The translations under genes and the position numbers were made by a program. Of a DNA stretch of 64,000 bases, positions 1 to 64,000 are shown piece after piece. The stretch covers positions 2,046,001 through 2,110,000 of the forward strand of contig NZ_CP009526.1 in NCBI RefSeq assembly GCF_000969985.1, in the 5' to 3' direction. The number at the start of each line of letters is the position of its first letter. Positions within the stretch are counted from its first letter, which is position 1. The stretch is from Methanosarcina barkeri str. Wiesmoor (GTDB lineage Archaea; Halobacteriota; Methanosarcinia; Methanosarcinales; Methanosarcinaceae). The notes beneath the pieces are model-generated. The model was not told the origin of the DNA. It did no database searches and saw nothing but the letters and a program-made list of their open reading frames with translations.

Positions 1-1517
1 TCAAACTTTCCGGGTATGCTATTGCTATAGAAGACCATTATTCCGAGAAGTATGGGGAATCGCGGCCCATGGACATTGAATGGGCAAAGGACGGCATAAC
101 AGATGAACTTTTCATAGTGCAGGCAAGACCTGAAACGGTTCAGTCCCAACGGCGTAAAGATATCCTGGAAACCTATGTACTTGAAAAAAGGTCCGAAATC
201 CTTGCAAGGGGAAGGAGCGTAGGCGACAAAATCGCATCCGGAAAAGCTCATGTAATTCCTGATATCTCAGACTTGCCTTCTTTTAAACCAGGAGAAATCC
301 TGATTGCGGATACCACGACTCCAGACTGGGAGCCTGTAATGAAAAACGCGGCTGCGATTGTCACGAACAAAGGAGGACGGACCTGCCATGCAGCGATTGT
401 CAGCCGGGAGCTGGGGATTCCTGCAGTTGTAGGAGCAGGCAATGCAACCGAAGTACTTGAAACAGGCAGGGAAATTACGGTTAGCTGTGCCGAAGGCGAG
501 GAAGGGCTTGTATACGATGGAATTCTTCCTTTTCACAAAGATACCCTGAGCCTGAAAGATATGAAGCGCCCGAAAACCGATATTATGATGAACCTCGGAA
601 ACCCGGAAGAGGCTTTTGGCTTTTCCATGATCCCTAACGACGGAATAGGGCTTGCAAGGCTGGAGTTTATCATTACGAGCTATATCAAGGTCCACCCGAT
701 GGCTCTTGTGCACCCTGAAAAGGTCAAAGACCTTAAAGTTCTTCAGGAAATCGAGCAGCTTACCCGAGGCTACAGAAGAGAAGATTATTTTGTCGAGCAG
801 CTTGCCCAGGGAGTTAGCACCATTGCTGCGGCTTTCTATCCTAAGCCGGTTGTAGTTCGTATGAGCGACTTCAAGACCAATGAGTACGCAAGCCTGCTTG
901 GGGGCAGCTACTTTGAAATGGAGGAAAGCAACCCTATGATAGGGTTCAGGGGAGCTTCCCGCTATTTTGATGAGCGTTACAGGGAAGGATATGCTCTTGA
1001 GTGCAGGGCTATGAAAAAGGTCAGGGACGAAATGGGGCTTACAAACCTTATTCTTATGATTCCTTTCTGCAGAACGGTTGAAGAAGCGCGGAAAGTTATT
1101 GATGAAATGGAAAAAAACGGGCTCAAAAGGGGAGAAAACGGGCTTCAGGTCTATGTAATGTGCGAAATTCCAAACAATGTTCTGCTTATCGACGAATTCA
1201 GTGACTTCTTCGACGGCTTCTCAATAGGTTCAAATGACCTGACCCAGTTGACCCTTGGCGTTGATAGGGATTCCGAACTTCTTGCCGCTGAATTCGATGA
1301 GCGGGACCCAGGGGTTATGAAAATTATGTCAATGGCTGTCCAGGGAGCAAAACGTAATGGAAGACATAGCGGAATTTGCGGACAGGCTCCAAGCGACTTT
1401 CCTGAAATTGCGGAGTTCCTGGTAAAAGAGAAAATAAATTCTATTTCACTTAATCCCGATTCGGTTATGAAAATCACCCTTAAAGTTCTGGAGACTGAAA
1501 AAGAACTTGGAAGGTAG
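1..1517 (+). CDS. ppsA: Phosphoenolpyruvate synthase, C-terminal part
   Basis: The reading frame is open from the window edge, so the start lies outside. PEP synthase makes phosphoenolpyruvate from pyruvate and ATP for gluconeogenesis in the cytoplasm. Seen: the end of the nucleotide-binding domain (PMDIEWAKDG, then LFIVQARPETVQ), the mobile phosphohistidine domain with KGGRTCHAAIVSRELGIPAV (the catalytic His is about 107 residues after the Met at base 69), and the PEP/pyruvate barrel with GIGLARLEFI and the terminal CGQAPSD motif. About 505 residues are present, whereas the family is usually near 800-900. No lesion is visible. A long AT-rich spacer follows. Confidence 0.95.
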   Translation, partial: KLSGYAIAIEDHYSEKYGESRPMDIEWAKDGITDELFIVQARPETVQSQRRKDILETYVLEKRSEILARGRSVGDKIASGKAHVIPDISDLPSFKPGEILIADTTTPDWEPVMKNAAAIVTNKGGRTCHAAIVSRELGIPAVVGAGNATEVLETGREITVSCAEGEEGLVYDGILPFHKDTLSLKDMKRPKTDIMMNLGNPEEAFGFSMIPNDGIGLARLEFIITSYIKVHPMALVHPEKVKDLKVLQEIEQLTRGYRREDYFVEQLAQGVSTIAAAFYPKPVVVRMSDFKTNEYASLLGGSYFEMEESNPMIGFRGASRYFDERYREGYALECRAMKKVRDEMGLTNLILMIPFCRTVEEARKVIDEMEKNGLKRGENGLQVYVMCEIPNNVLLIDEFSDFFDGFSIGSNDLTQLTLGVDRDSELLAAEFDERDPGVMKIMSMAVQGAKRNGRHSGICGQAPSDFPEIAEFLVKEKINSISLNPDSVMKITLKVLETEKELGR

Positions 1518-1840
1518 TGATAAACCAAAAAAGGAATTTGAATGAATAAAAAGCTAAAAAATAGCTATTAAGGTAATGAAAAGTCAAAAAAGAACTAAAA
1601 AATAGAATAGATAGCTGAAAATAAGCTGAGAAGACAGTAAAATGTTAAATAAAAGTTGGAATTTAATTAAAAATATCAAAAAATTAGGAAAATAATAATA
1701 GAAGCTAACAAGAAATCTGGAAAGGAACTTGAAATATAATGAAGTGAGCTGGAAAAACCAGACTAAAATAATTATAAGAAGTATCTGAATAATAGATCGA
1801 TTTAGATCTTATTAAAATAATACAAGTGGGAGAAATTTTA
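1518..1840. other. AT-rich spacer without a gene
   Basis: A purine-rich, A-rich stretch with repeated short words such as aaaaagaa and taaaa. No open frame of note is seen on either strand. The last 20 bases hold the ribosome-binding site (gtgggagaaa) of the next small gene. Confidence 0.6.
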
Positions 1841-1981
1841 ATGCCTTTTTTAAAATATTGCCCGGAGTGCTATTCTAAACTTGAAGATGATCTCTTCGAG
1901 GAATTTCAGTATTGTCCTGTTTGTGGGTACTGGACAAGAAAAGAAACTGCAAGACTTGAACCATTAATAATCATGGAGTGA
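1841..1981 (+). CDS. 46-residue zinc-ribbon protein
   Basis: A short ORF starts with ATG after a purine-rich site (gtgggaga, about 9 bases upstream) and ends TGA. The protein holds two CxxC knuckles, CPEC at residues 7-10 and CPVCG at 25-29, an arrangement typical of treble-clef or zinc-ribbon mini-proteins. Its stop overlaps the ribosome-binding site of a second zinc-ribbon gene that begins 8 bases later, so the two are probably co-transcribed and translationally coupled. The function is not known; a nucleic-acid or protein-binding role is only an inference from the fold. Confidence 0.7.
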   Translation: MPFLKYCPECYSKLEDDLFEEFQYCPVCGYWTRKETARLEPLIIME

Positions 1982-1988
1982 GACTGAA

Positions 1989-2153
1989 ATGTTTGAATCC
2001 TCTGTAGAGTGTGTCCGATGTGGTACACCTCTTAAAAAGCAGGTGATTGGTTCAAATGTGTTTTATTACTGTAGAAAATGCGGGTGTACATCTTCGGTTA
2101 TTTCTGTCAGTACATCATCTCAAAGTGCAACTCGGCCGATAAGTCATTTTTGA
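1989..2153 (+). CDS. 54-residue zinc-ribbon protein
   Basis: This is the second gene of the small zinc-ribbon pair. The Shine-Dalgarno-like ggagtga overlaps the stop of the first gene, and the ATG lies 7 bases after that stop. Two cysteine pairs are seen, CVRC at residues 8-11 and CRKCGC at 28-33, separated by an aromatic strand (VFYYC), and then a Ser/Thr-rich tail. The coupling implies equal expression and perhaps interaction with the 46-residue partner. No known family was recognised with certainty. Confidence 0.7.
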   Translation: MFESSVECVRCGTPLKKQVIGSNVFYYCRKCGCTSSVISVSTSSQSATRPISHF

Positions 2154-2205
2154 AGAGACCTGCATTCAGAAATAACCCTCAATAACTCTCAAAACCGAAG
2201 ATTTA

Positions 2206-2258
2206 AAGCAAAACCATCTCAGGTCAATTAACCAGGTATGATCAGGCCGGTTTTGCTT
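2206..2258 (+). terminator. Possible hairpin terminator after zinc-ribbon pair
   Basis: aagcaaaacc (2206-2215) can pair with ggttttgctt (2249-2258). T-rich sequence follows at once. The position 50-100 bases after the zinc-ribbon operon suits a terminator. Archaeal termination mostly needs only the T tracts, so the hairpin may not be needed. Confidence 0.4.
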
Positions 2259-2262
2259 CATA

Positions 2263-2455
2263 TTTTGTTATTTTGACTTTATATTTTTGTTATTTTGACT
2301 TTATATTCTTGTTATTTTGACTTTATATTTTTGTTATTTTGACTTTATATTCTTGTTATTTTGACTTTATATTCTTGTTATTTTGACTTTATATTCTTGT
2401 TATTCTGACTTTTATATTCTTGTTATTTTGACTTTATATTCTTGTTATTTTGCTT
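2263..2455. repeat. 22-bp tandem repeat, about 8 copies
   Basis: About eight head-to-tail copies of a 22-bp unit with core ttgttattttgactttatat, varying by single T/C changes and one extra T near 2415. The tract is very T-rich. An apparent ORF across its end (2383-2607) is only repeat translation. It may also act as a run of archaeal T-tract terminators. Confidence 0.9.
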
Positions 2456-2590
2456 TCTTTTTATTGAAAAAAGTAAATTCTAATGCAGCCATTACGGACT
2501 GTTCTAATAATCGAACTCAGAAAAATGATGTAAAAATAGAATGTAAAAAGCGATTCTGGAACTTTGTCCCAACTCTCCTGAATCACTGTC

Positions 2591-3180
2591 TTATTTCGTT
2601 AAACTAAATATGTTTTTTAAACCTGCTGAGGTAAGGTTTACTGCAAGCGCTGCAAGCAGAAGTCCCATGAGCTTTGTAAAGACCAGCATTCCATTATATC
2701 CTATGAATTTATGGATTCTTCTTGATAAGAGGAAGATGTACAGGCAGAGAATGAAAGTAAATATGATTGATATGAGGATTATTATTTTATGCTCAATGTT
2801 TTCTGTACTTCCCATCAGGACAATTACCGTGCTAATTTCACCTGGGCCTATAAGAAGAGGCAGACCTATGGGAAATACCCAGATATCTTCACGTTCCTGG
2901 GACTGCGAAATATCTTCTTCAGTAATGCTTTCTCTTGAGATTTTGGCATGCATCATATCAAAGGCAATGCTAAAAAGCAATATCTCTCCTACAACCCTCA
3001 ATGAATCCACACTAATGCTGAACAGTTCAAGTATTATGTTGCTGGTTACTGCAAAAAAGGGCAATTAGACAAGTAAGTGTGACTGATTTTTTTGCAATTT
3101 GATTTTTTTCTTCATGTGTCATCTTGCTGGTCAGGAAGATGAAAGTTACTACTCTGCTGATTGGGCTGATTAATACATCA
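2591..3180 (-). pseudogene. MarC-family membrane protein, frameshifted
   Basis: MarC (UPF0056) proteins are six-helix inner-membrane proteins of uncertain function. The 3' part (2591-3064) encodes 157 residues with family features: FSISVDSLRVVGEILLFSIA, a charged loop with SQSQERED, and LIGPGEISTVIVLMGS. The preceding segment lies in another frame (VLISPISRVVTFIFLTSKM, then THEEKNQIAKKS). The two join properly if one base is removed from a run of six A (plus-strand 3053-3058). No ATG is seen for the upstream part, so the N-terminus is eroded too. A sequencing slip in the homopolymer cannot be excluded. Confidence 0.7.
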
Positions 3181-3450
3181 CTACTTATAACTAAAATTTG
3201 TCTTGTTGCACATCTACTTTCTGGAATTTTATAAAGCTTCTTTTTATCTTTTTTAGATTACGTGCTTGGTCCGAGAATCTATACTTGTATATATTTTAAG
3301 ATTGACAACACATTCGTTTACAGAAGAAATTAAGTGTTTCTTGCAGTTTATTTATAAATACATTACAAAATAGTAACAGCAGTGAACAAATTTAAAGATA
3401 TCCTGAAAGTCAAATTAATTTTAAAGTAAAACATAGATAAATCAGGTAAA
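3181..3450. other. Non-coding spacer
   Basis: AT-rich DNA between the broken marC and a palindromic miniature element. No credible ORF or structured RNA was seen. Confidence 0.5.
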
Positions 3451-3630
3451 GAGCTGATCCCAAAACTCAAAATTACTTCTCTGAATTCTGTATTCCGAAT
3501 AATCAATCAAGTTTCTGATCATGAAAACAATCCTGAAAATTCTTGATGATTAAGAACTAAATGGCTTTTGGGATAAGCTCATTCAGAATACGAGATTCAG
3601 AAAAGTAATTTTGAATTTTGAGATATGCTC
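3451..3630. mobile_element. Palindromic MITE-like element (copy 1)
   Basis: The element begins gagctgatcccaaaactc and ends with the inverted counterpart gaattttgagatatgctc, with arms of about 50 bp that pair over most of their length. A second, internal end (cttttgggataagctc, ending at 3580) suggests that one copy sits inside or beside another. The ends match the terminal repeats of the IS at 5892-6749 (GAGCCTATCCCAAAA). No ORF is present. Related copies lie at 47612-47738 and 48012-48153. Confidence 0.75.
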
Positions 3631-3672
3631 ATTAATAATACCACCTAGTTCTTAAACATATGTTTTGAAGTA

Positions 3673-4164
3673 TTACACAATTTTCGACCTTTTGCCATAT
3701 TGAAAATTTCCAGCAACCGTGCCCCTACTTGCAGAAATTGCCGCGAATCTGGGATCTCCTTCTGTAATTAGCTCTTCTTTATTTACAATGGGACGTCCAG
3801 GGCATCCAAAATCGTTGTCAAAAGTGCAAGTACCCCTGTCACAGTAAACTTCTTCTCCGGGTCTCTTTCCTATTGATGCTTGTTTGCAAACGAAGTTTGA
3901 TCTGCCTATAGCTTGAACTGCATACTTAAAGTCCCTTAAATACTGTTTCTGTAAACTTATTTGATCGGTGCATATGTACCCACCTTGGAAGTACCTACAA
4001 AGTGCTATTGCAACCGGAGATTTCCCACAACCAGTTGGGGCTTCGATTAGTATGTACTTCTTCCCCTCATCTAAAGCGTCTGCAACACCTTTCAACATCT
4101 GGACTTGTTCTGGCCTGATATGATCCATAGGAAAACAAGATAGAATGTCCTCATAAGTGCTCAT
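3673..4164 (-). pseudogene. DinG/XPD-type helicase, N-terminal stump
   Basis: The 163 residues match only the start of an iron-sulfur superfamily 2 helicase. The Walker A motif APTGCGKS lies at about residues 42-49. A cysteine cluster follows (FVCKQ, EVYCDRGTC, FGCPG) as in the FeS domain of XPD/DinG proteins. Full proteins are 600-700 residues, and motifs II to VI are missing. The frame stops shortly after the FeS region and a MITE-like element lies 43 bp beyond, so a deletion or insertion probably removed the rest. The surviving start codon and Walker A give no reason to expect function. Confidence 0.8.
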
Positions 4165-4276
4165 TTCTCATCAAATTTATTTATGAATCTAAACTATATA
4201 AATATGTGAATTCCCTTGTCTAATCGCATTCAATTCTTTGTAACAGTGTGACGTGAAAATATTCGGTAATATCCGA

Positions 4277-5365
4277 TCATTCATCAGGTTTCTCAAAAAG
4301 AGCAGGGTACCTCTCTCTCAATGGTATCTCCAGCTCTTCGTCTAATTCTGTATTGTAAAGTGTTTTTACTCTAGAAAGCTGGTCAACTGATAAGCCTATA
4401 GTCTCAACAAGGTAAGCTTTTTCAAGACAAGCTCCTTCAAGAATAGCCTTACTAAAGTAAGCACATTTAAGAAAAGCCCATTCAAGGTTAGTCTTTCTAA
4501 GGTTAGCATATATTAGGTAAGCAGATGAAAGATTAGCCAATTTAAGGTTAGCTCCATAGAGTTGAGCGAAGATAAGGTTAGTTTTTATAAGGTTAGCATT
4601 TTCAAGGTTAGCATATGAAAGACTAGCTCCTTCAAGATTTGCTCCATCAAGTTTAGCGTATTTAAAGTTAGCCCTTTCAAGGTTAGCTCTATTAAGGTTA
4701 ACCCCTGTGAAATTCGCTCGTTCAAGATTAACCCCATTAAGGTTAACCCCCTCTAAATAAGTTCCATGTAAATCCAAGTAACTAGGCTCTCCAGACTGAA
4801 AAGAATATTTGCGCCTTCCAATGACAGTAAGAACTGCTTGAATATCTGATGATGCCATCGTTTGGGTTTCAACGTTTTCAATTACTTCAACACTGGAATT
4901 CTTTCTAACATAAGCGGTTAAAATCTCCATGATTGGCCAGTAGTCTTTTTCAGACTCTTTTGAGATTCTTTCAAGTGCATATATTCCACCTAAACGAATC
5001 TCCATATTTTCATTTCCTAGCTGATCAACAGCCCTAGTGAAACGTTCAGTTATCTGTCCTTCTCTAGTAGTTGTAAGGTTTCCCCAAGCAAAATAAATAC
5101 CAATCCCAACAGCAACGCCACCAAATATTTGAGCTAATGTAGCACGATAGTTATTTTCCATCTCAGCTAAGTATTTTGGGTTCATAATTCCAAATTGAGC
5201 GACTTGCCAGTGCGGAACATATTGCAGTGCTAAAACCAAAAACACTGCAAAGATAACAACAATTAATAGAGAAGTCTTTGAGTATTGTTTTGCCTTCTCA
5301 GAAATTATAGATAAAGATGGGATCTTAAATTGTTTATATTTTTTAATTACTTCCTTAAAATCCAT
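4277..5365 (-). CDS. Membrane-anchored pentapeptide-repeat protein
   Basis: The protein has 362 residues. Two hydrophobic segments are seen, at about 32-50 (SLLIVVIFAVFLVLALQYV) and 82-97 (IFGGVAVGIGIYFAWG). A helical region follows (REGQITERFTRAVDQLGNEN, GGIYALERI) that is common to a family of prokaryotic two-TM pentapeptide proteins. From about residue 197 to 315 there are some 22 five-residue repeats of the A(N/D)LxX type (GANLEGASLSYANLENANLI), which fold as a right-handed quadrilateral beta-helix. The role is unknown; a membrane-tethered scaffold facing the cytoplasm is inferred. No partner gene adjoins it. Confidence 0.88.
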   Translation of the reverse strand: MDFKEVIKKYKQFKIPSLSIISEKAKQYSKTSLLIVVIFAVFLVLALQYVPHWQVAQFGIMNPKYLAEMENNYRATLAQIFGGVAVGIGIYFAWGNLTTTREGQITERFTRAVDQLGNENMEIRLGGIYALERISKESEKDYWPIMEILTAYVRKNSSVEVIENVETQTMASSDIQAVLTVIGRRKYSFQSGEPSYLDLHGTYLEGVNLNGVNLERANFTGVNLNRANLERANFKYAKLDGANLEGASLSYANLENANLIKTNLIFAQLYGANLKLANLSSAYLIYANLRKTNLEWAFLKCAYFSKAILEGACLEKAYLVETIGLSVDQLSRVKTLYNTELDEELEIPLRERYPALFEKPDE

Positions 5366-5695
5366 ATGCTCTTTCCTTTACCATGAAATGTTTATCTGCC
5401 CTTATTAACTGTAACTAAAATAAACATTATCATTTATACGCAAAGGATTCCCAGATTTAAATAATCTCAGATTGTTAATGTTCGGTCAATCAATTCTCGG
5501 CTGTATTATCTACCCTTGCTTCTTACCCTTAGATCAGTATCAGATTGTGCCCCATATAATCTTTAACAATTTTCTCGGGGGTACTGCGGTTTCATACAGT
5601 TATTTTAATAAAATTATAATTCTGTTTCATAGAAAATTCGATGGTCAATTTGTATCTGATTGATATTATATATTTGAAAATCATATATTTATACT
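5366..5695. other. Spacer; probable promoter for the fragment that follows
   Basis: No credible gene is seen. The last 40 bases (tattatatatttgaaaatc, then atatttatact) are TATA-like and abut the ATG at 5696. Confidence 0.45.
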
Positions 5696-5891
5696 ATGGG
5701 AAAACGAGGTCCAAAACCACGATTTATTGACGTTGCTTGTCCAAACAAAAACTGCAAACTCTATGGTCTTACTAACCAAGGCAATGTTGTTGGAAATGGA
5801 ACTTACATAAGTCGTGGAGAAAAAACAAGAAGATATCTTTGCCGCCATTGCGGTAAAGTATTCAACGACCATACAGACACTTTTTATCATA
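5696..5891 (+). pseudogene. Zinc-finger transposase-like protein, 5' fragment cut by an IS
   Basis: About 65 codons remain: MGKRGPKPRFIDVACPNKNC, then a turn rich in G and T, then YLCRHCGKVFNDHTDTFYH. The two cysteine pairs (CPNKNC and CRHC) resemble the N-terminal zinc finger of IS1/IS1595-type transposases. That assignment rests on memory of such proteins. The frame is cut exactly at 5892, where the terminal repeat of an IS begins. No continuation is visible beyond 6749, so the 3' part is gone. Confidence 0.65.
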
Positions 5892-5895
5892 GAGC

Positions 5896-6381
5896 CTATC
5901 CCAAAAGTTCATTTAATCTAATTATTGCTGCTATCATTACAACTCCTAAATATGATGTCTCTTTAATTTCATATCTCGGAAATACTTTCTTGCATGACTC
6001 TATCCAACTAAAGAACCTTTCTACTACGCTTTTCTTTTTGTATTCTTCCTGATCTACCTTTATTGGTCTTCCTCTCTTCTTATTTTTCCTATTTCTTTTA
6101 TTTACTAGTATATTGGACTTTATTCCTCTTCTCCTGTTATATTTTCTAATTTTAGCTGTATCATACATTGCATCAGCTGTTACTTTGGAAGGCCTGTTAA
6201 CAGGCCTTCCTATAGGTCTTTTTATCTTGAAATTTTTAAGTGTAGGTATATAAAGTGTAGAATCATTTTTATTTGCAGGAACAATGATAATCGAGAGAGG
6301 TAAACCCTGTAAGTCTACTAAAACGCTTATTTTTATTCTTTTTATTTTTTTGTATCCATCGTAGCCGATATTTCCCCTTTT
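5896..6381 (-). CDS. IS transposase orfB (catalytic half, reached by frameshift)
   Basis: This frame is open from the A6 run at 6378-6383 and has no start codon near its beginning, so it is probably translated as an orfA-orfB fusion. It reads IGYDGYKKIKRIKISVLVD, then VTADAMYDTAKI (second catalytic Asp) and SVVERFFSWIESCKK with RYE (catalytic Glu), the DDE order of IS5-family enzymes. Some 161 residues are present and there is no other lesion, so the element may still be active. Confidence 0.82.
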   Translation of the reverse strand, partial: KRGNIGYDGYKKIKRIKISVLVDLQGLPLSIIIVPANKNDSTLYIPTLKNFKIKRPIGRPVNRPSKVTADAMYDTAKIRKYNRRRGIKSNILVNKRNRKNKKRGRPIKVDQEEYKKKSVVERFFSWIESCKKVFPRYEIKETSYLGVVMIAAIIRLNELLG

Positions 6382-6701
6382 TTAGCCGGAATATCCTTTG
6401 TATCAGTAAAGCAATGAGAAAGATCTATTTTCTTCAAGTCGTAACCTTTGTTTAAAAGCTCATTGAAAATCTTCGGATAGATACCATGTTCACACAGATA
6501 TAGATGAAATCTATGAACTGTTGACTTAGATCCATATCTCCTGGGAACGTCTTTCCACGTACAACCAGTCATAACAACGTAAAAAATACCGTTCATTAAC
6601 TTCCTCATATTTGCACGCGGCCTTCCTGTATGTGGTTTCTGTGGAGGAAGATAAGGTTCTATGGAGTTCCATAGAACGTCATCGATTTCACGAAAGGACA
6701 T
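6342..6701 (-). CDS. IS transposase orfA (N-terminal half)
   Basis: The 119-residue product matches the DUF4096-type N-terminal part of IS5-group transposases: LWNSIEPYLPPQ, then TGRPRANMRKLMNGIFYV and GCTWKDVPRRYG. Its end carries the first catalytic region (SHCFTDTKDI). The frame ends soon after a run of six A followed by GGGG (plus-strand 6374-6383). There a -1 shift would enter orfB without loss of residues. The start is 34 bases inside the right terminal repeat, as usual for these elements. Confidence 0.85.
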   Translation of the reverse strand: MSFREIDDVLWNSIEPYLPPQKPHTGRPRANMRKLMNGIFYVVMTGCTWKDVPRRYGSKSTVHRFHLYLCEHGIYPKIFNELLNKGYDLKKIDLSHCFTDTKDIPAKKGEISATMDTKK

Positions 6702-6769
6702 AAAAGTAAATTTATAATTTCAGCATAATATTAATTTTGGGATAGGCTCAAAAAATAAGTAGGTCAAGT

Positions 6770-6985
6770 AGAAAACAAGTAAGTTAAGTAATACATAGTG
6801 AGTTAAGTAATACATAGTGAGTTAAGTAGTAAGTCAATGGATTATAAGGCAAACCTTTCAACTAATACATAGTGAGTTAAGTAATAAGTCACTGAATTCT
6901 AAAGCAAACCTTAAGTCAAGTAATATATAGCGAGTTAAGTAATAAATCAATGAATTCTAAGTCAAACCTTAAATCCATCAAATAA
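6770..6985. repeat. Imperfect direct repeats of about 60-70 bp
   Basis: Three or more degenerate copies of a unit with agttaagtaata, then agtcaatgaattctaa and gcaaacctt (copies near 6808, 6868 and 6925), preceded by short aataca-tagtgagttaag repeats. This AT-rich tract lies between the IS and the next small gene. It shows no coding potential. Confidence 0.7.
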
Positions 6986-7029
6986 AATATAAACGAATCC
7001 AAATCTGGATAAGTATCGGCTGTGATTTC

Positions 7030-7230
7030 ATGAATGGGGAAAAAATCGAGAAAAAGCTATTTGAAGAACTCAATTTTATCAAAAAGCAACTTGGGGAAAT
7101 TAAGGAGCATATGGTGGATATAGACAGCCTGCTCACTGCAGAAGAAAAAGAACTGGTACTTAGAAGTTTTGAAAATGAGGCAAGAGGAAAACTAGTACCT
7201 TTAAACCGGTTGGAGGAAATCAGGCTTTAA
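7030..7230 (+). CDS. Small antitoxin-like protein, 66 residues, no toxin partner
   Basis: An N-terminal amphipathic helix (KLFEELNFIKKQLGEIKEHM) is followed by a pattern seen in archaeal RelB/VapB-like antitoxins: DSLLTAEEKELVLRSFENEA, then GKLVPLNRLEEIRL. Such antitoxins usually overlap a RelE-type toxin gene by a few bases. Here no ORF follows for 580 bp, so it is an orphan or the toxin was lost. The codon use and ATG start are credible. The family call is by pattern only. Confidence 0.6.
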   Translation: MNGEKIEKKLFEELNFIKKQLGEIKEHMVDIDSLLTAEEKELVLRSFENEARGKLVPLNRLEEIRL

Positions 7231-7817
7231 AATAGATAAAACTTAGATTCGGCAGGTTAACGCAACTAGATATATATATTATCATATTTCTCTCCCATGA
7301 GACTCAATATTTTCCAGTGAATTTTTTCCATATTCAGTATTTCTGACTTTGTTTTCCATTTTTTCTGCGTTATAAGTTCTGTAATTACCTGAAACTTGAA
7401 AAATATATATTTCATTGTCGTTTTTTTGTTGATTTTCCTTTTTTACTGTTTCACGTTTTTTAATGATTTTCAAATCTATTTTTTCAAACACGACTGAAGG
7501 GAAATCTGCAATCCATTTTTTGCTGCTTTTAATGCATCTTCTTCACAGAAAAAGGATTCAAGTAATTATTTGCTACTACTATTCCTAACTTATTTTTCTG
7601 TCATACTCAATGCTGATTATTTTCATTATTGATTACTACGAATATTGTTCTCGTACATAATGCTGAACAGAAACCGTATAACAGGCGCCCGCACAGGAAA
7701 TCTCATATATAGGTCGTCTTGGCCTTACCTGAAGGAGAGCTCTCCAAAACATTACTCATACTGCCTTTTATCTGGGATTTTTTGATTTTATCTGAAGTAA
7801 ATTAAGAGGAATCGATA
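7231..7817. other. Spacer before the HAD phosphatase gene
   Basis: AT-rich. A 69-codon frame on the minus strand (7282-7491) is Lys/Asn-rich and lacks a recognisable motif, so it is not called. The last bases hold the ribosome-binding site aagaggaatc for the ATG at 7818. Confidence 0.45.
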
Positions 7818-8735
7818 ATGTCCGAAATGCTTTCGTTATGGAACGAAACAACAGCTAGGAAAGCAATCCTTGATTACGTTAATGCCGTCACAAATCCTGA
7901 AAGCGCTGATTTTGTGCCAGAAGCCGAGCGAATTGCCATAATGGATAACGATGGAACCATGTGGGTGGAGAAGCCCACATATGTCCAGATTTTCTTTGCC
8001 ATAGATCGACTGAAACAGCTGGCTGAGTCAGATCCTAAACTCCTGAACCAGCCGAGTTTCAAAGCTGCTGCAACAGGCGACCTGGCCTACTTTTCCAGGC
8101 TTGATCCCCACATTGGAGGTAATGTTAAGGAGCTGATGAAAATAGTCTTTGATTCTCACGCTGGCATGTCTCAGGATAATTTTATGCTCATAGCTAAAGA
8201 ATTCCTGGAGACCGCCAGACATCCTCGTTTTGGCGTGCTATACAGGGACCTGACATATAAGCCAATGGTTGAGTTCGTGCATTACCTGGGAGATAACGGC
8301 TTCAAGGTCTTCCTGGCATCCGGTGGTGGCATGAGCTTTATGCGTACGGTCTCAGAGGAAATCTACAACATCCCAAGAGAGAGGGTTATTGGCAGCAATA
8401 TCGCATTTGAGACCCGCCTGACTGATGAGGGGCCGGTAGTATTCCGCAGGCCAGGGCTGGTCGATCCCATTGATGACGGACCAGGCAAGCCGGTAAATAT
8501 AGAGCTGCATATAGGCCGCAAGCCCATTCTTACCGCTGGCAATTCGGATGGGGACTTGCATATGCTATGGTTGGCACAGAAAAGCGGTCACTGCTCTCTA
8601 TCGCTACTGCTCCGCCATGATGACGCTGAGCGTGAGTACACCTACGACGAGGGAAGCGAGAAAACTCTGCAGATGGCTGAAGAACGGGGCTGGATAGTGA
8701 TCAGCATGAAGGATGACTGGAAGACTGTGTTCTAG
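7818..8735 (+). CDS. HAD-superfamily phosphatase (PhoE/SerB-like fold)
   Basis: The 305-residue protein has all four HAD motifs: MDNDGT with nucleophile Asp43 and Asp45, the Ser of FLASGGG at 168, Lys224 in GPGKP, and GNSDGDLHML with acidic residues at 244 and 246. A helical cap lies between motifs I and II. No signal peptide is seen, so it should be cytoplasmic. The substrate is unknown. The start is supported by aagagg seven bases upstream. In bacteria, HAD proteins of this kind often lie near sulfatase, DUF1254 and DUF389 genes; those families occur 8-28 kb downstream here, which suggests shared origin (inference). Confidence 0.88.
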   Translation: MSEMLSLWNETTARKAILDYVNAVTNPESADFVPEAERIAIMDNDGTMWVEKPTYVQIFFAIDRLKQLAESDPKLLNQPSFKAAATGDLAYFSRLDPHIGGNVKELMKIVFDSHAGMSQDNFMLIAKEFLETARHPRFGVLYRDLTYKPMVEFVHYLGDNGFKVFLASGGGMSFMRTVSEEIYNIPRERVIGSNIAFETRLTDEGPVVFRRPGLVDPIDDGPGKPVNIELHIGRKPILTAGNSDGDLHMLWLAQKSGHCSLSLLLRHDDAEREYTYDEGSEKTLQMAEERGWIVISMKDDWKTVF

Positions 8736-8797
8736 ATATGGACATTCAAAGCAAAAAGATACAGGGCGTGTAAAATTCATCAGATGTCTCATAGTAG

Positions 8798-9001
8798 TAC
8801 CCGATTTCTGAAATTCAGGTAGATATTTACGAGCAGGGAAAAGTTCACCATTTCGGTACATTCCCTCAACTCAAAGCCCAAATGTGTGAGTGGGTTCTAG
8901 GAGTAGAGAAGTCACCCGACAGAATAGATGCTCTTGTTTGGTCTATCACCAAATTAACTGAAGTATCCATCCAGCTTGGAGACTTTGACCTCTCTAATTG
9001 A
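8798..9001 (+). pseudogene. Phage terminase large subunit, C-terminal remnant
   Basis: About 67 codons resemble the end of phage terminase large subunits. The text runs YEQGKVHHFGTFPQLKAQMC, then EWVLG, then SPDRIDALVWSITKLTEV. The SPDR-DALVW signature ends the nuclease domain in many terminases. There is no start, no ATPase domain and no neighbouring phage gene, so this is a relic of a lost prophage or of a gene-transfer event. The stop at 8999-9001 is in frame. Confidence 0.65.
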
Positions 9002-9716
9002 TAAGTACAATAATGCCTAAGGCTCAGTGGATTTGATGTTTTAGATCAGTTTCTATTGATAAAATTCTTTCAAATTTTCTAAATTCGATCGATTCAATAG
9101 AAGTCAACTATCTATTCGCGGTTCTGGCATGATCGGGTTGAATAAATAAAAATATCCGGATAATGAAATTTTTATGCGAGTCGATTTTGACATTACAGCA
9201 GATATAAACTTAGTCTCTATAAGATTCATTAAAAAGGCAAGAAATAACAACGTTATACTCTAAAAATGTTACTATTTTATGTTTAAGGATTATTCTATGC
9301 AGTTTTTCAGGCTTTTTACTTCGAGTTTAGCGACATTATAATATTTCGTTTCTATAGGCTTAGCATGGAAATGGTCTTGTCTTTGGAGATGTAACTACAG
9401 TCTCACAGTTGAGGTATTTTACCTTACGGATGTCGTAAATTCAAAAATGATAGCATTCTATGTGAGATGGAAACGAACAAAATAGTAAAAAGTTCGTGTT
9501 TATTAAAGAATATTTAAAAATATGATAAAAAACAAGTGATTTTTTCTAGAAAATACGAACATTGTATCTCAAAACGTTCGTATATTGAAGTATGCCGCAA
9601 AATTAGATTTTACGAAAATGTGGATTGACAAATTTACAAAGCGAAATTATTTAACGATAAAACAAGTCGCTAATTTGTAATCCTCAAACTTGTCGTAAGT
9701 GCTATATTATCCGCTC
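9002..9716. other. AT-rich spacer
   Basis: No ORF with coding character is seen. It includes one copy (9615-9663) of a dispersed repeat of about 48 bp, described separately. Confidence 0.5.
9615..9663 (-). repeat. Dispersed 48-bp repeat, copy A
   Basis: aaaatgtggattgacaaatt (9615-9634) and onward is the inverted counterpart of 14805-14861, with about six mismatches over 48 bases. A shorter relative lies at 13007-13045. Copies A and B face each other across the propeller-hydrolase gene, the TPR relic and the AT-rich membrane protein gene. Confidence 0.7.
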
Positions 9717-9794
9717 TTAGAGATCTTCTTCAATGTCAACTAATGTTTGAAGATCGTCTTTTTCCCAAATCGCTCTAAGCTCATATTGATTCAT
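9717..9794 (-). CDS. 25-residue peptide downstream of the propeller-hydrolase
   Basis: ATG follows an excellent ribosome-binding site (gaggagaaaatc) and a 25-codon frame ends TAA. The peptide is acidic: MNQYELRAIWEKDDL, then QTLVDIEEDL. It starts 31 bases after the stop of the 757-residue gene on the same strand, so the two may share a transcript. Nothing similar is recognised. It could be a small partner or the remaining start of a longer gene. Confidence 0.45.
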   Translation of the reverse strand: MNQYELRAIWEKDDLQTLVDIEEDL

Positions 9795-9824
9795 GATTTT
9801 CTCCTCGTTGGTGCTGTTCTTCAT

Positions 9825-12098
9825 TTATAAAAATTTCCATTTCACCCAACCAGTTTTTTCATAATTACAATCCTTAGTTACAGGATAAGTCATTCTGGAT
9901 GAAGGATGTCCCGCTACGTCTTCCATTCTATATTTAGAACTAGAATCCCTTCCCTTAATGGACGAGATTTCTCGCGTTGCCTCTCGGATAATACCTCCAC
10001 CCATGGCATCAAATTTGGAGTGCTCTGTATGAATTTTCTTTCGTAGCTCCAAGGCGTTTATTACAACCGCACTCTTGATAGGGAAGATCGTCCCCCATTT
10101 GGTCAGGTAGGCTCTGGCAATTTTGTAAATAAGCTGTGGGACTGGCGCCACACTCCCATCGCGCTTATTATAGTCGTACCAGCCATCAGCCGTGGTACAT
10201 CCCGCAACGGTACTATGCCTTCCACGACAGGCATAAAGTTTGTATCCTAAAGGCTGTGAAAAGTTGCCGGATGCTAATGGATCGGTTAGTTGTGCATTGT
10301 CTGCGATATACTTCCAATCTGAGTTCTTCGGTATTATTACGTTGTTATCTTTTTCAGTCATCCGACCATTAGGCCTAGGAACCAATGCCATAAAAGAAGA
10401 GTCATAATTACATTCATCACCACACACATCCCATGCGTAGACCCCTACATAATTGACCACATTTGGTGGCAGTTGGGTTAATATTCCATACCAGTTTCCT
10501 GGACCAGGAACGGGGTCAATTGTAAATATATTAACGGGGATTTGACGGATCTCTTCGGAGCCGTATGCATAGAGAAACCAGGCGGCCATAATACATTCGA
10601 CGGCACCACGGCTGTGTCCGATAAAATTATATTGCTGAGCCCCTCTGGCGGCGGCGAGGTTGGCACCATGCAAGGCAAGTGCAGGAGCAGCCCACCCCGT
10701 AGCAATTCCAGGACGGCTACGCTGGTCACCCCCACTGTAACTTTTAACGTAATCGATGAGGCTTTTATGAGCGTTGAGCGGTCTATTAAAGATGAGGGGT
10801 TCGCTTTTATTCCTTGGTTCGCTCCAGTCGTTTTCAGATACGCCTCTTACAGTAACACTAGGCTTTGTCGCTTTAAGGCTACCTGATATTTCCTTGTGAA
10901 TCCTCACTGGAATGTAACCCGTTTCGTCACAGTATATTCGCTTGTCACTTCCTGGGCCCCAAGTAATACTTGCGGGGCGCGTCTCTTCTCCCTCGTCTCG
11001 GGTACAGCTCGTTCCACAGAAACAAACGGTGTAGACTTCTACTAACGGCATTTCGCCATTCCAATGACCATTCGGTTTTTCCTGCCAGTTGTGGTAGAGT
11101 CTATCATTCGTGGCTATGTAGAATATCTCTAGTCTACCATCGACATTCTGGCCCACACAGATTTGTTTTGCAGCGTAATAGTGGCTTCCGTCTTTGAATT
11201 CTTCTTCACCGTGCCAACCACCATTCGGTTTTTCCTGCCAGTTGTGGTAGAGTCTATCATTCGTGCCTATGTAGAATATCTCCAGTCTACCATCGGCATT
11301 CTGGCCCACACAGATTTGTTTTGCAGTGTAATAGTGGCTCCCGTCTTTGAATTCTTCTTCACCTTGCCAACCACCATTCGGTTTTTCCTGCCAGTTGTGG
11401 TAGAGTCTATCATTCGTGCCTATGTAGAATATCTCCAGTCTACCATCGTAATTCCGGCCCACACAGATTTGTTTTGCAGTGTAATAGTGGCCTCCGTGTT
11501 TGAATTCTTCTTCACCGTGCCAACCACCATCAAGAGATTTCTGCCAGTTGTGGTAGAGTCTATCATTCGTGCCTATGTAGAATATCTCCAGTCTACCATC
11601 TATATTCTGGTACACACAGATTTGTTTTGCAGTGTAATAGTGGCTCCCGTTTTTGAATTCCGCGTGGCCTTTCCAAACACTATTAGGAGATACCTGCCAG
11701 TTGTAGTAAAGTCTATCATTCGTGGCTATGTAAAATATATCAAGTCTACCATCTATATTCTGGTACACACAGATTTGTTTTGCAGTGTAATAGTTGCTTC
11801 CATCGTAGGATTCATATTCACCGGACCATTCACCTCCCGGTTCTTTCTGCCAGTTGTGGCAGAGTCGATCATCATTCATGCGTATGTAGAATATCTCCAG
11901 TCTTCCGTCTTTATTTTCACCTACACAGATTTGTTTTGCAGTGGGATAGTTGGATTTGTCATTGATGTCCCTTTCGCCATTCCAAATAACACCATTCGGA
12001 GATTTCTGCCAGTTGTGGTAGAGTCTATCATTCGTGCCTATGTAGAATATTTCCAGTCTTCCGTCTTTATTTTGACCTACACAAATTTTATTTGTCAT
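9825..12098 (-). CDS. Seven-repeat beta-propeller lectin fused to alpha/beta-hydrolase (putative lipase)
   Basis: The 757-residue protein has two parts. Residues 1 to about 355 hold seven repeats of 51-52 residues; ICVGQNKDGRLEIFYI and relatives recur at 5, 57, 109, 160, 211, 262 and 313, each ending in NDRLYHNWQ and a W-rich turn. Seven such blades are typical of PLL/tectonin-like sugar-binding propellers. Residues about 355-757 hold an alpha/beta-hydrolase: nucleophile elbow FIGHSRGA (Ser496), an Asp in FTIDPVPGPG (528) and a His in CRGRHST (628). This resembles DUF2235-type phospholipase effectors. No signal peptide or TM segment is seen. The DNA repeats are 75-95% alike, showing recent amplification. 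The lipase assignment is inferred from motifs. Confidence 0.88.
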   Translation of the reverse strand: MTNKICVGQNKDGRLEIFYIGTNDRLYHNWQKSPNGVIWNGERDINDKSNYPTAKQICVGENKDGRLEIFYIRMNDDRLCHNWQKEPGGEWSGEYESYDGSNYYTAKQICVYQNIDGRLDIFYIATNDRLYYNWQVSPNSVWKGHAEFKNGSHYYTAKQICVYQNIDGRLEIFYIGTNDRLYHNWQKSLDGGWHGEEEFKHGGHYYTAKQICVGRNYDGRLEIFYIGTNDRLYHNWQEKPNGGWQGEEEFKDGSHYYTAKQICVGQNADGRLEIFYIGTNDRLYHNWQEKPNGGWHGEEEFKDGSHYYAAKQICVGQNVDGRLEIFYIATNDRLYHNWQEKPNGHWNGEMPLVEVYTVCFCGTSCTRDEGEETRPASITWGPGSDKRIYCDETGYIPVRIHKEISGSLKATKPSVTVRGVSENDWSEPRNKSEPLIFNRPLNAHKSLIDYVKSYSGGDQRSRPGIATGWAAPALALHGANLAAARGAQQYNFIGHSRGAVECIMAAWFLYAYGSEEIRQIPVNIFTIDPVPGPGNWYGILTQLPPNVVNYVGVYAWDVCGDECNYDSSFMALVPRPNGRMTEKDNNVIIPKNSDWKYIADNAQLTDPLASGNFSQPLGYKLYACRGRHSTVAGCTTADGWYDYNKRDGSVAPVPQLIYKIARAYLTKWGTIFPIKSAVVINALELRKKIHTEHSKFDAMGGGIIREATREISSIKGRDSSSKYRMEDVAGHPSSRMTYPVTKDCNYEKTGWVKWKFL

Positions 12099-12490
12099 AA
12101 TAATCCTCTAACTTTTAATTCAATTTAATTTCTAGGTCGTGTCCCTGAATTATTGATCAATTACGAAAAATCGAGTGCACTCCACTTATTAGATGAATAT
12201 ATTAAGAGATTCTTTCGCTTTCGATTTTCAATGATTCAGACCCACGACCAATTTATATCAATTTTAGTTATAATAGTTTGATATTTTAAATTATTTATAT
12301 GTTAAACAGTTATTATATAAAATAGAAAATGAATTGCAGGAGTCATTAAAAAAGTATTCATTGGTCATCGGTTAAGGAATTTTCTTGCTGCAGGTCTCGA
12401 TTTCGATGAAAAAATCAAGCCCAAAATCTTTTGATATTCTTCTTAATCTTAGTGAATAATTCAAATAATTAAAATAAAAAGTTTATTTAT
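12099..12490. other. Upstream spacer of the propeller-hydrolase gene
   Basis: AT-rich (attttaaattatttatatg near 12280 is TATA-like). It probably carries the promoter for the minus-strand gene. No ORF is seen. Confidence 0.45.
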
Positions 12491-12818
12491 GGGGTGCAAC
12501 CAGCAAATCCTAAATTTCGTACGTTAAGCATTCAACATCAAACGAGAAAGTAACTTTGGAACTGAAAATAACGTATATGAATTATATCTAAATCGGTAAC
12601 AATGTACGTGGTCCAGGCCTGTAGCGATTATAAAGAGGAGATCAAATACTGGTTCCCTTACATATCGTCCTTATTCTAAACAGATTAACCTATTAGGAGA
12701 GTATGTCTTTGACCAGCTGACTATTATTAATCTGGATGCCTTCAGATCACGAAATTTTTCAGGATTTTAGATGGTAATTTCTTAGCGTACGAAATTTAGG
12801 ATTTGTGGACAGCAACCC
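12491..12818. mobile_element. 328-bp inverted-repeat element
   Basis: The ends 12491-12527 and 12781-12818 are inverted copies of about 37 bp sharing cagcaaatcctaaatttcgt (left) and its complement. The interior has no full gene; a stretch with YRPYSKQINLLGEY, then VFDQLTIINLDAFRS could be a transposase scrap. A 3-bp TAT flanks both sides and may be a target duplication. It abuts a TPR gene relic and probably truncated it. Confidence 0.65.
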
Positions 12819-12997
12819 TATCTAAAATGGGGCGCAAGGATGAAGCTGAAAAGCAATATGAGCTTGCTCTAAAAACTGACCATAAACATGTAAACACACA
12901 TTACAATTACGGAGTTCTTTTTTCTAAAATGGGACGTAAAGACGAAGCCGAAATGCAGTATCAGCTTGCAAAAAATTCATTGGTATCAGTTAAATAG
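12818..12997 (+). pseudogene. TPR-repeat protein, 3' fragment
   Basis: About 59 codons remain, with one full and one partial tetratricopeptide repeat (LSKMGRKDEAEKQYELALKT, then HYNYGVLFSKMGRKDEAE). The frame enters from the right terminal repeat of the 328-bp element and has no start of its own. The missing 5' part is not found left of the element. Confidence 0.7.
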
Positions 12998-13441
12998 TTT
13001 TTTGCCTGTTTTATCCTGAAATTATTTCGCTTTGAAATTTTTAGTAAGTTCCATATAAAAGAATTTTATAAAATTCAAAACTACGGCTTTTTTCCATTAT
13101 CAAGAGACATCTAGAAAAGTGCCTATGTTTTTCTTAGTATTTTTTTGCATTTTATGTGGGGTTATCGATGGAAACAAGTGTATTCCTACATAGTATGGAA
13201 TGATTGAGAAAACAAACACATAGGCAATTGTGGAGAAATCAGCCTGAAATTAGCAATTTTCATTATAATAATCAGATGATAATAACAGAATAACATTTTT
13301 TGTATTACTTTTTTTAACAAAATCATGTTAGTTCTGCACACTAAAGGTATTTTGTAATTTTTCAGAAATCTGAAACTTTTTGCTTAGAGTGCGTTTTGAC
13401 GGAAATGTTGGCGATGCCCCTATTTGCCTTTATAATATAAG
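12998..13441. other. Spacer with repeat copy C
   Basis: No gene is seen. Bases 13007-13045 (ctgttttatcctgaaattat and onward) match the inner part of the dispersed repeat at 14805-14861 in the same orientation. Confidence 0.5.
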
Positions 13442-14656
13442 TTATTCTGATCTATGAAAATAATTAATGCTGTCTAGCTCTTCAACAATATATTCGACAA
13501 CGTCTTCATCTAAATCTTTATCCATAAGATATTTCTGAATAGATTGTACCGAATGCATATCGTATAAACTTTTTAAGGTAGTGAAAAGCATATAAATAAC
13601 AAGGATTGATAGAAGAATAACGAATGTATTATGACTTATACTCATATTTACACTCAGAGGCCCACTCGCAAGCCCACTCAGAGGCCCACTTACATTTCCA
13701 CTCACATCACCACTCAAATTTACAATCATAGGTGCACTTGTGCTCGAATATTTGTACATGATATATATAAGAACGGCGACCAATGATATCACAATTCCAA
13801 ACAAAAACATTTCGTTGCGAGAATAATTGAAATGTGGCGGGTTATTTTCGCACTCGTGTCCATATTTATACAATGAATTTGGCTCATTTATTTTATATAA
13901 GTGAAGTGAGCCAGCTAGAAATAGTACTGTTGGAAATTCACGATATTTTTCAGTAAGTTTATCAAGATAATTAAAATCTAATCTAGTTTGCATCTTACTC
14001 AAAAATATACAAATTGCTTGAGATGTAAAATTAAAATTCAACATTAAATCTTTGATGTAGTTTATTGATTCTATTTCATATAATGAAACATTTTTCACTA
14101 AATTAACTTGGCATTTCGGCGAAAATTGATTATTTTTGATAAGATATTCTATAATATCTATAAACTGTTGAGGAGTAAAAAACATAGATAGTAAATATCT
14201 TTCTAAATCATCAAGACTGACAGCATTATTAGTAATGGCAGTACAAATAAAGTCACTTTCTTTAAATATTGCCACATACAAAGTGTTTACGAAAGGAACA
14301 TTTTTTAATATATCTATAAATGAATAAAATAAAAATATTAACGGCACTGCGTATATTTTAAAAAACTGGATTAGAGTTTGCGGAAACTGTGTGTATTGGT
14401 ATAACAAACTGCCTGTTAGCAGAAACAAAAAGAGTGAGTTTACTCCTTTTTTAGACAAACCATGTCCTTTTGTGATGTTTTTAGAAATCTGTATGATTAA
14501 ATCAGTAATATATGAAATTGGGTCAGTATCGATGTATTTATTATCAACATTTTGAGAAGAACGTTTATCAACAATATTTTGAGAAGAATGTTGATTAACT
14601 GTATAACTCAGTTCTTCATCTTGTATGTTTAATTTGTTTCCACTCTCTTGAGTCAC
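13442..14656 (-). CDS. AT-rich multi-pass membrane protein of unknown function
   Basis: The 404 residues start at GTG. The N-terminus is polar and Asn/Gln-rich. Hydrophobic segments are at about 71-88 (NSLFLFLLTGSLLYQYT), 98-114, 283-302 (MFLFGIVISLVAVLIYIMY) and 344-364 (FVILLSILVIYMLF). Between the last two lies a low-complexity Gly/Ser loop (VSGNVSGPLSGLASGPLSV), likely exposed. A central helical domain (DDLERYLLSMFFTPQQFIDI) and an acidic C-terminus complete it. Base composition is clearly more AT-rich than the core genes, which suggests transfer. No family is recognised, and no Shine-Dalgarno precedes the start. Confidence 0.7.
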   Translation of the reverse strand: MTQESGNKLNIQDEELSYTVNQHSSQNIVDKRSSQNVDNKYIDTDPISYITDLIIQISKNITKGHGLSKKGVNSLFLFLLTGSLLYQYTQFPQTLIQFFKIYAVPLIFLFYSFIDILKNVPFVNTLYVAIFKESDFICTAITNNAVSLDDLERYLLSMFFTPQQFIDIIEYLIKNNQFSPKCQVNLVKNVSLYEIESINYIKDLMLNFNFTSQAICIFLSKMQTRLDFNYLDKLTEKYREFPTVLFLAGSLHLYKINEPNSLYKYGHECENNPPHFNYSRNEMFLFGIVISLVAVLIYIMYKYSSTSAPMIVNLSGDVSGNVSGPLSGLASGPLSVNMSISHNTFVILLSILVIYMLFTTLKSLYDMHSVQSIQKYLMDKDLDEDVVEYIVEELDSINYFHRSE

Positions 14657-14804
14657 AAAACGTGATTGTCTTTCGTGTATGAAATAGTTTCTTATTTTGA
14701 TTACATTATCTCACGCAAAAAAACCATTCTCTTCATTAGTGCATCCAAACAATAGAATCGCTAGTCTGCAAAAGAATCTGTTACTATCTGTCTAAAAATC
14801 TGTT

Positions 14805-14861
14805 ACAATCTGTTTTATCCCAAAATAATTTCGCTGTATAAATTTGTCAATCCACAGTTTT
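14805..14861 (+). repeat. Dispersed 48-bp repeat, copy B
   Basis: tctgttttatcccaaaataa and the following bases through tccacagtttt are inverted relative to copy A at 9615-9663. The central gtcaatccaca is identical. Confidence 0.7.
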
Positions 14862-15324
14862 AACAATGCACAGGTTTTATTGTAAAACTTGTGTATTTTA
14901 TCCACTTTTAACCCAATTTTTACACTAAAACGGTACGAAAAACGTAGGAAAATACACAGGTTTTATTAAAACCTCATAATTTGTGTATATTTGAGACACT
15001 CATGAAAAATCCCATTTGTCTAACTTCCATAATATTTTATATATAAAAGAATATGAGTGCCTAGGTACCTGCTGCAATTGTGATGAAATCGAAAAGCAAA
15101 ATAAACAAGTTCAACTGAGCAGTTACAAAGAAATTAAACCATCTGTTAGGGCACAAAAATGAAAATGTATCTTTTCACTTTTGGAGAACATTAGAACTTG
15201 CCTTTAACAGCTTCTTGATTTCTACTTAAATTTAAAAATTTACACATTTCCTGTATGGTGAGGTAAAACGAGTTAACTTTAAACCCATCCTAATATCATT
15301 TTCCTTTTTTCCTTTTTCTTCTGC

Positions 15325-15453
15325 CAGGACTATCGGAAATCTCAAAGAATAAACCGGGAGGTGGGTCAAATTTATGAGCACCTCAACTTTGAAATTATGA
15401 GCGAAACAGACATGGACTATCTGCAAATACTGAGACTTAAGGAATACAAATGA
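15325..15453 (+). pseudogene. Coding-like 3' relic of an unknown gene
   Basis: An open frame ends at 15453 with a protein-like text (INREVGQIYEHLNFEIMSET, then DMDYLQILRLKEYK). It has no start and no match that I can name. Codon use looks coding, unlike the antisense frame in the same place. Confidence 0.3.
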
Positions 15454-15598
15454 TTATAACTGATTCTACACACGCACAAATTTAACTTGAATAAAACCAC
15501 AATTGCAGTGCGCCTCAATGCGAAATTTATCGTTGTCAAGTTAACTGCAGATTCAAAAAAAGAAAAAGGCTCAATTTATTCTTCTCCACCCTATCTTA

Positions 15599-16126
15599 TT
15601 AATCGTGGGCCATCTGATCAAGCGCAGCTGCAATCGCCAGGATAAATGCGCTGTCCTGTCCAGGCTCGATCTCTACACCATAGGTATCTCTTATCCGGAA
15701 CCATCTTTTTGAGACCTCTGCGACTTTTTCCCTACCGGCTTCAATCTTATACTCATGGTCCAGAATATTGCCTCGGACATCCATCTCAGGCCCATTTGCC
15801 ACTTCAACTTTCCAGCGGTCGCGAAGAGGTGAGATCAGGGCTTTTTTGATCGTTGCGACTGTTTTTCCATCCGCATCCTGGATGCCCATCGTATCCTTTA
15901 TCCTGAGAAGCTTCTCCTGGAGTCTATATACCTCATTACCCTGCACATCCCTGATAATCAGGGTGTCACGCAGGCGGATAGCTTTGCCGTCCACGTAGAA
16001 TTCCCTCTCTCCAGTTTCGTTTTCTATCCAGTAGTCATCTCCTATGGAAACAAGTTTTTCGTGCATTTTGTAGCGTTGTATGCTTTCTTCTCCACGGCCC
16101 CTGAGACCGCCCATAATTCGTCTCAT
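15599..16126 (-). CDS. LURP-one-related (phospholipid-scramblase fold) protein
   Basis: The start is the ATG at 16126 after aaaggagtg; an upstream GTG lies inside that site. About 175 residues. The pattern matches LURP-one/YxjI proteins: MHEKLVSIGDDYWIENETGE, DGKAIRLRDTLIIRD, VYRLQEKLLRIKDTMGI, DGKTVATIKKALISPLRDRW and a C-terminal helix (FILAIAAALDQM). The fold is a 12-stranded barrel around a hydrophobic helix, and membrane association is probable. Its biochemical role in archaea is unknown. A broken paralogue lies at 23606-24157, each next to a sulfatase gene, pointing to segment duplication. Confidence 0.88.
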   Translation of the reverse strand: MRRIMGGLRGRGEESIQRYKMHEKLVSIGDDYWIENETGEREFYVDGKAIRLRDTLIIRDVQGNEVYRLQEKLLRIKDTMGIQDADGKTVATIKKALISPLRDRWKVEVANGPEMDVRGNILDHEYKIEAGREKVAEVSKRWFRIRDTYGVEIEPGQDSAFILAIAAALDQMAHD

Positions 16127-16505
16127 CAAAATCACTCCTTTTGTTTACTACATTTACGTACCTTTGAGGGCTTTACGTACCCTTGAAGGCATTTATTTAT
16201 CCTGTTATTGAATAAGGGAAGATTATACTGTTAGCTTACCGGCCCCGACAACCTGTGACATTGGAACCTGCTTCCAATTATAGTCTAAGTTACCCTTCAG
16301 ACTGCTCAGAAATGTTCCCCCACACGAATCACACGAATAAATGAATAAATGAATAAATATGCAGTACTAAATATGTATTATTTTATAATTTTAATATTTA
16401 TAATATATATGGACTTCATTTTACAAACTGCAGTTAAGCTGCTCTTTATTGATTTATTATATCCCCATTTCCCGCAGATTTCTATTTCAAATAAAGCTTT
16501 AACCT
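16127..16505. other. Spacer between LURP-one and sulfatase genes
   Basis: Bases 16195-16320 (aagggaagattatactgtta and onward) resemble 34908-35035, upstream of the AI-2E permease gene. The two could share a promoter or derive from one duplication. The rest is AT-rich with no ORF. Confidence 0.5.
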
Positions 16506-17996
16506 TCAGTTGCTCCCGATTCCCTGCAAGAGTTTTTCCATTGCCTGATCAACGGTAAAGCTTGCTGCTTTCTGGCGCGGAGGAAATTCTTTAAACGTTG
16601 CCAAAAAGTCACCAACTACACCCTGGGCAGGCACCAGCAGGAAAGCATGGTCAAGAAGCCAGTCATAATAGGTGTTTGAAGTTTGATCCGCCCTCTCATA
16701 AGGGTCTGTACGCAGGTTGAATATTTTCGGTATTCGCAGTGGGACAAAAGGTTCAGCCCAGACCTGTAATGTACCGGTAGCGCGCTGCTCCATAAAGACC
16801 ATTTTCCAGTTATCATACCTGAGAGCTACCAGGTCTCCATCGTCAGAGAAGTAAAAGAACCCGATACGTGGAGATTTCTCCTCCTTCCCGGTCAGGTAGG
16901 GAAGCAGGTTATAGCCGTCAAGATGAACTTTAAAAGTTTTGTCCTCTGCCTTGTAACCTTTCTTGAGCTTTTCCTTGATATCCGTCTCTCCGGCTGCTGC
17001 AAGCAAAGTGGGCAGCCAGTCAAGATGGCTCACAATCTCGTTAGAAACCATGCCTGCCGGAATCTTGCCAGGCCAGCGCATTACCTCAGGCACGCGGAAA
17101 GCTCCCTCCCAGCAGGAGTTTTTCTCATTGCGGAACGGGGTCATGGCTGCATCGGGCCAGGTATTCATATGGGGCCCGTTGTCTGTGCTGTAGACAACAA
17201 TAGTGTCTTCCGCAATACCAAGCTCGTCTAGCAAATTCAAAATTATCCCCACCTGCCGGTCATGTTCTATCATGCCGTCATGGTATTCCGATTGCCAGCG
17301 CCCGGACTGTCCCCTTATTCTGTCTGGAATATGTACCCTGAAATGCATCCAGGTTGTATTTAACCAGACAAAAAACGGTTTTTCAGCCGCATGATGTCGT
17401 TTGATAAAATCAATGGCTGCATCCAGAAATTCCAGATCTACGGTTTCCATGCGTTTTCTGGTCAGCGGGCCTGTGTCCTCGACGCGACCGTTGGCATAGC
17501 TGTGGATTACACCCCTTGGACCATAATTCTTCCGGAAATTGGGAAAATCTTTCTCAGCGGGATAGTCAGGGTTTTCCGGTTCCTCTTCAGCATTCAGGTG
17601 GTAGAGATTGCCATAAAATTCATCGAAACCATGGTTGGTGGGCAGATATTCGTCCAGGTCTCCAAAATGGTTCTTTCCAAACTGTCCTGTGGCATAACCC
17701 AGCGGTTTCAGCAGTTCGGCGATTGTAGGGTCTTCTGGATGAATTCCCACTCTGGCTCCTGGCATTCCCACCTTGCTCAACCCTGTACGGAATACGCTCT
17801 GTCCTGTGATAAAAGCTGCTCTCCCGGCAGTACAGCTCTGCTCCCCGTAAGAGTCTGTAAATCTGATACCTTCGTTTGCTATCCGATCAATGTTTGGCGT
17901 TCGATATCCCATCAGCCCATCGCTGTAGCAGCTAAGGTTGGTGATTCCTATGTCATCTCCCCAGATGACCAGTATATTTGGTTTCTTTTCTTCCAT
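16506..17996 (-). CDS. Arylsulfatase-type sulfatase (Cys-type)
   Basis: The 496-residue enzyme belongs to the formylglycine sulfatases, which hydrolyse sulfate esters. Metal ligands are in WGDDIG (Asp14, Asp15). The activation site is QSCTAGRAAFITGQ, with Cys55 to be turned into formylglycine, followed by the expected A and R. STDNGPHMNTW holds the later Asp-Asn metal ligands, and FGKNHFGD the catalytic Lys-His pair. No signal peptide is seen. The start follows tggagggttaag. The maturase gene lies directly upstream on the same strand (167 bp gap), so both may be co-expressed. Confidence 0.92.
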   Translation of the reverse strand: MEEKKPNILVIWGDDIGITNLSCYSDGLMGYRTPNIDRIANEGIRFTDSYGEQSCTAGRAAFITGQSVFRTGLSKVGMPGARVGIHPEDPTIAELLKPLGYATGQFGKNHFGDLDEYLPTNHGFDEFYGNLYHLNAEEEPENPDYPAEKDFPNFRKNYGPRGVIHSYANGRVEDTGPLTRKRMETVDLEFLDAAIDFIKRHHAAEKPFFVWLNTTWMHFRVHIPDRIRGQSGRWQSEYHDGMIEHDRQVGIILNLLDELGIAEDTIVVYSTDNGPHMNTWPDAAMTPFRNEKNSCWEGAFRVPEVMRWPGKIPAGMVSNEIVSHLDWLPTLLAAAGETDIKEKLKKGYKAEDKTFKVHLDGYNLLPYLTGKEEKSPRIGFFYFSDDGDLVALRYDNWKMVFMEQRATGTLQVWAEPFVPLRIPKIFNLRTDPYERADQTSNTYYDWLLDHAFLLVPAQGVVGDFLATFKEFPPRQKAASFTVDQAMEKLLQGIGSN

Positions 17997-18163
17997 TCTT
18001 AACCCTCCAAATAGAATGGTTTATGGCTCGGTCGTTTATGGCTCGGTCGGCAATTTAAAGCAACCTTCCGAAGTTTGATAGATAAATTTAATTTTTTTCT
18101 TCGCTATACCCCGTTTATCTCACAATCGCATAATTGATCCAGACTACATCTGAACCCTTTGCT

Positions 18164-19480
18164 TTACCTAATTCTCGTTTCCCCTTTCGCGTTAGTTTTC
18201 CTGAGACCATGGCAACGTTTAAACTTTCGGCCGCTGCCGCAGGGACAGGGATCATTTCGCCCTGCCCGGGCAAAAGCATCTTCTAGAGCCATAACTCGCA
18301 TAACTTCCGAAGCTGGGTAACCTCTGCGAATTAAGCCTGCCAGAATCTGCATCGGAAAGTCGATATGCCGGAAGAAAGCTTTCCAGCCCTCGCATAGGTA
18401 GTTCAGTCCGGTTTCCCCGGCAGGAGTGGTAAGGAAGCGGTTTTTAGGGCATTCCCCCTGGCAGGCAAAGAGTACCTCACATTCCCGGCATACCTGTGGG
18501 AGAGTGTCGCATTTGTCCTGTCCGAACCTGTACTGCTTTTCCAAAGCAGCAAGCTCAGAAATCTCTTTTTCCATAATATTGCCAAGCAGATAGTCAGGTT
18601 CCACAAAATGGTCGCATGAATAAAGATCGCCATTGTGTTCCAGAGCAAGCCCAGTACCGCACGTTTCCTCAAAAACGCACATTCCTGAAGGCATACCAAG
18701 CCATCTTCGCGCAGAAGCTTCAAAAGTCTGCACGAATATCTTTCCCACATCGTTTCTTACCCACTCGTCAAAAATGTGGTTCAGGAAATTGCCAAACTGC
18801 TCTGGCTGCACAGAACGGTTCGAAACTGTGTCTCCTCTCTGATAAAGAGTATGTCCCTCTTCATTGATTCGCTCTACAACCGGAATAAACTGCATCCAAT
18901 CTGTTCCTGCTTCATCCCTAAGGAAGCGGTAGACTTCAAGTGGATAATCGGCATTGGCCCTGTTTACTGTGGTCAGGACATTGTATTCAACACCGTGTTT
19001 TTGCAACAGTCGAAGCCCCTTCATGACCTGGTCGAAAGTTCCATTGCCTTTTTTGTCCACCCGGTAAGCATCGTGCAATTCACGAGGACCGTCGATGCTG
19101 ATCCCTATAAGAAAATTGTTTTCCTTAAAAAACCGGCACCACTCGTCATCCAGCAGCGTGCCGTTTGTTTGCATCGTATTTTCGAAAGATATGCCTGGTT
19201 TTCTGTATTTTTCCTGCAGTTCGATTGCACGCCGGTAAAAATCTATTCCCATAAGTGTGGGTTCCCCTCCCTGCCAGGCGACGGTTACCTGCGGGCTGTG
19301 GTGGGCTTCGATAAGCTGACGGATGTAGTTTTCCAGAACTTTGTCTGACATGCGGAACTTGCTGCCTGGGTAGAGTGCTTCTTTAGCCAGGAAGAAGCAG
19401 TAGGAGCAAGCAAGGTTACAGATAGCTCCTGTTGGTTTTGCCAGCACATGAATGCGTGGAGGCAGATGGTTTTTTGTCAT
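18164..19480 (-). CDS. Anaerobic sulfatase maturase, radical SAM with SPASM and SEC-C
   Basis: The 438-residue protein has the radical SAM cluster CNLACSYC (Cys21, 25, 28), VAWQGGEPTLMG, the SAM-binding region, and the SPASM cysteines of the sulfatase-maturase family (CGTGLALEHNGDLYSCDHF, then CRECEVLFACQGECPKNRF). These enzymes convert Cys or Ser to formylglycine without oxygen. A C-terminal SEC-C zinc motif (RNDPCPCGSGRKFKRCHG) is an add-on seen in part of the family. The sulfatases at 16506-17996 and 24220-26574 have Cys in the proper motif and are the likely substrates. Confidence 0.93.
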   Translation of the reverse strand: MTKNHLPPRIHVLAKPTGAICNLACSYCFFLAKEALYPGSKFRMSDKVLENYIRQLIEAHHSPQVTVAWQGGEPTLMGIDFYRRAIELQEKYRKPGISFENTMQTNGTLLDDEWCRFFKENNFLIGISIDGPRELHDAYRVDKKGNGTFDQVMKGLRLLQKHGVEYNVLTTVNRANADYPLEVYRFLRDEAGTDWMQFIPVVERINEEGHTLYQRGDTVSNRSVQPEQFGNFLNHIFDEWVRNDVGKIFVQTFEASARRWLGMPSGMCVFEETCGTGLALEHNGDLYSCDHFVEPDYLLGNIMEKEISELAALEKQYRFGQDKCDTLPQVCRECEVLFACQGECPKNRFLTTPAGETGLNYLCEGWKAFFRHIDFPMQILAGLIRRGYPASEVMRVMALEDAFARAGRNDPCPCGSGRKFKRCHGLRKTNAKGETRIR

Positions 19481-19882
19481 TTTCGCTCCAGTTTCTAATT
19501 ATTCGTTGATTCTTCCGGGTTTTGAAGCAATAGCCAGCCTGAGTATATTAAGTATAATTAGAATACTGGCCTTCAGGCAGTATTTCTGTTTACTGCTGTG
19601 ACAATACCATGCGTGTTTCAGTTTCTCTGCCCCTTCTTTCCCCTATATGTTAGTATCAAATTATGTTAGTATCAAATCATTGTTCTTGTCTTACAATAAA
19701 TTCCAAAAAACTGCATTTTCTGAGGGACGATTTATCGATCAAAGATGGGTAAGGAACTAAATTTTTGCTCTACCCTATGAACTCTTATTTATTCATGAAC
19801 TGTTATTCTTGCCCTAAACTCGATTTCAGAAATATTTCAGAAACATTCGTATTTCCTGAGTATGTAGTTTTTCACTCAAATT
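19481..19882. other. Spacer with decayed duplicate sequence
   Basis: It holds a 3' scar of a sulfatase gene (19590-19631). The text near 19680-19745 (attgttcttgtcttacaata and onward) matches the sulfatase-DUF1269 spacers at 26676-26816 and 31166-31281. Confidence 0.6.
19590..19631 (-). pseudogene. Scar of the large sulfatase, last codons only
   Basis: Read on the minus strand, ETETRMVLSQQ and a stop correspond to the end of the 784-residue sulfatase (AETRMVMARQ, stop). The plus-strand word accatgcgtgtttcag is identical at both places. This marks where a further copy of that gene was deleted. Confidence 0.55.
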
Positions 19883-20074
19883 TCAGTATACAGGTGCAGT
19901 TTCTTCCTCGGCAAAGGCTTCACGTAGTTTGTTTTCTTCTTCTTTAGACAAGTTAGAAGCAATTAGTTCAAATTTCATTTCACTGGCAGCTTCTGACACC
20001 TTATCCTGAACTGCATCACTGGTCATCAGGAAAAGAGCTGACGTACCTTCTGTCACTTTGCTCTGGACTGACCC
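19883..20074 (-). pseudogene. DUF1269 protein, 3' fragment (copy 1)
   Basis: The C-terminal third of a DUF1269 protein is kept: SKVTEGTSALFLMTSDAVQD, then MKFELIASNLSKEEENKL and a tail ending AFAEEETAPVY. It matches the intact genes at 26817-27320 and 31282-31788. The N-terminal two-thirds, including the glycine-rich hairpin, is missing. Past the break the DNA (20075-20170) resumes homology with the region upstream of the intact copies, so an internal deletion took place. Confidence 0.8.
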
Positions 20075-20458
20075 GTATAAAACATCAGTTTGTTGCTTAT
20101 GCGCTTTAAGATCAGTTTGTCAATAGAGACGAAATCATCATCTCTACGCTATTGTAAATCTTGAAAAAGCTGGGTTTTCTGTCTTCATCCTTAGCTACAA
20201 GTTCTCTGCTGTCTTAGCATGCCGCAAAATAGTAACCAGGAATAAGTATCGATTAAATCTCTCGTTAACCCCAACTGAACCTTCGAGATTTTTCCCCAAG
20301 CTCGTCATTCAATAATTTACTTTAAATAATTCTTCTTTTACACATATTATTTTATGCATATTGATTTATTTTATCGGGTCTTTTAAACGTGATTATCTTT
20401 AATATCGAAGATGTTCTATTCTTTCTTGCTGATCTTATTTTCATTTTAAGTTCTCACT
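20075..20458. other. Spacer homologous to two later intergenic regions
   Basis: Matches the spacers at 27321-28214 and 31789-32500 in patches, for example near 20325-20440 (ataattcttcttttacacat, cgaagatgttctattctttc). No ORF is seen. Confidence 0.6.
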
Positions 20459-21019
20459 CTATTCGGAAGCTGTTAACTCAGTTTTCTGGTTAGCAAAATG
20501 AACAACGATGTCAGAAGAAGGCATTGCTATATTTGCATTTATTAGAGCCTTATAAATTACCGTATTCAGTTTTTCAGATACTTTTTTATTGTTAACTATC
20601 GCCTGACCAAACCCTGCATCGGTAGGAGAAAGCATAACTCCTATAAGACCTGCTTCTGCAAGTGTTATATTCTTAAAAAGAAAAGCAGCAATAATAGCTC
20701 CAAAGACTATTGTAAGCGGCATGCCAATAAGTAGAAGCCGGCCTGGAAGTTTTTCTTCACGCAATAGTGCCTGCAAATCAATTTTTGAGGCATCCGAAAA
20801 TAAAGTCAGGACAAGCGCCAGCTCAGCTAAATTAAGAATAAAAGTGCTGCTTGAAGAGAGATTTACCAGGTAAAGTCCTTCTGGACTGAGCAGCATTCCT
20901 GCTGCCACAAAGATCATAGGGGCTGTGACTACAGTGTCTGAGATCTTTCGGGAAGCAAGGCCAAAGAGGAAGAGCAACACTGCAAAAGCTATGAAATAAA
21001 TTGTGATTTCTGACGTTAT
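20459..21019 (-). pseudogene. Antiporter-MscS chimera formed by deletion (copy 1)
   Basis: The frame joins antiporter sequence (RKISDTVVTAPMIFVAAGML through MLSPTDAGFGQAIVNNKKV, equal to residues about 1-147 of the intact gene at 29564-30874) to the last 45 residues of MscS (SEKLNTVIYKALINANIAMP, then SSDIVVHFANQ). The fusion is in frame and the stop is that of MscS. The original start codon appears as ATA (21017-21019). A GTG at 20980 could start a 173-residue product. It has at most four helices of the antiporter and no pore domain, so it should be inactive. Confidence 0.82.
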
Positions 21020-21128
21020 GGAAATCCCTTTTGTTTCAGGTTATGCTCTCACATTTGTGCAGTCGATTGTTTCAATATCTGTTTTTGATATCAGTACATT
21101 GTGCATCCGTTTTTTCCTTAGAAGTTCT

Positions 21129-22499
21129 TTATTTTATCCGCTTTACCGAGGGTGGTGTCCACCTATTCTCAAGGATATCTATTTTGGGCCAATAAGTTCG
21201 GAGATATAATGTGAAATCAGACTCTGGTGCAGGTAACCAGTTGGGAAGTTTTTCCTCTTCTGGAGGTTCAGCCTGTACGTAAAGAGTTAGTGATCCATCG
21301 GTGCCATATTGTAGATTCCTGTTCTTTGTGCCCAGAGAGTAGCGGTTCAGAGTATTTGGAGCAAAGAAGTGATATTCGTTATAAAGCGTGAGTGACCAGA
21401 AACCTTTAACTGGTGGAAGCATACCTCTGGAAAAGATAACCGTGTAATAATGGCCTCCGTTCAGCCGTTCCCCCGCAGCATCGAGATCCTGGTAGAAGTA
21501 CTTTGTCTCCAGTGGCTGGTTAACAAAAATATTTGATTTGGCAACAGCTGTGCGTGTAAAATAATCCGTACCGAAAACAGCGCCGTTTGTTATAGTTGTC
21601 CAGTTATATGGACAGGGAATACCGTAGTTCCGGAACTGGAAAAGTGGTTTGATAAGCTCTTTGTCTGCCTCGATGGAGGCCTGCTGGAGTACATTTTTGA
21701 GAGTTGTATTCTCATCTGCAGCTTTCAGGACTGCACGAATTTGTTCGTAGAGCGTCTCCTCACTTGGAAGTGGCGGAACCTCGTCCAGAACCTGAGGCAG
21801 CACTTCAGGAAAAGCCTCAGGCACAACCCACTGTACCTCTTCCTCGCCTCCTCCTATGGACGGAAATTCAGGGGTCTTTGACCAGTCTTTTGTTTTTATC
21901 TCTCCTGTGAACTGGCTCAGGGGATATGCCATGATCTGACTGATTAGTGGCTGGATTTTTTTCCTGTCATCGGGGGTGTCGTTCATAAAGACACGTGGAA
22001 TAATAACACCAATATTGGTAGGTGACCGAAAGACATCTTTGACGCCTTTTGGTAGATCCCCTTTCCATTCCGGACCGACAAGCATATAGAATCCAGGTTC
22101 AGTCCCATACATTTTCCCAAGCCTTGTAAAGCCGTCAGTACGCTGGTCACATGCCTGATAGACCCAGAACCTGTCCCCAAAGTCCGGCACCTGAACGATA
22201 ACAGGCTCACGGTCAAGAGAAATAATGCCAAAACCATATACTACATCCTGATTCGGGCAGGCGACAATCCGTTCCATCGGGTCTATGTAATCGGTTAACA
22301 TGCTTAACTGATTTAAAGGTGCTACAGGCACAATCCCACCAGCCAGGCCAGGCTCTGGAACTTTCTGAAATATGGTGTGGCGATTGTGCATGTTCACCAT
22401 TGGCCAGGTCATAAAGTAAGCCAGCCGTCCAAGCATCCTGACGTATTCCTCTGTCAGACGTGTTCCGGCGATAGGCCCTGAAACTGATTTTGTTTCCAT
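21129..22499 (-). CDS. DUF1254/DUF1214 domain protein
   Basis: The start is the ATG at 22499, after aaggaaggggga; an in-frame upstream extension lacks such a site. About 456 residues. The N-terminal DUF1254 region has AYFMTWPMVNMHNR, TDYIDPMERIVACPNQDVVY and DFGDRFWVYQACDQRTD. The C-terminal DUF1214 region has GGHYYTVIFSRGMLPPVKGF, WSLTLYNEYHFF and the ending LPAPESDFTLYLRTYWPK. These proteins are beta-rich and are usually periplasmic in bacteria; no signal peptide is seen here. The function is unknown. They often neighbour sulfatases and DUF389 genes in bacteria, as here. Confidence 0.92.
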   Translation of the reverse strand: METKSVSGPIAGTRLTEEYVRMLGRLAYFMTWPMVNMHNRHTIFQKVPEPGLAGGIVPVAPLNQLSMLTDYIDPMERIVACPNQDVVYGFGIISLDREPVIVQVPDFGDRFWVYQACDQRTDGFTRLGKMYGTEPGFYMLVGPEWKGDLPKGVKDVFRSPTNIGVIIPRVFMNDTPDDRKKIQPLISQIMAYPLSQFTGEIKTKDWSKTPEFPSIGGGEEEVQWVVPEAFPEVLPQVLDEVPPLPSEETLYEQIRAVLKAADENTTLKNVLQQASIEADKELIKPLFQFRNYGIPCPYNWTTITNGAVFGTDYFTRTAVAKSNIFVNQPLETKYFYQDLDAAGERLNGGHYYTVIFSRGMLPPVKGFWSLTLYNEYHFFAPNTLNRYSLGTKNRNLQYGTDGSLTLYVQAEPPEEEKLPNWLPAPESDFTLYLRTYWPKIDILENRWTPPSVKRIK

Positions 22500-22637
22500 A
22501 TATATTCCCCCTTCCTTTAGTATGAAAAACCTATTACTTGCAGGTATTCTCATTAAGTATGTTTGTTATTCAAAGAATTTCATTCCCGTTTTGTCATCCT
22601 TATAGTTGATCGGTTTTTTAGATTTCCACATCTCCTT

Positions 22638-23203
22638 TTACTTTCCTGGCTCTGAAGAAGAGTTTTTTTGATCATGGGCCTCTTCTTCAGGCATTTCTAT
22701 CCTTTTCCCCATCTCACCTCCTATAAACATCAGTAGGATAAGGCCTGCAAGTGCCACTACCATTATCATGACCATTACGTCCGGGTCTGTGAAATTGAGC
22801 GTGGCAATTGCCAAGGCTGCCGAAAGGTTGCGCTGGGCTGTCCCGAGGGCAAGCACTCTCTTGATAGGCCTGTTGGATCCTCCGAGGAAGTAGCCTATGA
22901 CAAATGAAACAAGCACAAAAACTACCGCTACCATAACCGCTGTAGTCCCGATGACATTAACAAGGTCTGAGAAATAAACCACAAAGAAAGCCACAAAAAG
23001 GACAAATAAGGAGCGAGCATGGGTATGAATATGAAATTGGCTACGATGGAGAAGATTACCAGTTTCGTGTTTCTTAGTGGGACAAGTATCTGCTGAACTG
23101 TAAGGGAGAAACCCATGGCAAGCATGCTGGAGAGTACGAAAATCAATGTCGAAAGGATACCAATTGTTTCAAGGAAACTCAAAAATGGAACAGGCTCAAC
23201 CAT
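22638..23203 (-). pseudogene. Bile-acid:sodium symporter family protein with internal deletion
   Basis: The start is at 23203 after gggaggaag. The first part (FLETIGILSTLIFVLSSMLA, MGFSLTVQQILVPLRNTKLV, IVANFIFIPMLA) is the N-terminal helices of the BASS/SBF family. The last part (22638-22994) is the C-terminal helices, with RVLALGTAQRNLSAALAIAT. The two lie in different frames and about 100 residues of the middle, with core transport helices, are missing. Family members have about 300 residues. The C-terminal part could start at an internal ATG, but that would leave no transporter. Confidence 0.78.
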
Positions 23204-23252
23204 TCTTCCTCCCTTCAGTTCAAAATCTCTCAGTTTATATGACGCAGCGTAA

Positions 23253-23609
23253 AACCCCTGAATCTTTAGCTCAGGGGATATAAACGTCAACTTCCTCACG
23301 TTCTCTTGTTATTGATTTTGTATACTTACTTGTATTATTAACATTAATATGTTTATAGATACAGACACCACAACCCAAAATACGAAAACCAAGTTGAGGG
23401 AGTTGGAGAACAGAGTATCTTTCATACCTGGAGGGATCGGGAACGTTAAGCCGGAGAAAACCGGAAGTCGAAAGACATCTCAAGTATAATCTAATGCACA
23501 TATTCTATTTCACCTTCGGAACGAGGGGCTAGGACCTGTATGACTCGTCAACATTGGTTGGGAGAATGACTCAGGAAGCCCATAAGTCTTTAGCTTAGGG
23601 GTAGTTCAC
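23253..23609 (+). mobile_element. Degenerate IS605-family miniature element
   Basis: The ends match those of the IS605-type element at 52462-54165. The left-end hairpin cccctgaatctttagctcag (23255-23274) corresponds to 54128-54149 in inverted sense. The right end (taagtctttagcttaggggt, then agttcac, ending 23609) corresponds to 52462-52492. The interior has no tnpA. A plus-strand frame at 23349-23489 (TKTKLRELENRVSFIPGGIG, then NVKPEKTGSRKTSQV) looks like the C-terminal tail of an IS1341-type TnpB (memory-based). The right end still overlaps the stop of the LURP-one pseudogene. Confidence 0.7.
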
Positions 23610-24157
23610 TCGTGTGCCATCTGATCAAGGGCTGCCGTAATTGTCAAGATAAATGCATTATCCTGGCCAAGAGCAATTTCTACTCCATAGGTATTCTTTA
23701 TCCGAAACCACTTTTTTGAGATCTCTGCAACTTTTTTCCTCCCAGCTTCAATCCTATATACTCGTGGTTCAGAATATTGCTCTGGACATTCATTTCAGGC
23801 CCATTTGGAACTTCAACTTTCCAGCGGTCTCGAAGAGGTGTGATCAGAGCTTTTTTGATAGTCGCAACTGTTTCACCTTCTGCATTTTGAATATCCATCA
23901 TGTCCCTGACACGGAAAATCCATCATGTCCCTGACCTGGAGAAGCTTCTCTTTGAGTTTATACAACTCTTTACCCTGTGAATTCTTGATAATCAAAGTGT
24001 TTCGCGCTCGAAGAGCTTTGCCATCGACATAGATAATTTTCTTTCCAGCTTCGTTTTCTATCCAGTAGTCATCTCCGGTAACAAGTTTTTCTTGCATCTT
24101 ATAGAGTTGTACTCTTTCTTCTCCACGGCCTCTGAGGCTTCCCATGATTCGCCTCAT
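23606..24157 (-). pseudogene. LURP-one-related protein, frameshifted paralogue
   Basis: A paralogue of 15599-16126 (MRRIMGSLRGRGEERVQLYK, GDDYWIENEAGKKIIYVDGK). Two lesions are seen. An 18-base word (atccatcatgtccctgac) is repeated after 7 further bases near 23895-23940, adding 25 bases and shifting the frame. A second shift lies near 23755 (HEY, then the frame resumes at IEAGRKKVAEISKKWFRIKN). The family C-terminus follows up to AALDQMAHE and the stop. It lies just downstream of the 784-residue sulfatase gene. Confidence 0.85.
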
Positions 24158-24219
24158 TAGAATAACCCCTTTTATTTAGTTTTATAAAAAGGATAACTGA
24201 GTATGCAAGGCTGAATTAT

Positions 24220-26574
24220 TTATTGCCTTGCCATGACCATGCGTGTTTCAGCTTCCTTGTCCTCGATCAGTTTGCCGCTCACGTCCACATTTACGCTGTA
24301 GATCTTGCCTGTGAACTCAAAAGGAGGCTCGTAATCAGGTGTAACCGGTGATCCATGAGCTGAGCCACAGGTAATCCCACTGGTTAGCCCGAGTATAAGC
24401 GGAGTCGTTACAGGGATCTCAGCCTGGCCGACTAATTTTCCGTCTATATAGAGCTGAGCCTTTCCAGGTGTACCCTTACCATTGGCAACATCTGGCTTAC
24501 CGGTCACCTCAAACTCGAAGCGCAGTTGATGCCGTCCTTCTGGAACATTTTCTCCGGATTCTACATGATAGAGGGCCTTGGCTACATAGTTATGTACCCA
24601 GTGCAGCTTTCCACCTTTAATATAAAATGAATAGCCGGCGTCGATACCACCATGGGCGAGCAAGATTCCTTCAGCACCCTCTGGTGGAATCTCTACATCG
24701 GCAGTGATGCTGTGTGCGCGGTTAAGAACATTGACAGTTGCGTTTGCGGGAACTGGCTGAGTTCCGGGATAATAAACGTAGTTAGTCCGATCGGCTGCAA
24801 TCTGTGGCCGTTCATCAGCAAGGCGCAGCACTCCTCGGGCATCGATAGGCAGCACATTATATTTTCCTGCCTCTGCATACCAGGTAGCAATCATCTCGAT
24901 TAACTTCGGCCGGTTTTCTGCAGCTACATTCTCATTCTCTGTCCAATCCTTCTGAACATTGTAAAGTTCCCAGCCTTTTGCGTCCAGATCGGTCAACTTT
25001 TCTGCAGTAATCGGTTCACCAAAGGGTTTTCCTGCTTCAGTGAATGAAGGGCCAGGCCATGGGCATACGGCACGCCAGCTATCATGATACAGGGAGCGGT
25101 GTCCCATCATCTCGAAATACTGGGTGTGGTGTCTGGTAGGTACACTGGCATTGTCGAGAGTATGCGCAAAACTTATGCCTTCAATAGGCGATTGGGTTAC
25201 ACCTTTGATAGCAGTCGGAGGTTCGATTCCCAGGCAGTCCAGAACTGTAGGTATCATATCGATAACGTGAGCATACTGATTTCGGACTTCACCTCTTGCC
25301 TTTATCCCCCTGGGCCAGTGGACTATGAAGGGGTCGCTGACACCGCCACGGTAGGTTTCACGTTTCCAGCGGCGGAAGGGTGTGTTTCCAGCAAAGGTCC
25401 AGCCCCAGGCATAGTGGTTGAAGGTCTCCGGGCCCCCCAGCTTATCCAGCAATGAGAGGTTCTCTTCTAGCGACTCAGGCACGTTGTTGAAAAATAAATT
25501 CTCGTTGACTGATCCCGCAGAGCCGCCTTCGGAGCTGGCACCATTGTCGGAAATCACCATGATTAAGGTGTTTTCAAATTCACCAATGTCTTTCAGAAAC
25601 TGCAGCAACCTGCCGATGTGGTAATCGGTGTGTTCCAGAAATCCGGCAAAGACTTCCATCATGCGGGCATAGAGCTTCTTTTCTTCCGGTGAGCATTCTT
25701 CCCAGGGCTTGACATCCGGGTCATGACGGGATAGTTTTGCATCTTTTGGAACGATGCCCAGTTCCTTCTGCTGTGCGAATGTTTTCTCCCTGTAAGCCTC
25801 CCAACCGTCATCGAATTTCCCTTTATATTTGTCTGCCCATTCTTTAGGAACATGATGAGGAGCATGCATGGCTCCTGTGCAGAAATACATGAAAAAAGGC
25901 TTGTTTGGAGCTACTTGTTTGGCATCGGCAATGAACTGGATAGCCCTGTCAGCCAGATCCTCATTCAAGGTGTAACCTTCTTCTGGAGTCTTGGGCGGGT
26001 TTACAGAATGATTATCATAGGTCAGTTCAGGGTAATACTGGTGAGTCTCACCTCCTAAAAAACCATAAAAACATTCAAAACCTCTTCCTAAAGGCCAGCG
26101 GTCATAAGGCCCGGCTGCCGAGATCTGGTCTGCAGGCGTCAGATGCCATTTGCCTATAGCATAAGTGTTGTATCCATGCTCGAGAAGTATCTCTGACAAA
26201 AAGCCATTTTCAAAAGGTATATAGCCGTTGTAGCCGGGATAGCCTGTTGAACCCTCTGTAATACAGGCCATGTTGTTTGAATGGTGATTTCGGCCGGTCA
26301 ATATGCATGAACGACTAGGAGAGCAAAGCGCAGTCGTATGCATATTACTGTAAATGAGGCCTTCTGCAGCCAGGCTTTCCAGGTTTGGTGTCTGGATAGG
26401 GCTGCCATAGCACCCAAGTTGTCCAAAGCCTGTGTCGTCCAGCACAATGAAAAGTACGTTTGGAGCCCCCTCTTTGGCGCGCAGTGGTTCCGGCCAGGCT
26501 GGTTCAGACTTGTCAAACGTGCGCCCGATTACACCTGGAAAAGTGGTTCCTGATTTGTATTCTTTTAGTGGCAT
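24220..26574 (-). CDS. Large arylsulfatase (Cys-type) with C-terminal beta domain
   Basis: 784 residues. Metal-binding VLDDTGFGQLGCYG (Asp46, Asp47), activation site TTALCSPSRSCILTGRNHHS with Cys84 as the formylglycine precursor, AIGKWHLTP (Lys, His) and VISDNGASSEGG (Asp, Asn). Residues about 560-784 form a lectin/LamG-like beta sandwich (SITADVEIPPEGAEGILLAH, then AQLYIDGKLVGQAEIPV) as in large bacterial AtsA-like enzymes. No signal peptide is seen. Scars of two more copies of this gene lie at 19590-19631 and 30976-31066. The substrate is unknown. Confidence 0.93.
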   Translation of the reverse strand: MPLKEYKSGTTFPGVIGRTFDKSEPAWPEPLRAKEGAPNVLFIVLDDTGFGQLGCYGSPIQTPNLESLAAEGLIYSNMHTTALCSPSRSCILTGRNHHSNNMACITEGSTGYPGYNGYIPFENGFLSEILLEHGYNTYAIGKWHLTPADQISAAGPYDRWPLGRGFECFYGFLGGETHQYYPELTYDNHSVNPPKTPEEGYTLNEDLADRAIQFIADAKQVAPNKPFFMYFCTGAMHAPHHVPKEWADKYKGKFDDGWEAYREKTFAQQKELGIVPKDAKLSRHDPDVKPWEECSPEEKKLYARMMEVFAGFLEHTDYHIGRLLQFLKDIGEFENTLIMVISDNGASSEGGSAGSVNENLFFNNVPESLEENLSLLDKLGGPETFNHYAWGWTFAGNTPFRRWKRETYRGGVSDPFIVHWPRGIKARGEVRNQYAHVIDMIPTVLDCLGIEPPTAIKGVTQSPIEGISFAHTLDNASVPTRHHTQYFEMMGHRSLYHDSWRAVCPWPGPSFTEAGKPFGEPITAEKLTDLDAKGWELYNVQKDWTENENVAAENRPKLIEMIATWYAEAGKYNVLPIDARGVLRLADERPQIAADRTNYVYYPGTQPVPANATVNVLNRAHSITADVEIPPEGAEGILLAHGGIDAGYSFYIKGGKLHWVHNYVAKALYHVESGENVPEGRHQLRFEFEVTGKPDVANGKGTPGKAQLYIDGKLVGQAEIPVTTPLILGLTSGITCGSAHGSPVTPDYEPPFEFTGKIYSVNVDVSGKLIEDKEAETRMVMARQ

Positions 26575-26675
26575 TTGTCCCCCTATCTATATGAAAACTC
26601 CTAAAAAATTTATAAAATTAAGGGTGTGAAGAGGAACTGAATTTACCCTGCACCCCACTCGTTTTCTTCTTGAAT

Positions 26676-26758
26676 TTTTGTTCTTGACTTATTTTTGTTC
26701 TTGACTTATTTTTGTTCTTGACTTATTTTTGTTCTTGACTTATTTTTGTTCTTGACTT
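26676..26758. repeat. 18-bp tandem repeat, 4-5 copies
   Basis: A head-to-tail unit ttgttcttgacttatttt in the spacer between the large sulfatase and DUF1269 genes. Single copies of the core (attgttcttg) occur at the same place in the two decayed blocks (near 19679, 31172 and 31210), so the expansion took place after duplication. Confidence 0.9.
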
Positions 26759-26816
26759 AAGCTAAATTCTGAAAATACGCATTTTCCCAGAGAGGCGTTT
26801 TTTCGATCAAATTTTA

Positions 26817-27320
26817 TCATGCTGGAGCTGCTTCTTCTTCAACGAATGTCTCATGCAGTTTTTTCTCTTCTTCTGCGGATAGGTTGGTAGCAATGATTTC
26901 AAACTTGAGCTGTTTCATGGCATCTGCGACTCTATCTTCTACAACATCACTGGTCATCAAAAAGAGAGCTGAAGTGCCTTCAGTCACTTTGCTGCGCACT
27001 GACTTTATAAAATCCTCATTGATACCCACATGAGACATGGAACCTGCAAGTGCGCCCATTGCTGCCCCAACAACCAGACCAAGTATAGGAACAAAAAAAA
27101 TCAGGCCAAAAAGCATACCCCAAAAAGCTCCACTCAATGCGCCTACACCTGCTAAATTGTGCAGTTGCTCTGTTTTTGGCTTCTTTTTCCCCTCAGGCCA
27201 GGTAACTATGGCTGCGTCATGCAGGTTGATCAATTGTTTCTTGCTTAAGTCCTCAACCACGTGAAGCGCTTTTTGGGCGCCATCGGTAGCTTCAAATTTC
27301 AAAACTGTTAAAGTTGCCAT
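26817..27320 (-). CDS. DUF1269 family protein (copy 2)
   Basis: 167 residues. The N-terminal domain has FEATDGAQKALHVVEDLSKK and DAAIVTWPEGKKKPKTEQ. A glycine/alanine-rich hydrophobic hairpin (GALSGAFWGMLFGLIFFVPI, then GLVVGAAMGALAG) may insert in or bind membranes. The C-terminal domain reads VRSKVTEGTSALFLMTSD. It lies between the sulfatase and MscS genes, all on the minus strand. DUF1269 proteins occur in stress clusters of many bacteria; the molecular role is not known. About 75% identical by eye to the gene at 31282-31788. Confidence 0.92.
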   Translation of the reverse strand: MATLTVLKFEATDGAQKALHVVEDLSKKQLINLHDAAIVTWPEGKKKPKTEQLHNLAGVGALSGAFWGMLFGLIFFVPILGLVVGAAMGALAGSMSHVGINEDFIKSVRSKVTEGTSALFLMTSDVVEDRVADAMKQLKFEIIATNLSAEEEKKLHETFVEEEAAPA

Positions 27321-28214
27321 TACTCAAACCTCTTTTTATGTCGCATACTTCGTTGATTATTGTGTTTTCTTGTCAGTTCACCAATAGAGAGACGATCATC
27401 TCCACTATCGTTTTGTAAATCTTGAAAAACCTGGATTGATCATGGAGTTGATCATGTCTCTTCCCTGGGTTACACATTTTCTGCTGTCTCAACATGCAAC
27501 AGCATAGTAGGCTGGAGAGAGCCTTACTTAAACTGTCAAGCTTTTTGTAGCAGGATTCAGGGAATAGCCAATTTGTTGCAGGAGAGCCCTAATATGATTT
27601 TCTTCATGCAGTGTGATCTTGCATATTTCGCATGTATTGATATCCTTCCACAGGCTAATGTCATGAAAATTTAGTTATTGATAATCTAATTAGCTCAAAA
27701 TCATTGTGTTCTGATGTGAAACTACCAAGATGATGCTTAATAATTAAATTGCCAAAACACTAGCGTCAATTCTCAAGGATTCAATTATTTCGAATAATTG
27801 CAATTGATTTTATGCGACGTTTTGTTGTCTACATGACATACGACGTTTTATTTTCTACATGACAATGTGCTGTCCAGAGATTGGACTGTCCAGAGATTAG
27901 GCTGTCCAGAGGTAGGAAAATCAATTAAAATTGTTTTTTGAATTCTCGATTTCAACCTGGATGCTGAGGTGTGTCGAATGTCTCTTTCATTACGAAAACC
28001 TCTTGCAGGAATCTACAGGTTAATTTTTATACTGTCAATTCCCCCAATAGAACCTCCGAGATCTCCCCAAGCTCGATGTTCAATAAATTACTTTATATAA
28101 TTATTCTTTTATATATATTATTCTATGCATGTTGACTAATTTTGTCAGGTCTCCCGAAATAGATTACTCTTTGAAATTGAAGATGTTCTATTCCTTCTGC
28201 TAATCTTATTTTTT
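27321..28214. other. Long conserved spacer between MscS and DUF1269 genes
   Basis: Almost 0.9 kb without a gene. Patches recur in the spacers at 20075-20458 and 31789-32500 (gtcagttcaccaatagaga, tgatatccttccacag, cgaagatgttctattc). Short local duplications are present (tgtccagagattgg and gacgttttgttgtctacatg repeated near 27830-27905). Persistence in three copies reflects duplication and need not mean function. Confidence 0.6.
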
Positions 28215-29315
28215 TTAATTCTTGTCTTTTTTGGAAATTGTTAACACATTTCCCTGGTCAGCAAAATGAATAATGATATCAGAAGAAGGCATTGCTATAT
28301 TTGCATTTATCAAAGCTTTATAAATTGCCGTATTCAGTCGGTCTTCTGAAACCCTTGTCTCTACATAATCCTCTATCCAGCATCTGGCTTTGAGCTTCAT
28401 CCCTGACCCTGTGAACTCGAGTAAAAGGACCTGTATAGGATTTTCATGCATGATCCAGTCTTCTTGCTTCATAGCTTCAATAATCAGATCCCGTACGTGC
28501 TCTATATCCGGACCGTAGGATACAACTACATCGGTCTCTACACGGTATATCTTATCGGGTATGGAATAATTAGTGATCAAATCCATTCCGATTACAGAAT
28601 TGGGGATTATTACAAGCCTATTGTCTCTTGTAAGAATACGCGTTGACCTCCACCCGATCTCTACCACATCTCCCCACGTATCGAGTTTTTCGATTCGAAT
28701 ACGGTCTCCGATTCTGAAGGGGCGGTCAATTAAAAGCACAATTCCGGTAATGATATCAGCAAGAGTTGTCTGGGCTGCAAGTCCAATGATTATTCCACTG
28801 AGACCGAGAGCTGTAAGTGATGCGGTAAGTGCAGTTCCCGTGATTCCGAAATGTTTCAGGAGTATAACTATAGCTAGAAAACTGAAAACCAGCAGAAATA
28901 TGTATTGTATGGAGCGAACAACTCGCTGGTCGATTTTTTCCCGATCCCGCAATGGTACCCTGGATAAGTACCAGTTTGAAGTGATAGATATGAGGCGAAT
29001 AATTATATAGACTCCTATACTCCAGTAGAGAAGGAAAAAGAGATCATCCACTAATTTTGAATAGATACCTACAGGCTCACTGAACAGCCTTACTATCGCC
29101 TGCATTCCCTGCAAAATAATATAAAGTAACAAGAGATTTTCTAAAAGGCGGAGTATTCTGTCATCAACTGTTGTTTTTGTCTTTTTGATTGCCGGCCAGA
29201 GCAAGCGCTTCAGAAATAATCGACTTACTATTATGGCTCCTATTGTCAGTACCAGAATAAAAGCCAGCCTCAGGAGAATTCTGCCAAGCGGCAGCATCTG
29301 TTCAATTTCAACCAC
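28215..29315 (-). CDS. MscS-family mechanosensitive channel
   Basis: 366 residues, GTG start after gggagaaatgt. TM helices are at about 13-35, 60-78, 93-112 and 137-155. The pore helix region follows (LTASLTALGLSGIIIGLAAQ), then the beta domain (LLIDRPFRIGDRIRIEKLDT, VVEIGWRSTRILTRDNRLVI, IPNS) and a C-terminal alpha/beta domain. Such channels release solutes after osmotic downshock. The antiporter gene lies upstream on the same strand. C-terminal remains of two more copies are at 20459-20600 and 32505-32670. Confidence 0.94.
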   Translation of the reverse strand: MVEIEQMLPLGRILLRLAFILVLTIGAIIVSRLFLKRLLWPAIKKTKTTVDDRILRLLENLLLLYIILQGMQAIVRLFSEPVGIYSKLVDDLFFLLYWSIGVYIIIRLISITSNWYLSRVPLRDREKIDQRVVRSIQYIFLLVFSFLAIVILLKHFGITGTALTASLTALGLSGIIIGLAAQTTLADIITGIVLLIDRPFRIGDRIRIEKLDTWGDVVEIGWRSTRILTRDNRLVIIPNSVIGMDLITNYSIPDKIYRVETDVVVSYGPDIEHVRDLIIEAMKQEDWIMHENPIQVLLLEFTGSGMKLKARCWIEDYVETRVSEDRLNTAIYKALINANIAMPSSDIIIHFADQGNVLTISKKDKN

Positions 29316-29382
29316 TCACATTTCTCCCAGTCCCTAATTGTTTATACTCTGACCGGTAATGAACCGTTTTTTATTTTCATAT

Positions 29383-29525
29383 TTTACATCTCTCCTTTAC
29401 ATCTCTCCTTTACATCTCTCCTTTACATTTCTCCTTTACATTTCTCCTTTACATCTCTCCTTTACATCTCTCCTTTACATTTCTCCTTTACATCTCTCCT
29501 TTACATTTCTCCTTTACATCTCTCC
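29383..29525. repeat. 13-bp tandem repeat, 11 copies, upstream of MscS
   Basis: Eleven copies of tttacatctctcc or tttacatttctcc. On the minus strand, the coding sense of both neighbours, each copy reads ggagagatgtaaa, which contains a Shine-Dalgarno-like GGAG, an ATG and an adjoining TAA. The array lies in the likely leader of the MscS gene, after the antiporter stop. Confidence 0.92.
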
Positions 29526-29563
29526 GTGTTAAAATACAACAGGAGTGCCTTTATTCATACTAA

Positions 29564-30874
29564 CTATTTTCTTTTATAACCAAGTAATTGGGTCTGATAG
29601 TCCAGATTATCGGGGCTTGTAGAAGACTCTCCTACCTTCTTTTTTTCAGGTGCATCAGCAGGCAGCGCTGCTACTATGCGGGAATACCATTCACTTCCAG
29701 GTCCTGCTGTCGCTCCCTGGACAAAGACGCTTAGAAAAACAGTTGTGGTCACGGCAAGACTTAGAGTTTCACTTCCCCCAATTCCTCCAGTTTCTTCCAT
29801 AGCAATCAATAACAGAACAACAGATGCGAGACCTCTGGGCCCAAACCATCCAAGGAAAAGTACGGTTTTAGTATGCAATTTCATGCCTATCAGGGAGATT
29901 GCAACAGGTATCATACGGATAAGCGTAAGGCTCAGCACCGCATAGATAAATATTGGCCAGCTGATTGAAAAAATTCTTGCAGCCACTGTAATTCCGAATA
30001 TGAAAAAAACTGCAAAACTAAGTATGCTCCCTTCAGCTTCTGTAAGGATGATCTCTTCTTCTGTAGCTTTTATTTTACCTGCAGCTTGAGTAATGAGCCC
30101 ACCTGTAAAAGCGGCAATGAACCCACTACCCCCAATCAAGTCTGCTACAAGCCAGGAGATGACAGCCAGGGACATAAACCCGATTTTGCGGTAAAGCCCT
30201 GACATCCATCCGACCCTTACAGCTTTGCTAGAAAGCCATCCCCCTGCAAGCCCTACAACTGCGCCCACAAGCATTCCTATACCTATCTGTTCAAACGCCA
30301 GGACGATCAGGGTACCTACTGGCTGTTCTAGTGCCTCTCCACCTGCAAGTATCAGGAAAAAGAGAAAGAAAGGAATTGCACCCCCGTCATTGAGTCCACT
30401 CTCTACGTTGAGTGCCTGCCTGATTTTTGCAGGTACTTTTTTATTGTTAACTATCGCCTGGCCAAGTCCTGCATCGGTGGGAGAAAGCATGGCTCCTATA
30501 AGACCTGCTTCTGCAAGTGTTATATTCTTTAAAAGAAAAGCAGCAATAATAGCCCCGAAGGCAATTGTTAGCGGTGTTCCAATTATTAGAAGCCGGCCTG
30601 GAAGTTTCTCTTCACGCAATAGTGACTGTAGCTCAATTTTTGAGGCATCCGAAAATAAAGTCAGGACAAGTGCAAGCTCGGCTACATTAAGAACTGGAGT
30701 GCTGCTTGAAGAAAAACTCACAAGGTCAAGCCCTTCTGGGCTGAGCAGCATTCCTGCTGCCACAAAGATCATAGGAGCTGTGACTACAGTGCCCGAGATC
30801 TTTCGGGAGACAAGACCAAAGACAAAGAGCAACACAGCAAATGCTATGACAAAATATTCAATTTCTGAGGTCAT
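29564..30874 (-). CDS. Cation:proton antiporter, CPA1-type
   Basis: 436 residues with about 12 TM helices. The family motifs are MLSPTDAGLGQAIV (residues 129-142) and NVESGLNDGGAIPFF (156-170), with the ion-binding ND pair, and later GWFGPRGLASVVLLL. Predicted to exchange Na+ or K+ for protons across the cell membrane. The polar C-terminal tail (PEKKKVGESSTSPDNL) is cytoplasmic. The 5' 147 residues were duplicated and survive in the chimera at 20459-21019. The upstream DNA is alike in both copies (gtttcagattatgctctaac). Confidence 0.94.
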   Translation of the reverse strand: MTSEIEYFVIAFAVLLFVFGLVSRKISGTVVTAPMIFVAAGMLLSPEGLDLVSFSSSSTPVLNVAELALVLTLFSDASKIELQSLLREEKLPGRLLIIGTPLTIAFGAIIAAFLLKNITLAEAGLIGAMLSPTDAGLGQAIVNNKKVPAKIRQALNVESGLNDGGAIPFFLFFLILAGGEALEQPVGTLIVLAFEQIGIGMLVGAVVGLAGGWLSSKAVRVGWMSGLYRKIGFMSLAVISWLVADLIGGSGFIAAFTGGLITQAAGKIKATEEEIILTEAEGSILSFAVFFIFGITVAARIFSISWPIFIYAVLSLTLIRMIPVAISLIGMKLHTKTVLFLGWFGPRGLASVVLLLIAMEETGGIGGSETLSLAVTTTVFLSVFVQGATAGPGSEWYSRIVAALPADAPEKKKVGESSTSPDNLDYQTQLLGYKRK

Positions 30875-30975
30875 GAATATTCAATCTGAGGTCATGAAAA
30901 TTCTTTTTGTTTCAGATTATGCTCTAACTGTTGTGTAGTCGATTGTTTCGCAATTTTCCTGGATCTGTTTCTTGA

Positions 30976-31066
30976 TATGTGTCGGCCAGGCTGGTTCAGA
31001 CTGGCCAAATGTGCGCCCGACCACTCCTGAAAAAGTGGTACCTGGTTTGTATTCTTTAAGCGATAT
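30976..31066 (-). pseudogene. N-terminal scar of the large sulfatase (copy 3)
   Basis: On the minus strand SLKEYKPGTTFSGVVGRTFG, then QSEPAWP matches the start of the 784-residue sulfatase (PLKEYKSGTTFPGVIGRTFD, KSEPAWP). The start codon is ATA here and the rest of the gene is gone. It lies directly upstream of the antiporter gene, marking the boundary between tandem blocks. Confidence 0.75.
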
Positions 31067-31281
31067 TTACCCCCTGTCAATTTTGAAATTTTAGGAAAAC
31101 TTATAAAAAAGAACAATTTATAAAAAAGTTAGGAGATTTACTTTGCGTTTTTCCCCTCCATTTATTTTAAAATCATTGTTCTTGCTTTGCAATCTATTAT
31201 TTTATTTTAGAATTGTTGTTCTTGCTTTGCAATCGATTCCAGAAATTTTTGCATTCCTAAAAGGTGGTTTTTGATCAAAAT

Positions 31282-31788
31282 TCAGTATGCTGGAGCTGCT
31301 TCTTCTTCGGCAAAGGCAGCACGCAGTTTGTCTTCTTCTTCTTTTGACAGGTTGGAGGCAATGAGTTCAAAATTCATTCCCCTGGCAGCTTCTGCCACCT
31401 TATCCTGTACAGCATCACTGGTCATCAAGAAAAGGGCCGATGTGCCTTCTGTTACTTTGCTGCGTACTGATCTTATGAAATCGTCACTAATTCCTATATC
31501 GGCCATTGAACCTGTCAGTGCACCCAGTGTAGCCCCAACGACCAGACCAAATATAGGAATAAAGAAAATCAGGCCAAACAGCATACCCCAAAAAGCGCCG
31601 CTCAGTGCACCTGCACCTGTTAAATTGCGCAGTTGCTCTGTTTTTGGCTTCTTTTTCCCCTCAGGCCAGGTAACTATGGCTGCATCATGCAGATTGATCA
31701 ATTGTCTCTTGCTTAAATCTTCAACCACATGAAGCGCTTTTTGGGCGCCGTCAGCGGCATCAAACTTCAGAACTGTTAAAGTTGCCAT
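31282..31788 (-). CDS. DUF1269 family protein (copy 3)
   Basis: 168 residues, intact. It shares with the gene at 26817-27320 the segments ALHVVEDLSKRQLINLHDAA, GALSGAFWGMLFGLIFFIPI and VRSKVTEGTSALFLMTSDAV. Divergence is greatest in the last 35 residues. The ribosome-binding site (aaaggaggtttgagta) is better than in copy 2. Its block partners (sulfatase, MscS, antiporter) are lost or reduced to scars, so it alone stayed functional from copy 3. Confidence 0.92.
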   Translation of the reverse strand: MATLTVLKFDAADGAQKALHVVEDLSKRQLINLHDAAIVTWPEGKKKPKTEQLRNLTGAGALSGAFWGMLFGLIFFIPIFGLVVGATLGALTGSMADIGISDDFIRSVRSKVTEGTSALFLMTSDAVQDKVAEAARGMNFELIASNLSKEEEDKLRAAFAEEEAAPAY

Positions 31789-32504
31789 TACTCAAACCTC
31801 CTTTTATGTCGCATACTTTGTTGATTATTGTGCTTTCATGTCAGTTCACCAATAGAGATGAGACCATAATCTCCAGTATCGTTTTGTAAATCTTGAAAAA
31901 CCTGGGTTAATCATGTCTTCTTCCCTGGGTTACACATTTTCTGCTGTCTCAACAGCCGCAGCACAGTAGCCGGGAAAAAGCCCTGCTTAAATTCCTCAAA
32001 CCATTTTGTACCGGGGATAAAAGGAATAGACAGTTCGTTGCAGGAAAACTAGCATATGATTTTTTTCATGCAATTTTATTTTACATATTAGCGCTTACTG
32101 ATATCCTTCCACAGACTGCGCTATTCGAGGTGGATTAATCAATTAAAATTCCTTTTTGAGTGCTATCTTTTTTGACTGCTATCTTTTTTGAGTGCCACAG
32201 GTATTAACCTGGATGCTGAGAATTCGTCAAGCGCCTGTCTTATTACGAAAACCGCTTGCCAGGTATCCTAGCAATTTTAAAGTGTTAACCCCCAAGTGCA
32301 ACCTTCAACGGAACTTTCGAGATCTTCCCCAGGCTCGTTGTTCAATAATTTACATTATATAAATGATCTTTTATATATATTATTTTATGCGTGTTGATTA
32401 ATTTTGTCAGGTCTCACGAAATAGATTTCTCCTTAAAATCGAAGATGTTCTATTCTTTCTGCTAATCTTATTTCCTTTTTTAATTCTCGCCTTTTTTTGG
32501 AAAC
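31789..32504. other. Spacer homologous to 27321-28214
   Basis: No gene is seen. Large parts align with the spacer of copy 2 (caatagagatgagaccataa, tcgttttgtaaatcttgaaa, gatatccttccacagactg). A local repeat (gctatcttttttgagtg, gctatcttttttgactg) lies near 32160. Confidence 0.6.
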
Positions 32505-32670
32505 TGTTAACTTAGTTCCCTGGTCAGAAAAATGAATAATGATATCAGAAGAAAGAATTGCTATATTTGCATTTATCAGGGTTTATAAATTACCGTATCA
32601 GTCGGTCTTCTGAAACCCTTGTCTTCATATAATTTTCAGTCTAGCATCTGGCTTTGAACTTCATCATCAG
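32505..32670 (-). pseudogene. MscS C-terminal remnant (copy 3)
   Basis: On the minus strand one can follow MKFKARC, a stop, TENYMKTRVSEDRL and frameshifted text for the final strand, against GMKLKARCWIEDYVETRVSE in the intact MscS. Several stops and frameshifts make it non-functional. Confidence 0.75.
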
Positions 32671-32750
32671 TCTCGATATGGAATCAATACGAAATTCGTC
32701 ATTGTCAGTGACAAATACTTAATACTTAAATTTGAGCAGGCAGCTTTTTA

Positions 32751-32848
32751 GAATCAGCTTTTCAAAATCAGCTTTTCAGGATCAACTCTTCAGAATCAAT
32801 TTTTCAGAATCAATTTTTCAGGATCAACTTTTCAGAGTCAGCCTTTCA
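32751..32848. repeat. 14-bp tandem repeat, 7 copies
   Basis: Degenerate copies of gaatcaacttttca run up to the stop of the DUF6325 gene and include its last codons. It probably arose by slippage at the gene end. Confidence 0.85.
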
Positions 32849-33406
32849 GAATGCAGGTGCTGCCTGAGGTCCCTTTTTCTTTTTCTCTGCAAATTTAACA
32901 GCTTCTGTCAGTTCTTCTCCAACCGCAACGAGCAGCTCAGGTGTGAGCATACCCTGGGAAACCAGCACTCCTCCTGCATCTCGGATCGCCTGTTTCAGGT
33001 TTTTTGCCCATAGGTGTTCAATAATAAGGATAGCAGCGGCGGTACCTTCAGGTATAGCCTCAGTTATCTCCAGGATATCTTCTTCAGTGATTCCATAATT
33101 CTCCTGGGCTGCTGCAAGGATTCCTGCCTCTGTGCCTCCTCTAGCCCCTTCTTCACCGCCAGCTCCGTATCCGATAAGTCCCCCAACGACAGCACCAAAA
33201 CGCATTCTTTCTTCTTCATCCAGTTGTGTAGTCTCAAGAGACTTGATATTCCCATCTTCGTCTTTCCATATAAACAGCAAATCAATAAGCCTGATCATAC
33301 CTTTATTCATGACTGATTCAAGTTCACGGCGGATCTGACCGTGGAAGTTCGGATTGTCAAATACTATGACTAAGAGCTGCATTGGTCCATACATTATTTC
33401 ATCCAT
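32846..33406 (-). CDS. DUF6325-like protein
   Basis: 186 residues. The first ATG follows agggggaacagag. The pattern YGPMQLLVIVFDNPNFHGQI, GMIRLIDLLFIWKDEDGN, RFGAVVGGLIGYGAGGEEGA and GTAAAILIIEHLWAKNL fits the DUF6325/DUF1269-like group, with a glycine-rich middle loop and ferredoxin-like halves. The function is unknown. It is not a duplicate of the DUF1269 genes but likely shares their fold. It stands alone on the minus strand between MscS remains and an AI-2E permease. Confidence 0.82.
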   Translation of the reverse strand: MDEIMYGPMQLLVIVFDNPNFHGQIRRELESVMNKGMIRLIDLLFIWKDEDGNIKSLETTQLDEEERMRFGAVVGGLIGYGAGGEEGARGGTEAGILAAAQENYGITEEDILEITEAIPEGTAAAILIIEHLWAKNLKQAIRDAGGVLVSQGMLTPELLVAVGEELTEAVKFAEKKKKGPQAAPAF

Positions 33407-33737
33407 TTCTCTGTTCCCCCTATTCGAAGTTCTGCTTCTGCTGTGCAGTTTATACGGCGCTGCTTTTCACGGATAACTGGTGACCGCATGAATGAGATAT
33501 GAAATCTCATACAGTTCTTGTAGTCTTCTTCCCCCCTTTATCAGAAACTCTACAATCAAAAGACAATCACAGCAGTATTAATTAACACAAAAGATGTATA
33601 AAATTTAGAATATATATATACGAGCATATCTAAAAATCAGGTTAAGATTATGAGTGAACAGGCAGAAAAATAGAATCGAATTTTATTGAATCTCTACAAA
33701 ACCGATAGCTTCCGAGTATCTCTTCTCGGTCCGGATT
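33407..33737. other. Spacer
   Basis: AT-rich. tttagaatatatatatacg near 33605 is TATA-like and could serve the minus-strand DUF6325 gene. No ORF is seen. Confidence 0.4.
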
Positions 33738-34802
33738 TTAATTTCCTTCTTCCTGCCCTGCAATTTCCTTGTCTTCGGTGTCATTTCCGACTGGGCCCAT
33801 CAATCTGGCAAGCCATCTGGTTTCATCAAAACTATCCAGGATAATCTTCAAAACCATGGTAAGAGGCGTGGCAAGCAGCATTCCTGTAGCTCCAAGCACA
33901 TAATTCCAGTAGAGAAGAGATAGAAATACAATAGCTGGAGATAGTTTCAGGCCTTTTCCTGCGAGTGAAGGAAAGATTACGTTTTCAGTGAGTGCATTTA
34001 CTATCGAGATAGCAATAATAACAGCCAGAGCCCCTACAAACCCATATTGAAGCAGCCCGAAGAATGCAGGTGGAATTGTGGTTAAAGCCAGGCCTATGTA
34101 GGGAATATAACCTAGAAAAAATGCCAGGATGCCCCAAAAAACCGCAAAGTCGATACCTCCTATAAGGAGAATAACTGCAATTCCAATGGCCGTAACAAGA
34201 TTTACTTCTGTTCTTATAACAATAAACTCTATCAGGCCCTTACCAAATTTATTCAGACGTGATTCGATTACGAGCTGTTCTTCAGCTTTTTGTTCTTTTT
34301 TTTCCTGAGCTCCGGCAGCACCCAGCAGCAAAAATGCTGCTGTGACTATGATTATTCCAACTGTTGTCCCGGCATTTATGAGTCCATTAAGGACGCTTAC
34401 CGTAAGGCTGATTGCAAGTGATGTAATACCACGAAAAACGGACTGCAGGGATAGATCTTCGGTGGATGGAAGATATGGTAAAAGTTCATCCAGGATTTCT
34501 GTCAACTGACTCTGATAGTTTGGAAGTTGGTTTCCAATCTGGATTGCAGCTCCTACAATCACTACCCCGAAAAGCGAGATAATTAGGGTTAATAACAAAA
34601 TTACCAGAAGCATGCTCAGTATTCCGGGAATGCCTTTTCGCTTGAACCAGCGGACAGATGGGGTAAGTATCAGTGCGACGAAGATGGAGAAAAATACGGT
34701 TGTGAGTATGGAAGATATTTCCCTCATTCCTATTGTCAGGATAACAGCAAAAGTACTGTACACTAAAATCTCAGCAGGTACCGAGATTCTATTTATTTTC
34801 AT
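33738..34802 (-). CDS. AI-2E family permease (copy 1)
   Basis: The start is the ATG at 34802, nine bases after gggggatt. About 354 residues. It has eight predicted TM helices and the family layout: two helix pairs, an amphipathic region (QIGNQLPNYQSQLTEILDEL), then FWGILAFFLGYIPYIGLALT, the most conserved part, and LKLSPAIVFLSLLYWNYVLG. Family members export signals or exchange Na+ and H+; the substrate here is unknown. A second member lies at 37461-38489 with DUF389 between them in opposite sense. Confidence 0.9.
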   Translation of the reverse strand: MKINRISVPAEILVYSTFAVILTIGMREISSILTTVFFSIFVALILTPSVRWFKRKGIPGILSMLLVILLLTLIISLFGVVIVGAAIQIGNQLPNYQSQLTEILDELLPYLPSTEDLSLQSVFRGITSLAISLTVSVLNGLINAGTTVGIIIVTAAFLLLGAAGAQEKKEQKAEEQLVIESRLNKFGKGLIEFIVIRTEVNLVTAIGIAVILLIGGIDFAVFWGILAFFLGYIPYIGLALTTIPPAFFGLLQYGFVGALAVIIAISIVNALTENVIFPSLAGKGLKLSPAIVFLSLLYWNYVLGATGMLLATPLTMVLKIILDSFDETRWLARLMGPVGNDTEDKEIAGQEEGN

Positions 34803-35644
34803 ATTTTGCAATCCCCCCATGTCATTTTACAGTAAGCTGACTCTTTTTTCCATAACCCGTTAACGCAGGTTGATTAATGCCGCCAGATAAATAACGTATC
34901 CGATAATCTTTATAGAATAGGGGAGGATTATCTGGTTAGTTTTCCAACCCCTTAAACCATAATAACACTCGAACCTGCTCCCAAATCTAGTTCAAACTAA
35001 TGGCTCTTCGAATTACCCCACACCTGTTCTCATGAGCAAATAGATGTAAACAATATATATTCAAATTGATTTATAATATCTTGTATTTTTATGAGCTTAA
35101 GATATCGTTGTGAACTTTAAGGAAGACTATGTATTAAATCGCGGAGTATTGCTATAATACGCTACGTTTTATACTCTACCTTTTGCCCGCAAAATTTTGA
35201 ATTTCCAGTTTAAAGTATTTTTCCATGACATAGCTTTCCTGTAAATTCGGTAATATTTTCTGAGATTTATCCTGGATTTGTGAGCCTGAAGACTTCCTGT
35301 ATGGTATTATCGGCCAGAAATTCGAGGAAGTTTTTTTTCCTTACACCGAGTTCTTTTAAATTCAGCAGGATCCTTTACATCTCTTGTTATAGTTTCCTTC
35401 CCATAGGCAACGACGGCTTCACGCAGGTATTTCAAAATAAGTTATAAAATTAAAAACATTAGGTCAAAACAAATAATCACAGTTTAACCTATAGCAATGT
35501 TTTTACCTTCTTTTTCATCCAGTTTTTGTGATAGTACCCGAACAATAACATGTTTTTATGCTCAAATCTATAGTATTCGATTAACTGCAAATGTTTCTTG
35601 AAATCAATCTATAAGATTCGATTAACTGCAAATATTTCTTGAAA
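34803..35644. other. Spacer between divergent AI-2E and DUF389 genes
   Basis: About 0.8 kb with no gene. Bases 34908-35035 resemble the leader upstream of the LURP-one gene at 16195-16320 (gaggattatctggttag against gaagattatactgttag). A 30-base direct repeat lies just before the DUF389 promoter (gattaactgcaaat, tttcttgaaatcaat near 35579 and 35619). Confidence 0.55.
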
Positions 35645-35685
35645 TCAATTAATATAAAATATATATTATATATACATAATAATAT
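35645..35685 (+). promoter_or_regulatory. TATA-like promoter of the DUF389 gene
   Basis: tatataaaatatatattat-type sequence directly before the ATG at 35687, with no Shine-Dalgarno site. This suggests a short-leader or leaderless transcript, though the TATA box would need to lie about 25-30 bases before the start site. Confidence 0.4.
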
Positions 35686-35686
35686 T

Positions 35687-36979
35687 ATGCGTCTTGTTCA
35701 GGTACTCATTCCAGTGGGTAAGCGACAGCCTGTGCTCGCAGTGCTAGATGACGAAGGGATAGACTATGCCGTATGGGACGAAACAGGCAGAAAGGACTTT
35801 GAAGCCCTTGTCCAGTTTCCAGTCCCTCCTATTGGTGTAGAACCAGTACTTACCAGATTACGCAAGGCAGGAATTAGCGAAAATACCTATACTATTGTCC
35901 TGACACCTGAAACTATAGTATCAAGACGCATGGAAGTTCTAAAGCAGCGCTACTCTGGAACCCGTATCTCGCGGGAAGAATTGATTGCACGTGCAGAGAA
36001 CCTCGCACCTGAAACTTCTACTTATCTTGTGTTTCTTGTCCTGAGCGCGATTATTGCAACTGGAGGCCTCTTGCTTGATTCGGCTGCAACAATCATCGGA
36101 GCAATGGTCGTGGCTCCACTTATGGGGCCTGCAATTTCTGCAAGTGTAGGCACTGTTCTTGACGACAGAAAACTTGCTTCTCGAGGAATTAAAATGCAGA
36201 TTGGAGGGCTGCTGCTCGCAATTGCAGTGGGTGCCCTTATCGGCATACTTCTTAAAGAATCGATACTTTTGCCACCTGGCCTCGATATCCGAGAAATATC
36301 CCAGATAGCCGAGAGGACCAACCCTAATTTCCTTTCTCTTTTCCTTGCTCTGGGATCGGGTATAGCAGGAGCTATCAGTATTGTCAGGAACGCAGGTTCT
36401 GCCCTTGTGGGTGTTGCAATTGCAATTGCTCTCGTTCCGCCAGCTGCAACGTCAGGGCTGGGACTCGCATGGGGGCTACCCTTAGTAGCAGTTGCAGCTG
36501 CCGTGCTCGTGCTTGTTAACCTGCTTGCTGTCAACGTATCAGCCCTCATAATGTTCTGGGTTTCCGGTTTTCGTCCGGTAGAGACAGAAGCAGTTGTACA
36601 TGCCCGTTCTTCTGTGATCTCGCATGTAGTTTTACTTTTCATTGCAATTGCCTCACTCTCTGTAGCTCTTGGGCTTGTTACCTATTCTTCTTTTCAGGCA
36701 GCTCTTGTTGAACAGGAGGTTAACGGAGAAATGACAGCTATGTTCAAAGATCCCGAATATGCAGAAAAAAATTTGACACTTGAAGAAGTTACAGTCGGCT
36801 ATATGCCTATAGATTTCTTGTTTAAAAAACCTGTAAAAGTATCCCTCCTGATAGGCCGCAGAGCAGGTCAGGAAGTCCCTCCAGATATGGCCAGTAAAGC
36901 TGCTTACCGCCTGACAGAAGCTACAGGTAAAGATGTTAGAATTAAAATCGGTTTTGTAGAGTCGCAGAAATTCCCGTAA
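35687..36979 (+). CDS. DUF389 (TIGR00341-type) membrane protein
   Basis: The start is placed at MRLVQVLIPVGKR, the family N-terminus; an upstream TTG adds 16 residues of AT-rich translation. About 430 residues. A cytoplasmic N-terminal domain of about 110 residues (ALVQFPVPPIGVEPVLTRLR) is followed by TM segments with LLLDSAATIIGAMVVAPLMG, NFLSLFLALGSGIAGAISIV and GVAIAIALVPPAATSGLGLA, the signature region. A C-terminal soluble domain ends the protein. The function is unknown. It is divergent from the AI-2E gene upstream. Confidence 0.93.
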   Translation: MRLVQVLIPVGKRQPVLAVLDDEGIDYAVWDETGRKDFEALVQFPVPPIGVEPVLTRLRKAGISENTYTIVLTPETIVSRRMEVLKQRYSGTRISREELIARAENLAPETSTYLVFLVLSAIIATGGLLLDSAATIIGAMVVAPLMGPAISASVGTVLDDRKLASRGIKMQIGGLLLAIAVGALIGILLKESILLPPGLDIREISQIAERTNPNFLSLFLALGSGIAGAISIVRNAGSALVGVAIAIALVPPAATSGLGLAWGLPLVAVAAAVLVLVNLLAVNVSALIMFWVSGFRPVETEAVVHARSSVISHVVLLFIAIASLSVALGLVTYSSFQAALVEQEVNGEMTAMFKDPEYAEKNLTLEEVTVGYMPIDFLFKKPVKVSLLIGRRAGQEVPPDMASKAAYRLTEATGKDVRIKIGFVESQKFP

Positions 36980-37460
36980 GTGCTCCCCTGTAATTACTTT
37001 TTATAAATACAATTTGTAAATTTTTGCTTTCTGGAAAGTAGTTCTCTCCTGTTTTTTTCCAGATATTATACAAAACTCTTTACCCGCAGGGTAAGGTGCA
37101 TAGAGCACATGATTAATGACTGGTCCAAGATGAGCTGACAACGCCACTTATTTGTAAAGGGCTTACCCAAAATTGCTTTTTCATAAATTCCCTAATTCCC
37201 CAATTCAAATTTTGCTCTGATAGCTGTTTCTATTTTCACTGCGCTTAGTAAGTACATTATTTACCGAATTATAGTCACGCCTGTAATTATTGCAACAAAA
37301 ACTCATTGTACCTTATTGAGTAGTTGCATTATTTATCCTGGTGACCATAGCTATGGAGTTTCTTAATTCACTTTCCTTACTTTCATCTAATCTGACGGAT
37401 TCAGAGTGTTTTCTCGTCCTTCAGGAATAACAGTTTTTTTCTTTATCCTGGTTTTTCAAG
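36980..37460. other. Spacer between convergent genes
   Basis: No ORF or clear hairpin. Mixed AT-rich sequence with T tracts on both strands that may end transcription of DUF389 and of the AI-2E gene. Confidence 0.45.
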
Positions 37461-38489
37461 TTACTCTATCTCTCCTGGTGGGCCCATTAATCTGGCCATC
37501 CATTTTGTTTCATCAAAACTCTCAAACATGATTTTCAAAGCCATTGTAAGAGGTATGGAAAGTAATGCACCTGCGCCTCCGAGTACAAAATTCCAGTAGA
37601 TAAGAGCAAGAAATAAAAAGGCTGGAGATAACTGCAGGCCTTTTCCCATAAGTGAAGGGAAAAGGACATTTTCTGTGATTCCGTCAACAGCAGCGATAAC
37701 GACAATAACTGCAAGAGCACCTAAAGGCCCATACTTAAAAAGCGCAATCACTATGGGAGGAATGGAAGCTATAACAAGACCAATATAGGGGATGTAACTC
37801 AGAATGAATATAAGAACTCCCCAGAGAATCGCATAGTCGATCCCGCTGATAAGGAAAGTAATAGTAATTGCAACGGCTGTGATAAGATTTATTTCAGCTC
37901 TTATAACAATAAATTTTACTAACTTCCTGCTAAAGATACTTAACCTCAATTGGAGTTCAGATTGCTTTTCAATTTTCTCATTTATTTTTTCAGGAACATT
38001 TGTAGCCTCTATTAACATAAAGGCCGTCGTGAGTATGATAATTCCAGCTGTTGTCCCGGTATTTACAAGCCCATTAAAGATGTTTACCACAAAGGAAACC
38101 GTAATTGACACGATGCCACGAATGATTGACTGCACGGAAAAACCGTCATATGAAGGGATATATTTTGCAAGATTACTCATAAAGTCAGTTAACTGATCTT
38201 GATATTGCGGGATCTGGCTTCCAAACTGGATTGCTGCGCTGGCAACTATTACTCCAAGAATCAGGACTATGAAGGCAAATAACAGAATTGCCAGAAAGAC
38301 ACTCAGTCCCCCGGGAATTCCTTTTTTCTTAAGCCATCGGACAAGCGGAGTAAAGATCAGTGCGATAAATACAGAGAAAAAGAAGACTGTAAGTATTGGA
38401 GCAATCTCCCGCATTCCAATTGTCAGGATAACCGCAGCTGTACTGTAAAGTAAAATCCTGGCTGGTATCGACTGATTCTCCATATCCAT
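37461..38489 (-). CDS. AI-2E family permease (copy 2)
   Basis: About 342 residues, start taken as the ATG at 38489 (MDMENQSIPARILLYS) after aggtgggg. Eight TM helices. The family core LWGVLIFILSYIPYIGLVIA and LQLSPAFLFLALIYWNFVLG is nearly the same as in copy 1 (FFLGYIPYIGLALT). By eye the two are about 55-60% identical, so the duplication is older than the DUF1269 block duplication. The C-termini end alike (SFDETKWMARLMGPPGE against SFDETRWLARLMGPVGN). Confidence 0.9.
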   Translation of the reverse strand: MDMENQSIPARILLYSTAAVILTIGMREIAPILTVFFFSVFIALIFTPLVRWLKKKGIPGGLSVFLAILLFAFIVLILGVIVASAAIQFGSQIPQYQDQLTDFMSNLAKYIPSYDGFSVQSIIRGIVSITVSFVVNIFNGLVNTGTTAGIIILTTAFMLIEATNVPEKINEKIEKQSELQLRLSIFSRKLVKFIVIRAEINLITAVAITITFLISGIDYAILWGVLIFILSYIPYIGLVIASIPPIVIALFKYGPLGALAVIVVIAAVDGITENVLFPSLMGKGLQLSPAFLFLALIYWNFVLGGAGALLSIPLTMALKIMFESFDETKWMARLMGPPGEIE

Positions 38490-38564
38490 ATAATGCCCCA
38501 CCTATTCTTTATACCCTTTAATTAACATTAGTGGGAACAGTTATTCCTAATTATCTAACTGTAT

Positions 38565-39071
38565 TTATCTCCTTCGATAGCGGAAAGCTCCAAGAAGTCT
38601 GATAATGCAGTAAATCACTTCAAACCCAGGACATTCCATTAGTTTTTTCTTTCTGCTTAGGGTATGTTCTATATTGGCTGCCATATCTCCAGTATTATTT
38701 TCTTGGTATTTGGTTTCAGGTTCTGGCAATATTTCAACCACATTTTCTTTTGTCGCAAGCTTGCCTGTTATTGCAAAGGGCGAGAATCCTGGGGTTTCGG
38801 CTGTGAAATACAGGTATTTGTTATCTTCACTGAACAGGGTGGCTGGAATTTTGTTCCATTTCTTCTCATTGTACCTGTTAAGAGTAATTGAAGCATGGTT
38901 AATTCTGTGATCCAAAAATGTCATGCTTTCCTCGGTAAATAGACTATTTCGGGAAACCGTGCAATTTGCAGTTACTTCAGAGAATTTTGTAACCTTTTTT
39001 TCAGGACAAATATTCAAACATTTACATTGAATCGTCTGATTGTGTACTACTCCTGTCAGCACGGAAAACAT
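38565..39071 (-). pseudogene. Surface protein C-terminus: PGF-pre-PGF domain and PGF-CTERM
   Basis: 168 residues with the late part of a PGF-pre-PGF domain (RYNEKKWNKIPATLFSEDNK, YLYFTAETPGFSPFAITGKL), a polar linker and a C-terminal sorting signal (MECPGFEVIYCIIRLLGAFR, then YRRR). PGF-CTERM tails are cut by archaeosortase and replaced by a lipid anchor. The normal proteins are several hundred residues and have signal peptides; neither is present here, so this is probably a 3' fragment. The hydrophobic stretch of the tail is short and interrupted by Arg, so sorting may fail too. Confidence 0.7.
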
Positions 39072-39267
39072 AAATTGTTACTAAAAAAGTCGGTGTTCAT
39101 CTCGAATAAATAACTTAGTAAAAATAAAGATTAAGCATTTTTATTGGCAATTATATCAAATTTTAACAATATTGGACAATCTAATTATACAAGAATAACA
39201 TAATTAAATATAACTTTTAAAGTATTTATCAACGAAGGCTATTAATCTTTATTATGTGGAGAGTTAT

Positions 39268-40137
39268 ATGAACAAAAAAGTTCTTCGCAATACTGTTGTA
39301 TTTATTGTCCTTGTTATTCTCAGCGGATGGATAGGTTTTCTTGTAGACTCTACCCTTCCCGAGCAACCAAAAGGTGATTCTCCTGGTATGGGGATATGGT
39401 TGGTATTGCCTATGTTGACTGCAGTTGCAATCACCATATTCTCAAGGGGTAATTGGAAAGATTTCGGTTTCAAGCCGAATTTCAAAGGAAACATAAAATG
39501 GTACTTGATTGCTGCTTTGATTTTTCCTGTTGTAACAGCGGCTGTTCTGATAATCGGAGTTACAACAAAATGGATTGACTTATCAACCTTTGATTTCAGA
39601 CCTTTAGTTTTGGTGTTTTCCAGTACTCTGTTATTTAATTTTATTAAAAATATTTTTGATGGAGCTCCTTTACATGGTTATCTAACTTCACAACTCCTAA
39701 AATTAGATCTTAATGATTGGAAGATATATCTCATTGTTGGCGGTCTTTGGGGAATCTGGCATATTCCATATTACCTGATCTTTTTACCTGAAACCGATAT
39801 TCAAGCAGTTTTACCTGTCAATCGAACTATATTTTCTATTTTTATGACTATAACGATTGTATTCTGGGCGGTGATGTTTGTTGAGCTTTATAGGATAACA
39901 AAATCAATTTGGCCGGGTATTATACTGCATATGGTAGAAGATTCGCTAATAAATCCTTTAGTTATATCAGGTTTTATCAGCATTGCAGCAGGAAAAGAAA
40001 TTCTTATTTCACCAATCTTTGGTATTATTACTACAATTCTTTACTTATTAGTTGGACTTGGAATAAGAGCTTATAGAAAACAGGCAAGTCAAATAATGTT
40101 TAGCGAAATAAAGGAGGAAAGAAGTTTTCCCAATTAA
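39268..40137 (+). CDS. CPBP-family membrane protein lacking the usual catalytic pair
   Basis: 289 residues, ATG at 39268 after tggaga. Eight TM helices by hydropathy. The CPBP (CAAX protease/bacteriocin-processing) layout is clear: motif 2 GGLWGIWHIPYY and motif 3 WPGIILHMVEDS keep their histidines. Motif 1, normally EExxxR, reads NIFDGAPLHGYL, so both glutamates and the arginine are replaced. A proteolytic role is therefore doubtful. An intact-motif relative lies at 61483-62235. Confidence 0.85.
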   Translation: MNKKVLRNTVVFIVLVILSGWIGFLVDSTLPEQPKGDSPGMGIWLVLPMLTAVAITIFSRGNWKDFGFKPNFKGNIKWYLIAALIFPVVTAAVLIIGVTTKWIDLSTFDFRPLVLVFSSTLLFNFIKNIFDGAPLHGYLTSQLLKLDLNDWKIYLIVGGLWGIWHIPYYLIFLPETDIQAVLPVNRTIFSIFMTITIVFWAVMFVELYRITKSIWPGIILHMVEDSLINPLVISGFISIAAGKEILISPIFGIITTILYLLVGLGIRAYRKQASQIMFSEIKEERSFPN

Positions 40138-40195
40138 AAAAAGGAAAGAATTGTTTATCCTTTAATTGTTTATCCTTTAATTTTTTTCAAGTTTT

Positions 40196-41371
40196 CTATT
40201 TAACAGATCCAGACCTTTTAACTCTTGCACGAGCAGTTTCAGCTTTTGCTTTAGCTCCCTTACTTTCTGACAGGTCAGCTGCTATTTTAAAAGCGTTTTC
40301 TGCTCCTTTAGGGTTACCAAGACTCAGTAAAACCCTTCCTTTTTCATACCAGGCTTCAGGAAAGTTAGGTTTCTTCCTGAGTGCCATTTCAAAAGCATGC
40401 AGGGCTTCTTTTTCAGAGCCGGTTTCAAAAAGTATTTTTCCTCTGAGATGCCAGGCCTCTGCATTCTCGGATTTTTCCTCAAGGGCTTTTTCAAAAGCTT
40501 CTCTGGATTTTTCAAGTTCTCCGAGCTTTAAGTACAGTTTGCCTTTCTCAAACCAGATATCTGCATCCTCAGGATTTCTTTTCAGGGATTTTTCAAATTC
40601 CTTCAGTTTCTCTTCACACTTACGCACCCGAACAAGCACAGCTTCCTTCCCCTCCCAGGCATTTTTCTGTACCGGGTTTAGGGATATAGACTTCTCGAAA
40701 GCTTCAAGTGCCTGCCTGAGATGCTCGAGCTTTACCAGTGCAAACCCGGAATTGGTCCAGAGCCCTGGATGATTCGGGTTTATCCTGGAGGCACTTTCAA
40801 ACGTTTCAAGAGCCTCTTCATAGCGTTTGAGTTTTAGCAGGGTGTTTCCTCTATGAAACAGGGCTGGAAAATGCCTGGGGTTTTCTAAAAGTACCATATC
40901 GAAAGCTTCAAGTGCAAGCCTGAGCCTGCCCTGCCTGTAAAGAATCACTCCTTCCTCATAGAGGCTCTCTGTACTTTTCAGGTTACTTTTTTCCGGGTCC
41001 TCGCCTTCAAGATAGTTTTTCCTAAGTCCGGTTTCTGAAAGGTATCTGAAATCCGGGGATGTTTCCGAGCCAGGCCTTGAATCGAGATATATGAATTCTT
41101 CTTTTGGCACAAAAGCCTTACAAATCCGTTCTGGCTCAACTTTCCGGTTTGTAATAATGCAGTATCCATTAACATGCTTGGAACAGACCCCACAGCAGTA
41201 GATTCTTTTTTCCAGCCGGTATCGAATCTGGTCAAGCTCAGTTGTAACTAGCCCCTCGTTCAGCCGTGCTTTGAACGTTTCGTACGGAATGTTTTTAATT
41301 TTGATATAGACTGTTGAAGGTGCAGGTGGATCCCATTCTGGAGGGCTTGAGGTCAGTTTTTTGCAAGTCAT
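40196..41371 (-). CDS. TPR protein with N-terminal cysteine cluster
   Basis: 391 residues. The first 100 hold YCCGVCSKHVNGYCIITNRK and RICKAFVP, five or six cysteines that could bind zinc. From about residue 137 to 375 run seven tetratricopeptide repeats (LYEEGVILYRQGRLRLALEA, ALFHRGNTLLKLKRYEEALE, AWHLRGKILFETGSEKEALH). The end is basic. TPR arrays mediate protein binding; the partner is unknown. The stop lies 58 bp from the end of the converging CPBP gene. Confidence 0.9.
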   Translation of the reverse strand: MTCKKLTSSPPEWDPPAPSTVYIKIKNIPYETFKARLNEGLVTTELDQIRYRLEKRIYCCGVCSKHVNGYCIITNRKVEPERICKAFVPKEEFIYLDSRPGSETSPDFRYLSETGLRKNYLEGEDPEKSNLKSTESLYEEGVILYRQGRLRLALEAFDMVLLENPRHFPALFHRGNTLLKLKRYEEALETFESASRINPNHPGLWTNSGFALVKLEHLRQALEAFEKSISLNPVQKNAWEGKEAVLVRVRKCEEKLKEFEKSLKRNPEDADIWFEKGKLYLKLGELEKSREAFEKALEEKSENAEAWHLRGKILFETGSEKEALHAFEMALRKKPNFPEAWYEKGRVLLSLGNPKGAENAFKIAADLSESKGAKAKAETARARVKRSGSVK

Positions 41372-41553
41372 AGTTCTGGTATGGATTCTCCTTGTGGAGT
41401 TTTTTTTCTTTTTACTGGAAATTTTTCGTTTTTTGGAAGTTTATTTTTTACTGGAAATGTTTTTTCTTTATTGGAAACATTTCTTTATTGGAAACTGCGT
41501 ATTGAAATTAAATGCTTATCTCAAGTTACATATTTTATTGTAGATTAAATCTT

Positions 41554-42834
41554 TTATTGTGTCCCATTATCGGAGGAGTCGGTCTCCGAGGTGGAATCAT
41601 TGAGTTCTGTCTCATTATCTGTTGAGGGCTGTTCTTGCGCTGAAGTTGACGAGCTGGAATTAGAAACTGTTTTTTGGGACGAAGATGCAGAAGATTCCTG
41701 TACGAGTACGATTTTGGTAGCTTCCGTGCTTCCAAATTCATTTGTGGCTGTCAGGGTATAAGTCGTGGTTTTACTGGGGGATATACTCTGGCTTCCAGTT
41801 AAACTTACGGTTCCTATGCCGGGCTCGATTGATACTTTTGAAGCCCCAGATACACTCCAGGTTAAACTTGAGCTCTTTCCTTCCTCAAGAGTGTCCGGAT
41901 TTGCATTAAACGAAACGATAGATGGCAGTTTTTCTTGAGATGTCTGACTTTCCTGAAGTGACGAGTCATCTTGTGATGCCTGATTCCCTTTCGATGTTGA
42001 ATCCTCTTCCGATGTTGAATCCTCTTTCGATGTCGAATTCTCTTCCGATGCCTGATTCTCCTGAAGTGATGAATCATCCTGTGATGCCTGATTCTCTTTC
42101 GATATCGAGTTCTCTTCCGATGTAGGATTTTCCTTAGTCGATGAACTCTTCTGAGATGTCAGGCTTTCTTCCGAAGACTGAATATTTGATGTGGAAACGT
42201 TTTCGGAGGATGCAATATTTTCCTCAACTGCAACAGTACAGTAAGCTGTATCTTCTTTCTCGCCATTTGAAGCTGTAAGTTTATATGTCGTAGTGCCGGC
42301 AGGAGACACGGTAAATGTTCCGGTGGGCTCTGTAACTCCTATATCAGGTTCAATGGTAACATTCGAAACTCCGGAAACGTGCCAGTTGATGACTGCACTC
42401 TCGCCTGGTGTGATGGAATCAGGGCTTGCATCAAATGAGCTGATGACAAGAGGCTCTTGAGATTCATTATTAACCGTAATCGTGCAGAGCGCTACTTTTT
42501 CATTTCCTTTGCCAGTCGCTATCAATTTATAGGTTGTAGTCTCGGGAGGGGATACAGAAATGGATCCGTTTGAACTTACAGGGCCTATACCAGGCTCTAG
42601 TGTAATGTTGTCAGCTCCAGAAACGTCCCAGTTCAAAACGGAAGATCCACCAGGTTCGATAATTTCAGGACCTGCATCAAAATTGCTAATTCCTACTGCA
42701 GCTGCAGGAAAAAGAGCTTTTAGAGCAATGGCTATACTCAGTATAGTACCTAATAATTTTAAAAATTCTGGCAATGAGTTCCACATTGACTTAATATTTT
42801 CCCAGATTGAATTATTACTGTTCTTTTTATCCAT
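41554..42834 (-). CDS. Membrane-anchored protein with three Ig-like repeats and Ser/Glu linker
   Basis: 426 residues. One TM helix lies near residues 25-45 (LLGTILSIAIALKALFPAAA). Three similar domains of about 80 residues follow, each with a pattern such as DASPDSITPGESAVINWHVS, GVSNVTIEPDIG and TTTYKLTASNGEKEDTAYCT. Between domains 2 and 3 lies a Ser/Glu/Asn-rich linker (about 205-300) made of short repeats (SEENSTSKEDSTSEEDSTSK), probably outside the cell and possibly glycosylated. A second Ser/Thr tail closes the protein. No sorting signal is seen. It likely is a cell-surface adhesin or spacer (inference). Confidence 0.85.
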   Translation of the reverse strand: MDKKNSNNSIWENIKSMWNSLPEFLKLLGTILSIAIALKALFPAAAVGISNFDAGPEIIEPGGSSVLNWDVSGADNITLEPGIGPVSSNGSISVSPPETTTYKLIATGKGNEKVALCTITVNNESQEPLVISSFDASPDSITPGESAVINWHVSGVSNVTIEPDIGVTEPTGTFTVSPAGTTTYKLTASNGEKEDTAYCTVAVEENIASSENVSTSNIQSSEESLTSQKSSSTKENPTSEENSISKENQASQDDSSLQENQASEENSTSKEDSTSEEDSTSKGNQASQDDSSLQESQTSQEKLPSIVSFNANPDTLEEGKSSSLTWSVSGASKVSIEPGIGTVSLTGSQSISPSKTTTYTLTATNEFGSTEATKIVLVQESSASSSQKTVSNSSSSTSAQEQPSTDNETELNDSTSETDSSDNGTQ

Positions 42835-43040
42835 AATCAGACTCCGTACAACCTATAAATTAAAACAAACAACCATGTTTAGTAGGTCGAAAAACAATCT
42901 TTTTCAGGAAAGTTTACCTGAAATGTTACGCCACACATCAGATTCTTTTTTAAATTGTAGTTGATATATATTTCATAGTTTAATAATATATATATTTATT
43001 AATTTTGGGATATATTTCCAGGGAGTTAGAAGAAAAGATC

Positions 43041-43153
43041 AAAGTTAAGGATTAAAGTTAAGGATTAAAGTTAAGGATTAAAGTTAAGGATTAAAGTTAA
43101 GGATTAAAGTTAAGGATTAAAGTTAAGGATTAAAGTTAAGGATTAAAGTTAAG
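43041..43153. repeat. 13-bp tandem repeat, about 9 copies
   Basis: The unit aaagttaaggatt in head-to-tail order, upstream of the first TM2-like gene. A single extra copy occurs near 43289. Confidence 0.92.
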
Positions 43154-43428
43154 AGTTCAACTTAAAAGTTCAACTTGAAAATTTTTCAATTTACTGTCAA
43201 ATTAAATCAATGTTATAAACAAAAGTCTGTAAGTTAAGTTACTTATATTCGCTGCCTAATATATTATTTAAAAAACCGTTATTCTGCTAAAGTTAAGGAT
43301 TTAAGTTAAGAGTTCAACTTAAAAGTTCAACTTGAAAATTTTTCAATTTACTGTCAAATTAAATCAATGTTATAAACGGTTACTTATATTCGCTGCCTAA
43401 TATATTATTTAAAAAACCGTTATTCTGC
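43147..43428. repeat. Direct duplication of about 125 bp
   Basis: Two nearly identical segments (about 43147-43287 and 43303-43428) share ttaagagttcaacttaaaag, atttttcaatttactgtcaa and attcgctgcctaatatatta. The second abuts the TM2-like gene at 43453, so the promoter region was duplicated. The first copy has an extra aaaagtctgtaagttaag. Confidence 0.9.
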
Positions 43429-43452
43429 CATTGATGATAAAAGGATGGTTAT

Positions 43453-43665
43453 ATGACCTCTTATTGCAAGAAAACCCATGGAGTTCCGGCGTTATTTTCT
43501 TTTTTCATTCCTGGTCTGGGACAGCTTGTAAAGGGACAAGTATCCAAAGCAGTTGGTATCTGGGTAGCCCTGCTAATCAGTCTGTTTATGAGCGTCATCG
43601 GAATCGGATTCTTAATTGGAATGGTTGTCTGGATAGCACAGATCTACGACGCCTATAATGCATGA
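43453..43665 (+). CDS. TM2-domain-like small membrane protein (copy 1)
   Basis: 70 residues. A short polar start (MTSYCKKTHGVPAL) leads into two TM helices around the conserved turn SFFIPGLGQLVKGQVSKAVG, ending IAQIYDAYNA. This is the TM2-like/DUF5683-type fold of small membrane proteins. The ribosome-binding site is aaaggatgg. It has a paralogue 270 bp downstream. The function is unknown. Confidence 0.85.
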   Translation: MTSYCKKTHGVPALFSFFIPGLGQLVKGQVSKAVGIWVALLISLFMSVIGIGFLIGMVVWIAQIYDAYNA

Positions 43666-43691
43666 AAAACAGGTTAAGAAACTTTTATTAT

Positions 43692-43795
43692 AGATGTTTA
43701 ATTCTTTTTTGAGAATGTTTAATTCTTTATATAGAATATTTAATTTTTTTTATAAAATGTTTAATTCTTTATATAGAGTGTTTAATTCTTTTTAA
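43692..43795. repeat. AT-rich repeat of about 21-25 bp, 5 copies
   Basis: Copies of tgtttaattcttt with variable atatagaat extension between the two TM2-like genes. The T tracts can also serve as terminators for the first gene. Confidence 0.8.
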
Positions 43796-43933
43796 AAGGT
43801 CTATTTTTAGAGAGGGATTTTTAGAGAGGGACTGTTTAAAAGGAAAAGATTTTTTATGTTAAAGGGAAAGGTCTTTTTATGTTAAACTATTTATATTCAC
43901 CTCCTTATTAAGTACTTAAAGAAGGTAAGTTCT

Positions 43934-44140
43934 ATGAACTATTGCAGAACACACGGAATTCCAGCCTTATTTTCATTTTTCTTCCCTGGCCTGGGCCAGC
44001 TTGTAAAAGGACATCTTTTCAAGGCACTGGGCATCTGGATAGCCTTCATTATCACAGGGACAATGCATATTTTCGGGGCTGGATTTTTATTATGGCCAAT
44101 TATATGGGTCTGGCAGCTCTACGATGCCTATAATGCCTGA
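43934..44140 (+). CDS. TM2-domain-like small membrane protein (copy 2)
   Basis: 68 residues. MNYCRTHGIPALFSFFFPGL, then GQLVKGHLFKALGIWIAF and a second helix ending WQLYDAYNA. It is clearly a duplicate of the gene at 43453-43665; the Cys4, THG, PGLGQLVKG and YDAYNA positions are kept. Start supported by aaagaaggtaag. A lateral pair of such proteins may form homo- or hetero-oligomers (inference). Confidence 0.85.
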   Translation: MNYCRTHGIPALFSFFFPGLGQLVKGHLFKALGIWIAFIITGTMHIFGAGFLLWPIIWVWQLYDAYNA

Positions 44141-44289
44141 ATAAAAACATACTTGAAGCAATCTTTAAAGGATAATTTTGAAAGGATAAAACGAGTGTAT
44201 AGTAAGCTAAGTTACTTAGCTATACATCAAAATTTTTCTAAAACTCAGAGAATGTAATTCTATATTGTAACTATTCAATGTATATTTAG

Positions 44290-44554
44290 CGTCGTTCCTT
44301 GAGCGCCGCGAGAATACCCTCTAAAACCAGTAAACCATTCTTTCTTATTGTGGAAATATATGCACTAATTCTGCAGAAAGCTTTCGTTTTCCTCGTCTTT
44401 CAGGATTTAGAGAAGGTGGATTTTCTTCAATTCCTTCCGCGATTACAGCATTGAACCTTTTTTCTAATGCCTTAACTTGTTCAAAATCCAGATCTTTGAT
44501 CTGCCCTTTGCACTCATCAGTATACTTTTTCATTTCAGATAACAGCTCATTCAT
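44290..44554 (-). pseudogene. IS66-type transposase fragment
   Basis: The 69-codon frame at 44345-44554 reads CKGQIKDLDFEQVKALEKRF, then NAVIAEGIEENPPSLNPERR and GKRKLS, which matches the region before the last catalytic Glu of IS66 transposases (NPP, RGK-K). The frame then breaks and more IS66-like text (NKKEWFTGF) may follow to 44290. No ends of the element are visible. Confidence 0.65.
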
Positions 44555-44720
44555 ATCTTTAGTCTATTGCTGTTTATAATTCTCTTTAATTCCAGTAAGG
44601 GAAGAAAACGGTTCATTTTATATCCAATTTTTCTTCGGAAAAAGGAAAAATTGTGTAGCCTTAACAAGGCTACCTGAATAGTTACTTTTATTCTTTAATT
44701 TGAGTATTGGTTCGGTTCTC

Positions 44721-45194
44721 TCAGTAATCTATCTTATTCTCGGACTCTTCCCATGCTTTAAAAGCCTTCAAGGCCTCTTTCCTTAGGAGCTGCCGGAACT
44801 CTATATTTCTCTCCTGAAGAGGGCGTGCGATCTCACTATAAATAAGAGAATCTGCAAAGCCAATTTTTTGAGCGTCAGATGCTGTATTGGCAAAAACGAC
44901 TTTACCAATTCTGGCCCAATAAATTGCCCCAAGGCACATTGGGCAGGGCTCACAGGAAGCATAGATAGTACAGCCGCTGAGATCAAAAGTCTCGAGTTTC
45001 CGGGCTGCTTCTCTTATTACATTTATCTCGGCATGGGCCGTAGGGTCATTAAGTGCAGTAACCATGTTGCAGCTCTCTGCAAGGATTTCCCCGTTTCTGA
45101 CGATTACTGCCCCAAAAGGGCCTCCTCCTTTCTTGACATTCTCAAGGGAAAGTTCGATTGCCCGTTTCATAAATAAAAAATCATTATCTGACAT
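44721..45194 (-). CDS. Cytidine/deoxycytidylate-deaminase-fold nucleobase deaminase, probably guanine deaminase
   Basis: 157 residues. Zinc-site motifs are TAHAEINVI (His54, Glu56) and ASCEPCPMCLGAIYW (Cys84, Cys87). The neighbouring residues, FGAVIVRNG at 27-35, and a C-terminal ending with W and Y resemble bacterial GuaD-type guanine deaminases more than tRNA adenosine deaminases; substrate cannot be settled by eye. Cytoplasmic. No operon partner. Confidence 0.88.
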   Translation of the reverse strand: MSDNDFLFMKRAIELSLENVKKGGGPFGAVIVRNGEILAESCNMVTALNDPTAHAEINVIREAARKLETFDLSGCTIYASCEPCPMCLGAIYWARIGKVVFANTASDAQKIGFADSLIYSEIARPLQERNIEFRQLLRKEALKAFKAWEESENKIDY

Positions 45195-45393
45195 TTTTGA
45201 TCGCTCTTATGGTCTTATCTTCTCGATATTTTTATTCAAAAGTACACAGTCCCTCTTTGAGAAGTAACTATAATTATATATTTATAAATAGACTGGTTTT
45301 ACAGGAAAATCCTTAAGTATAGATTTATTCAATAATATCAAACGATTATTAAACAATTGTTAAAGATTAAATAATTCAGTTGGAGTGAGAAAT

Positions 45394-45663
45394 TTGGCAA
45401 AAAAGCAATTTACTGCTGACGAAGCAAAAACAGTTGGGGAACAGATTGGAATAAAATGGGATAAGTTTGATGTTGACCAGTTCCGCAGAGGTATGGATGT
45501 CGAGCTCGAACATGGAACCCAGGATCCCTTAACAAATGTTACTAACGACGATCCCATAATGACAGGAAAAATCGCCCTGGCTCATCTGAACGAATTTCCT
45601 GATTACTATGACAGGTTGGAGGAAATGGAAGAAGAAGCTGAGAAATTCTGGGAAAATAAGTAA
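45394..45663 (+). CDS. DUF5661 family protein
   Basis: 89 residues from TTG at 45394; the GTG at 45385 lies within the ggagtga ribosome-binding site, so TTG is preferred. Text: KKQFTADEAKTVGEQIGIKW, FRRGMDVELEHGTQDPLTNV and KIALAHLNEFPDYYDRLEEM. The HGTxDPxTNVTNDD and HLNEFPDYY stretches are those of DUF5661. Small, acidic, soluble. Role unknown. Confidence 0.8.
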   Translation: MAKKQFTADEAKTVGEQIGIKWDKFDVDQFRRGMDVELEHGTQDPLTNVTNDDPIMTGKIALAHLNEFPDYYDRLEEMEEEAEKFWENK

Positions 45664-45978
45664 ATACTGAGCTTCATAATCTTGTTTTTATTTTTTACTT
45701 AATAATTTTATTTGGCATGAAAATCCGTGAAAATAATTCTCTTCACGTACACTCTCCTTCCTTTTTTTTCATTTAGAATATAACTAATAGAATTACTTTT
45801 ATCAACTCACATTTTAATAATTCGATTCTTTACACTATTGAAAGTTGCTTGCATCATAGTACCATACAACTTTCGGAATCAGACACCATTTTTGGAACCA
45901 GATACCACCATCTCTTCATGTTTATGGGTCTTACCTCACTATATCTTCATATACCAGCTTGTGCCATAGCCAGAGCAT
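45664..45978. other. Spacer
   Basis: AT-rich with T tracts after the DUF5661 gene. A short duplicated word (accagataccaccat and cagacaccattt) lies near 45880. No gene. Confidence 0.4.
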
Positions 45979-46755
45979 ATGGCGAGCTACAAAACCCTTG
46001 TGAAAGATGTCATCAAAAAAGCTGACGTCCTTCTTGAAGTAATAGATGCCAGGTTTCCTGACGAGACCCAAAACAGCGAAGTTGAACGCGAGATAATCCG
46101 CTTGAACAAACCTTTCATTATAGTAATTAACAAATCCGACCTTGTATCAAGAGAAAAACTTGAAAAAACCAAAGCCCGCCTTTTAAGAATTGCACCTGTA
46201 GTTTTTGTTTCCAGCAAGGACAGGTCAGGAACAACGATGCTGAGGCATCAGATCCTTGAGTCGGCTGCTATAAAAGCCGGTATAAAAGGGCAGGATATCC
46301 TGGTAGGCACTCTGGGCTATCCCAATGTTGGCAAATCTTCAGTAATCAACGGCGTTACAGGCCGACACCGAGCAAGCACGTCTTCTGTATCCGGCCACAC
46401 GAAAGGCGTCCAGCATGTGAATGCAGGCTCACACATTATGTTTATCGATACTCCTGGAGTGATTCCCTTTGATGAAAAAGATGAGTATCTGCAGGGCCTG
46501 CTCGGAATCAAGGATGTAACTCATCTTAAAGACAAGATCGGTGTCGCCCTGAAGATAATTGAAAAAATGCTTTCCGAAAATAAAGTGTCTCTTGAGTCCT
46601 TCTATAGTATCACAATCAAAGATGAGACTGCCTATGATGCACTTGAACTGATAGGCAAACAGTGTAATTTCCTGCAAAAGAAAGGTGAAGTGGATGAAAA
46701 CCGGACTGCTACCAGAATAATCAATGACTGGCAAAACGGGCTACTGCTTATATAA
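45979..46755 (+). CDS. Circularly permuted GTPase (YlqF/YawG family)
   Basis: 258 residues. GTPase motifs come in permuted order: G4 NKSDL at 51-55, the G5-like SSK at 78-80, G1 GYPNVGKSSV at 113-122, then G3 DTPG at 157-160. This order defines the MMR1/HSR1-RbgA group, which acts in assembly of the large ribosomal subunit. The C-terminal 90 residues are helical. The family link to ribosome assembly is established; the archaeal target is not. Confidence 0.9.
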   Translation: MASYKTLVKDVIKKADVLLEVIDARFPDETQNSEVEREIIRLNKPFIIVINKSDLVSREKLEKTKARLLRIAPVVFVSSKDRSGTTMLRHQILESAAIKAGIKGQDILVGTLGYPNVGKSSVINGVTGRHRASTSSVSGHTKGVQHVNAGSHIMFIDTPGVIPFDEKDEYLQGLLGIKDVTHLKDKIGVALKIIEKMLSENKVSLESFYSITIKDETAYDALELIGKQCNFLQKKGEVDENRTATRIINDWQNGLLLI

Positions 46756-46921
46756 GAAAATTGAATGAGCTTCTGATCAAAGAACAAATTTGTCCAGGTT
46801 CCAGGTTACAGTTTTTCCAGGGAGCAGGATCACATAGAAAGGCTCTGTTTATCCTGAACTTGGACGAGATTGTTCCGTAAATATCTCCGGTATAGAATAC
46901 GATATTTTTAGTGAATGGTGA

Positions 46922-46978
46922 CAGGCAGGATGAACAGGCAGGACGAACAGGCAGGACGAACAGGCAGGACGAACAGGT
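46922..46978. repeat. 13-bp tandem repeat, 4 copies
   Basis: aacaggcaggacg in tandem, just beyond the stop of the THEP1 gene on the opposite strand. A short frame through it encodes only repeats (DEQAGRTGRTNRQ) and is not a gene. Confidence 0.85.
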
Positions 46979-46997
46979 AGGGCTAGAAGGCTCGGTT

Positions 46998-47522
46998 TCA
47001 CCTCATTTCTCTGAAGCGATTTGCAATTTTTCCAGGCAGACCATCCCGGTTTTTCTCATTAACCACCAAAACCTCAAATTCTCTCCTCATCCTCTGAACC
47101 AGCTGGTGACTGCTTGACCGATGCAGCACTGCAAGAACAGGTTTATCGGATTCCAGGACTACTTTAACTGCCGAAACAAAAGCTTCGGATTTGAGCTCCA
47201 TGGTCCCGACCTCATCGATGACTATCAGGTCACAGTCCATGGCGCTCCTGAGAGCATTTGCCCCGATTTTTTCAAGGTCTTCCAGGTTAACGTGATATTT
47301 TCCAACCCTCGGCCCACTTTCTCTGATGCTTCCCAGGACTCCAGTTTTTCCAGTAGCAAGGTCCATGATCGAAAAACCTTCCCTCTGTCCTTCTTTCCGG
47401 ATTTCTGCAGTCTGGATGCCGCCTATTTTAAAGCCAGGCTGATCAGCAAGTTTTTCAGCAGCTTTTGCCACAACTGTTGATTTTCCAATACCCGGAATAC
47501 CAGTTACTGCGATTCTCAGCAT
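46998..47522 (-). CDS. THEP1-type nucleoside-triphosphatase
   Basis: 174 residues from the ATG at 47522 (MLRIAVTGIPGIGKST); ten in-frame codons upstream are not family-like. Walker A GIPGIGKST at 8-16 and Walker B DLIVIDEVGTMELKS define the archaeal/bacterial THEP1 family, which hydrolyses NTPs to NDPs in vitro. Cytoplasmic monomer. Biological role unclear in the family. Confidence 0.92.
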   Translation of the reverse strand: MLRIAVTGIPGIGKSTVVAKAAEKLADQPGFKIGGIQTAEIRKEGQREGFSIMDLATGKTGVLGSIRESGPRVGKYHVNLEDLEKIGANALRSAMDCDLIVIDEVGTMELKSEAFVSAVKVVLESDKPVLAVLHRSSSHQLVQRMRREFEVLVVNEKNRDGLPGKIANRFREMR

Positions 47523-47611
47523 GATATCTTTCGTCCCCCATTGTTTTCCCATTTCCCAGAAAAATATAACTTGATTTTACTTAAATTAGCCAGCAGTGAG
47601 GTTTTTACATT

Positions 47612-47738
47612 GAGCTCATCCCAAAACTAATTTTATTTTCACATAAAAAGAGTTTCAGAACCTTCTATGATCTTAAACTCGATTGTTCATTAGGAATTTG
47701 AAATTCAAAGAAGCGATTTTGAGTTTTGGGATAAGCTC
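47612..47738. mobile_element. Palindromic MITE-like element (copy 2)
   Basis: 127 bp, from gagctcatcccaaaactaat to gagttttgggataagctc. The ends pair over about 17 bases and match the IS termini at 5892-6749. It lies 90 bp upstream of the IS-free THEP1 start and 105 bp before a small coiled-coil gene. Confidence 0.8.
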
Positions 47739-47842
47739 GTTGATTATATAAATGATTGCAGAATATACAAAAAGAATATACAGAAATACACATCAAAAGC
47801 TTCTATTAATCTAACCTGTAAATATATACGGGGGTTGAAATC

Positions 47843-47998
47843 ATGACTACAGACCAAGAAATTCTTGCCAGATTACAAGAGATCGAGAAGAGAATGGAAA
47901 AGATGGAAGTTGCACTCGAAAACATAAACAATATCCTGAAAAAGGTCGAGCAAAATACCTATTTCGGGTGCTATATGCCGGAGGAGAAGATGGAGTGA
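47843..47998 (+). CDS. 51-residue coiled-coil protein between two MITE copies
   Basis: ATG at 47843 after gggggttgaaa. The text TDQEILARLQEIEKRMEKME, then VALENINNILKKVEQ is a heptad coiled coil, followed by YFGCYMPEEKME. MITE-like elements flank it at 47612-47738 and 48012-48153, so the pair could have moved it (inference). No family recognised. Confidence 0.6.
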   Translation: MTTDQEILARLQEIEKRMEKMEVALENINNILKKVEQNTYFGCYMPEEKME

Positions 47999-48011
47999 AG
48001 AGATAAAGAGA

Positions 48012-48153
48012 GAGCTTATCCCAAAACCAGCTTTATACTTAAAATTGATAAAAGTTTCAGAACAATTCCCTGTGATCAAAACGTGATCAAAAACTCATTG
48101 ATTATTCTGAATTCCAGATTCGGATAAGTAGTTTTGAGTTATGGAATAGGCTC
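48012..48153. mobile_element. Palindromic MITE-like element (copy 3)
   Basis: 142 bp, from gagcttatcccaaaaccagc to gagttatggaataggctc. The right half is the inverted counterpart of the left arm of copy 1 at 3451-3630 (attattctgaattccaga against tctgaattctgtattcc). It begins 13 bp after the coiled-coil gene. Confidence 0.78.
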
Positions 48154-48202
48154 AGAGATAAATTTATAAATTTTCCAGATATTACTTTTTTGAAGCCCCT
48201 CT

Positions 48203-48301
48203 GTTGAATCGGTTGATGTTGTTCCGAGAAAGAAAAAAGGTGTCTTAAGATTGTTTTTGTCCCGCGTCGAGAAGCGGCTGGAAATTACCGGCTTTGATTG
48301 A
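48203..48301 (+). pseudogene. Coding-like relic, basic C-terminus
   Basis: Open frame with VESVDVVPRKKKGVLRLFLS, then RVEKRLEITGFD and a stop. No start. It could be the end of a lost gene. Family not recognised. Confidence 0.25.
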
Positions 48302-48426
48302 ATGAAAGCTAAAATTTTTTCCGTCCTGAGATAATTGAGGTAAAATATCGGGTTTTTGGCAGGAGATAGCTTTTTTTCTATTTTACTATGAATTCATTTT
48401 TTTCAGTCTGAGTTTTATTAATTCCA

Positions 48427-48552
48427 GGTGAATCTCTAGATGACATATTTGATTCAACGTATTGGAATTTGACAAAAGGAGAATATATCCTTAATGCCAT
48501 GTATGACACCACCTCTCCATATGAAGATATAAAAAGCCCTATGGATTGGTAG
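48427..48552 (+). pseudogene. Coding-like relic, secreted-protein style
   Basis: Open frame ending at 48552: GESLDDIFDSTYWNLTKGEY, then ILNAMYDTTSPYEDIKSPMD. The Asn/Thr/Tyr-rich text is like archaeal surface proteins. No start codon fits. The antisense frame at 48378-48575 is less protein-like. Confidence 0.3.
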
Positions 48553-49165
48553 GACAAACTCCAATAATGTAACAATAATTGTGGAGTGAATTACAAGGGC
48601 TCAGTTCTTTACTTAGCGTCTGGAACTTGAGCATATTGTCACTAAGGTTATGGAAGACTGATCTGAAACACAGATTATTTATAAAGAGAATGTAAGAAGG
48701 GCTTTAGCCGCTTGCACCCAGCTAAGAAAAAGCAAAACCGTACGTATACAGGATATCTAAAGTTCTCAGCCAGCTCGTCTAAAGATTATTCCCAACATAG
48801 TCAACTTTTCTTTTCCTCTTTTCTCTGGGAAAGACCGCTCTGAGAAACAATTCTCTTGACCCGAAGACCACTTTTTATTTACTGGTAATTATAAGCGCAA
48901 AGATAGAATGTAAGATACTCAAAGATACCAATAGGTGAGAGGTTTACAGACAGTAATGTTAGTGAGCTGTTACCCAGAATCATTAGTGAGCTGTTACCCA
49001 GAATCACAAAATCATTTATACAAATAATTGATGGCTGATACAGAAAGGCTTTAAAAACACTCGAATCGTATGAAGGGAAACTTTCAACTACGGTTTCTGG
49101 GGGAGAAAGGAGGGGCAATAATCCTCCCGACTTGCCCGACAAATAAAACTTAAAGCTACTTCTTA
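48553..49165. other. Spacer with short duplication
   Basis: A 23-base word (attagtgagctgttacccag and onward) is duplicated at 48957 and 48981. The minus-strand frame 48879-49142 crosses it but lacks a recognisable family, and I do not call it. Confidence 0.4.
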
Positions 49166-49819
49166 TCAGTCAAGTAATATTAGGGTATAAGGTGAAGGTG
49201 CAGTATTATTTAAGGGAAATTTCTGTAGTGGAGTGTTGAGTCTATCGAGGGTTTTATCCATCCTGATACCAAGTCCCATAAGACATGGCCTGCGGAGAGT
49301 TGGATGATGGCATGGCCCTTTATCCCTGGCGCAATTTACATTTGAGTAGTCGCTTGTTGCACACCATGTGCACATGCCTGGAAAGGTTGCAAGAGCAGTA
49401 TTATAGCCAAGGGTCCAGGCAAGTTTTTCAAGCTCCAGGACTCCGGGCTGAATTATCTCTTTACGGTCTTTCATTATTGTTTTCATGTTGTTCTGGAACT
49501 GTTGTTTTACAGTCTCGTCTTTGGGAGGTTCGACGGAGTATTTCAAGAAATTCTCACTGGCTTCCCGGGAAAAAATATTATCTGATTTCCATTCGACAAG
49601 AAGAGTCCATTCGTAATCTGCAAGCATCTTTTTAAACTCATCTACTGTAGGGACGAAGGGAGGGCACACTCGGCTTCCATAACCGTTGCATCCGAAAATG
49701 CACTTTAAAACAGTTCGGTCTTCAACCACGATGTCCACTGCTGGAATGAGCCTTATGTTACTTGCCCCCAGTTCTTTTGCTTTTTCTTCCAGTTTTCTGT
49801 AGTTTTCGTCGTTTATCAT
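49166..49819 (-). CDS. DUF2284 family metal-binding protein
   Basis: 217 residues from the ATG at 49819 after aaggagtaaaagt; the in-frame upstream stretch encodes a repeat and is left out. Cysteines fall in the family pattern: KCIFGCNGYGSRVCPPFVPT near the start, TFPGMCTWCATSDYSNVNCA, KGPCHHPTLRRPCLMGLGIR later. DUF2284 proteins are predicted metal-binding (Fe-S or zinc) and are common in methanogens and anaerobes. Substrate unknown. Confidence 0.9.
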   Translation of the reverse strand: MINDENYRKLEEKAKELGASNIRLIPAVDIVVEDRTVLKCIFGCNGYGSRVCPPFVPTVDEFKKMLADYEWTLLVEWKSDNIFSREASENFLKYSVEPPKDETVKQQFQNNMKTIMKDRKEIIQPGVLELEKLAWTLGYNTALATFPGMCTWCATSDYSNVNCARDKGPCHHPTLRRPCLMGLGIRMDKTLDRLNTPLQKFPLNNTAPSPYTLILLD

Positions 49820-49919
49820 ACTTTTACTCCTTATTTCAAAAGCCTGATAGTTTTGCGATATAATGTGATCACAAAGTAATGGGAAAACAGATTTTATTTG
49901 CATTATTTTATTTACATCA

Positions 49920-49972
49920 GTACTGCGATTGTGCTGCGATTGTGCTGCGATTGTGCTGCGATTGTACTGCAA
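49920..49972. repeat. 11-bp tandem repeat, 4-5 copies
   Basis: tgtgctgcgat repeated head to tail in the leader of the DUF2284 gene. Confidence 0.88.
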
Positions 49973-50169
49973 TTCTGAAATAGTTCATAAAACTTGACTT
50001 TTGAACTGATCCGCAGATCACGGATTTTCTTTGGAAATGAGGAACCGATTTTGGAATCGAAGCACTAAGAAAAAGGAAAGACAATCTTTACTTTGTTTTT
50101 GCAAAGTAAAGAAATGTTCAGATTTTTCATTTTTATGATTTTATTTATATAGGAATTACCTAACTTTTT

Positions 50170-50304
50170 TCACTCTTTCTTTGCTTTCTTCTGCAAGCAT
50201 TCTTCCGCAAGCATAACTTTCTTACCGCAGAGATCACATGTTCCTTCGTCAGTAATACCTGGCTGCCTTGGAGCCTCTCCTCCACAAATTCCGCACTTTA
50301 CCAT
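50170..50304 (-). CDS. 44-residue zinc-ribbon protein
   Basis: ATG at 50304 follows a perfect ribosome-binding site (aaaggaggtgac). Text: MVKCGICGGEAPRQPGITDE, then GTCDLCGKKVMLAEECLQKK and a basic tail. Two CxxC knuckles at 4-7 and 23-26 frame a short loop, and one extra Cys lies in the helix. The strong site and clean motif support a real, perhaps abundant, small protein. Function unknown. Confidence 0.75.
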   Translation of the reverse strand: MVKCGICGGEAPRQPGITDEGTCDLCGKKVMLAEECLQKKAKKE

Positions 50305-50491
50305 GAAGTCACCTCCTTTTTTTCAATTTTGGGCGCCCTTTGTATATTAATTATACATCAGTTATGATTATATACTTAATCGTCATTAGAATGTATTAAG
50401 TGTGTTGGTATGACTCTGAGAGTTAAAAGAAGATACAAAAATAAAGTTAAAACTTTAAAAACGAACGAAAATAAATTTGTGGAGTTTAAGA

Positions 50492-51340
50492 ATGGGAGTA
50501 GAAAATGATATTAAAGAAAAATATCCTGTAAGCCCAGTAGCGTCAGAGGATCAGAAAATAGCAGAAATGAAAGCTGTTAGGGAGAAACTTTCCGAGATAC
50601 ATAATGACATTAAGAAAATAATTGAACGTTCAAACAAACTTTACTTCGAAGCTGCTCTTGAAAGCTCAAGACGTGAGTATTCGAGTACTATTCTTAATCA
50701 TCTCCTCGAAGACATAGAAACTGGACTTGAACGCAATATGGTGAAAAAGTGCCCTGAGAAAATAAATTGCACTTCAGCGTTTACGTCTCTCCTGCAGCAG
50801 AATGCAGAACTCATTAAACATGGTAAAGTCGATGACAATCTAATTTCGAACAATAGAAAAAAATTAGATGAATTAAGATGTGGAGCTCCTTTTAGTAAAT
50901 GTGAGCAGTGTTTTTCTGAAGTTTCAAGCCTCTTCACTAAACAGGTCAATCTTATGCGTTCTATGCGGATTTACTCAGATAGCCAGGAGCACAAATCCAA
51001 TATTTCGTCCATAAAAACTGATACCATTATGAGTGAGATACTGGAACCGATTTCAAATAACCATCGTCTGGAAATTCTAAAGGCAGTTTCATTCGAAATG
51101 AAAAGTTTCTCTGCTTTCTCTGAACTGACAAGCCTTAGAGGAGGAAACTTGCTTTTTCACCTTCAGAAACTTTTAGACAACGGTTTGATTCTGCAGATGC
51201 ATGAAAGAGGCGATTATATGATTACTGATAAAGGATTAAAAATTCTACAAGGCTTACAAGAAATCTATTCTTCACTCCAAAATTCACCGATACAGAATAC
51301 AGAAGATATTCTTCAGGAAGAGAAAAAAATCAAGATTTAA
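50492..51340 (+). CDS. Winged-helix transcriptional regulator (ArsR-like) with N-terminal helical domain
   Basis: 282 residues from the ATG at 50492; a TTG five codons upstream is less likely. Residues 1 to about 170 are helical with several cysteines (KKCPEKINCTSAF, LRCGAPFSKCEQCFSEVS) that could form a metal site. From about 185 a winged helix reads EPISNNHRLEILKAVSFEMK, SELTSLRGGNLLFHLQKLLD and NGLILQMHERGDYMITDKGL. Such regulators are numerous in Methanosarcina. Target and signal unknown; redox or metal sensing is inferred from the cysteines. Confidence 0.85.
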   Translation: MGVENDIKEKYPVSPVASEDQKIAEMKAVREKLSEIHNDIKKIIERSNKLYFEAALESSRREYSSTILNHLLEDIETGLERNMVKKCPEKINCTSAFTSLLQQNAELIKHGKVDDNLISNNRKKLDELRCGAPFSKCEQCFSEVSSLFTKQVNLMRSMRIYSDSQEHKSNISSIKTDTIMSEILEPISNNHRLEILKAVSFEMKSFSAFSELTSLRGGNLLFHLQKLLDNGLILQMHERGDYMITDKGLKILQGLQEIYSSLQNSPIQNTEDILQEEKKIKI

Positions 51341-51417
51341 TTCTTTAATTCCGACCTGCATGTTTCCCAGAACCATGGAGAGAAAATAATATATACTTCG
51401 AACTTGTCAGGGGAAGT

Positions 51418-51891
51418 ATGCTGGTTACTTCTTCTCGCAAACCTTCTGCAAGAACCAGGACACTTTGCAAGTTGCTTTCGCGGTTTATAGCTGGCAGATG
51501 TATGACGCGCGGAAAAATGGGCATGCAGGAACTTCTGGAGTTTGCGGAGGGTGGGCCTCTCATAGTCATAGGAGAGTACCATGGAAATCCTGGGGAACTC
51601 AGCTTTTACGACGAAGCCGGAGAGCTCCTGTTCTCACTCAGGTTTACGGACTGGTACTCTAAGGAACTTGATTCCTATTGGTTTTCCGGTATCGAACCCA
51701 AGCTCGCAGGTCAGGGAGAGATTGCTGAAGCTTTTAAGGTTTTTTTCCATTTTCAAAGGGTTGAAAATGATAAAATTGATCAACTTCCCCCAAGTTCCAC
51801 TTTAATAGTGGTTGGGGAAAATGATATAGATTTTATGGGCAGTGGGAAGTCCCTTTTTAAGCTTAATCTCCGAGGTTTTAAAAAGTACTGA
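51418..51891 (+). CDS. Brix-domain (IMP4-like) ribosome biogenesis protein
   Basis: 157 residues. [40 protein letters not shown] and [20 protein letters not shown] fit the archaeal single-Brix protein, the ancestor of eukaryotic Imp4/Rpf2. It likely acts in rRNA processing or subunit assembly. Ribosome-binding site ggggaag. Pcc1 follows 160 bp downstream, a neighbourhood known for archaea. Confidence 0.92.
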
Positions 51892-52053
51892 CCTCTAAAC
51901 CCTTATATTTAAAGCAGAATTTTATAACTAGATTTTTTATGATAAGAATCTTTTATGATAAGAATCTTAAGGAAATTCTCATAGGAAGTTGGAAACCTAT
52001 TTTTTCCTTACTTACCTCAATACATACAAAGAAAATTTACCAGGAGGGATTCC

Positions 52054-52305
52054 TTGAAACTTTTCTCAGAATTTATTTTTGAAACTGAAACTGCAGAAAC
52101 GATCTACAGGGCGCTCCTGCCCGAACTCGATGACAACTTTTCACAAAGGTCTGCAATAGACCTGTCTCTTGAGGATGCAAATAAGCTGGTACTCAGCGTA
52201 AAAGCTGAAGATGTGGTTTCTCTGCGTTCAGCACTGAATACCTGGTTCAGGCTTATCCAGATTGCACAGGAAGTCCTTGAAACCACATATGAAGTCAGTT
52301 GTTAG
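52054..52305 (+). CDS. pcc1: KEOPS complex subunit Pcc1
   Basis: 83 residues, TTG start after ccaggagg. Text: FSEFIFETETAETIYRALLP, SQRSAIDLSLEDANKLVLSV and SLRSALNTWFRLIQIAQEVL. Pcc1 dimerises and joins Kae1, Bud32 and Cgi121 for t6A modification of tRNA. The other subunits are not in this window. The region after the stop has the common palindrome ccttttcaaaaaaggcttg. Confidence 0.9.
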   Translation: MKLFSEFIFETETAETIYRALLPELDDNFSQRSAIDLSLEDANKLVLSVKAEDVVSLRSALNTWFRLIQIAQEVLETTYEVSC

Positions 52306-52461
52306 TCCTCCAACCCTTTTCAAAAAAGGCTTGACCGAAAACCTCAGCAACGGCGAGATCAACATCGTAATGGTTGCTTCTCAACGACTGCAGAATAACG
52401 CTTGTGTTCAAAAGAGCTGGTTTACAAATACGGACGCAGATGTTTTCTTTTTTATGTAGTT

Positions 52462-52700
52462 GTGAACTACCACTCATCTAAAGACTGAGTGGCTTCTTGG
52501 TTCATTCCTCCCTCTATTGAGGGCAAGTCCCCAAGCTCTTCCCCGCGTTCCGCAGGTGTTATAATCCAATTAGATTTTGATCTATGAGAGCAAATTTCTT
52601 GATATTGATAGCGGCATTTATATCTCTATCATGTTTTGTTTTACAGTCTGGGCAAGTCCATTCTCTATCTTTTAATGTCAAATATGAATTATGATATCCA
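52462..52700 (-). ncRNA. Probable omegaRNA (reRNA) overlapping tnpB 3' end
   Basis: TnpB proteins use an RNA made from the 3' part of tnpB and the right end, and the 15-20 bases beyond the right end act as guide. On the minus strand the scaffold would run through cggggaagagcttggggact, gagggaggaatgaacc and the hairpin at 52470-52492, ending gtagttcac. The guide would be the next bases outward (52461 down to about 52442, aactacataaaaaagaaaac). The start point is a guess. Confidence 0.5.
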
Positions 52701-53671
52701 CAAACATGACATACTTTAGAAGATGGTTCAAATTGCCCAATTCTCAGGATGGTTTTTCCGTACCATTCAGCTTTATACTCTAGTTTTGTTACAAAACTGC
52801 TCCATGCGGAATCACTTATAGCCTGTGCCAAATGATGATTCTTGACCATTCCTTTAACATTCAGAGTTTCCAGAGCTATTGCTTGGTTTTCGCTTATGAG
52901 TTTAAAAGAGAGTTTGTTCTGGAAGTCGTTCCTCTGATTAGTTATTTTGTCATGTAGTACAGCAAGCCTATGTTTGGCTTTTACCCTGTTCTTAGAACCT
53001 TTCAGTTTCCTTGATGCTCTTTTTTGAAGAACCTTTAACCTGTTCAAAGAGTTTTTCAGGTAGTTAGGATTCTCAATCGTTTCTCCTGTGGAAAGTATAG
53101 CAAAATCCTTAATCCCGACATCTATACCCACTGTAGTAGATTCTGAATACTTCTGTTTTGTAGGAAGTTCTTTTCCATCTTCAACAAGGATACTAATGTA
53201 GTAATGTCCTTGACATGTCCTTGAAACAGTAGCTGTTTTAAGCTCGCCCTCAAACTTCCTGTGAAAAACTGCTTTAATTGGTTCTATTTTAGGGAGCTTG
53301 ATAGTGTTTTTTTCAAAGTCTACGGAGTAGTGTTGAGGTACAGGAAAAGATTGAATTGGGTTTTTCTTAGATTTGAACTTAGGAAAGCCGTTCTTCTCTC
53401 GGAAAAATCGAGTGAAGGCAGACTCAACCTGCTTAGTCATTCTCTGCAATGATTGAGAATTGACTTCTCCTAACCATTCATTAGAAGCTTTCAAGACAGG
53501 AAGCTTTTTGTTTAAGTCAAATCTGGAAATTGATTTTCCTGTCTGTTCATAAGTTTTAATTTTCTGATCAAGTGCCCAATTGTAGACAAATCTACAGCTA
53601 CCTATATGCTGATTTAATTGAACAGCCTGCGTAGTTGTAGGATAGAGTCTAAATTTGAACGCTTTCATCAT
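52559..53671 (-). CDS. tnpB: TnpB, RNA-guided nuclease of an IS605 element
   Basis: 370 residues from the ATG pair at 53671 (MMKAFKFRLYPTTTQAVQLN). N-terminal HTH region (HIGSCRFVYNWALDQKIKTY), RuvC-like parts TTVGIDVGIKDFAILSTGET (Asp), AIALETLNVKGM (Glu) and KTKHDRDINAAINIKKF (Asp), and a zinc finger SKVCHVCGYHNSYL with WTCPDCKTKHDR. All catalytic residues are present and there is no frameshift. TnpB cuts the empty donor site guided by omegaRNA. In-frame codons upstream of 53671 are not family-like. Confidence 0.93.
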   Translation of the reverse strand: MMKAFKFRLYPTTTQAVQLNQHIGSCRFVYNWALDQKIKTYEQTGKSISRFDLNKKLPVLKASNEWLGEVNSQSLQRMTKQVESAFTRFFREKNGFPKFKSKKNPIQSFPVPQHYSVDFEKNTIKLPKIEPIKAVFHRKFEGELKTATVSRTCQGHYYISILVEDGKELPTKQKYSESTTVGIDVGIKDFAILSTGETIENPNYLKNSLNRLKVLQKRASRKLKGSKNRVKAKHRLAVLHDKITNQRNDFQNKLSFKLISENQAIALETLNVKGMVKNHHLAQAISDSAWSSFVTKLEYKAEWYGKTILRIGQFEPSSKVCHVCGYHNSYLTLKDREWTCPDCKTKHDRDINAAINIKKFALIDQNLIGL

Positions 53672-53707
53672 ACAGGGTAGTATATGATTTAACAACATAT
53701 ATACTTT

Positions 53708-54112
53708 TTGGTAAATAGGAAAAACGAGACAAGGAATCATAGCAAATTTTTGTTAATGTATCATATTATCTTTGTTTGCAAATACCGAAAAGTCGCACTT
53801 GAACCGATTAGCGAAGAAATTAAACAAATTATGTATGACATTTCAAAAGAGTCAAATTTTGAAATTATTGAAATGGAAACAGACAAAGACCATATTCATT
53901 TATTGATTAAGAGTGAACCAAAAGTTAGTGTTTTATCTATTGTCAGAAAATTAAAACAATAATCTACGAACGGGTTATGGAAAACACAAAAAGAATATCT
54001 GGAAAAGTATTATTGGGGTGAAAATACGTTATGGAGTGAGGGATATTTTGCGTCTACAATCGGAAATGTTAGTAAAGAGGCGGTAGAATATTATATACGA
54101 AATCAGGGGTGA
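53708..54112 (+). pseudogene. tnpA: TnpA (Y1 HUH transposase) with in-frame TAA
   Basis: The frame starts near TTG 53708 (NETRNHSKFLLMYHIIFVCK, YRKVALEPISEEIKQIMYDI) with the HUH motif DKDHIHLLIKSEP. After IVRKLKQ a TAA at 53960-53962 stops it. The same frame then continues, YYWGENTLWSEGYFASTIGN, then EAVEYYIRNQG with the catalytic Tyr. One base change (for example CAA to TAA) would explain this. The element therefore cannot move on its own unless complemented. Confidence 0.88.
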
Positions 54113-54165
54113 AGTTGACGCTTATATCCCCTAAGCTAAAGACTTAGGGATTTTACGCTTCTTCA

Positions 54166-54476
54166 TATAAATATCAGGTTAATCTTTTCTGCGTCTGTCA
54201 GATTATAGCAAAAATTCGGACAATTGTCAAAATTCTAAAAAGTATGCGAATCCCTATGAGTAATAGGTGGAAAATGAGAATAAAACTAGACATCAAACAA
54301 AAAAAATAATGAGATTTCGTTTAAGCTCGTTTAATTCCGGCAAGCAAAAAGAAAAATTATTCAAGCACTGCGGAATTTATATTAGGGCTGGAGGTTCGCT
54401 TCAATTCATTTCAACATATTAAACCTCTTTATAAGCTCTTTCTTCTGAGCATTTTCTGCCTTTATTTTTCACGTTT
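54166..54476. other. Spacer
   Basis: AT-rich, no gene seen. Confidence 0.4.
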
Positions 54477-54650
54477 TTAGTAGCTATGTGCTCCGGATTT
54501 TTTGGATTTAGGGCCTTTGTTTGGCCTGAAAGCCCGTTCCGGGCACTTCTTGGAATCGGTTTTCCCGCGCACTTCAAAACCCAGGCTGAAACATTCGCCT
54601 TTTAGCTCATCAATAGCCGTATAGAATCTACAATCTTGGCATGTAGGCAT
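54477..54650 (-). CDS. 57-residue Cys-rich basic protein
   Basis: ATG at 54650 after ggaggtagtaatcc. Text: MPTCQDCRFYTAIDELKGEC, then FSLGFEVRGKTDSKKCPERA and a Lys/Arg/Ser tail. Four cysteines (4, 7, 20, 37) in a C-x2-C-x12-C-x16-C order suit a zinc or iron-sulfur site. The strong ribosome-binding site and the high GC of this patch inside AT-rich DNA support a real gene. I do not recognise the family with confidence. Confidence 0.7.
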   Translation of the reverse strand: MPTCQDCRFYTAIDELKGECFSLGFEVRGKTDSKKCPERAFRPNKGPKSKKSGAHSY

Positions 54651-55138
54651 TCGGATTACTACCTCCAGTTATATGAAGGCCACCTGGTCTTAGTCCCAGA
54701 GTGTTTGCCCGGATACAACCTCTGAAGCAAGAGATCGTTTCTTTTTAGATTTCTTATGTACGGATGTATCCTCTAAATAATATGTATCTGTAAATAAAAC
54801 ATTTTTGGTAGACTACCAGAATGAAGATCGGGATTGAGATCCGGTCAACAGCCGGAAAATTACGATAACTAACTAAAGTTATGTATACTCATATCCAGAA
54901 AGCTTTTGCCGGTTGTTTATCACTTGCTTGCCGGTTATTTACAATTATTTTGTATTTATTTGTTGATTAGTTTGTAGCTACTTATTGATCATTTGACAGC
55001 TATTCTGGATACTAAGCTTTTTGTTAATGGTCGTGTTTGCAGAAAAGTATCTCTGGCTGGATGAACATCTTCCGAGAGCGATGAACTATTTATGGAGGAA
55101 GGAATTTTTCCGAGCTGATCCTTAAGTTAATCCTTAAG
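54651..55138. other. Spacer
   Basis: No gene is seen. Short T-rich repeats (gttgatta-type, tttacaattattttgtattt) lie near 54940-54990. Confidence 0.4.
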
Positions 55139-55534
55139 TCAAATCTCTTCGTAATCCTCAAATTCAACATCAAGCACTGGAAGATCGATTACTTTTCCTT
55201 CCCTATTATAGCATGTCCAGCTTTGACTACTATAAGGGCGGCCAACTATGATATGGCAGTTGCCTGTTTTCGAAAAGAGGAGTAGGTCAGCCTGTGAAGG
55301 ACTGCGGTTCGGGCCCGGATGGCTGTGGACTGAACCTGCGGCTTTAATGTTCGGCATCATATAAAGTCTGAGAACGGCATTTGAATCACTTGATTCCGTG
55401 CCAGGTAATATAAGAACTTCAGTGATGATGCCATCTTTTTCCTGCAAAAGTCCGGCAAATTCCTGAGGAGCCATGGACTTGCTTGCCTCCAGGATAAAAT
55501 TAAGAGTATCACGGGCTATTCCTTTAATTTGCAT
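55139..55534 (-). CDS. JAMM/MPN-domain metalloprotease-like protein
   Basis: 131 residues, a minimal JAMM domain. The metal and catalytic residues are present: Glu25 in APQEFAGLL and the motif SVHSHPGPNRSPSQAD (His70, His72, Ser80, Asp83). Such archaeal enzymes remove ubiquitin-like SAMP tags or act on C-terminal extensions of small sulfur carriers. No SAMP or E1-like gene is adjacent, so the substrate is open. The C-terminus is acidic (DVEFEDYEEI). Confidence 0.9.
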   Translation of the reverse strand: MQIKGIARDTLNFILEASKSMAPQEFAGLLQEKDGIITEVLILPGTESSDSNAVLRLYMMPNIKAAGSVHSHPGPNRSPSQADLLLFSKTGNCHIIVGRPYSSQSWTCYNREGKVIDLPVLDVEFEDYEEI

Positions 55535-55894
55535 AATGGACTATTCTTTTTAAATGATATATCTTTTCTGCGGCAATGATACGGAGTGCATTAATTCTCA
55601 CCGGCCGAGTTTTTCCGCAATTCAATCGATCGGGAATTTTCTAGATTGAAAAGAATGTCAGTAAACATAGAATTAAGGCAGTTAGTTCAGGCCAGTAAGT
55701 TAATGTCGGTTGGTTTAGTGGACCAGTTTCCTAATTCTAGCCAGTGGGTTTATCTACGGCCTGCGTAGACTATTACACAGGAAGGTTTATTTCTTAAAGA
55801 TTAATAGGACTAAGACTTTGCTCACAATATTAAAATTATCAGAAAGATTTAGTTCTTAGAACTTACTCACATCGAACTTAATCACACTAAGGCC
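55535..55894. other. Divergent spacer before malic enzyme gene
   Basis: Holds promoters for both sides. A repeated word (ggccagtaagttaatg, ctagccagtgggtt) is present. No ORF. Confidence 0.45.
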
Positions 55895-57301
55895 TTGCTA
55901 CAATATCAAGTATTGTCAGGGGGTATTGAGATCAAAAATAGGCACTCAGCCTCAGAGCTGGAAACTGATCTGAAAAAGAATTCCAGAAAAGATCTGAAAA
56001 TAAATTCCGAAAAAAATTTGGAAAAGAATTCAGAAAATAATCTGGAAAAGGACTCAGGACAGGGTCTGGAAAAACACCAGGAAAAAAGCGGTGATGAACA
56101 CACGTCCTTATATCAGGAATCACTTGCTGTGCACCGACGGTTTGGGGGCGTACTGGAGGTTGCCAGTAAAGTCAGCCTTCAAACGATCCACGACCTCAGC
56201 GTTGCCTATACACCAGGAGTTGCCGAGCCGTGCAGGAAGATAATCAAGGACCCGGAACTTGTCTATCTCTATACCATGAAGAGAAATACTATTGCTGTCG
56301 TTACTGACGGATCGGCAGTGCTGGGGCTCGGGAATATAGGACCTTATGCTGCACTGCCTGTTATGGAGGGAAAGGCGATAATTTTCAAAGAATTTGCAGG
56401 CATTGATGCCTTTCCGATCTGCCTGGACACACAGGAAACCGAAGAAGTGATAAAAGCGGTAAAGCATCTGGCTCCTGCATTTGGGGGCATCAACCTTGAA
56501 GACATCAGCGCTCCTCGTTGCTTTGAAATCGAGGGTAGACTGCGTGAAGAACTCGATGTGCCAGTTATGCACGATGACCAGCATGGGACAGCCATTGTAG
56601 TTTTTGCCGGGCTTCTCAATGCCCTTAAAATTGTGAATAAAAAGTTAAATGAACTCCATATAGTGATTTCAGGCATGGGGGCGGCAGGAGTAGCAATTTT
56701 CCGATTTCTGGTTCGGGCAGGAGCAAACCCGGCAAGAATTCTTGTCTGCGACAGTAAAGGGCTCGTGTACGAAGGCCGGAAAAACGGTATGAACCCCGTA
56801 AAAGAGGAAGTTGCCAGGCTTACAAACCCTGAAAAATTGAAGGGAGGGCTTGAAAATGCTTTTCCGGATGCTGACCTTTTTATCGGAGTCTCTGTGGGGG
56901 GCATAGTCAATGAGGAAATGGTTCGGTCCATGGCAAAAGATGCAATTGTAATGGCTATGGCAAACCCTCTGCCTGAGATTATGCCTGATGCCGCAAAGCG
57001 AGCAGGAGCAAGGGTTGTTGCTACGGGCAGGTCGGATTTTCCAAACCAGCTTAATAACTGCCTGAGCTTTCCGGGAGTTTTTAAAGGAGCTCTCAGCACT
57101 TGTGCGAGAAAAATAACACCTGAGATGGAAATGGCTGCGTCCCATGCGCTTGCAGAGGTTGTAACACTAAACGAACTTTCTGAAGATCGCATAATTCCTG
57201 ATCCCCTTGACAGACGTGTAGTGCCTGCGGTTGCAAAAGCTGTTGCAAGTGCATCACTTGAAAGCTGTGTTGCAAGGAAAAGTCATGAAGATATGGCCTG
57301 A
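55895..57301 (+). CDS. NAD(P)-dependent malic enzyme with low-complexity N-terminus
   Basis: 468 residues at most; the start is unsure (TTG at 55895, or TTG at 55913). From about residue 73 the standard malic enzyme fold begins: SLAVHRRFGGVLEVASKVSL, VAYTPGVAEPCRKI, TDGSAVLGLGNIG, GKAIIFKEFAGIDAFPI, catalytic MHDDQHGTA, and the nucleotide-binding ISGMGAAGVAIFRFLVRAG. It decarboxylates malate to pyruvate. The first 72 residues are Lys/Glu/Asn/Ser-rich repeats (NSEKNLEKNSENNLEKDSGQ), unlike the family and maybe disordered. If translation begins later there is no ATG before the conserved region. Confidence 0.92.
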   Translation: MLQYQVLSGGIEIKNRHSASELETDLKKNSRKDLKINSEKNLEKNSENNLEKDSGQGLEKHQEKSGDEHTSLYQESLAVHRRFGGVLEVASKVSLQTIHDLSVAYTPGVAEPCRKIIKDPELVYLYTMKRNTIAVVTDGSAVLGLGNIGPYAALPVMEGKAIIFKEFAGIDAFPICLDTQETEEVIKAVKHLAPAFGGINLEDISAPRCFEIEGRLREELDVPVMHDDQHGTAIVVFAGLLNALKIVNKKLNELHIVISGMGAAGVAIFRFLVRAGANPARILVCDSKGLVYEGRKNGMNPVKEEVARLTNPEKLKGGLENAFPDADLFIGVSVGGIVNEEMVRSMAKDAIVMAMANPLPEIMPDAAKRAGARVVATGRSDFPNQLNNCLSFPGVFKGALSTCARKITPEMEMAASHALAEVVTLNELSEDRIIPDPLDRRVVPAVAKAVASASLESCVARKSHEDMA

Positions 57302-58285
57302 GAGAACAAAAATTCGGTTAAAAGTCCGGTATCCGGACAAATTTTCTGTCTTTTTCTGTCCGATTCTTTTTTTGCTTTTTTGTCTTCTCGCCTTTTTTGC
57401 CTTTCTTGCCTTTTTTGCCTTTCTTGCCTTTTTTGTCTTTCTTGCCTTTTTTCTTTCCTGTCAGAAGTCCTTGAGTATGATGTTATCAGGATTGTTTCTT
57501 TTCTCTTTCTCTTAATTTCAGGCTCACAGGCTAATCTTTAAGACCAATTTTGTGTTCTTATTCTTTCTCTTAATTTCAGGCTTACATATCAATTATTAAG
57601 ACCGATCTTTAAGACCAATTTTCAAGATCAATCTTCTGAACTATTGCTTCACAAATAATTTGAACGTAAATTACATATTTTTGTTGTCAGGAAAATCGAG
57701 GGAATGGAATGAACTGCAATGAACTGAGAACTGTCTAAACTATTTTTTATGGGAGATGTGGACTTGAATTTAAAGTGATAAGTGAGTGCACAGATGATAG
57801 CTGCGCCATAGGCTGTGCCGGTGATATAGACTGCTGTGGCGAGCCAATGAAATTGAAAGAGTAAGAAATAAAAAATGGAAAAGCAATAAGATAAAAGAGT
57901 GAAATAAAAGAGTAGCAAATACATTTTCAGTAGATACGAAAAATGAGTCAAAAAGGACTGTATTCAAAACTTTACATCGTAATCTTTTTTTCATTAATTT
58001 TTAATAGTTTTTCACTTAGCTTTTTTATATCACAATTTGAGATATTAATTTTTATGTCATTTTCTGGACCGTCTTGCTCACAGTCACTTTACCTCCTGCC
58101 TACAAGAATTATAGCTTCCAGCTTATCTTAACTACGACTTATATTCATCGCTCACGTTCATCACTTACGAATTCCTTAATGTCCGTAATCTTTTTAAAAG
58201 ATGTCTGCCGAGGATTAAAAATCCGGAATCTTCAGCTTTTCTTTTTAAGGAATAAGTAATAATACTAATTCAAAGGAGATATAAT
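57302..58285. other. Spacer with pyrimidine repeat tract
   Basis: Bases 57388-57455 hold four copies of ttttttgcctttcttgcc-type repeats on the coding strand after the malic enzyme stop, probably an efficient T-rich terminator. A direct repeat (tctctttctcttaatttcag, ttctttctcttaatttcag) lies near 57505 and 57562. Short frames here (57649-57951) are not credible. Confidence 0.6.
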
Positions 58286-58705
58286 ATGTCATCAGACTTG
58301 ATAGATTATTTCAACAAGTCGCCCAGACTTGGCGTTCTCAGTACATCCAACACTGACGGAAGGGTCGATTCAGCTGTCTTTGGTTCGCCTCAAATGATCG
58401 ATGAAAAGACTGTAATCGCGGCAACGGCTGATAACCGCACCTTTGCAAACCTCCGGAAAAATCCATATGCCTTGTATACGATCATGGAACCTGGAGATTC
58501 AATTACGGATTGGAAGGGTATCAGGGTTTATATGATACTTAAGGAGTATGGGACGTCCGGGAAGTTGCTTGATATGATCCGAAACGAGGCTGCAAAGTTC
58601 GTAGGCGAGGAAGGCGCGAAGATGATATACGCTTCACTGACCTTCGAGGTCTATGAGGTCAGGCCCCTGGTAGATTTAGGGCAGGGATGGGAGAAGTCGA
58701 TCTGA
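58286..58705 (+). CDS. Pyridoxamine 5'-phosphate oxidase-like flavin-binding protein
   Basis: 139 residues; aaaggagatataat precedes the ATG. A split-barrel FMN-binding fold is indicated by FNKSPRLGVLSTSNTDGRVD, SAVFGSPQMIDEKTVIAATA, RTFANLRKNPYALYTIME and DWKGIRVYMILKE. The ending FEVYEVRPLVDLGQGW is typical of this group in anaerobes. Enzymatic role unknown; FMN or F420 binding is inferred from the fold. Confidence 0.9.
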   Translation: MSSDLIDYFNKSPRLGVLSTSNTDGRVDSAVFGSPQMIDEKTVIAATADNRTFANLRKNPYALYTIMEPGDSITDWKGIRVYMILKEYGTSGKLLDMIRNEAAKFVGEEGAKMIYASLTFEVYEVRPLVDLGQGWEKSI

Positions 58706-59314
58706 ATTTATAGTTTGCATAATTGAATAGTGGAAGGACTACCGATTAAGTGGGAGGATTACAGGTTAAATATTCCACTCTCATTTGTAAGCTTACAATT
58801 GATTGTTTTCCGGGTCTGTAATCCTTCCGAACTTACTCGAGAAATTACATGTCTTCATAAAATATCTAGCTTCCAGACTGGTAGAGTTAATGTTTCCTTA
58901 TCAGATCAATACTTTTTTACTATTTTGATAAAGATTTTTCCAGATTAAGATACCTGATATAACTTATTGGATGTGATCAATTTGTTTCTTGTAGAGGGCC
59001 GGAAAAAACATAGCTCACCTTAAGCCTCTAGCCTCTTTAGGGAAGTTGCAAATGAAATATAGAATCTTCAGTATATCCTTTGCCGTCCGTTCCTCTTCAA
59101 ATTCTGTTCGTAATTTTTATTGATCTCTAATTATTGATCTCTAATTTATATTTCTCTGGTTATTACATGTAAGTAACAAAAATCTCTTTTTAATGCTCAG
59201 AGACTTTTTTTCTATTTCTGGGTTCTTGCATGATAAAGTCAAACATTAGTGAAATTAGTGCTTGAGAACCGGGGATAATTTAACATGCATGAAGGAATGA
59301 TGTGAAAAACTCAA
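58706..59314. other. Spacer
   Basis: AT-rich. The frame at 58730-58948 lacks coding character. A short repeat ttattgatctctaat lies near 59120 and 59137. Confidence 0.4.
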
Positions 59315-59482
59315 ATGTGTCATGGCGGCTCGATGCCTGAAATTTGGGAAATGCTAACTGAAGAACAGAATAAAGAAGTTGCATTAATGAAGATGGATAT
59401 GAAAATCCAATGGTTGGAAATGAAAATAAGTGATATGAAAAATATGATTAAGTTAAAGAAAAAAGCCATAGAGAATATTTAA
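59315..59482 (+). CDS. 55-residue Met-rich coiled-coil peptide
   Basis: ATG at 59315: MCHGGSMPEIWEMLTEEQNK, EVALMKMDMKIQWLEMKISD, then MKNMIKLKKKAIENI. Ten methionines and an amphipathic helix. I recall similar small proteins in Methanosarcina, often with MCHHGSMPEIWEML at the start, but no function. Clean codon use and full frame support a gene. Confidence 0.65.
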   Translation: MCHGGSMPEIWEMLTEEQNKEVALMKMDMKIQWLEMKISDMKNMIKLKKKAIENI

Positions 59483-59589
59483 AAGTTCCAGCAAACGATG
59501 AAAAAATCAAATTTAGAGAAAATGAGGATTTTAACCGTTACGCCGGCTTATCAAGCTGCTGCTAGGAGTTTACAATCAAACCTTTTCCC

Positions 59590-59700
59590 AAAATGTTTTT
59601 GCTCAAGCCTTTTTTAAAAAGGGTTGTGATTATGCCGACCAAGTCGTTACTGGAGGTTTCGCTTAAGCTTGTTTTTTGAAAAAGCTTGCGTGCAAGAAAC
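59590..59700. repeat. Inverted-repeat words shared with other places
   Basis: gctcaagccttttttaaaaa (59599-59618) and gcttgttttttgaaaaagct (59666-59685) are variants of a palindrome also present at 52313-52335 and 62270-62330 (aagccttttttgaaaaggct). These may be terminators or remnants of a repeat family. Confidence 0.6.
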
Positions 59701-59724
59701 TTTTTGAAAAGGACTGTGCTTTAG

Positions 59725-60087
59725 TTATTTACTTCTTTTAATCTCTTCCAGTATGCTCTTCTGTGTTTCTGCAATCTCTTTTAATGTTGCATTAATCTCT
59801 GCCATTATTTCGGTTGTGTTTTTTGTTATCCTGACTTCCTTAATTTCCGCAGGGGAGCTTTCGTTTTGCTCCAATTCTTCTTCCTTCTGGAGTTCCCTTA
59901 AGAGTTGTCCCATTGCTCCAAACTCACGGCTCTGGTCATAGCTGGTTATCGTTTTATCTTCCGGATTCATGGCTTTAACAATGCTGCAAAATGTAGAAAT
60001 AATTTCCGATATGTTACGGAATCTATTTTTCCAGGTTGAATCATCCAGGATTTTCAGTCTGGACTTGAATCCTGGATAATAATTCAT
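59725..60087 (-). CDS. Helical protein of unknown function
   Basis: 120 residues. Start MNYYPGFKSRLKILDDSTWK, ATG at 60087. Middle acidic (LLRELQKEEELEQNESSPAE). C-terminal coiled coil (TTEIMAEINATLKEIAETQK). No family recognised. No neighbour on the strand. Confidence 0.6.
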   Translation of the reverse strand: MNYYPGFKSRLKILDDSTWKNRFRNISEIISTFCSIVKAMNPEDKTITSYDQSREFGAMGQLLRELQKEEELEQNESSPAEIKEVRITKNTTEIMAEINATLKEIAETQKSILEEIKRSK

Positions 60088-60310
60088 ATTTATGATTCCA
60101 TTGATAAGTTTAAATAAATTTAATCATTTATAACTAAAAAAAATCTTCTTTCATTTTATAGAGTCAAGTTTAAATAGAACTGTAACATTATATTATATGG
60201 GCAGTGGGGAAAATAGCGTATGTAACGGGATCTCTCTAAATTGAATAAAACCTCTATCATGAACCCCACACCCTACAAGTTATAAAAAATACAATTTTTG
60301 AAATATTCGT

Positions 60311-60370
60311 ATCCTCTTCATATTGAGTGGAAATTGAAAGTGAGAGATTTCCACTCAATATGAAGAGGAT
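60311..60370. repeat. Perfect 24-bp inverted repeat with 12-base loop
   Basis: 60311-60334 starts atcctcttcatattgagtgg and 60347-60370 ends ccactcaatatgaagaggat. The two arms are perfectly complementary. It lies just upstream of the IS1634-like transposase remains and could be its terminal structure, a junction of two IS ends, or a strong hairpin. Confidence 0.85.
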
Positions 60371-60429
60371 ATGAAATGATATATAGTTTTTAATCTGTCT
60401 TTTCTTTTTTCTTGATCTTCAATCGCAGA

Positions 60430-61453
60430 TAAAAGCAACAGTAAAAGAATTGAATCTTCAATAAAACGTACAAGATTTTTAGGTCACCTTGGTCTTATTG
60501 TTGGAGTTTTCCGAGAACTTGAAGTTGACAAACTGATCGATGAGAAACTTCCGAAAAAACGAGATCACAAGGTTCCTCACTCCGTCTGCATCCTTGCCAT
60601 GGTACTCAATAGTCTTGGTTTCATAGCAACGTCTGTACCTTTTTCCTGATTTTTTCAGGACTATTTCTATAGAAAGACTTTTTGGGGAAGGCATCACAAG
60701 AGAAGACCTGAATCAATATGCTATTGGAGAAACTCTTGACAGAATAATCGTAAAGTATGGTCCTGTAAAACTGTTTACGGAAATCACGCTTCACATTATG
60801 AACCGTCTACCTATTCCTGTCCATTGTTTACACGCTGACACTACGAGTGTCAGCGTTTATGGCAATTATGAAAATGAAGAAACTGAGTCTATTGATATTC
60901 CTTTTGGAATTCCCAAAAACGGAAGTTGGAACCTCAAACAATTTGTTTTGAGCTTGATTGTTAATCAGCATGAGATACCACTTTTCATGAACACACATTC
61001 AGGGAATGCTTCAGACAAAAGCACAATTCTGGAAGCAATCAAGTCTCTCAAATCAGCATTAAGAACTCAGCATTAAGAACTCAGCATTAAGAACTCAGCA
61101 TTAAGAACTCAGCATTAAGAACTGAAAACAAAGCGTACTATGTAGCTGATAGTTCTTTTTACACTGACAATAATACCAAGAATATAGGAAAGTCATTCTG
61201 GATCAGTCGCGTTCCTGCAACAATTAATGAAGCAAAGGAGCTTCTAAATGCAAACTTGAATCTGAAGCCACTGAAAAGCGACGAGAGATACTCGTTTTAC
61301 CAAACTTTTGTAGAATATGGTGGAGTTAAACAAAAGTGGGTTTTGTTACTCTCTCATAAAATAAAAGAGAAGAAAGAGGCAACTCTCAGAAGGAAGCTTG
61401 AAAAAAAGCTTGAAAAAGCAGATAAAGCTTTTAAAATATCGCATGAATTATAG
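60430..61453 (+). pseudogene. IS1634/IS4-type transposase, multiply broken
   Basis: The coding text runs RFLGHLGLIVGVFRELEVDK, LIDEKLPKKRDHKVPHSVCI, an interruption near 60640-60680, NRLPIPVHCLHADTTSVSVY (60798-61076, first catalytic Asp region), FGIPKNGSWNLKQFVLSLIV, then, after a shift, NLKPLKSDERYSFYQTFVEY and LEKADKAFKISHEL. A 14-base word (tcagcattaagaac) is expanded to five copies at 61057-61125 and shifts the frame. The C-terminal third is missing. Confidence 0.82.
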
Positions 61454-61482
61454 TTGATGTATCTAAAAGGGGGTTAGGTACC

Positions 61483-62235
61483 ATGAATAATACATCAAGA
61501 AAACCCTGGACTATTTCACTGGGAATTTTTACAATCTGGCTGATTGTTGTTGTGGGAGGAGGACTGCTGCAGGTTAAAGGCCAGCCCACTCAACTTGATG
61601 AACTGGTTAAAAGTCAGCTTATTTATGGAGTACTTACTGCAATAGTCTTTTTGTCTGGGGCAATTACCTATTTTAACTGGTGGGATCAAGTCGGGTGGAA
61701 AGGTCCGAATGATTCACGGAATTTGCGCCTTTTATTGTTACCGGCCATGTTCCTCTTCATCATGCTACTGATAGTTTTATTTACAGGCCTGCCACCAACC
61801 CGTGTACTCTTAATTGTAATTATAAACACCTTGATGGTAGGCATCAGTGAAGAGTTGATGTTTCGAGGTGTATTATTTCATGGGGCTTCATCATTATTTG
61901 GAATCTGGCGTGCAGTGTGGATCACAGCAATTGTTTTCGGTTCGGTTCATACGCTAAACAGCTTAATAACCGGAGACTTTAATGCAAGCGTATTCCAGGC
62001 TTTTTTTGCAGGTATGTTTGGAGTCTGGGCAGTAGCCTTGCGGGTCCGCCTCGACACAGTAATTCCTTTAATTGTCATTCACTGGCTGTGGGATTGCCTG
62101 GCATTTCTGACAGGTTCTTCTGAAGGGCTGGTGTTGTTACTCTTTTCGTTTATTCTATTCTTATATGGTATCTGGCTATTACGAGGCTTTCGCACAACCG
62201 CTGCGTCGGTTCACGTCAATAGAGTTCGGGAATAA
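61483..62235 (+). CDS. CPBP-family intramembrane metalloprotease
   Basis: 250 residues, seven or eight TM helices. Motif 1 VGISEELMFRGVLFHG (EExxxR) is intact, motif 2 IVFGSVHTLN has the His, motif 3 VIHWLWD too. Such proteins cleave prenylated or other membrane substrates or serve in peptide processing. ATG at 61483 follows gggggttaggta. Not near a bacteriocin gene. Compare the divergent paralogue at 39268-40137. Confidence 0.9.
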   Translation: MNNTSRKPWTISLGIFTIWLIVVVGGGLLQVKGQPTQLDELVKSQLIYGVLTAIVFLSGAITYFNWWDQVGWKGPNDSRNLRLLLLPAMFLFIMLLIVLFTGLPPTRVLLIVIINTLMVGISEELMFRGVLFHGASSLFGIWRAVWITAIVFGSVHTLNSLITGDFNASVFQAFFAGMFGVWAVALRVRLDTVIPLIVIHWLWDCLAFLTGSSEGLVLLLFSFILFLYGIWLLRGFRTTAASVHVNRVRE

Positions 62236-62267
62236 GATACTCAAACCTAAATGTCGACCCGTCGTTT

Positions 62268-62325
62268 TCGCTCAAGCCTTTTTTGAAAAGGCTTGCGCTT
62301 AAGCAGTTTTTTGAAAAGACTTGAT
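62268..62325. terminator. Palindromic T-rich terminator-like repeat
   Basis: gctcaagccttttttgaaaa, then ggcttgcgcttaagc is a hairpin with T/A stem centre, followed by ttttttgaaaagacttg. It sits between converging genes (61483-62235 and 62373-63902) and may stop both. Confidence 0.5.
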
Positions 62326-62372
62326 TTTCAAATACAGGTGATCACCTGACCCTACTGGAAAGGGAGCTTGTG

Positions 62373-63902
62373 TCAGCAATAAGTTTTAAACAGGTTTTCC
62401 AGGAATATCCAGACTTTCTCAATCGAAGGAACGAAGATCTTTTCAGCAGGAGAATGCGCATCTTTGATCGTTGGCCCAAAAGAAATCATTTCCATACCTT
62501 CATGCGCCGAACCGATTATTCCGCATTCAAGCCCTGCGTGAATCACTTCAATCTCAGGCTCTTTCCCAAATGTCTCGGTATAAACTTGCTTGCATTTTAA
62601 GATCAGTTCGGACTTCAGGTTGGGCTCCCATGCAGGATATCCGGGCTCATGTTCAACCCATGCGCCTGCAAGCTTTGAGATTGCTTCCACTTTTCCGCTA
62701 ATTTCAGCCAGCCTGAGATTGTTTGAACTGCGTTGGCTTGACACGATTATTACTTCATTTCCAGCCGTCCGGACTGTTGCAAGATTATTTGAGGTTTCGA
62801 CAAGCCCATGAATAGTCTCCGACATCCTGTAAACCCCGTGCGGCAGCCCCAGGATCAGTTCTAGAAGTTTTTCTTCGGTCTCTAGCGAAAAGACCCGAAC
62901 ATGAGACACTTCCTCTCTGGGGATCTTATCTTCTGCAACTTCAAAAATTATTTCTCTGCTAATTTCTTCAAAATTCAAAATAAGTCCAGGATCAGTTTTT
63001 GCATATTCAGCTTTAAATGCGTGCCTGATATCTGACATTGTTTCTGCGGCTTTTTCGAGTTTTTCCCCGTGGAGGGCAATAAAAGCTTCTGCAGTACTGG
63101 GAATTGCATTATGGACAGTGCCTCCGTTCAACAGGACAAGCCTTACATTTTCTATCCCAAGTTTTCCCCTGAGTTTGACCAGTGCCAGGGAGAGCAACTG
63201 TATCCCGTTTGCGCGTTGTTTGTTGATTTCAGTCCCGGAATGCCCACCTTCCAGTCCTTCAACCGAGAGCCTGAAGAACCTAAATAAATTTTCTTCTTTG
63301 AAATCAAGCAGTTCCCACTCAACAGGAAGTGTAATCTGTGAATTCTGCCCGCCTGCACACCCTATTACAAAAATGCCTTCATCCTCTGAGTCAAGGTTCA
63401 GAAGTATTTTTCCTTCAAAAAAGCCAGTTTCAAGTCCTCTCGCTCCTGTCAGACCTGTTTCCTCGTCTACCGTAAAAAGCAGCTCAAGTGGTGGATGCCC
63501 GATTTCTCCTTTCTTCCCTGCTTCTGCCATTACCAGTCCAAGTGCAAGGGCAATTCCATCATCCGCACCTATGGAAGTTCCATCTCCCCGCATCCAGTCC
63601 CCGTCGCAAATACATCTTATAGGGTCTCTGGAAAAGTCGTGTATGGAGTCTTTACATTTCTCGCAGACCATATCCATATGCCCTTGCAAGATAAGTGTGG
63701 GAGAGTCCTCATATCCAGTTGTTGCAGGGACTTTGATAAGCACATTGTTTAAGGAATCGGCTTTTACCTCAAAACCTCTGGACCGGCCCCACTCCTGCAG
63801 CCAGGTTGAAATCTGTTCTTCATGCTTTGAACGTCTCGGGATTTTATTGATTTCTTCAAAGACTTCGAGGATCTGTTGAGTTTTAGGGTGCATAGAGATC
63901 AA
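62373..63902 (-). CDS. pepD: Aminoacyl-histidine dipeptidase-like M20 peptidase
   Basis: 509 residues. Zinc-site motifs of the M20 family: LILQGHMDMVC (His75, Asp77), IGADDGIALALG (Asp114), TVDEETGLTGARG (Glu147, Glu148) and LDSEDEGIFVIGCAGG. The ending with GLECGIIGSAHEGMEMISFG, then DAHSPAEKI gives the last His. PepD-type enzymes hydrolyse Xaa-His and other dipeptides. Cytoplasmic. Full length, start ATG at 63902. Confidence 0.93.
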   Translation of the reverse strand: MISMHPKTQQILEVFEEINKIPRRSKHEEQISTWLQEWGRSRGFEVKADSLNNVLIKVPATTGYEDSPTLILQGHMDMVCEKCKDSIHDFSRDPIRCICDGDWMRGDGTSIGADDGIALALGLVMAEAGKKGEIGHPPLELLFTVDEETGLTGARGLETGFFEGKILLNLDSEDEGIFVIGCAGGQNSQITLPVEWELLDFKEENLFRFFRLSVEGLEGGHSGTEINKQRANGIQLLSLALVKLRGKLGIENVRLVLLNGGTVHNAIPSTAEAFIALHGEKLEKAAETMSDIRHAFKAEYAKTDPGLILNFEEISREIIFEVAEDKIPREEVSHVRVFSLETEEKLLELILGLPHGVYRMSETIHGLVETSNNLATVRTAGNEVIIVSSQRSSNNLRLAEISGKVEAISKLAGAWVEHEPGYPAWEPNLKSELILKCKQVYTETFGKEPEIEVIHAGLECGIIGSAHEGMEMISFGPTIKDAHSPAEKIFVPSIEKVWIFLENLFKTYC

Positions 63903-64000
63903 TTTTTTTCATGGGTTGTTAATGGTTTGTTATTCAAGGTTGTTCTCAGGTGTGTTTTTCAGGGCTGTTGTTAGAGTTATTGTTAGTTGTTGTTAGGGCT
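63903..64000. other. Window end, short T-rich repeats
   Basis: Words such as ttgttgttag and gggttgttaatggtttgtta. Nothing called. Confidence 0.4.

Follow-up and report, generated by a model that had tools for sequence, protein, structure and literature searches.

The window, a stretch of 64,000 nucleotides from a Methanosarcina chromosome of 4.87 Mb, carries three colinear blocks of one gene unit, a layout that is very probably the product of a tandem array that recombines and evolves by birth and death. The array unit comprises genes for an antiporter, an MscS channel, a DUF1269 protein and sulfatase B, every block gene lying on the minus strand, as do the remnants and the tract described below, and a sulfatase maturase, sulfatase A and LOR are situated downstream of it. 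Block A (24219-30949) is full, and remnant blocks B (30983-32665) and C (19589-21073) lie on either side. Block A contains an intact sulfatase B gene (24220-26574; 784 aa; Pfam PF00884, E 5e-70, with a CSPSR motif in the sequence), a DUF1269 gene, DUF1269a (26817-27320; PF06897), an intact MscS-type channel gene (28215-29315; PF00924, E 8e-20, and PF21082) and an intact gene for an antiporter of the Na+/H+ or K+/H+ type (29564-30874; PF00999, E 3e-36).

Blastn comparison of the 16-36 kb region with itself yielded matches that were all same-strand and colinear, and that covered the spacers as well as the genes. Blocks A and B matched from the sulfatase N-terminus into the spacer (26491-27656 versus 30983-32117, 76%, E 0) and again over spacer and MscS tail (27954-28401 versus 32206-32665, 83%, E 3e-122); A and C matched in the antiporter (30425-30949 versus 20570-21073, 84%, E 4e-165) and the MscS tail (28042-28338 versus 20269-20570, 81%, E 2e-73), and B and C in DUF1269 (31201-31470 versus 19788-20071, 77%, E 3e-59). 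Chance is excluded for these main matching pieces (E 3e-59 to 0), and neighbouring blocks show the colinear, same-orientation homology, spacers included, that is expected of tandem duplication followed by loss. The self-alignment thus bears out the initial annotation of this DNA, which had described one full block between two decayed ones with like spacers and had named a lack of colinear homology as the contrary outcome; its block coordinates agree with ours to tens of bases, and DUF1269 is, as it had claimed, the only block gene with two intact copies.

In block B, a 34-codon N-terminal stub of sulfatase B (30960-31085; matched by tblastn, and 84% identical to A) is joined to the antiporter leader of A, as seen in the junction alignment. 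It is followed by the intact DUF1269b gene (31282-31788; 168 aa, 80% amino acid identity to DUF1269a), and by the spacer with a frameshifted MscS C-terminal tail (31789-32670; 83% to A over 27954-28401). Block C retains the last third of a b-like DUF1269 gene with its downstream spacer (19788-20082; 77% to B, and 85% to DUF1269b over residues 107-168 by tblastn), remains of the MscS-DUF1269 spacer (20089-20300; 75% to 31817-31980 of B), the MscS C-terminal tail with the following spacer (20301-20570; 81% to A and B) and the N-terminal part of the antiporter with its leader (20571-21073; 84% to A, E 4e-165). A scar of the sulfatase B C-terminus (19589-19632; 81% over 37 bp to 24219-24255) is weak as a match by itself (37-44 bp, E 0.008 in one blast and 3e-4 in another) and was assigned mainly because of its position just upstream of the maturase gene; next to or shortly upstream of that gene an intact sulfatase is found in the related genomes G002 and G040, and a 133-residue remnant in G003.

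Across one join in block C an in-frame fusion ORF (20459-20980), seen in the translation, links ~155 antiporter codons to ~40 MscS codons. That this ORF encodes a new functional protein, so that C would not be a dead remnant, is highly improbable: some 190 codons are still open across the join, but the original ATG of the antiporter has become ATA, leaving an internal GTG as the sole start, the product would comprise half of an antiporter and would lack both the pore and the beta domain of MscS, and the ORF is absent from every relative examined. Its dN/dS is moreover relaxed (0.32-0.49), as against 0.10-0.20 when the antiporter and MscS genes that are intact are set beside those of G002 and G014. 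Given the altered start, the fusion ORF is probably dead. The antiporter of C differs from that of A by a dS of 0.34, which makes their divergence roughly as old as the separation from G002. C found no firm place in the antiporter tree, which gives no order of events for it, and conversion can decouple block sequence from position; the MscS tree was built without the tails of B and C, which are too short.

Divergence was not uniform along the duplicated segment. A and B were 0.88-0.95 identical over the MscS tail, the proximal part of the leader and the N-half of DUF1269 and 0.68-0.80 identical over its C-half, an unevenness attributable to conversion and to older paralogues. MscS tails and antiporter pieces differ by ~10-20% between copies, and within one remnant an MscS tail ~90% identical to A adjoins a DUF1269 C-half at ~75%. 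The block copies are thus a mosaic of ages. Neither the uneven ages of the segments nor the conversion tract had been recorded in the initial annotation, and its picture of decay in stages from one founding block is not supported in view of the mixed ages, the old DUF1269 paralogues, the conversion tract and the exchange between species.

The DUF1269a gene is a hybrid, with an N-half of b-type and a C-half of a-type. In half-gene trees its N-half was sister to DUF1269b (support 98/95), whereas its C-half grouped with G002, G017 and G021 (support 100/98). Block A is ~0.90 identical to G002 throughout, except for a patch near 27075-27467 where identity between A and G002 falls to 0.70-0.83 and that between A and B rises to 0.88-0.94. 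The best segment (27521-27045) contains 59 B-like versus 10 a-like sites, as compared with 39 versus 156 outside it, and none of 20000 permutations reached the observed value. Site counts, identity profile and the conflict between N-half and C-half trees therefore agree on a bounded tract that matches the paralogue over the orthologue, a gene-conversion tract of 0.4-0.5 kb (27045-27521) with B as donor and A as recipient, which spans the promoter and leader, the start codon and the N-half of DUF1269. The C-terminal parts of DUF1269a and DUF1269b differ by a dS of ~1.0, older than the divergence of the C antiporter from A; with C-halves in different multi-species clades, the two genes are old paralogues. 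The a-b dN/dS is ~0.18. Since the only DUF1269 copy of G040 is this hybrid gene too, the conversion most likely predates the split between that genome and the window genome. Upstream of the DUF1269 genes, alignment revealed broad conservation limited to the Shine-Dalgarno region, and we therefore claim no shared regulatory element.

In a first set of orthologues, 13 of the 33 DUF1269 copies have ATA at the aligned start, as does a further one in G042. Such starts were located at L034:15673, L035:9549, L036:10495, L037:9072 and 10865, L038:4038, L043:9801, L045:6139, L050:18093, L078/L081/L082/L086:10001 and L157:12883. In eight of these genes the stretch from the upstream stop to codon 21 contains no canonical start, near-perfect Shine-Dalgarno sites stand ~7-8 bases upstream of the ATA, and pN/pS is 0.32 in codons 2-20 and ~0.2 beyond, so that coding constraint extends up to the ATA. 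No clear ATA-start case was seen in sulfatase A, sulfatase B or the maturase; with counts that were approximate and entered by hand (14 of 31 DUF1269 genes versus 0 of 48), Fisher's test gave 2e-7, a value that is indicative only, the rows being phylogenetically dependent. Both DUF1269 copies of the window start with ATG (27320 and 31788). As the ATG of A lies inside the conversion tract and its a-type orthologues have ATA, DUF1269a probably acquired its ATG from B by conversion. We give an even chance to the broader proposal that DUF1269 genes of many Methanosarcina species would initiate at AUA behind a near-consensus Shine-Dalgarno site and that conversion in the array swapped the AUA of A for the AUG of B. 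Through the tract, sequence exchange of paralogues is tied to the replacement of a leader and start codon, and if the proposal is true, copies of the array have their translation starts shuffled. Should the AUA starts be real, these genes are annotated with starts in the wrong place, and the genus is a natural test case for archaeal initiation at codons other than AUG.

AI2E-family transporter genes of G021 (L034:8093), G002 (L035:361) and G017 (L036:17939) likewise align at an ATA that follows a GGAGG site; they have no nearby canonical start from the upstream stop to codon 22, with an upstream TTG at -87 in G021. In the scan of the loci for ATA starts, antisense ORFs and internal starts acted as confounders, and hits were judged case by case; an exact genus-wide pattern of Shine-Dalgarno site plus ATA start, which was too narrow, occurred in 3 of 31 genomes. 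Our literature search returned nothing on AUA starts in archaea, nor on the array locus. Ribo-seq of M. mazei has reported ATG, TTG, GTG and CTG starts for small ORFs (PMC11456600), and ATA does not occur as a word in the main text of that report.

The number of blocks varies among other Methanosarcina genomes, and scars of lost copies are present in relatives, which answers the comparison that the initial annotation had proposed. Between the window genome and these relatives, core genes have dS values of 0.16-0.34 (G040), 0.25-0.35 (G014), 0.31-0.42 (G002, G017 and G021) and 1.0-1.3 (G003). G014 has a longer sulfatase stub directly upstream of the antiporter; G017 and G021 carry a sulfatase N-terminal stub, then a DUF1254 scar and then MscS, the join in G021 being broken by an assembly gap between its parts; G002 shows a DUF1254 scar upstream of the antiporter; and G003 has three DUF1269 genes and MscS-spacer remnants in a different order. 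Scars at equivalent joins indicate that the expansion and collapse of arrays took place independently in several lineages. Given these stubs and scars, the best reading of G002 and other genomes with one block is that their array has collapsed, which would mean that an intact block standing alone in a relative can be such a remainder and not the ancestral state. In G011, 12 DUF1269 matches are scattered across many contigs (loci L049, L055, L057, L058, L063 and L064), many being fragmentary or interrupted; here birth and death of this kind has gone to an extreme.

The dS values between block A and G002 (antiporter 0.35, MscS 0.33, sulfatase 0.35) equal those of the core genes, and A therefore looks vertical over that span; the same holds for its dS to G014. 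This vertical appearance within the species group speaks against the alternative that block A was inserted as a cassette from another Methanosarcina lineage between older resident blocks B and C, the blocks then being partly xenologues. The different clades of the DUF1269a and DUF1269b C-halves would fit such an insertion, as would the dS of the flanking maturase and sulfatase A to G002 (0.72 and 1.0), which exceeds that of block A. The antiporter and MscS pieces of C and the MscS tail of B are nevertheless near A in sequence, as duplicates should be, and stubs at equivalent joins are common to G014, G017 and G021, so that we regard insertion of block A as unlikely and retain the recombining array. 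A further argument for insertion comes from similarity to G003: the window MscS differs from it by a dS of 0.21 and DUF1254 by 0.20-0.27, as compared with 1.0-1.3 for core genes. For this comparison of DUF1254 and MscS, window 21132-22553 was set against L037 and L038 of G003. Both genes are too close for vertical descent, which points to recent transfer of these two and, more generally, to an exchange of cassette parts between Methanosarcina lineages. Cassette transfer accounts for part of the pattern. On a larger scale, the Chloroflexota loci L116, L125, L127 and L131 also have maturase, sulfatase A, DUF1269 and LOR genes near one another (compared with the window at 15599-19480), and the two full-length enzymes, sulfatase A and maturase, are 71-73% identical between Chloroflexota and the window. 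From this clustering and identity, the core module of these four genes appears to have crossed domains.

The copies, ages, tract and scars are outcomes, and the mechanism is read from them. In the recombining array, homologous recombination between neighbouring copies would most likely expand and collapse the array, conversion would patch its copies, internal deletions would wear down redundant ones, and purifying selection would retain one set of the large genes together with two DUF1269 genes. The earlier statement that segment duplication was followed by loss stands in that colinear homology extends through the spacers and comparable remnants occur in other species, but not as one founding block duplicated twice. 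Birth-and-death evolution of tandem blocks comprises duplication, divergence, pseudogenes and lineage-specific loss. All of these are found here too, with the difference that a four-gene unit and its spacers can be traced in one genome, along with equivalent scars in sister species. The array is thus a well-preserved case of known processes, of ordinary gene birth and death, and it preserves in readable form the way in which a block of several archaeal genes multiplies, swaps sequence and disappears in parallel lineages. Conversion and concerted evolution of paralogues have been described in Methanosarcinales for mtmB, mtmC, mtbB and mtbC (PMC6053082), where DUF1269 is not named, and for mtrA in other methanogens (PMC4632066). 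In those cases as in ours, paralogues of the same genome exchange sequence and have parts closer to each other than to their orthologues, but the tract reported here is short, spans the leader, start codon and N-half of one gene, and lies within an array whose other members decay.

Both sulfatases have the type I fold (PF00884) and a Cys-type CxxxR signature in their translations (CSPSR and CTAGR), and the nearby radical-SAM maturase of the anSME type matches TIGR03942 above cut-off, as expected of type I sulfatases paired with anSME. Judged from its gene families (a pair of sulfatases and the maturase that goes with them, a mechanosensitive channel, a proton antiporter and membrane proteins of small size), the array is likely to serve as a surface or ion-stress module.

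The long spacer between MscS and DUF1269 gave no match to an RNA family when 14-40 kb was searched with Rfam. Short satellites with units of 17, 13 and 14 bp occur in block spacers (26657-26759, 29383-29538 and 32741-32852). Methanosarcina genomes are known for abundant short satellites (PMC6749651), and short tandem repeats likewise lie in several spacers of the array locus; here, however, they are small additions, distinct from the duplicated block. Adjoining block A, beside sulfatase B, we found a broken LOR copy (23609-24178, minus strand; 76% to LOR at 15603-16147), frameshifted near a 25-bp tandem duplication (23889-23938), a further pseudogene at the array locus that the initial annotation had missed. 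Two overlapping short ORFs at 22638-23299, of which one weakly matches SBF (bile acid symporter) under the cut-off, look like a frameshifted transporter gene. Finally, a TnpB-like (OrfB_IS605) gene is located at 52559-53740, ~20 kb from the array.
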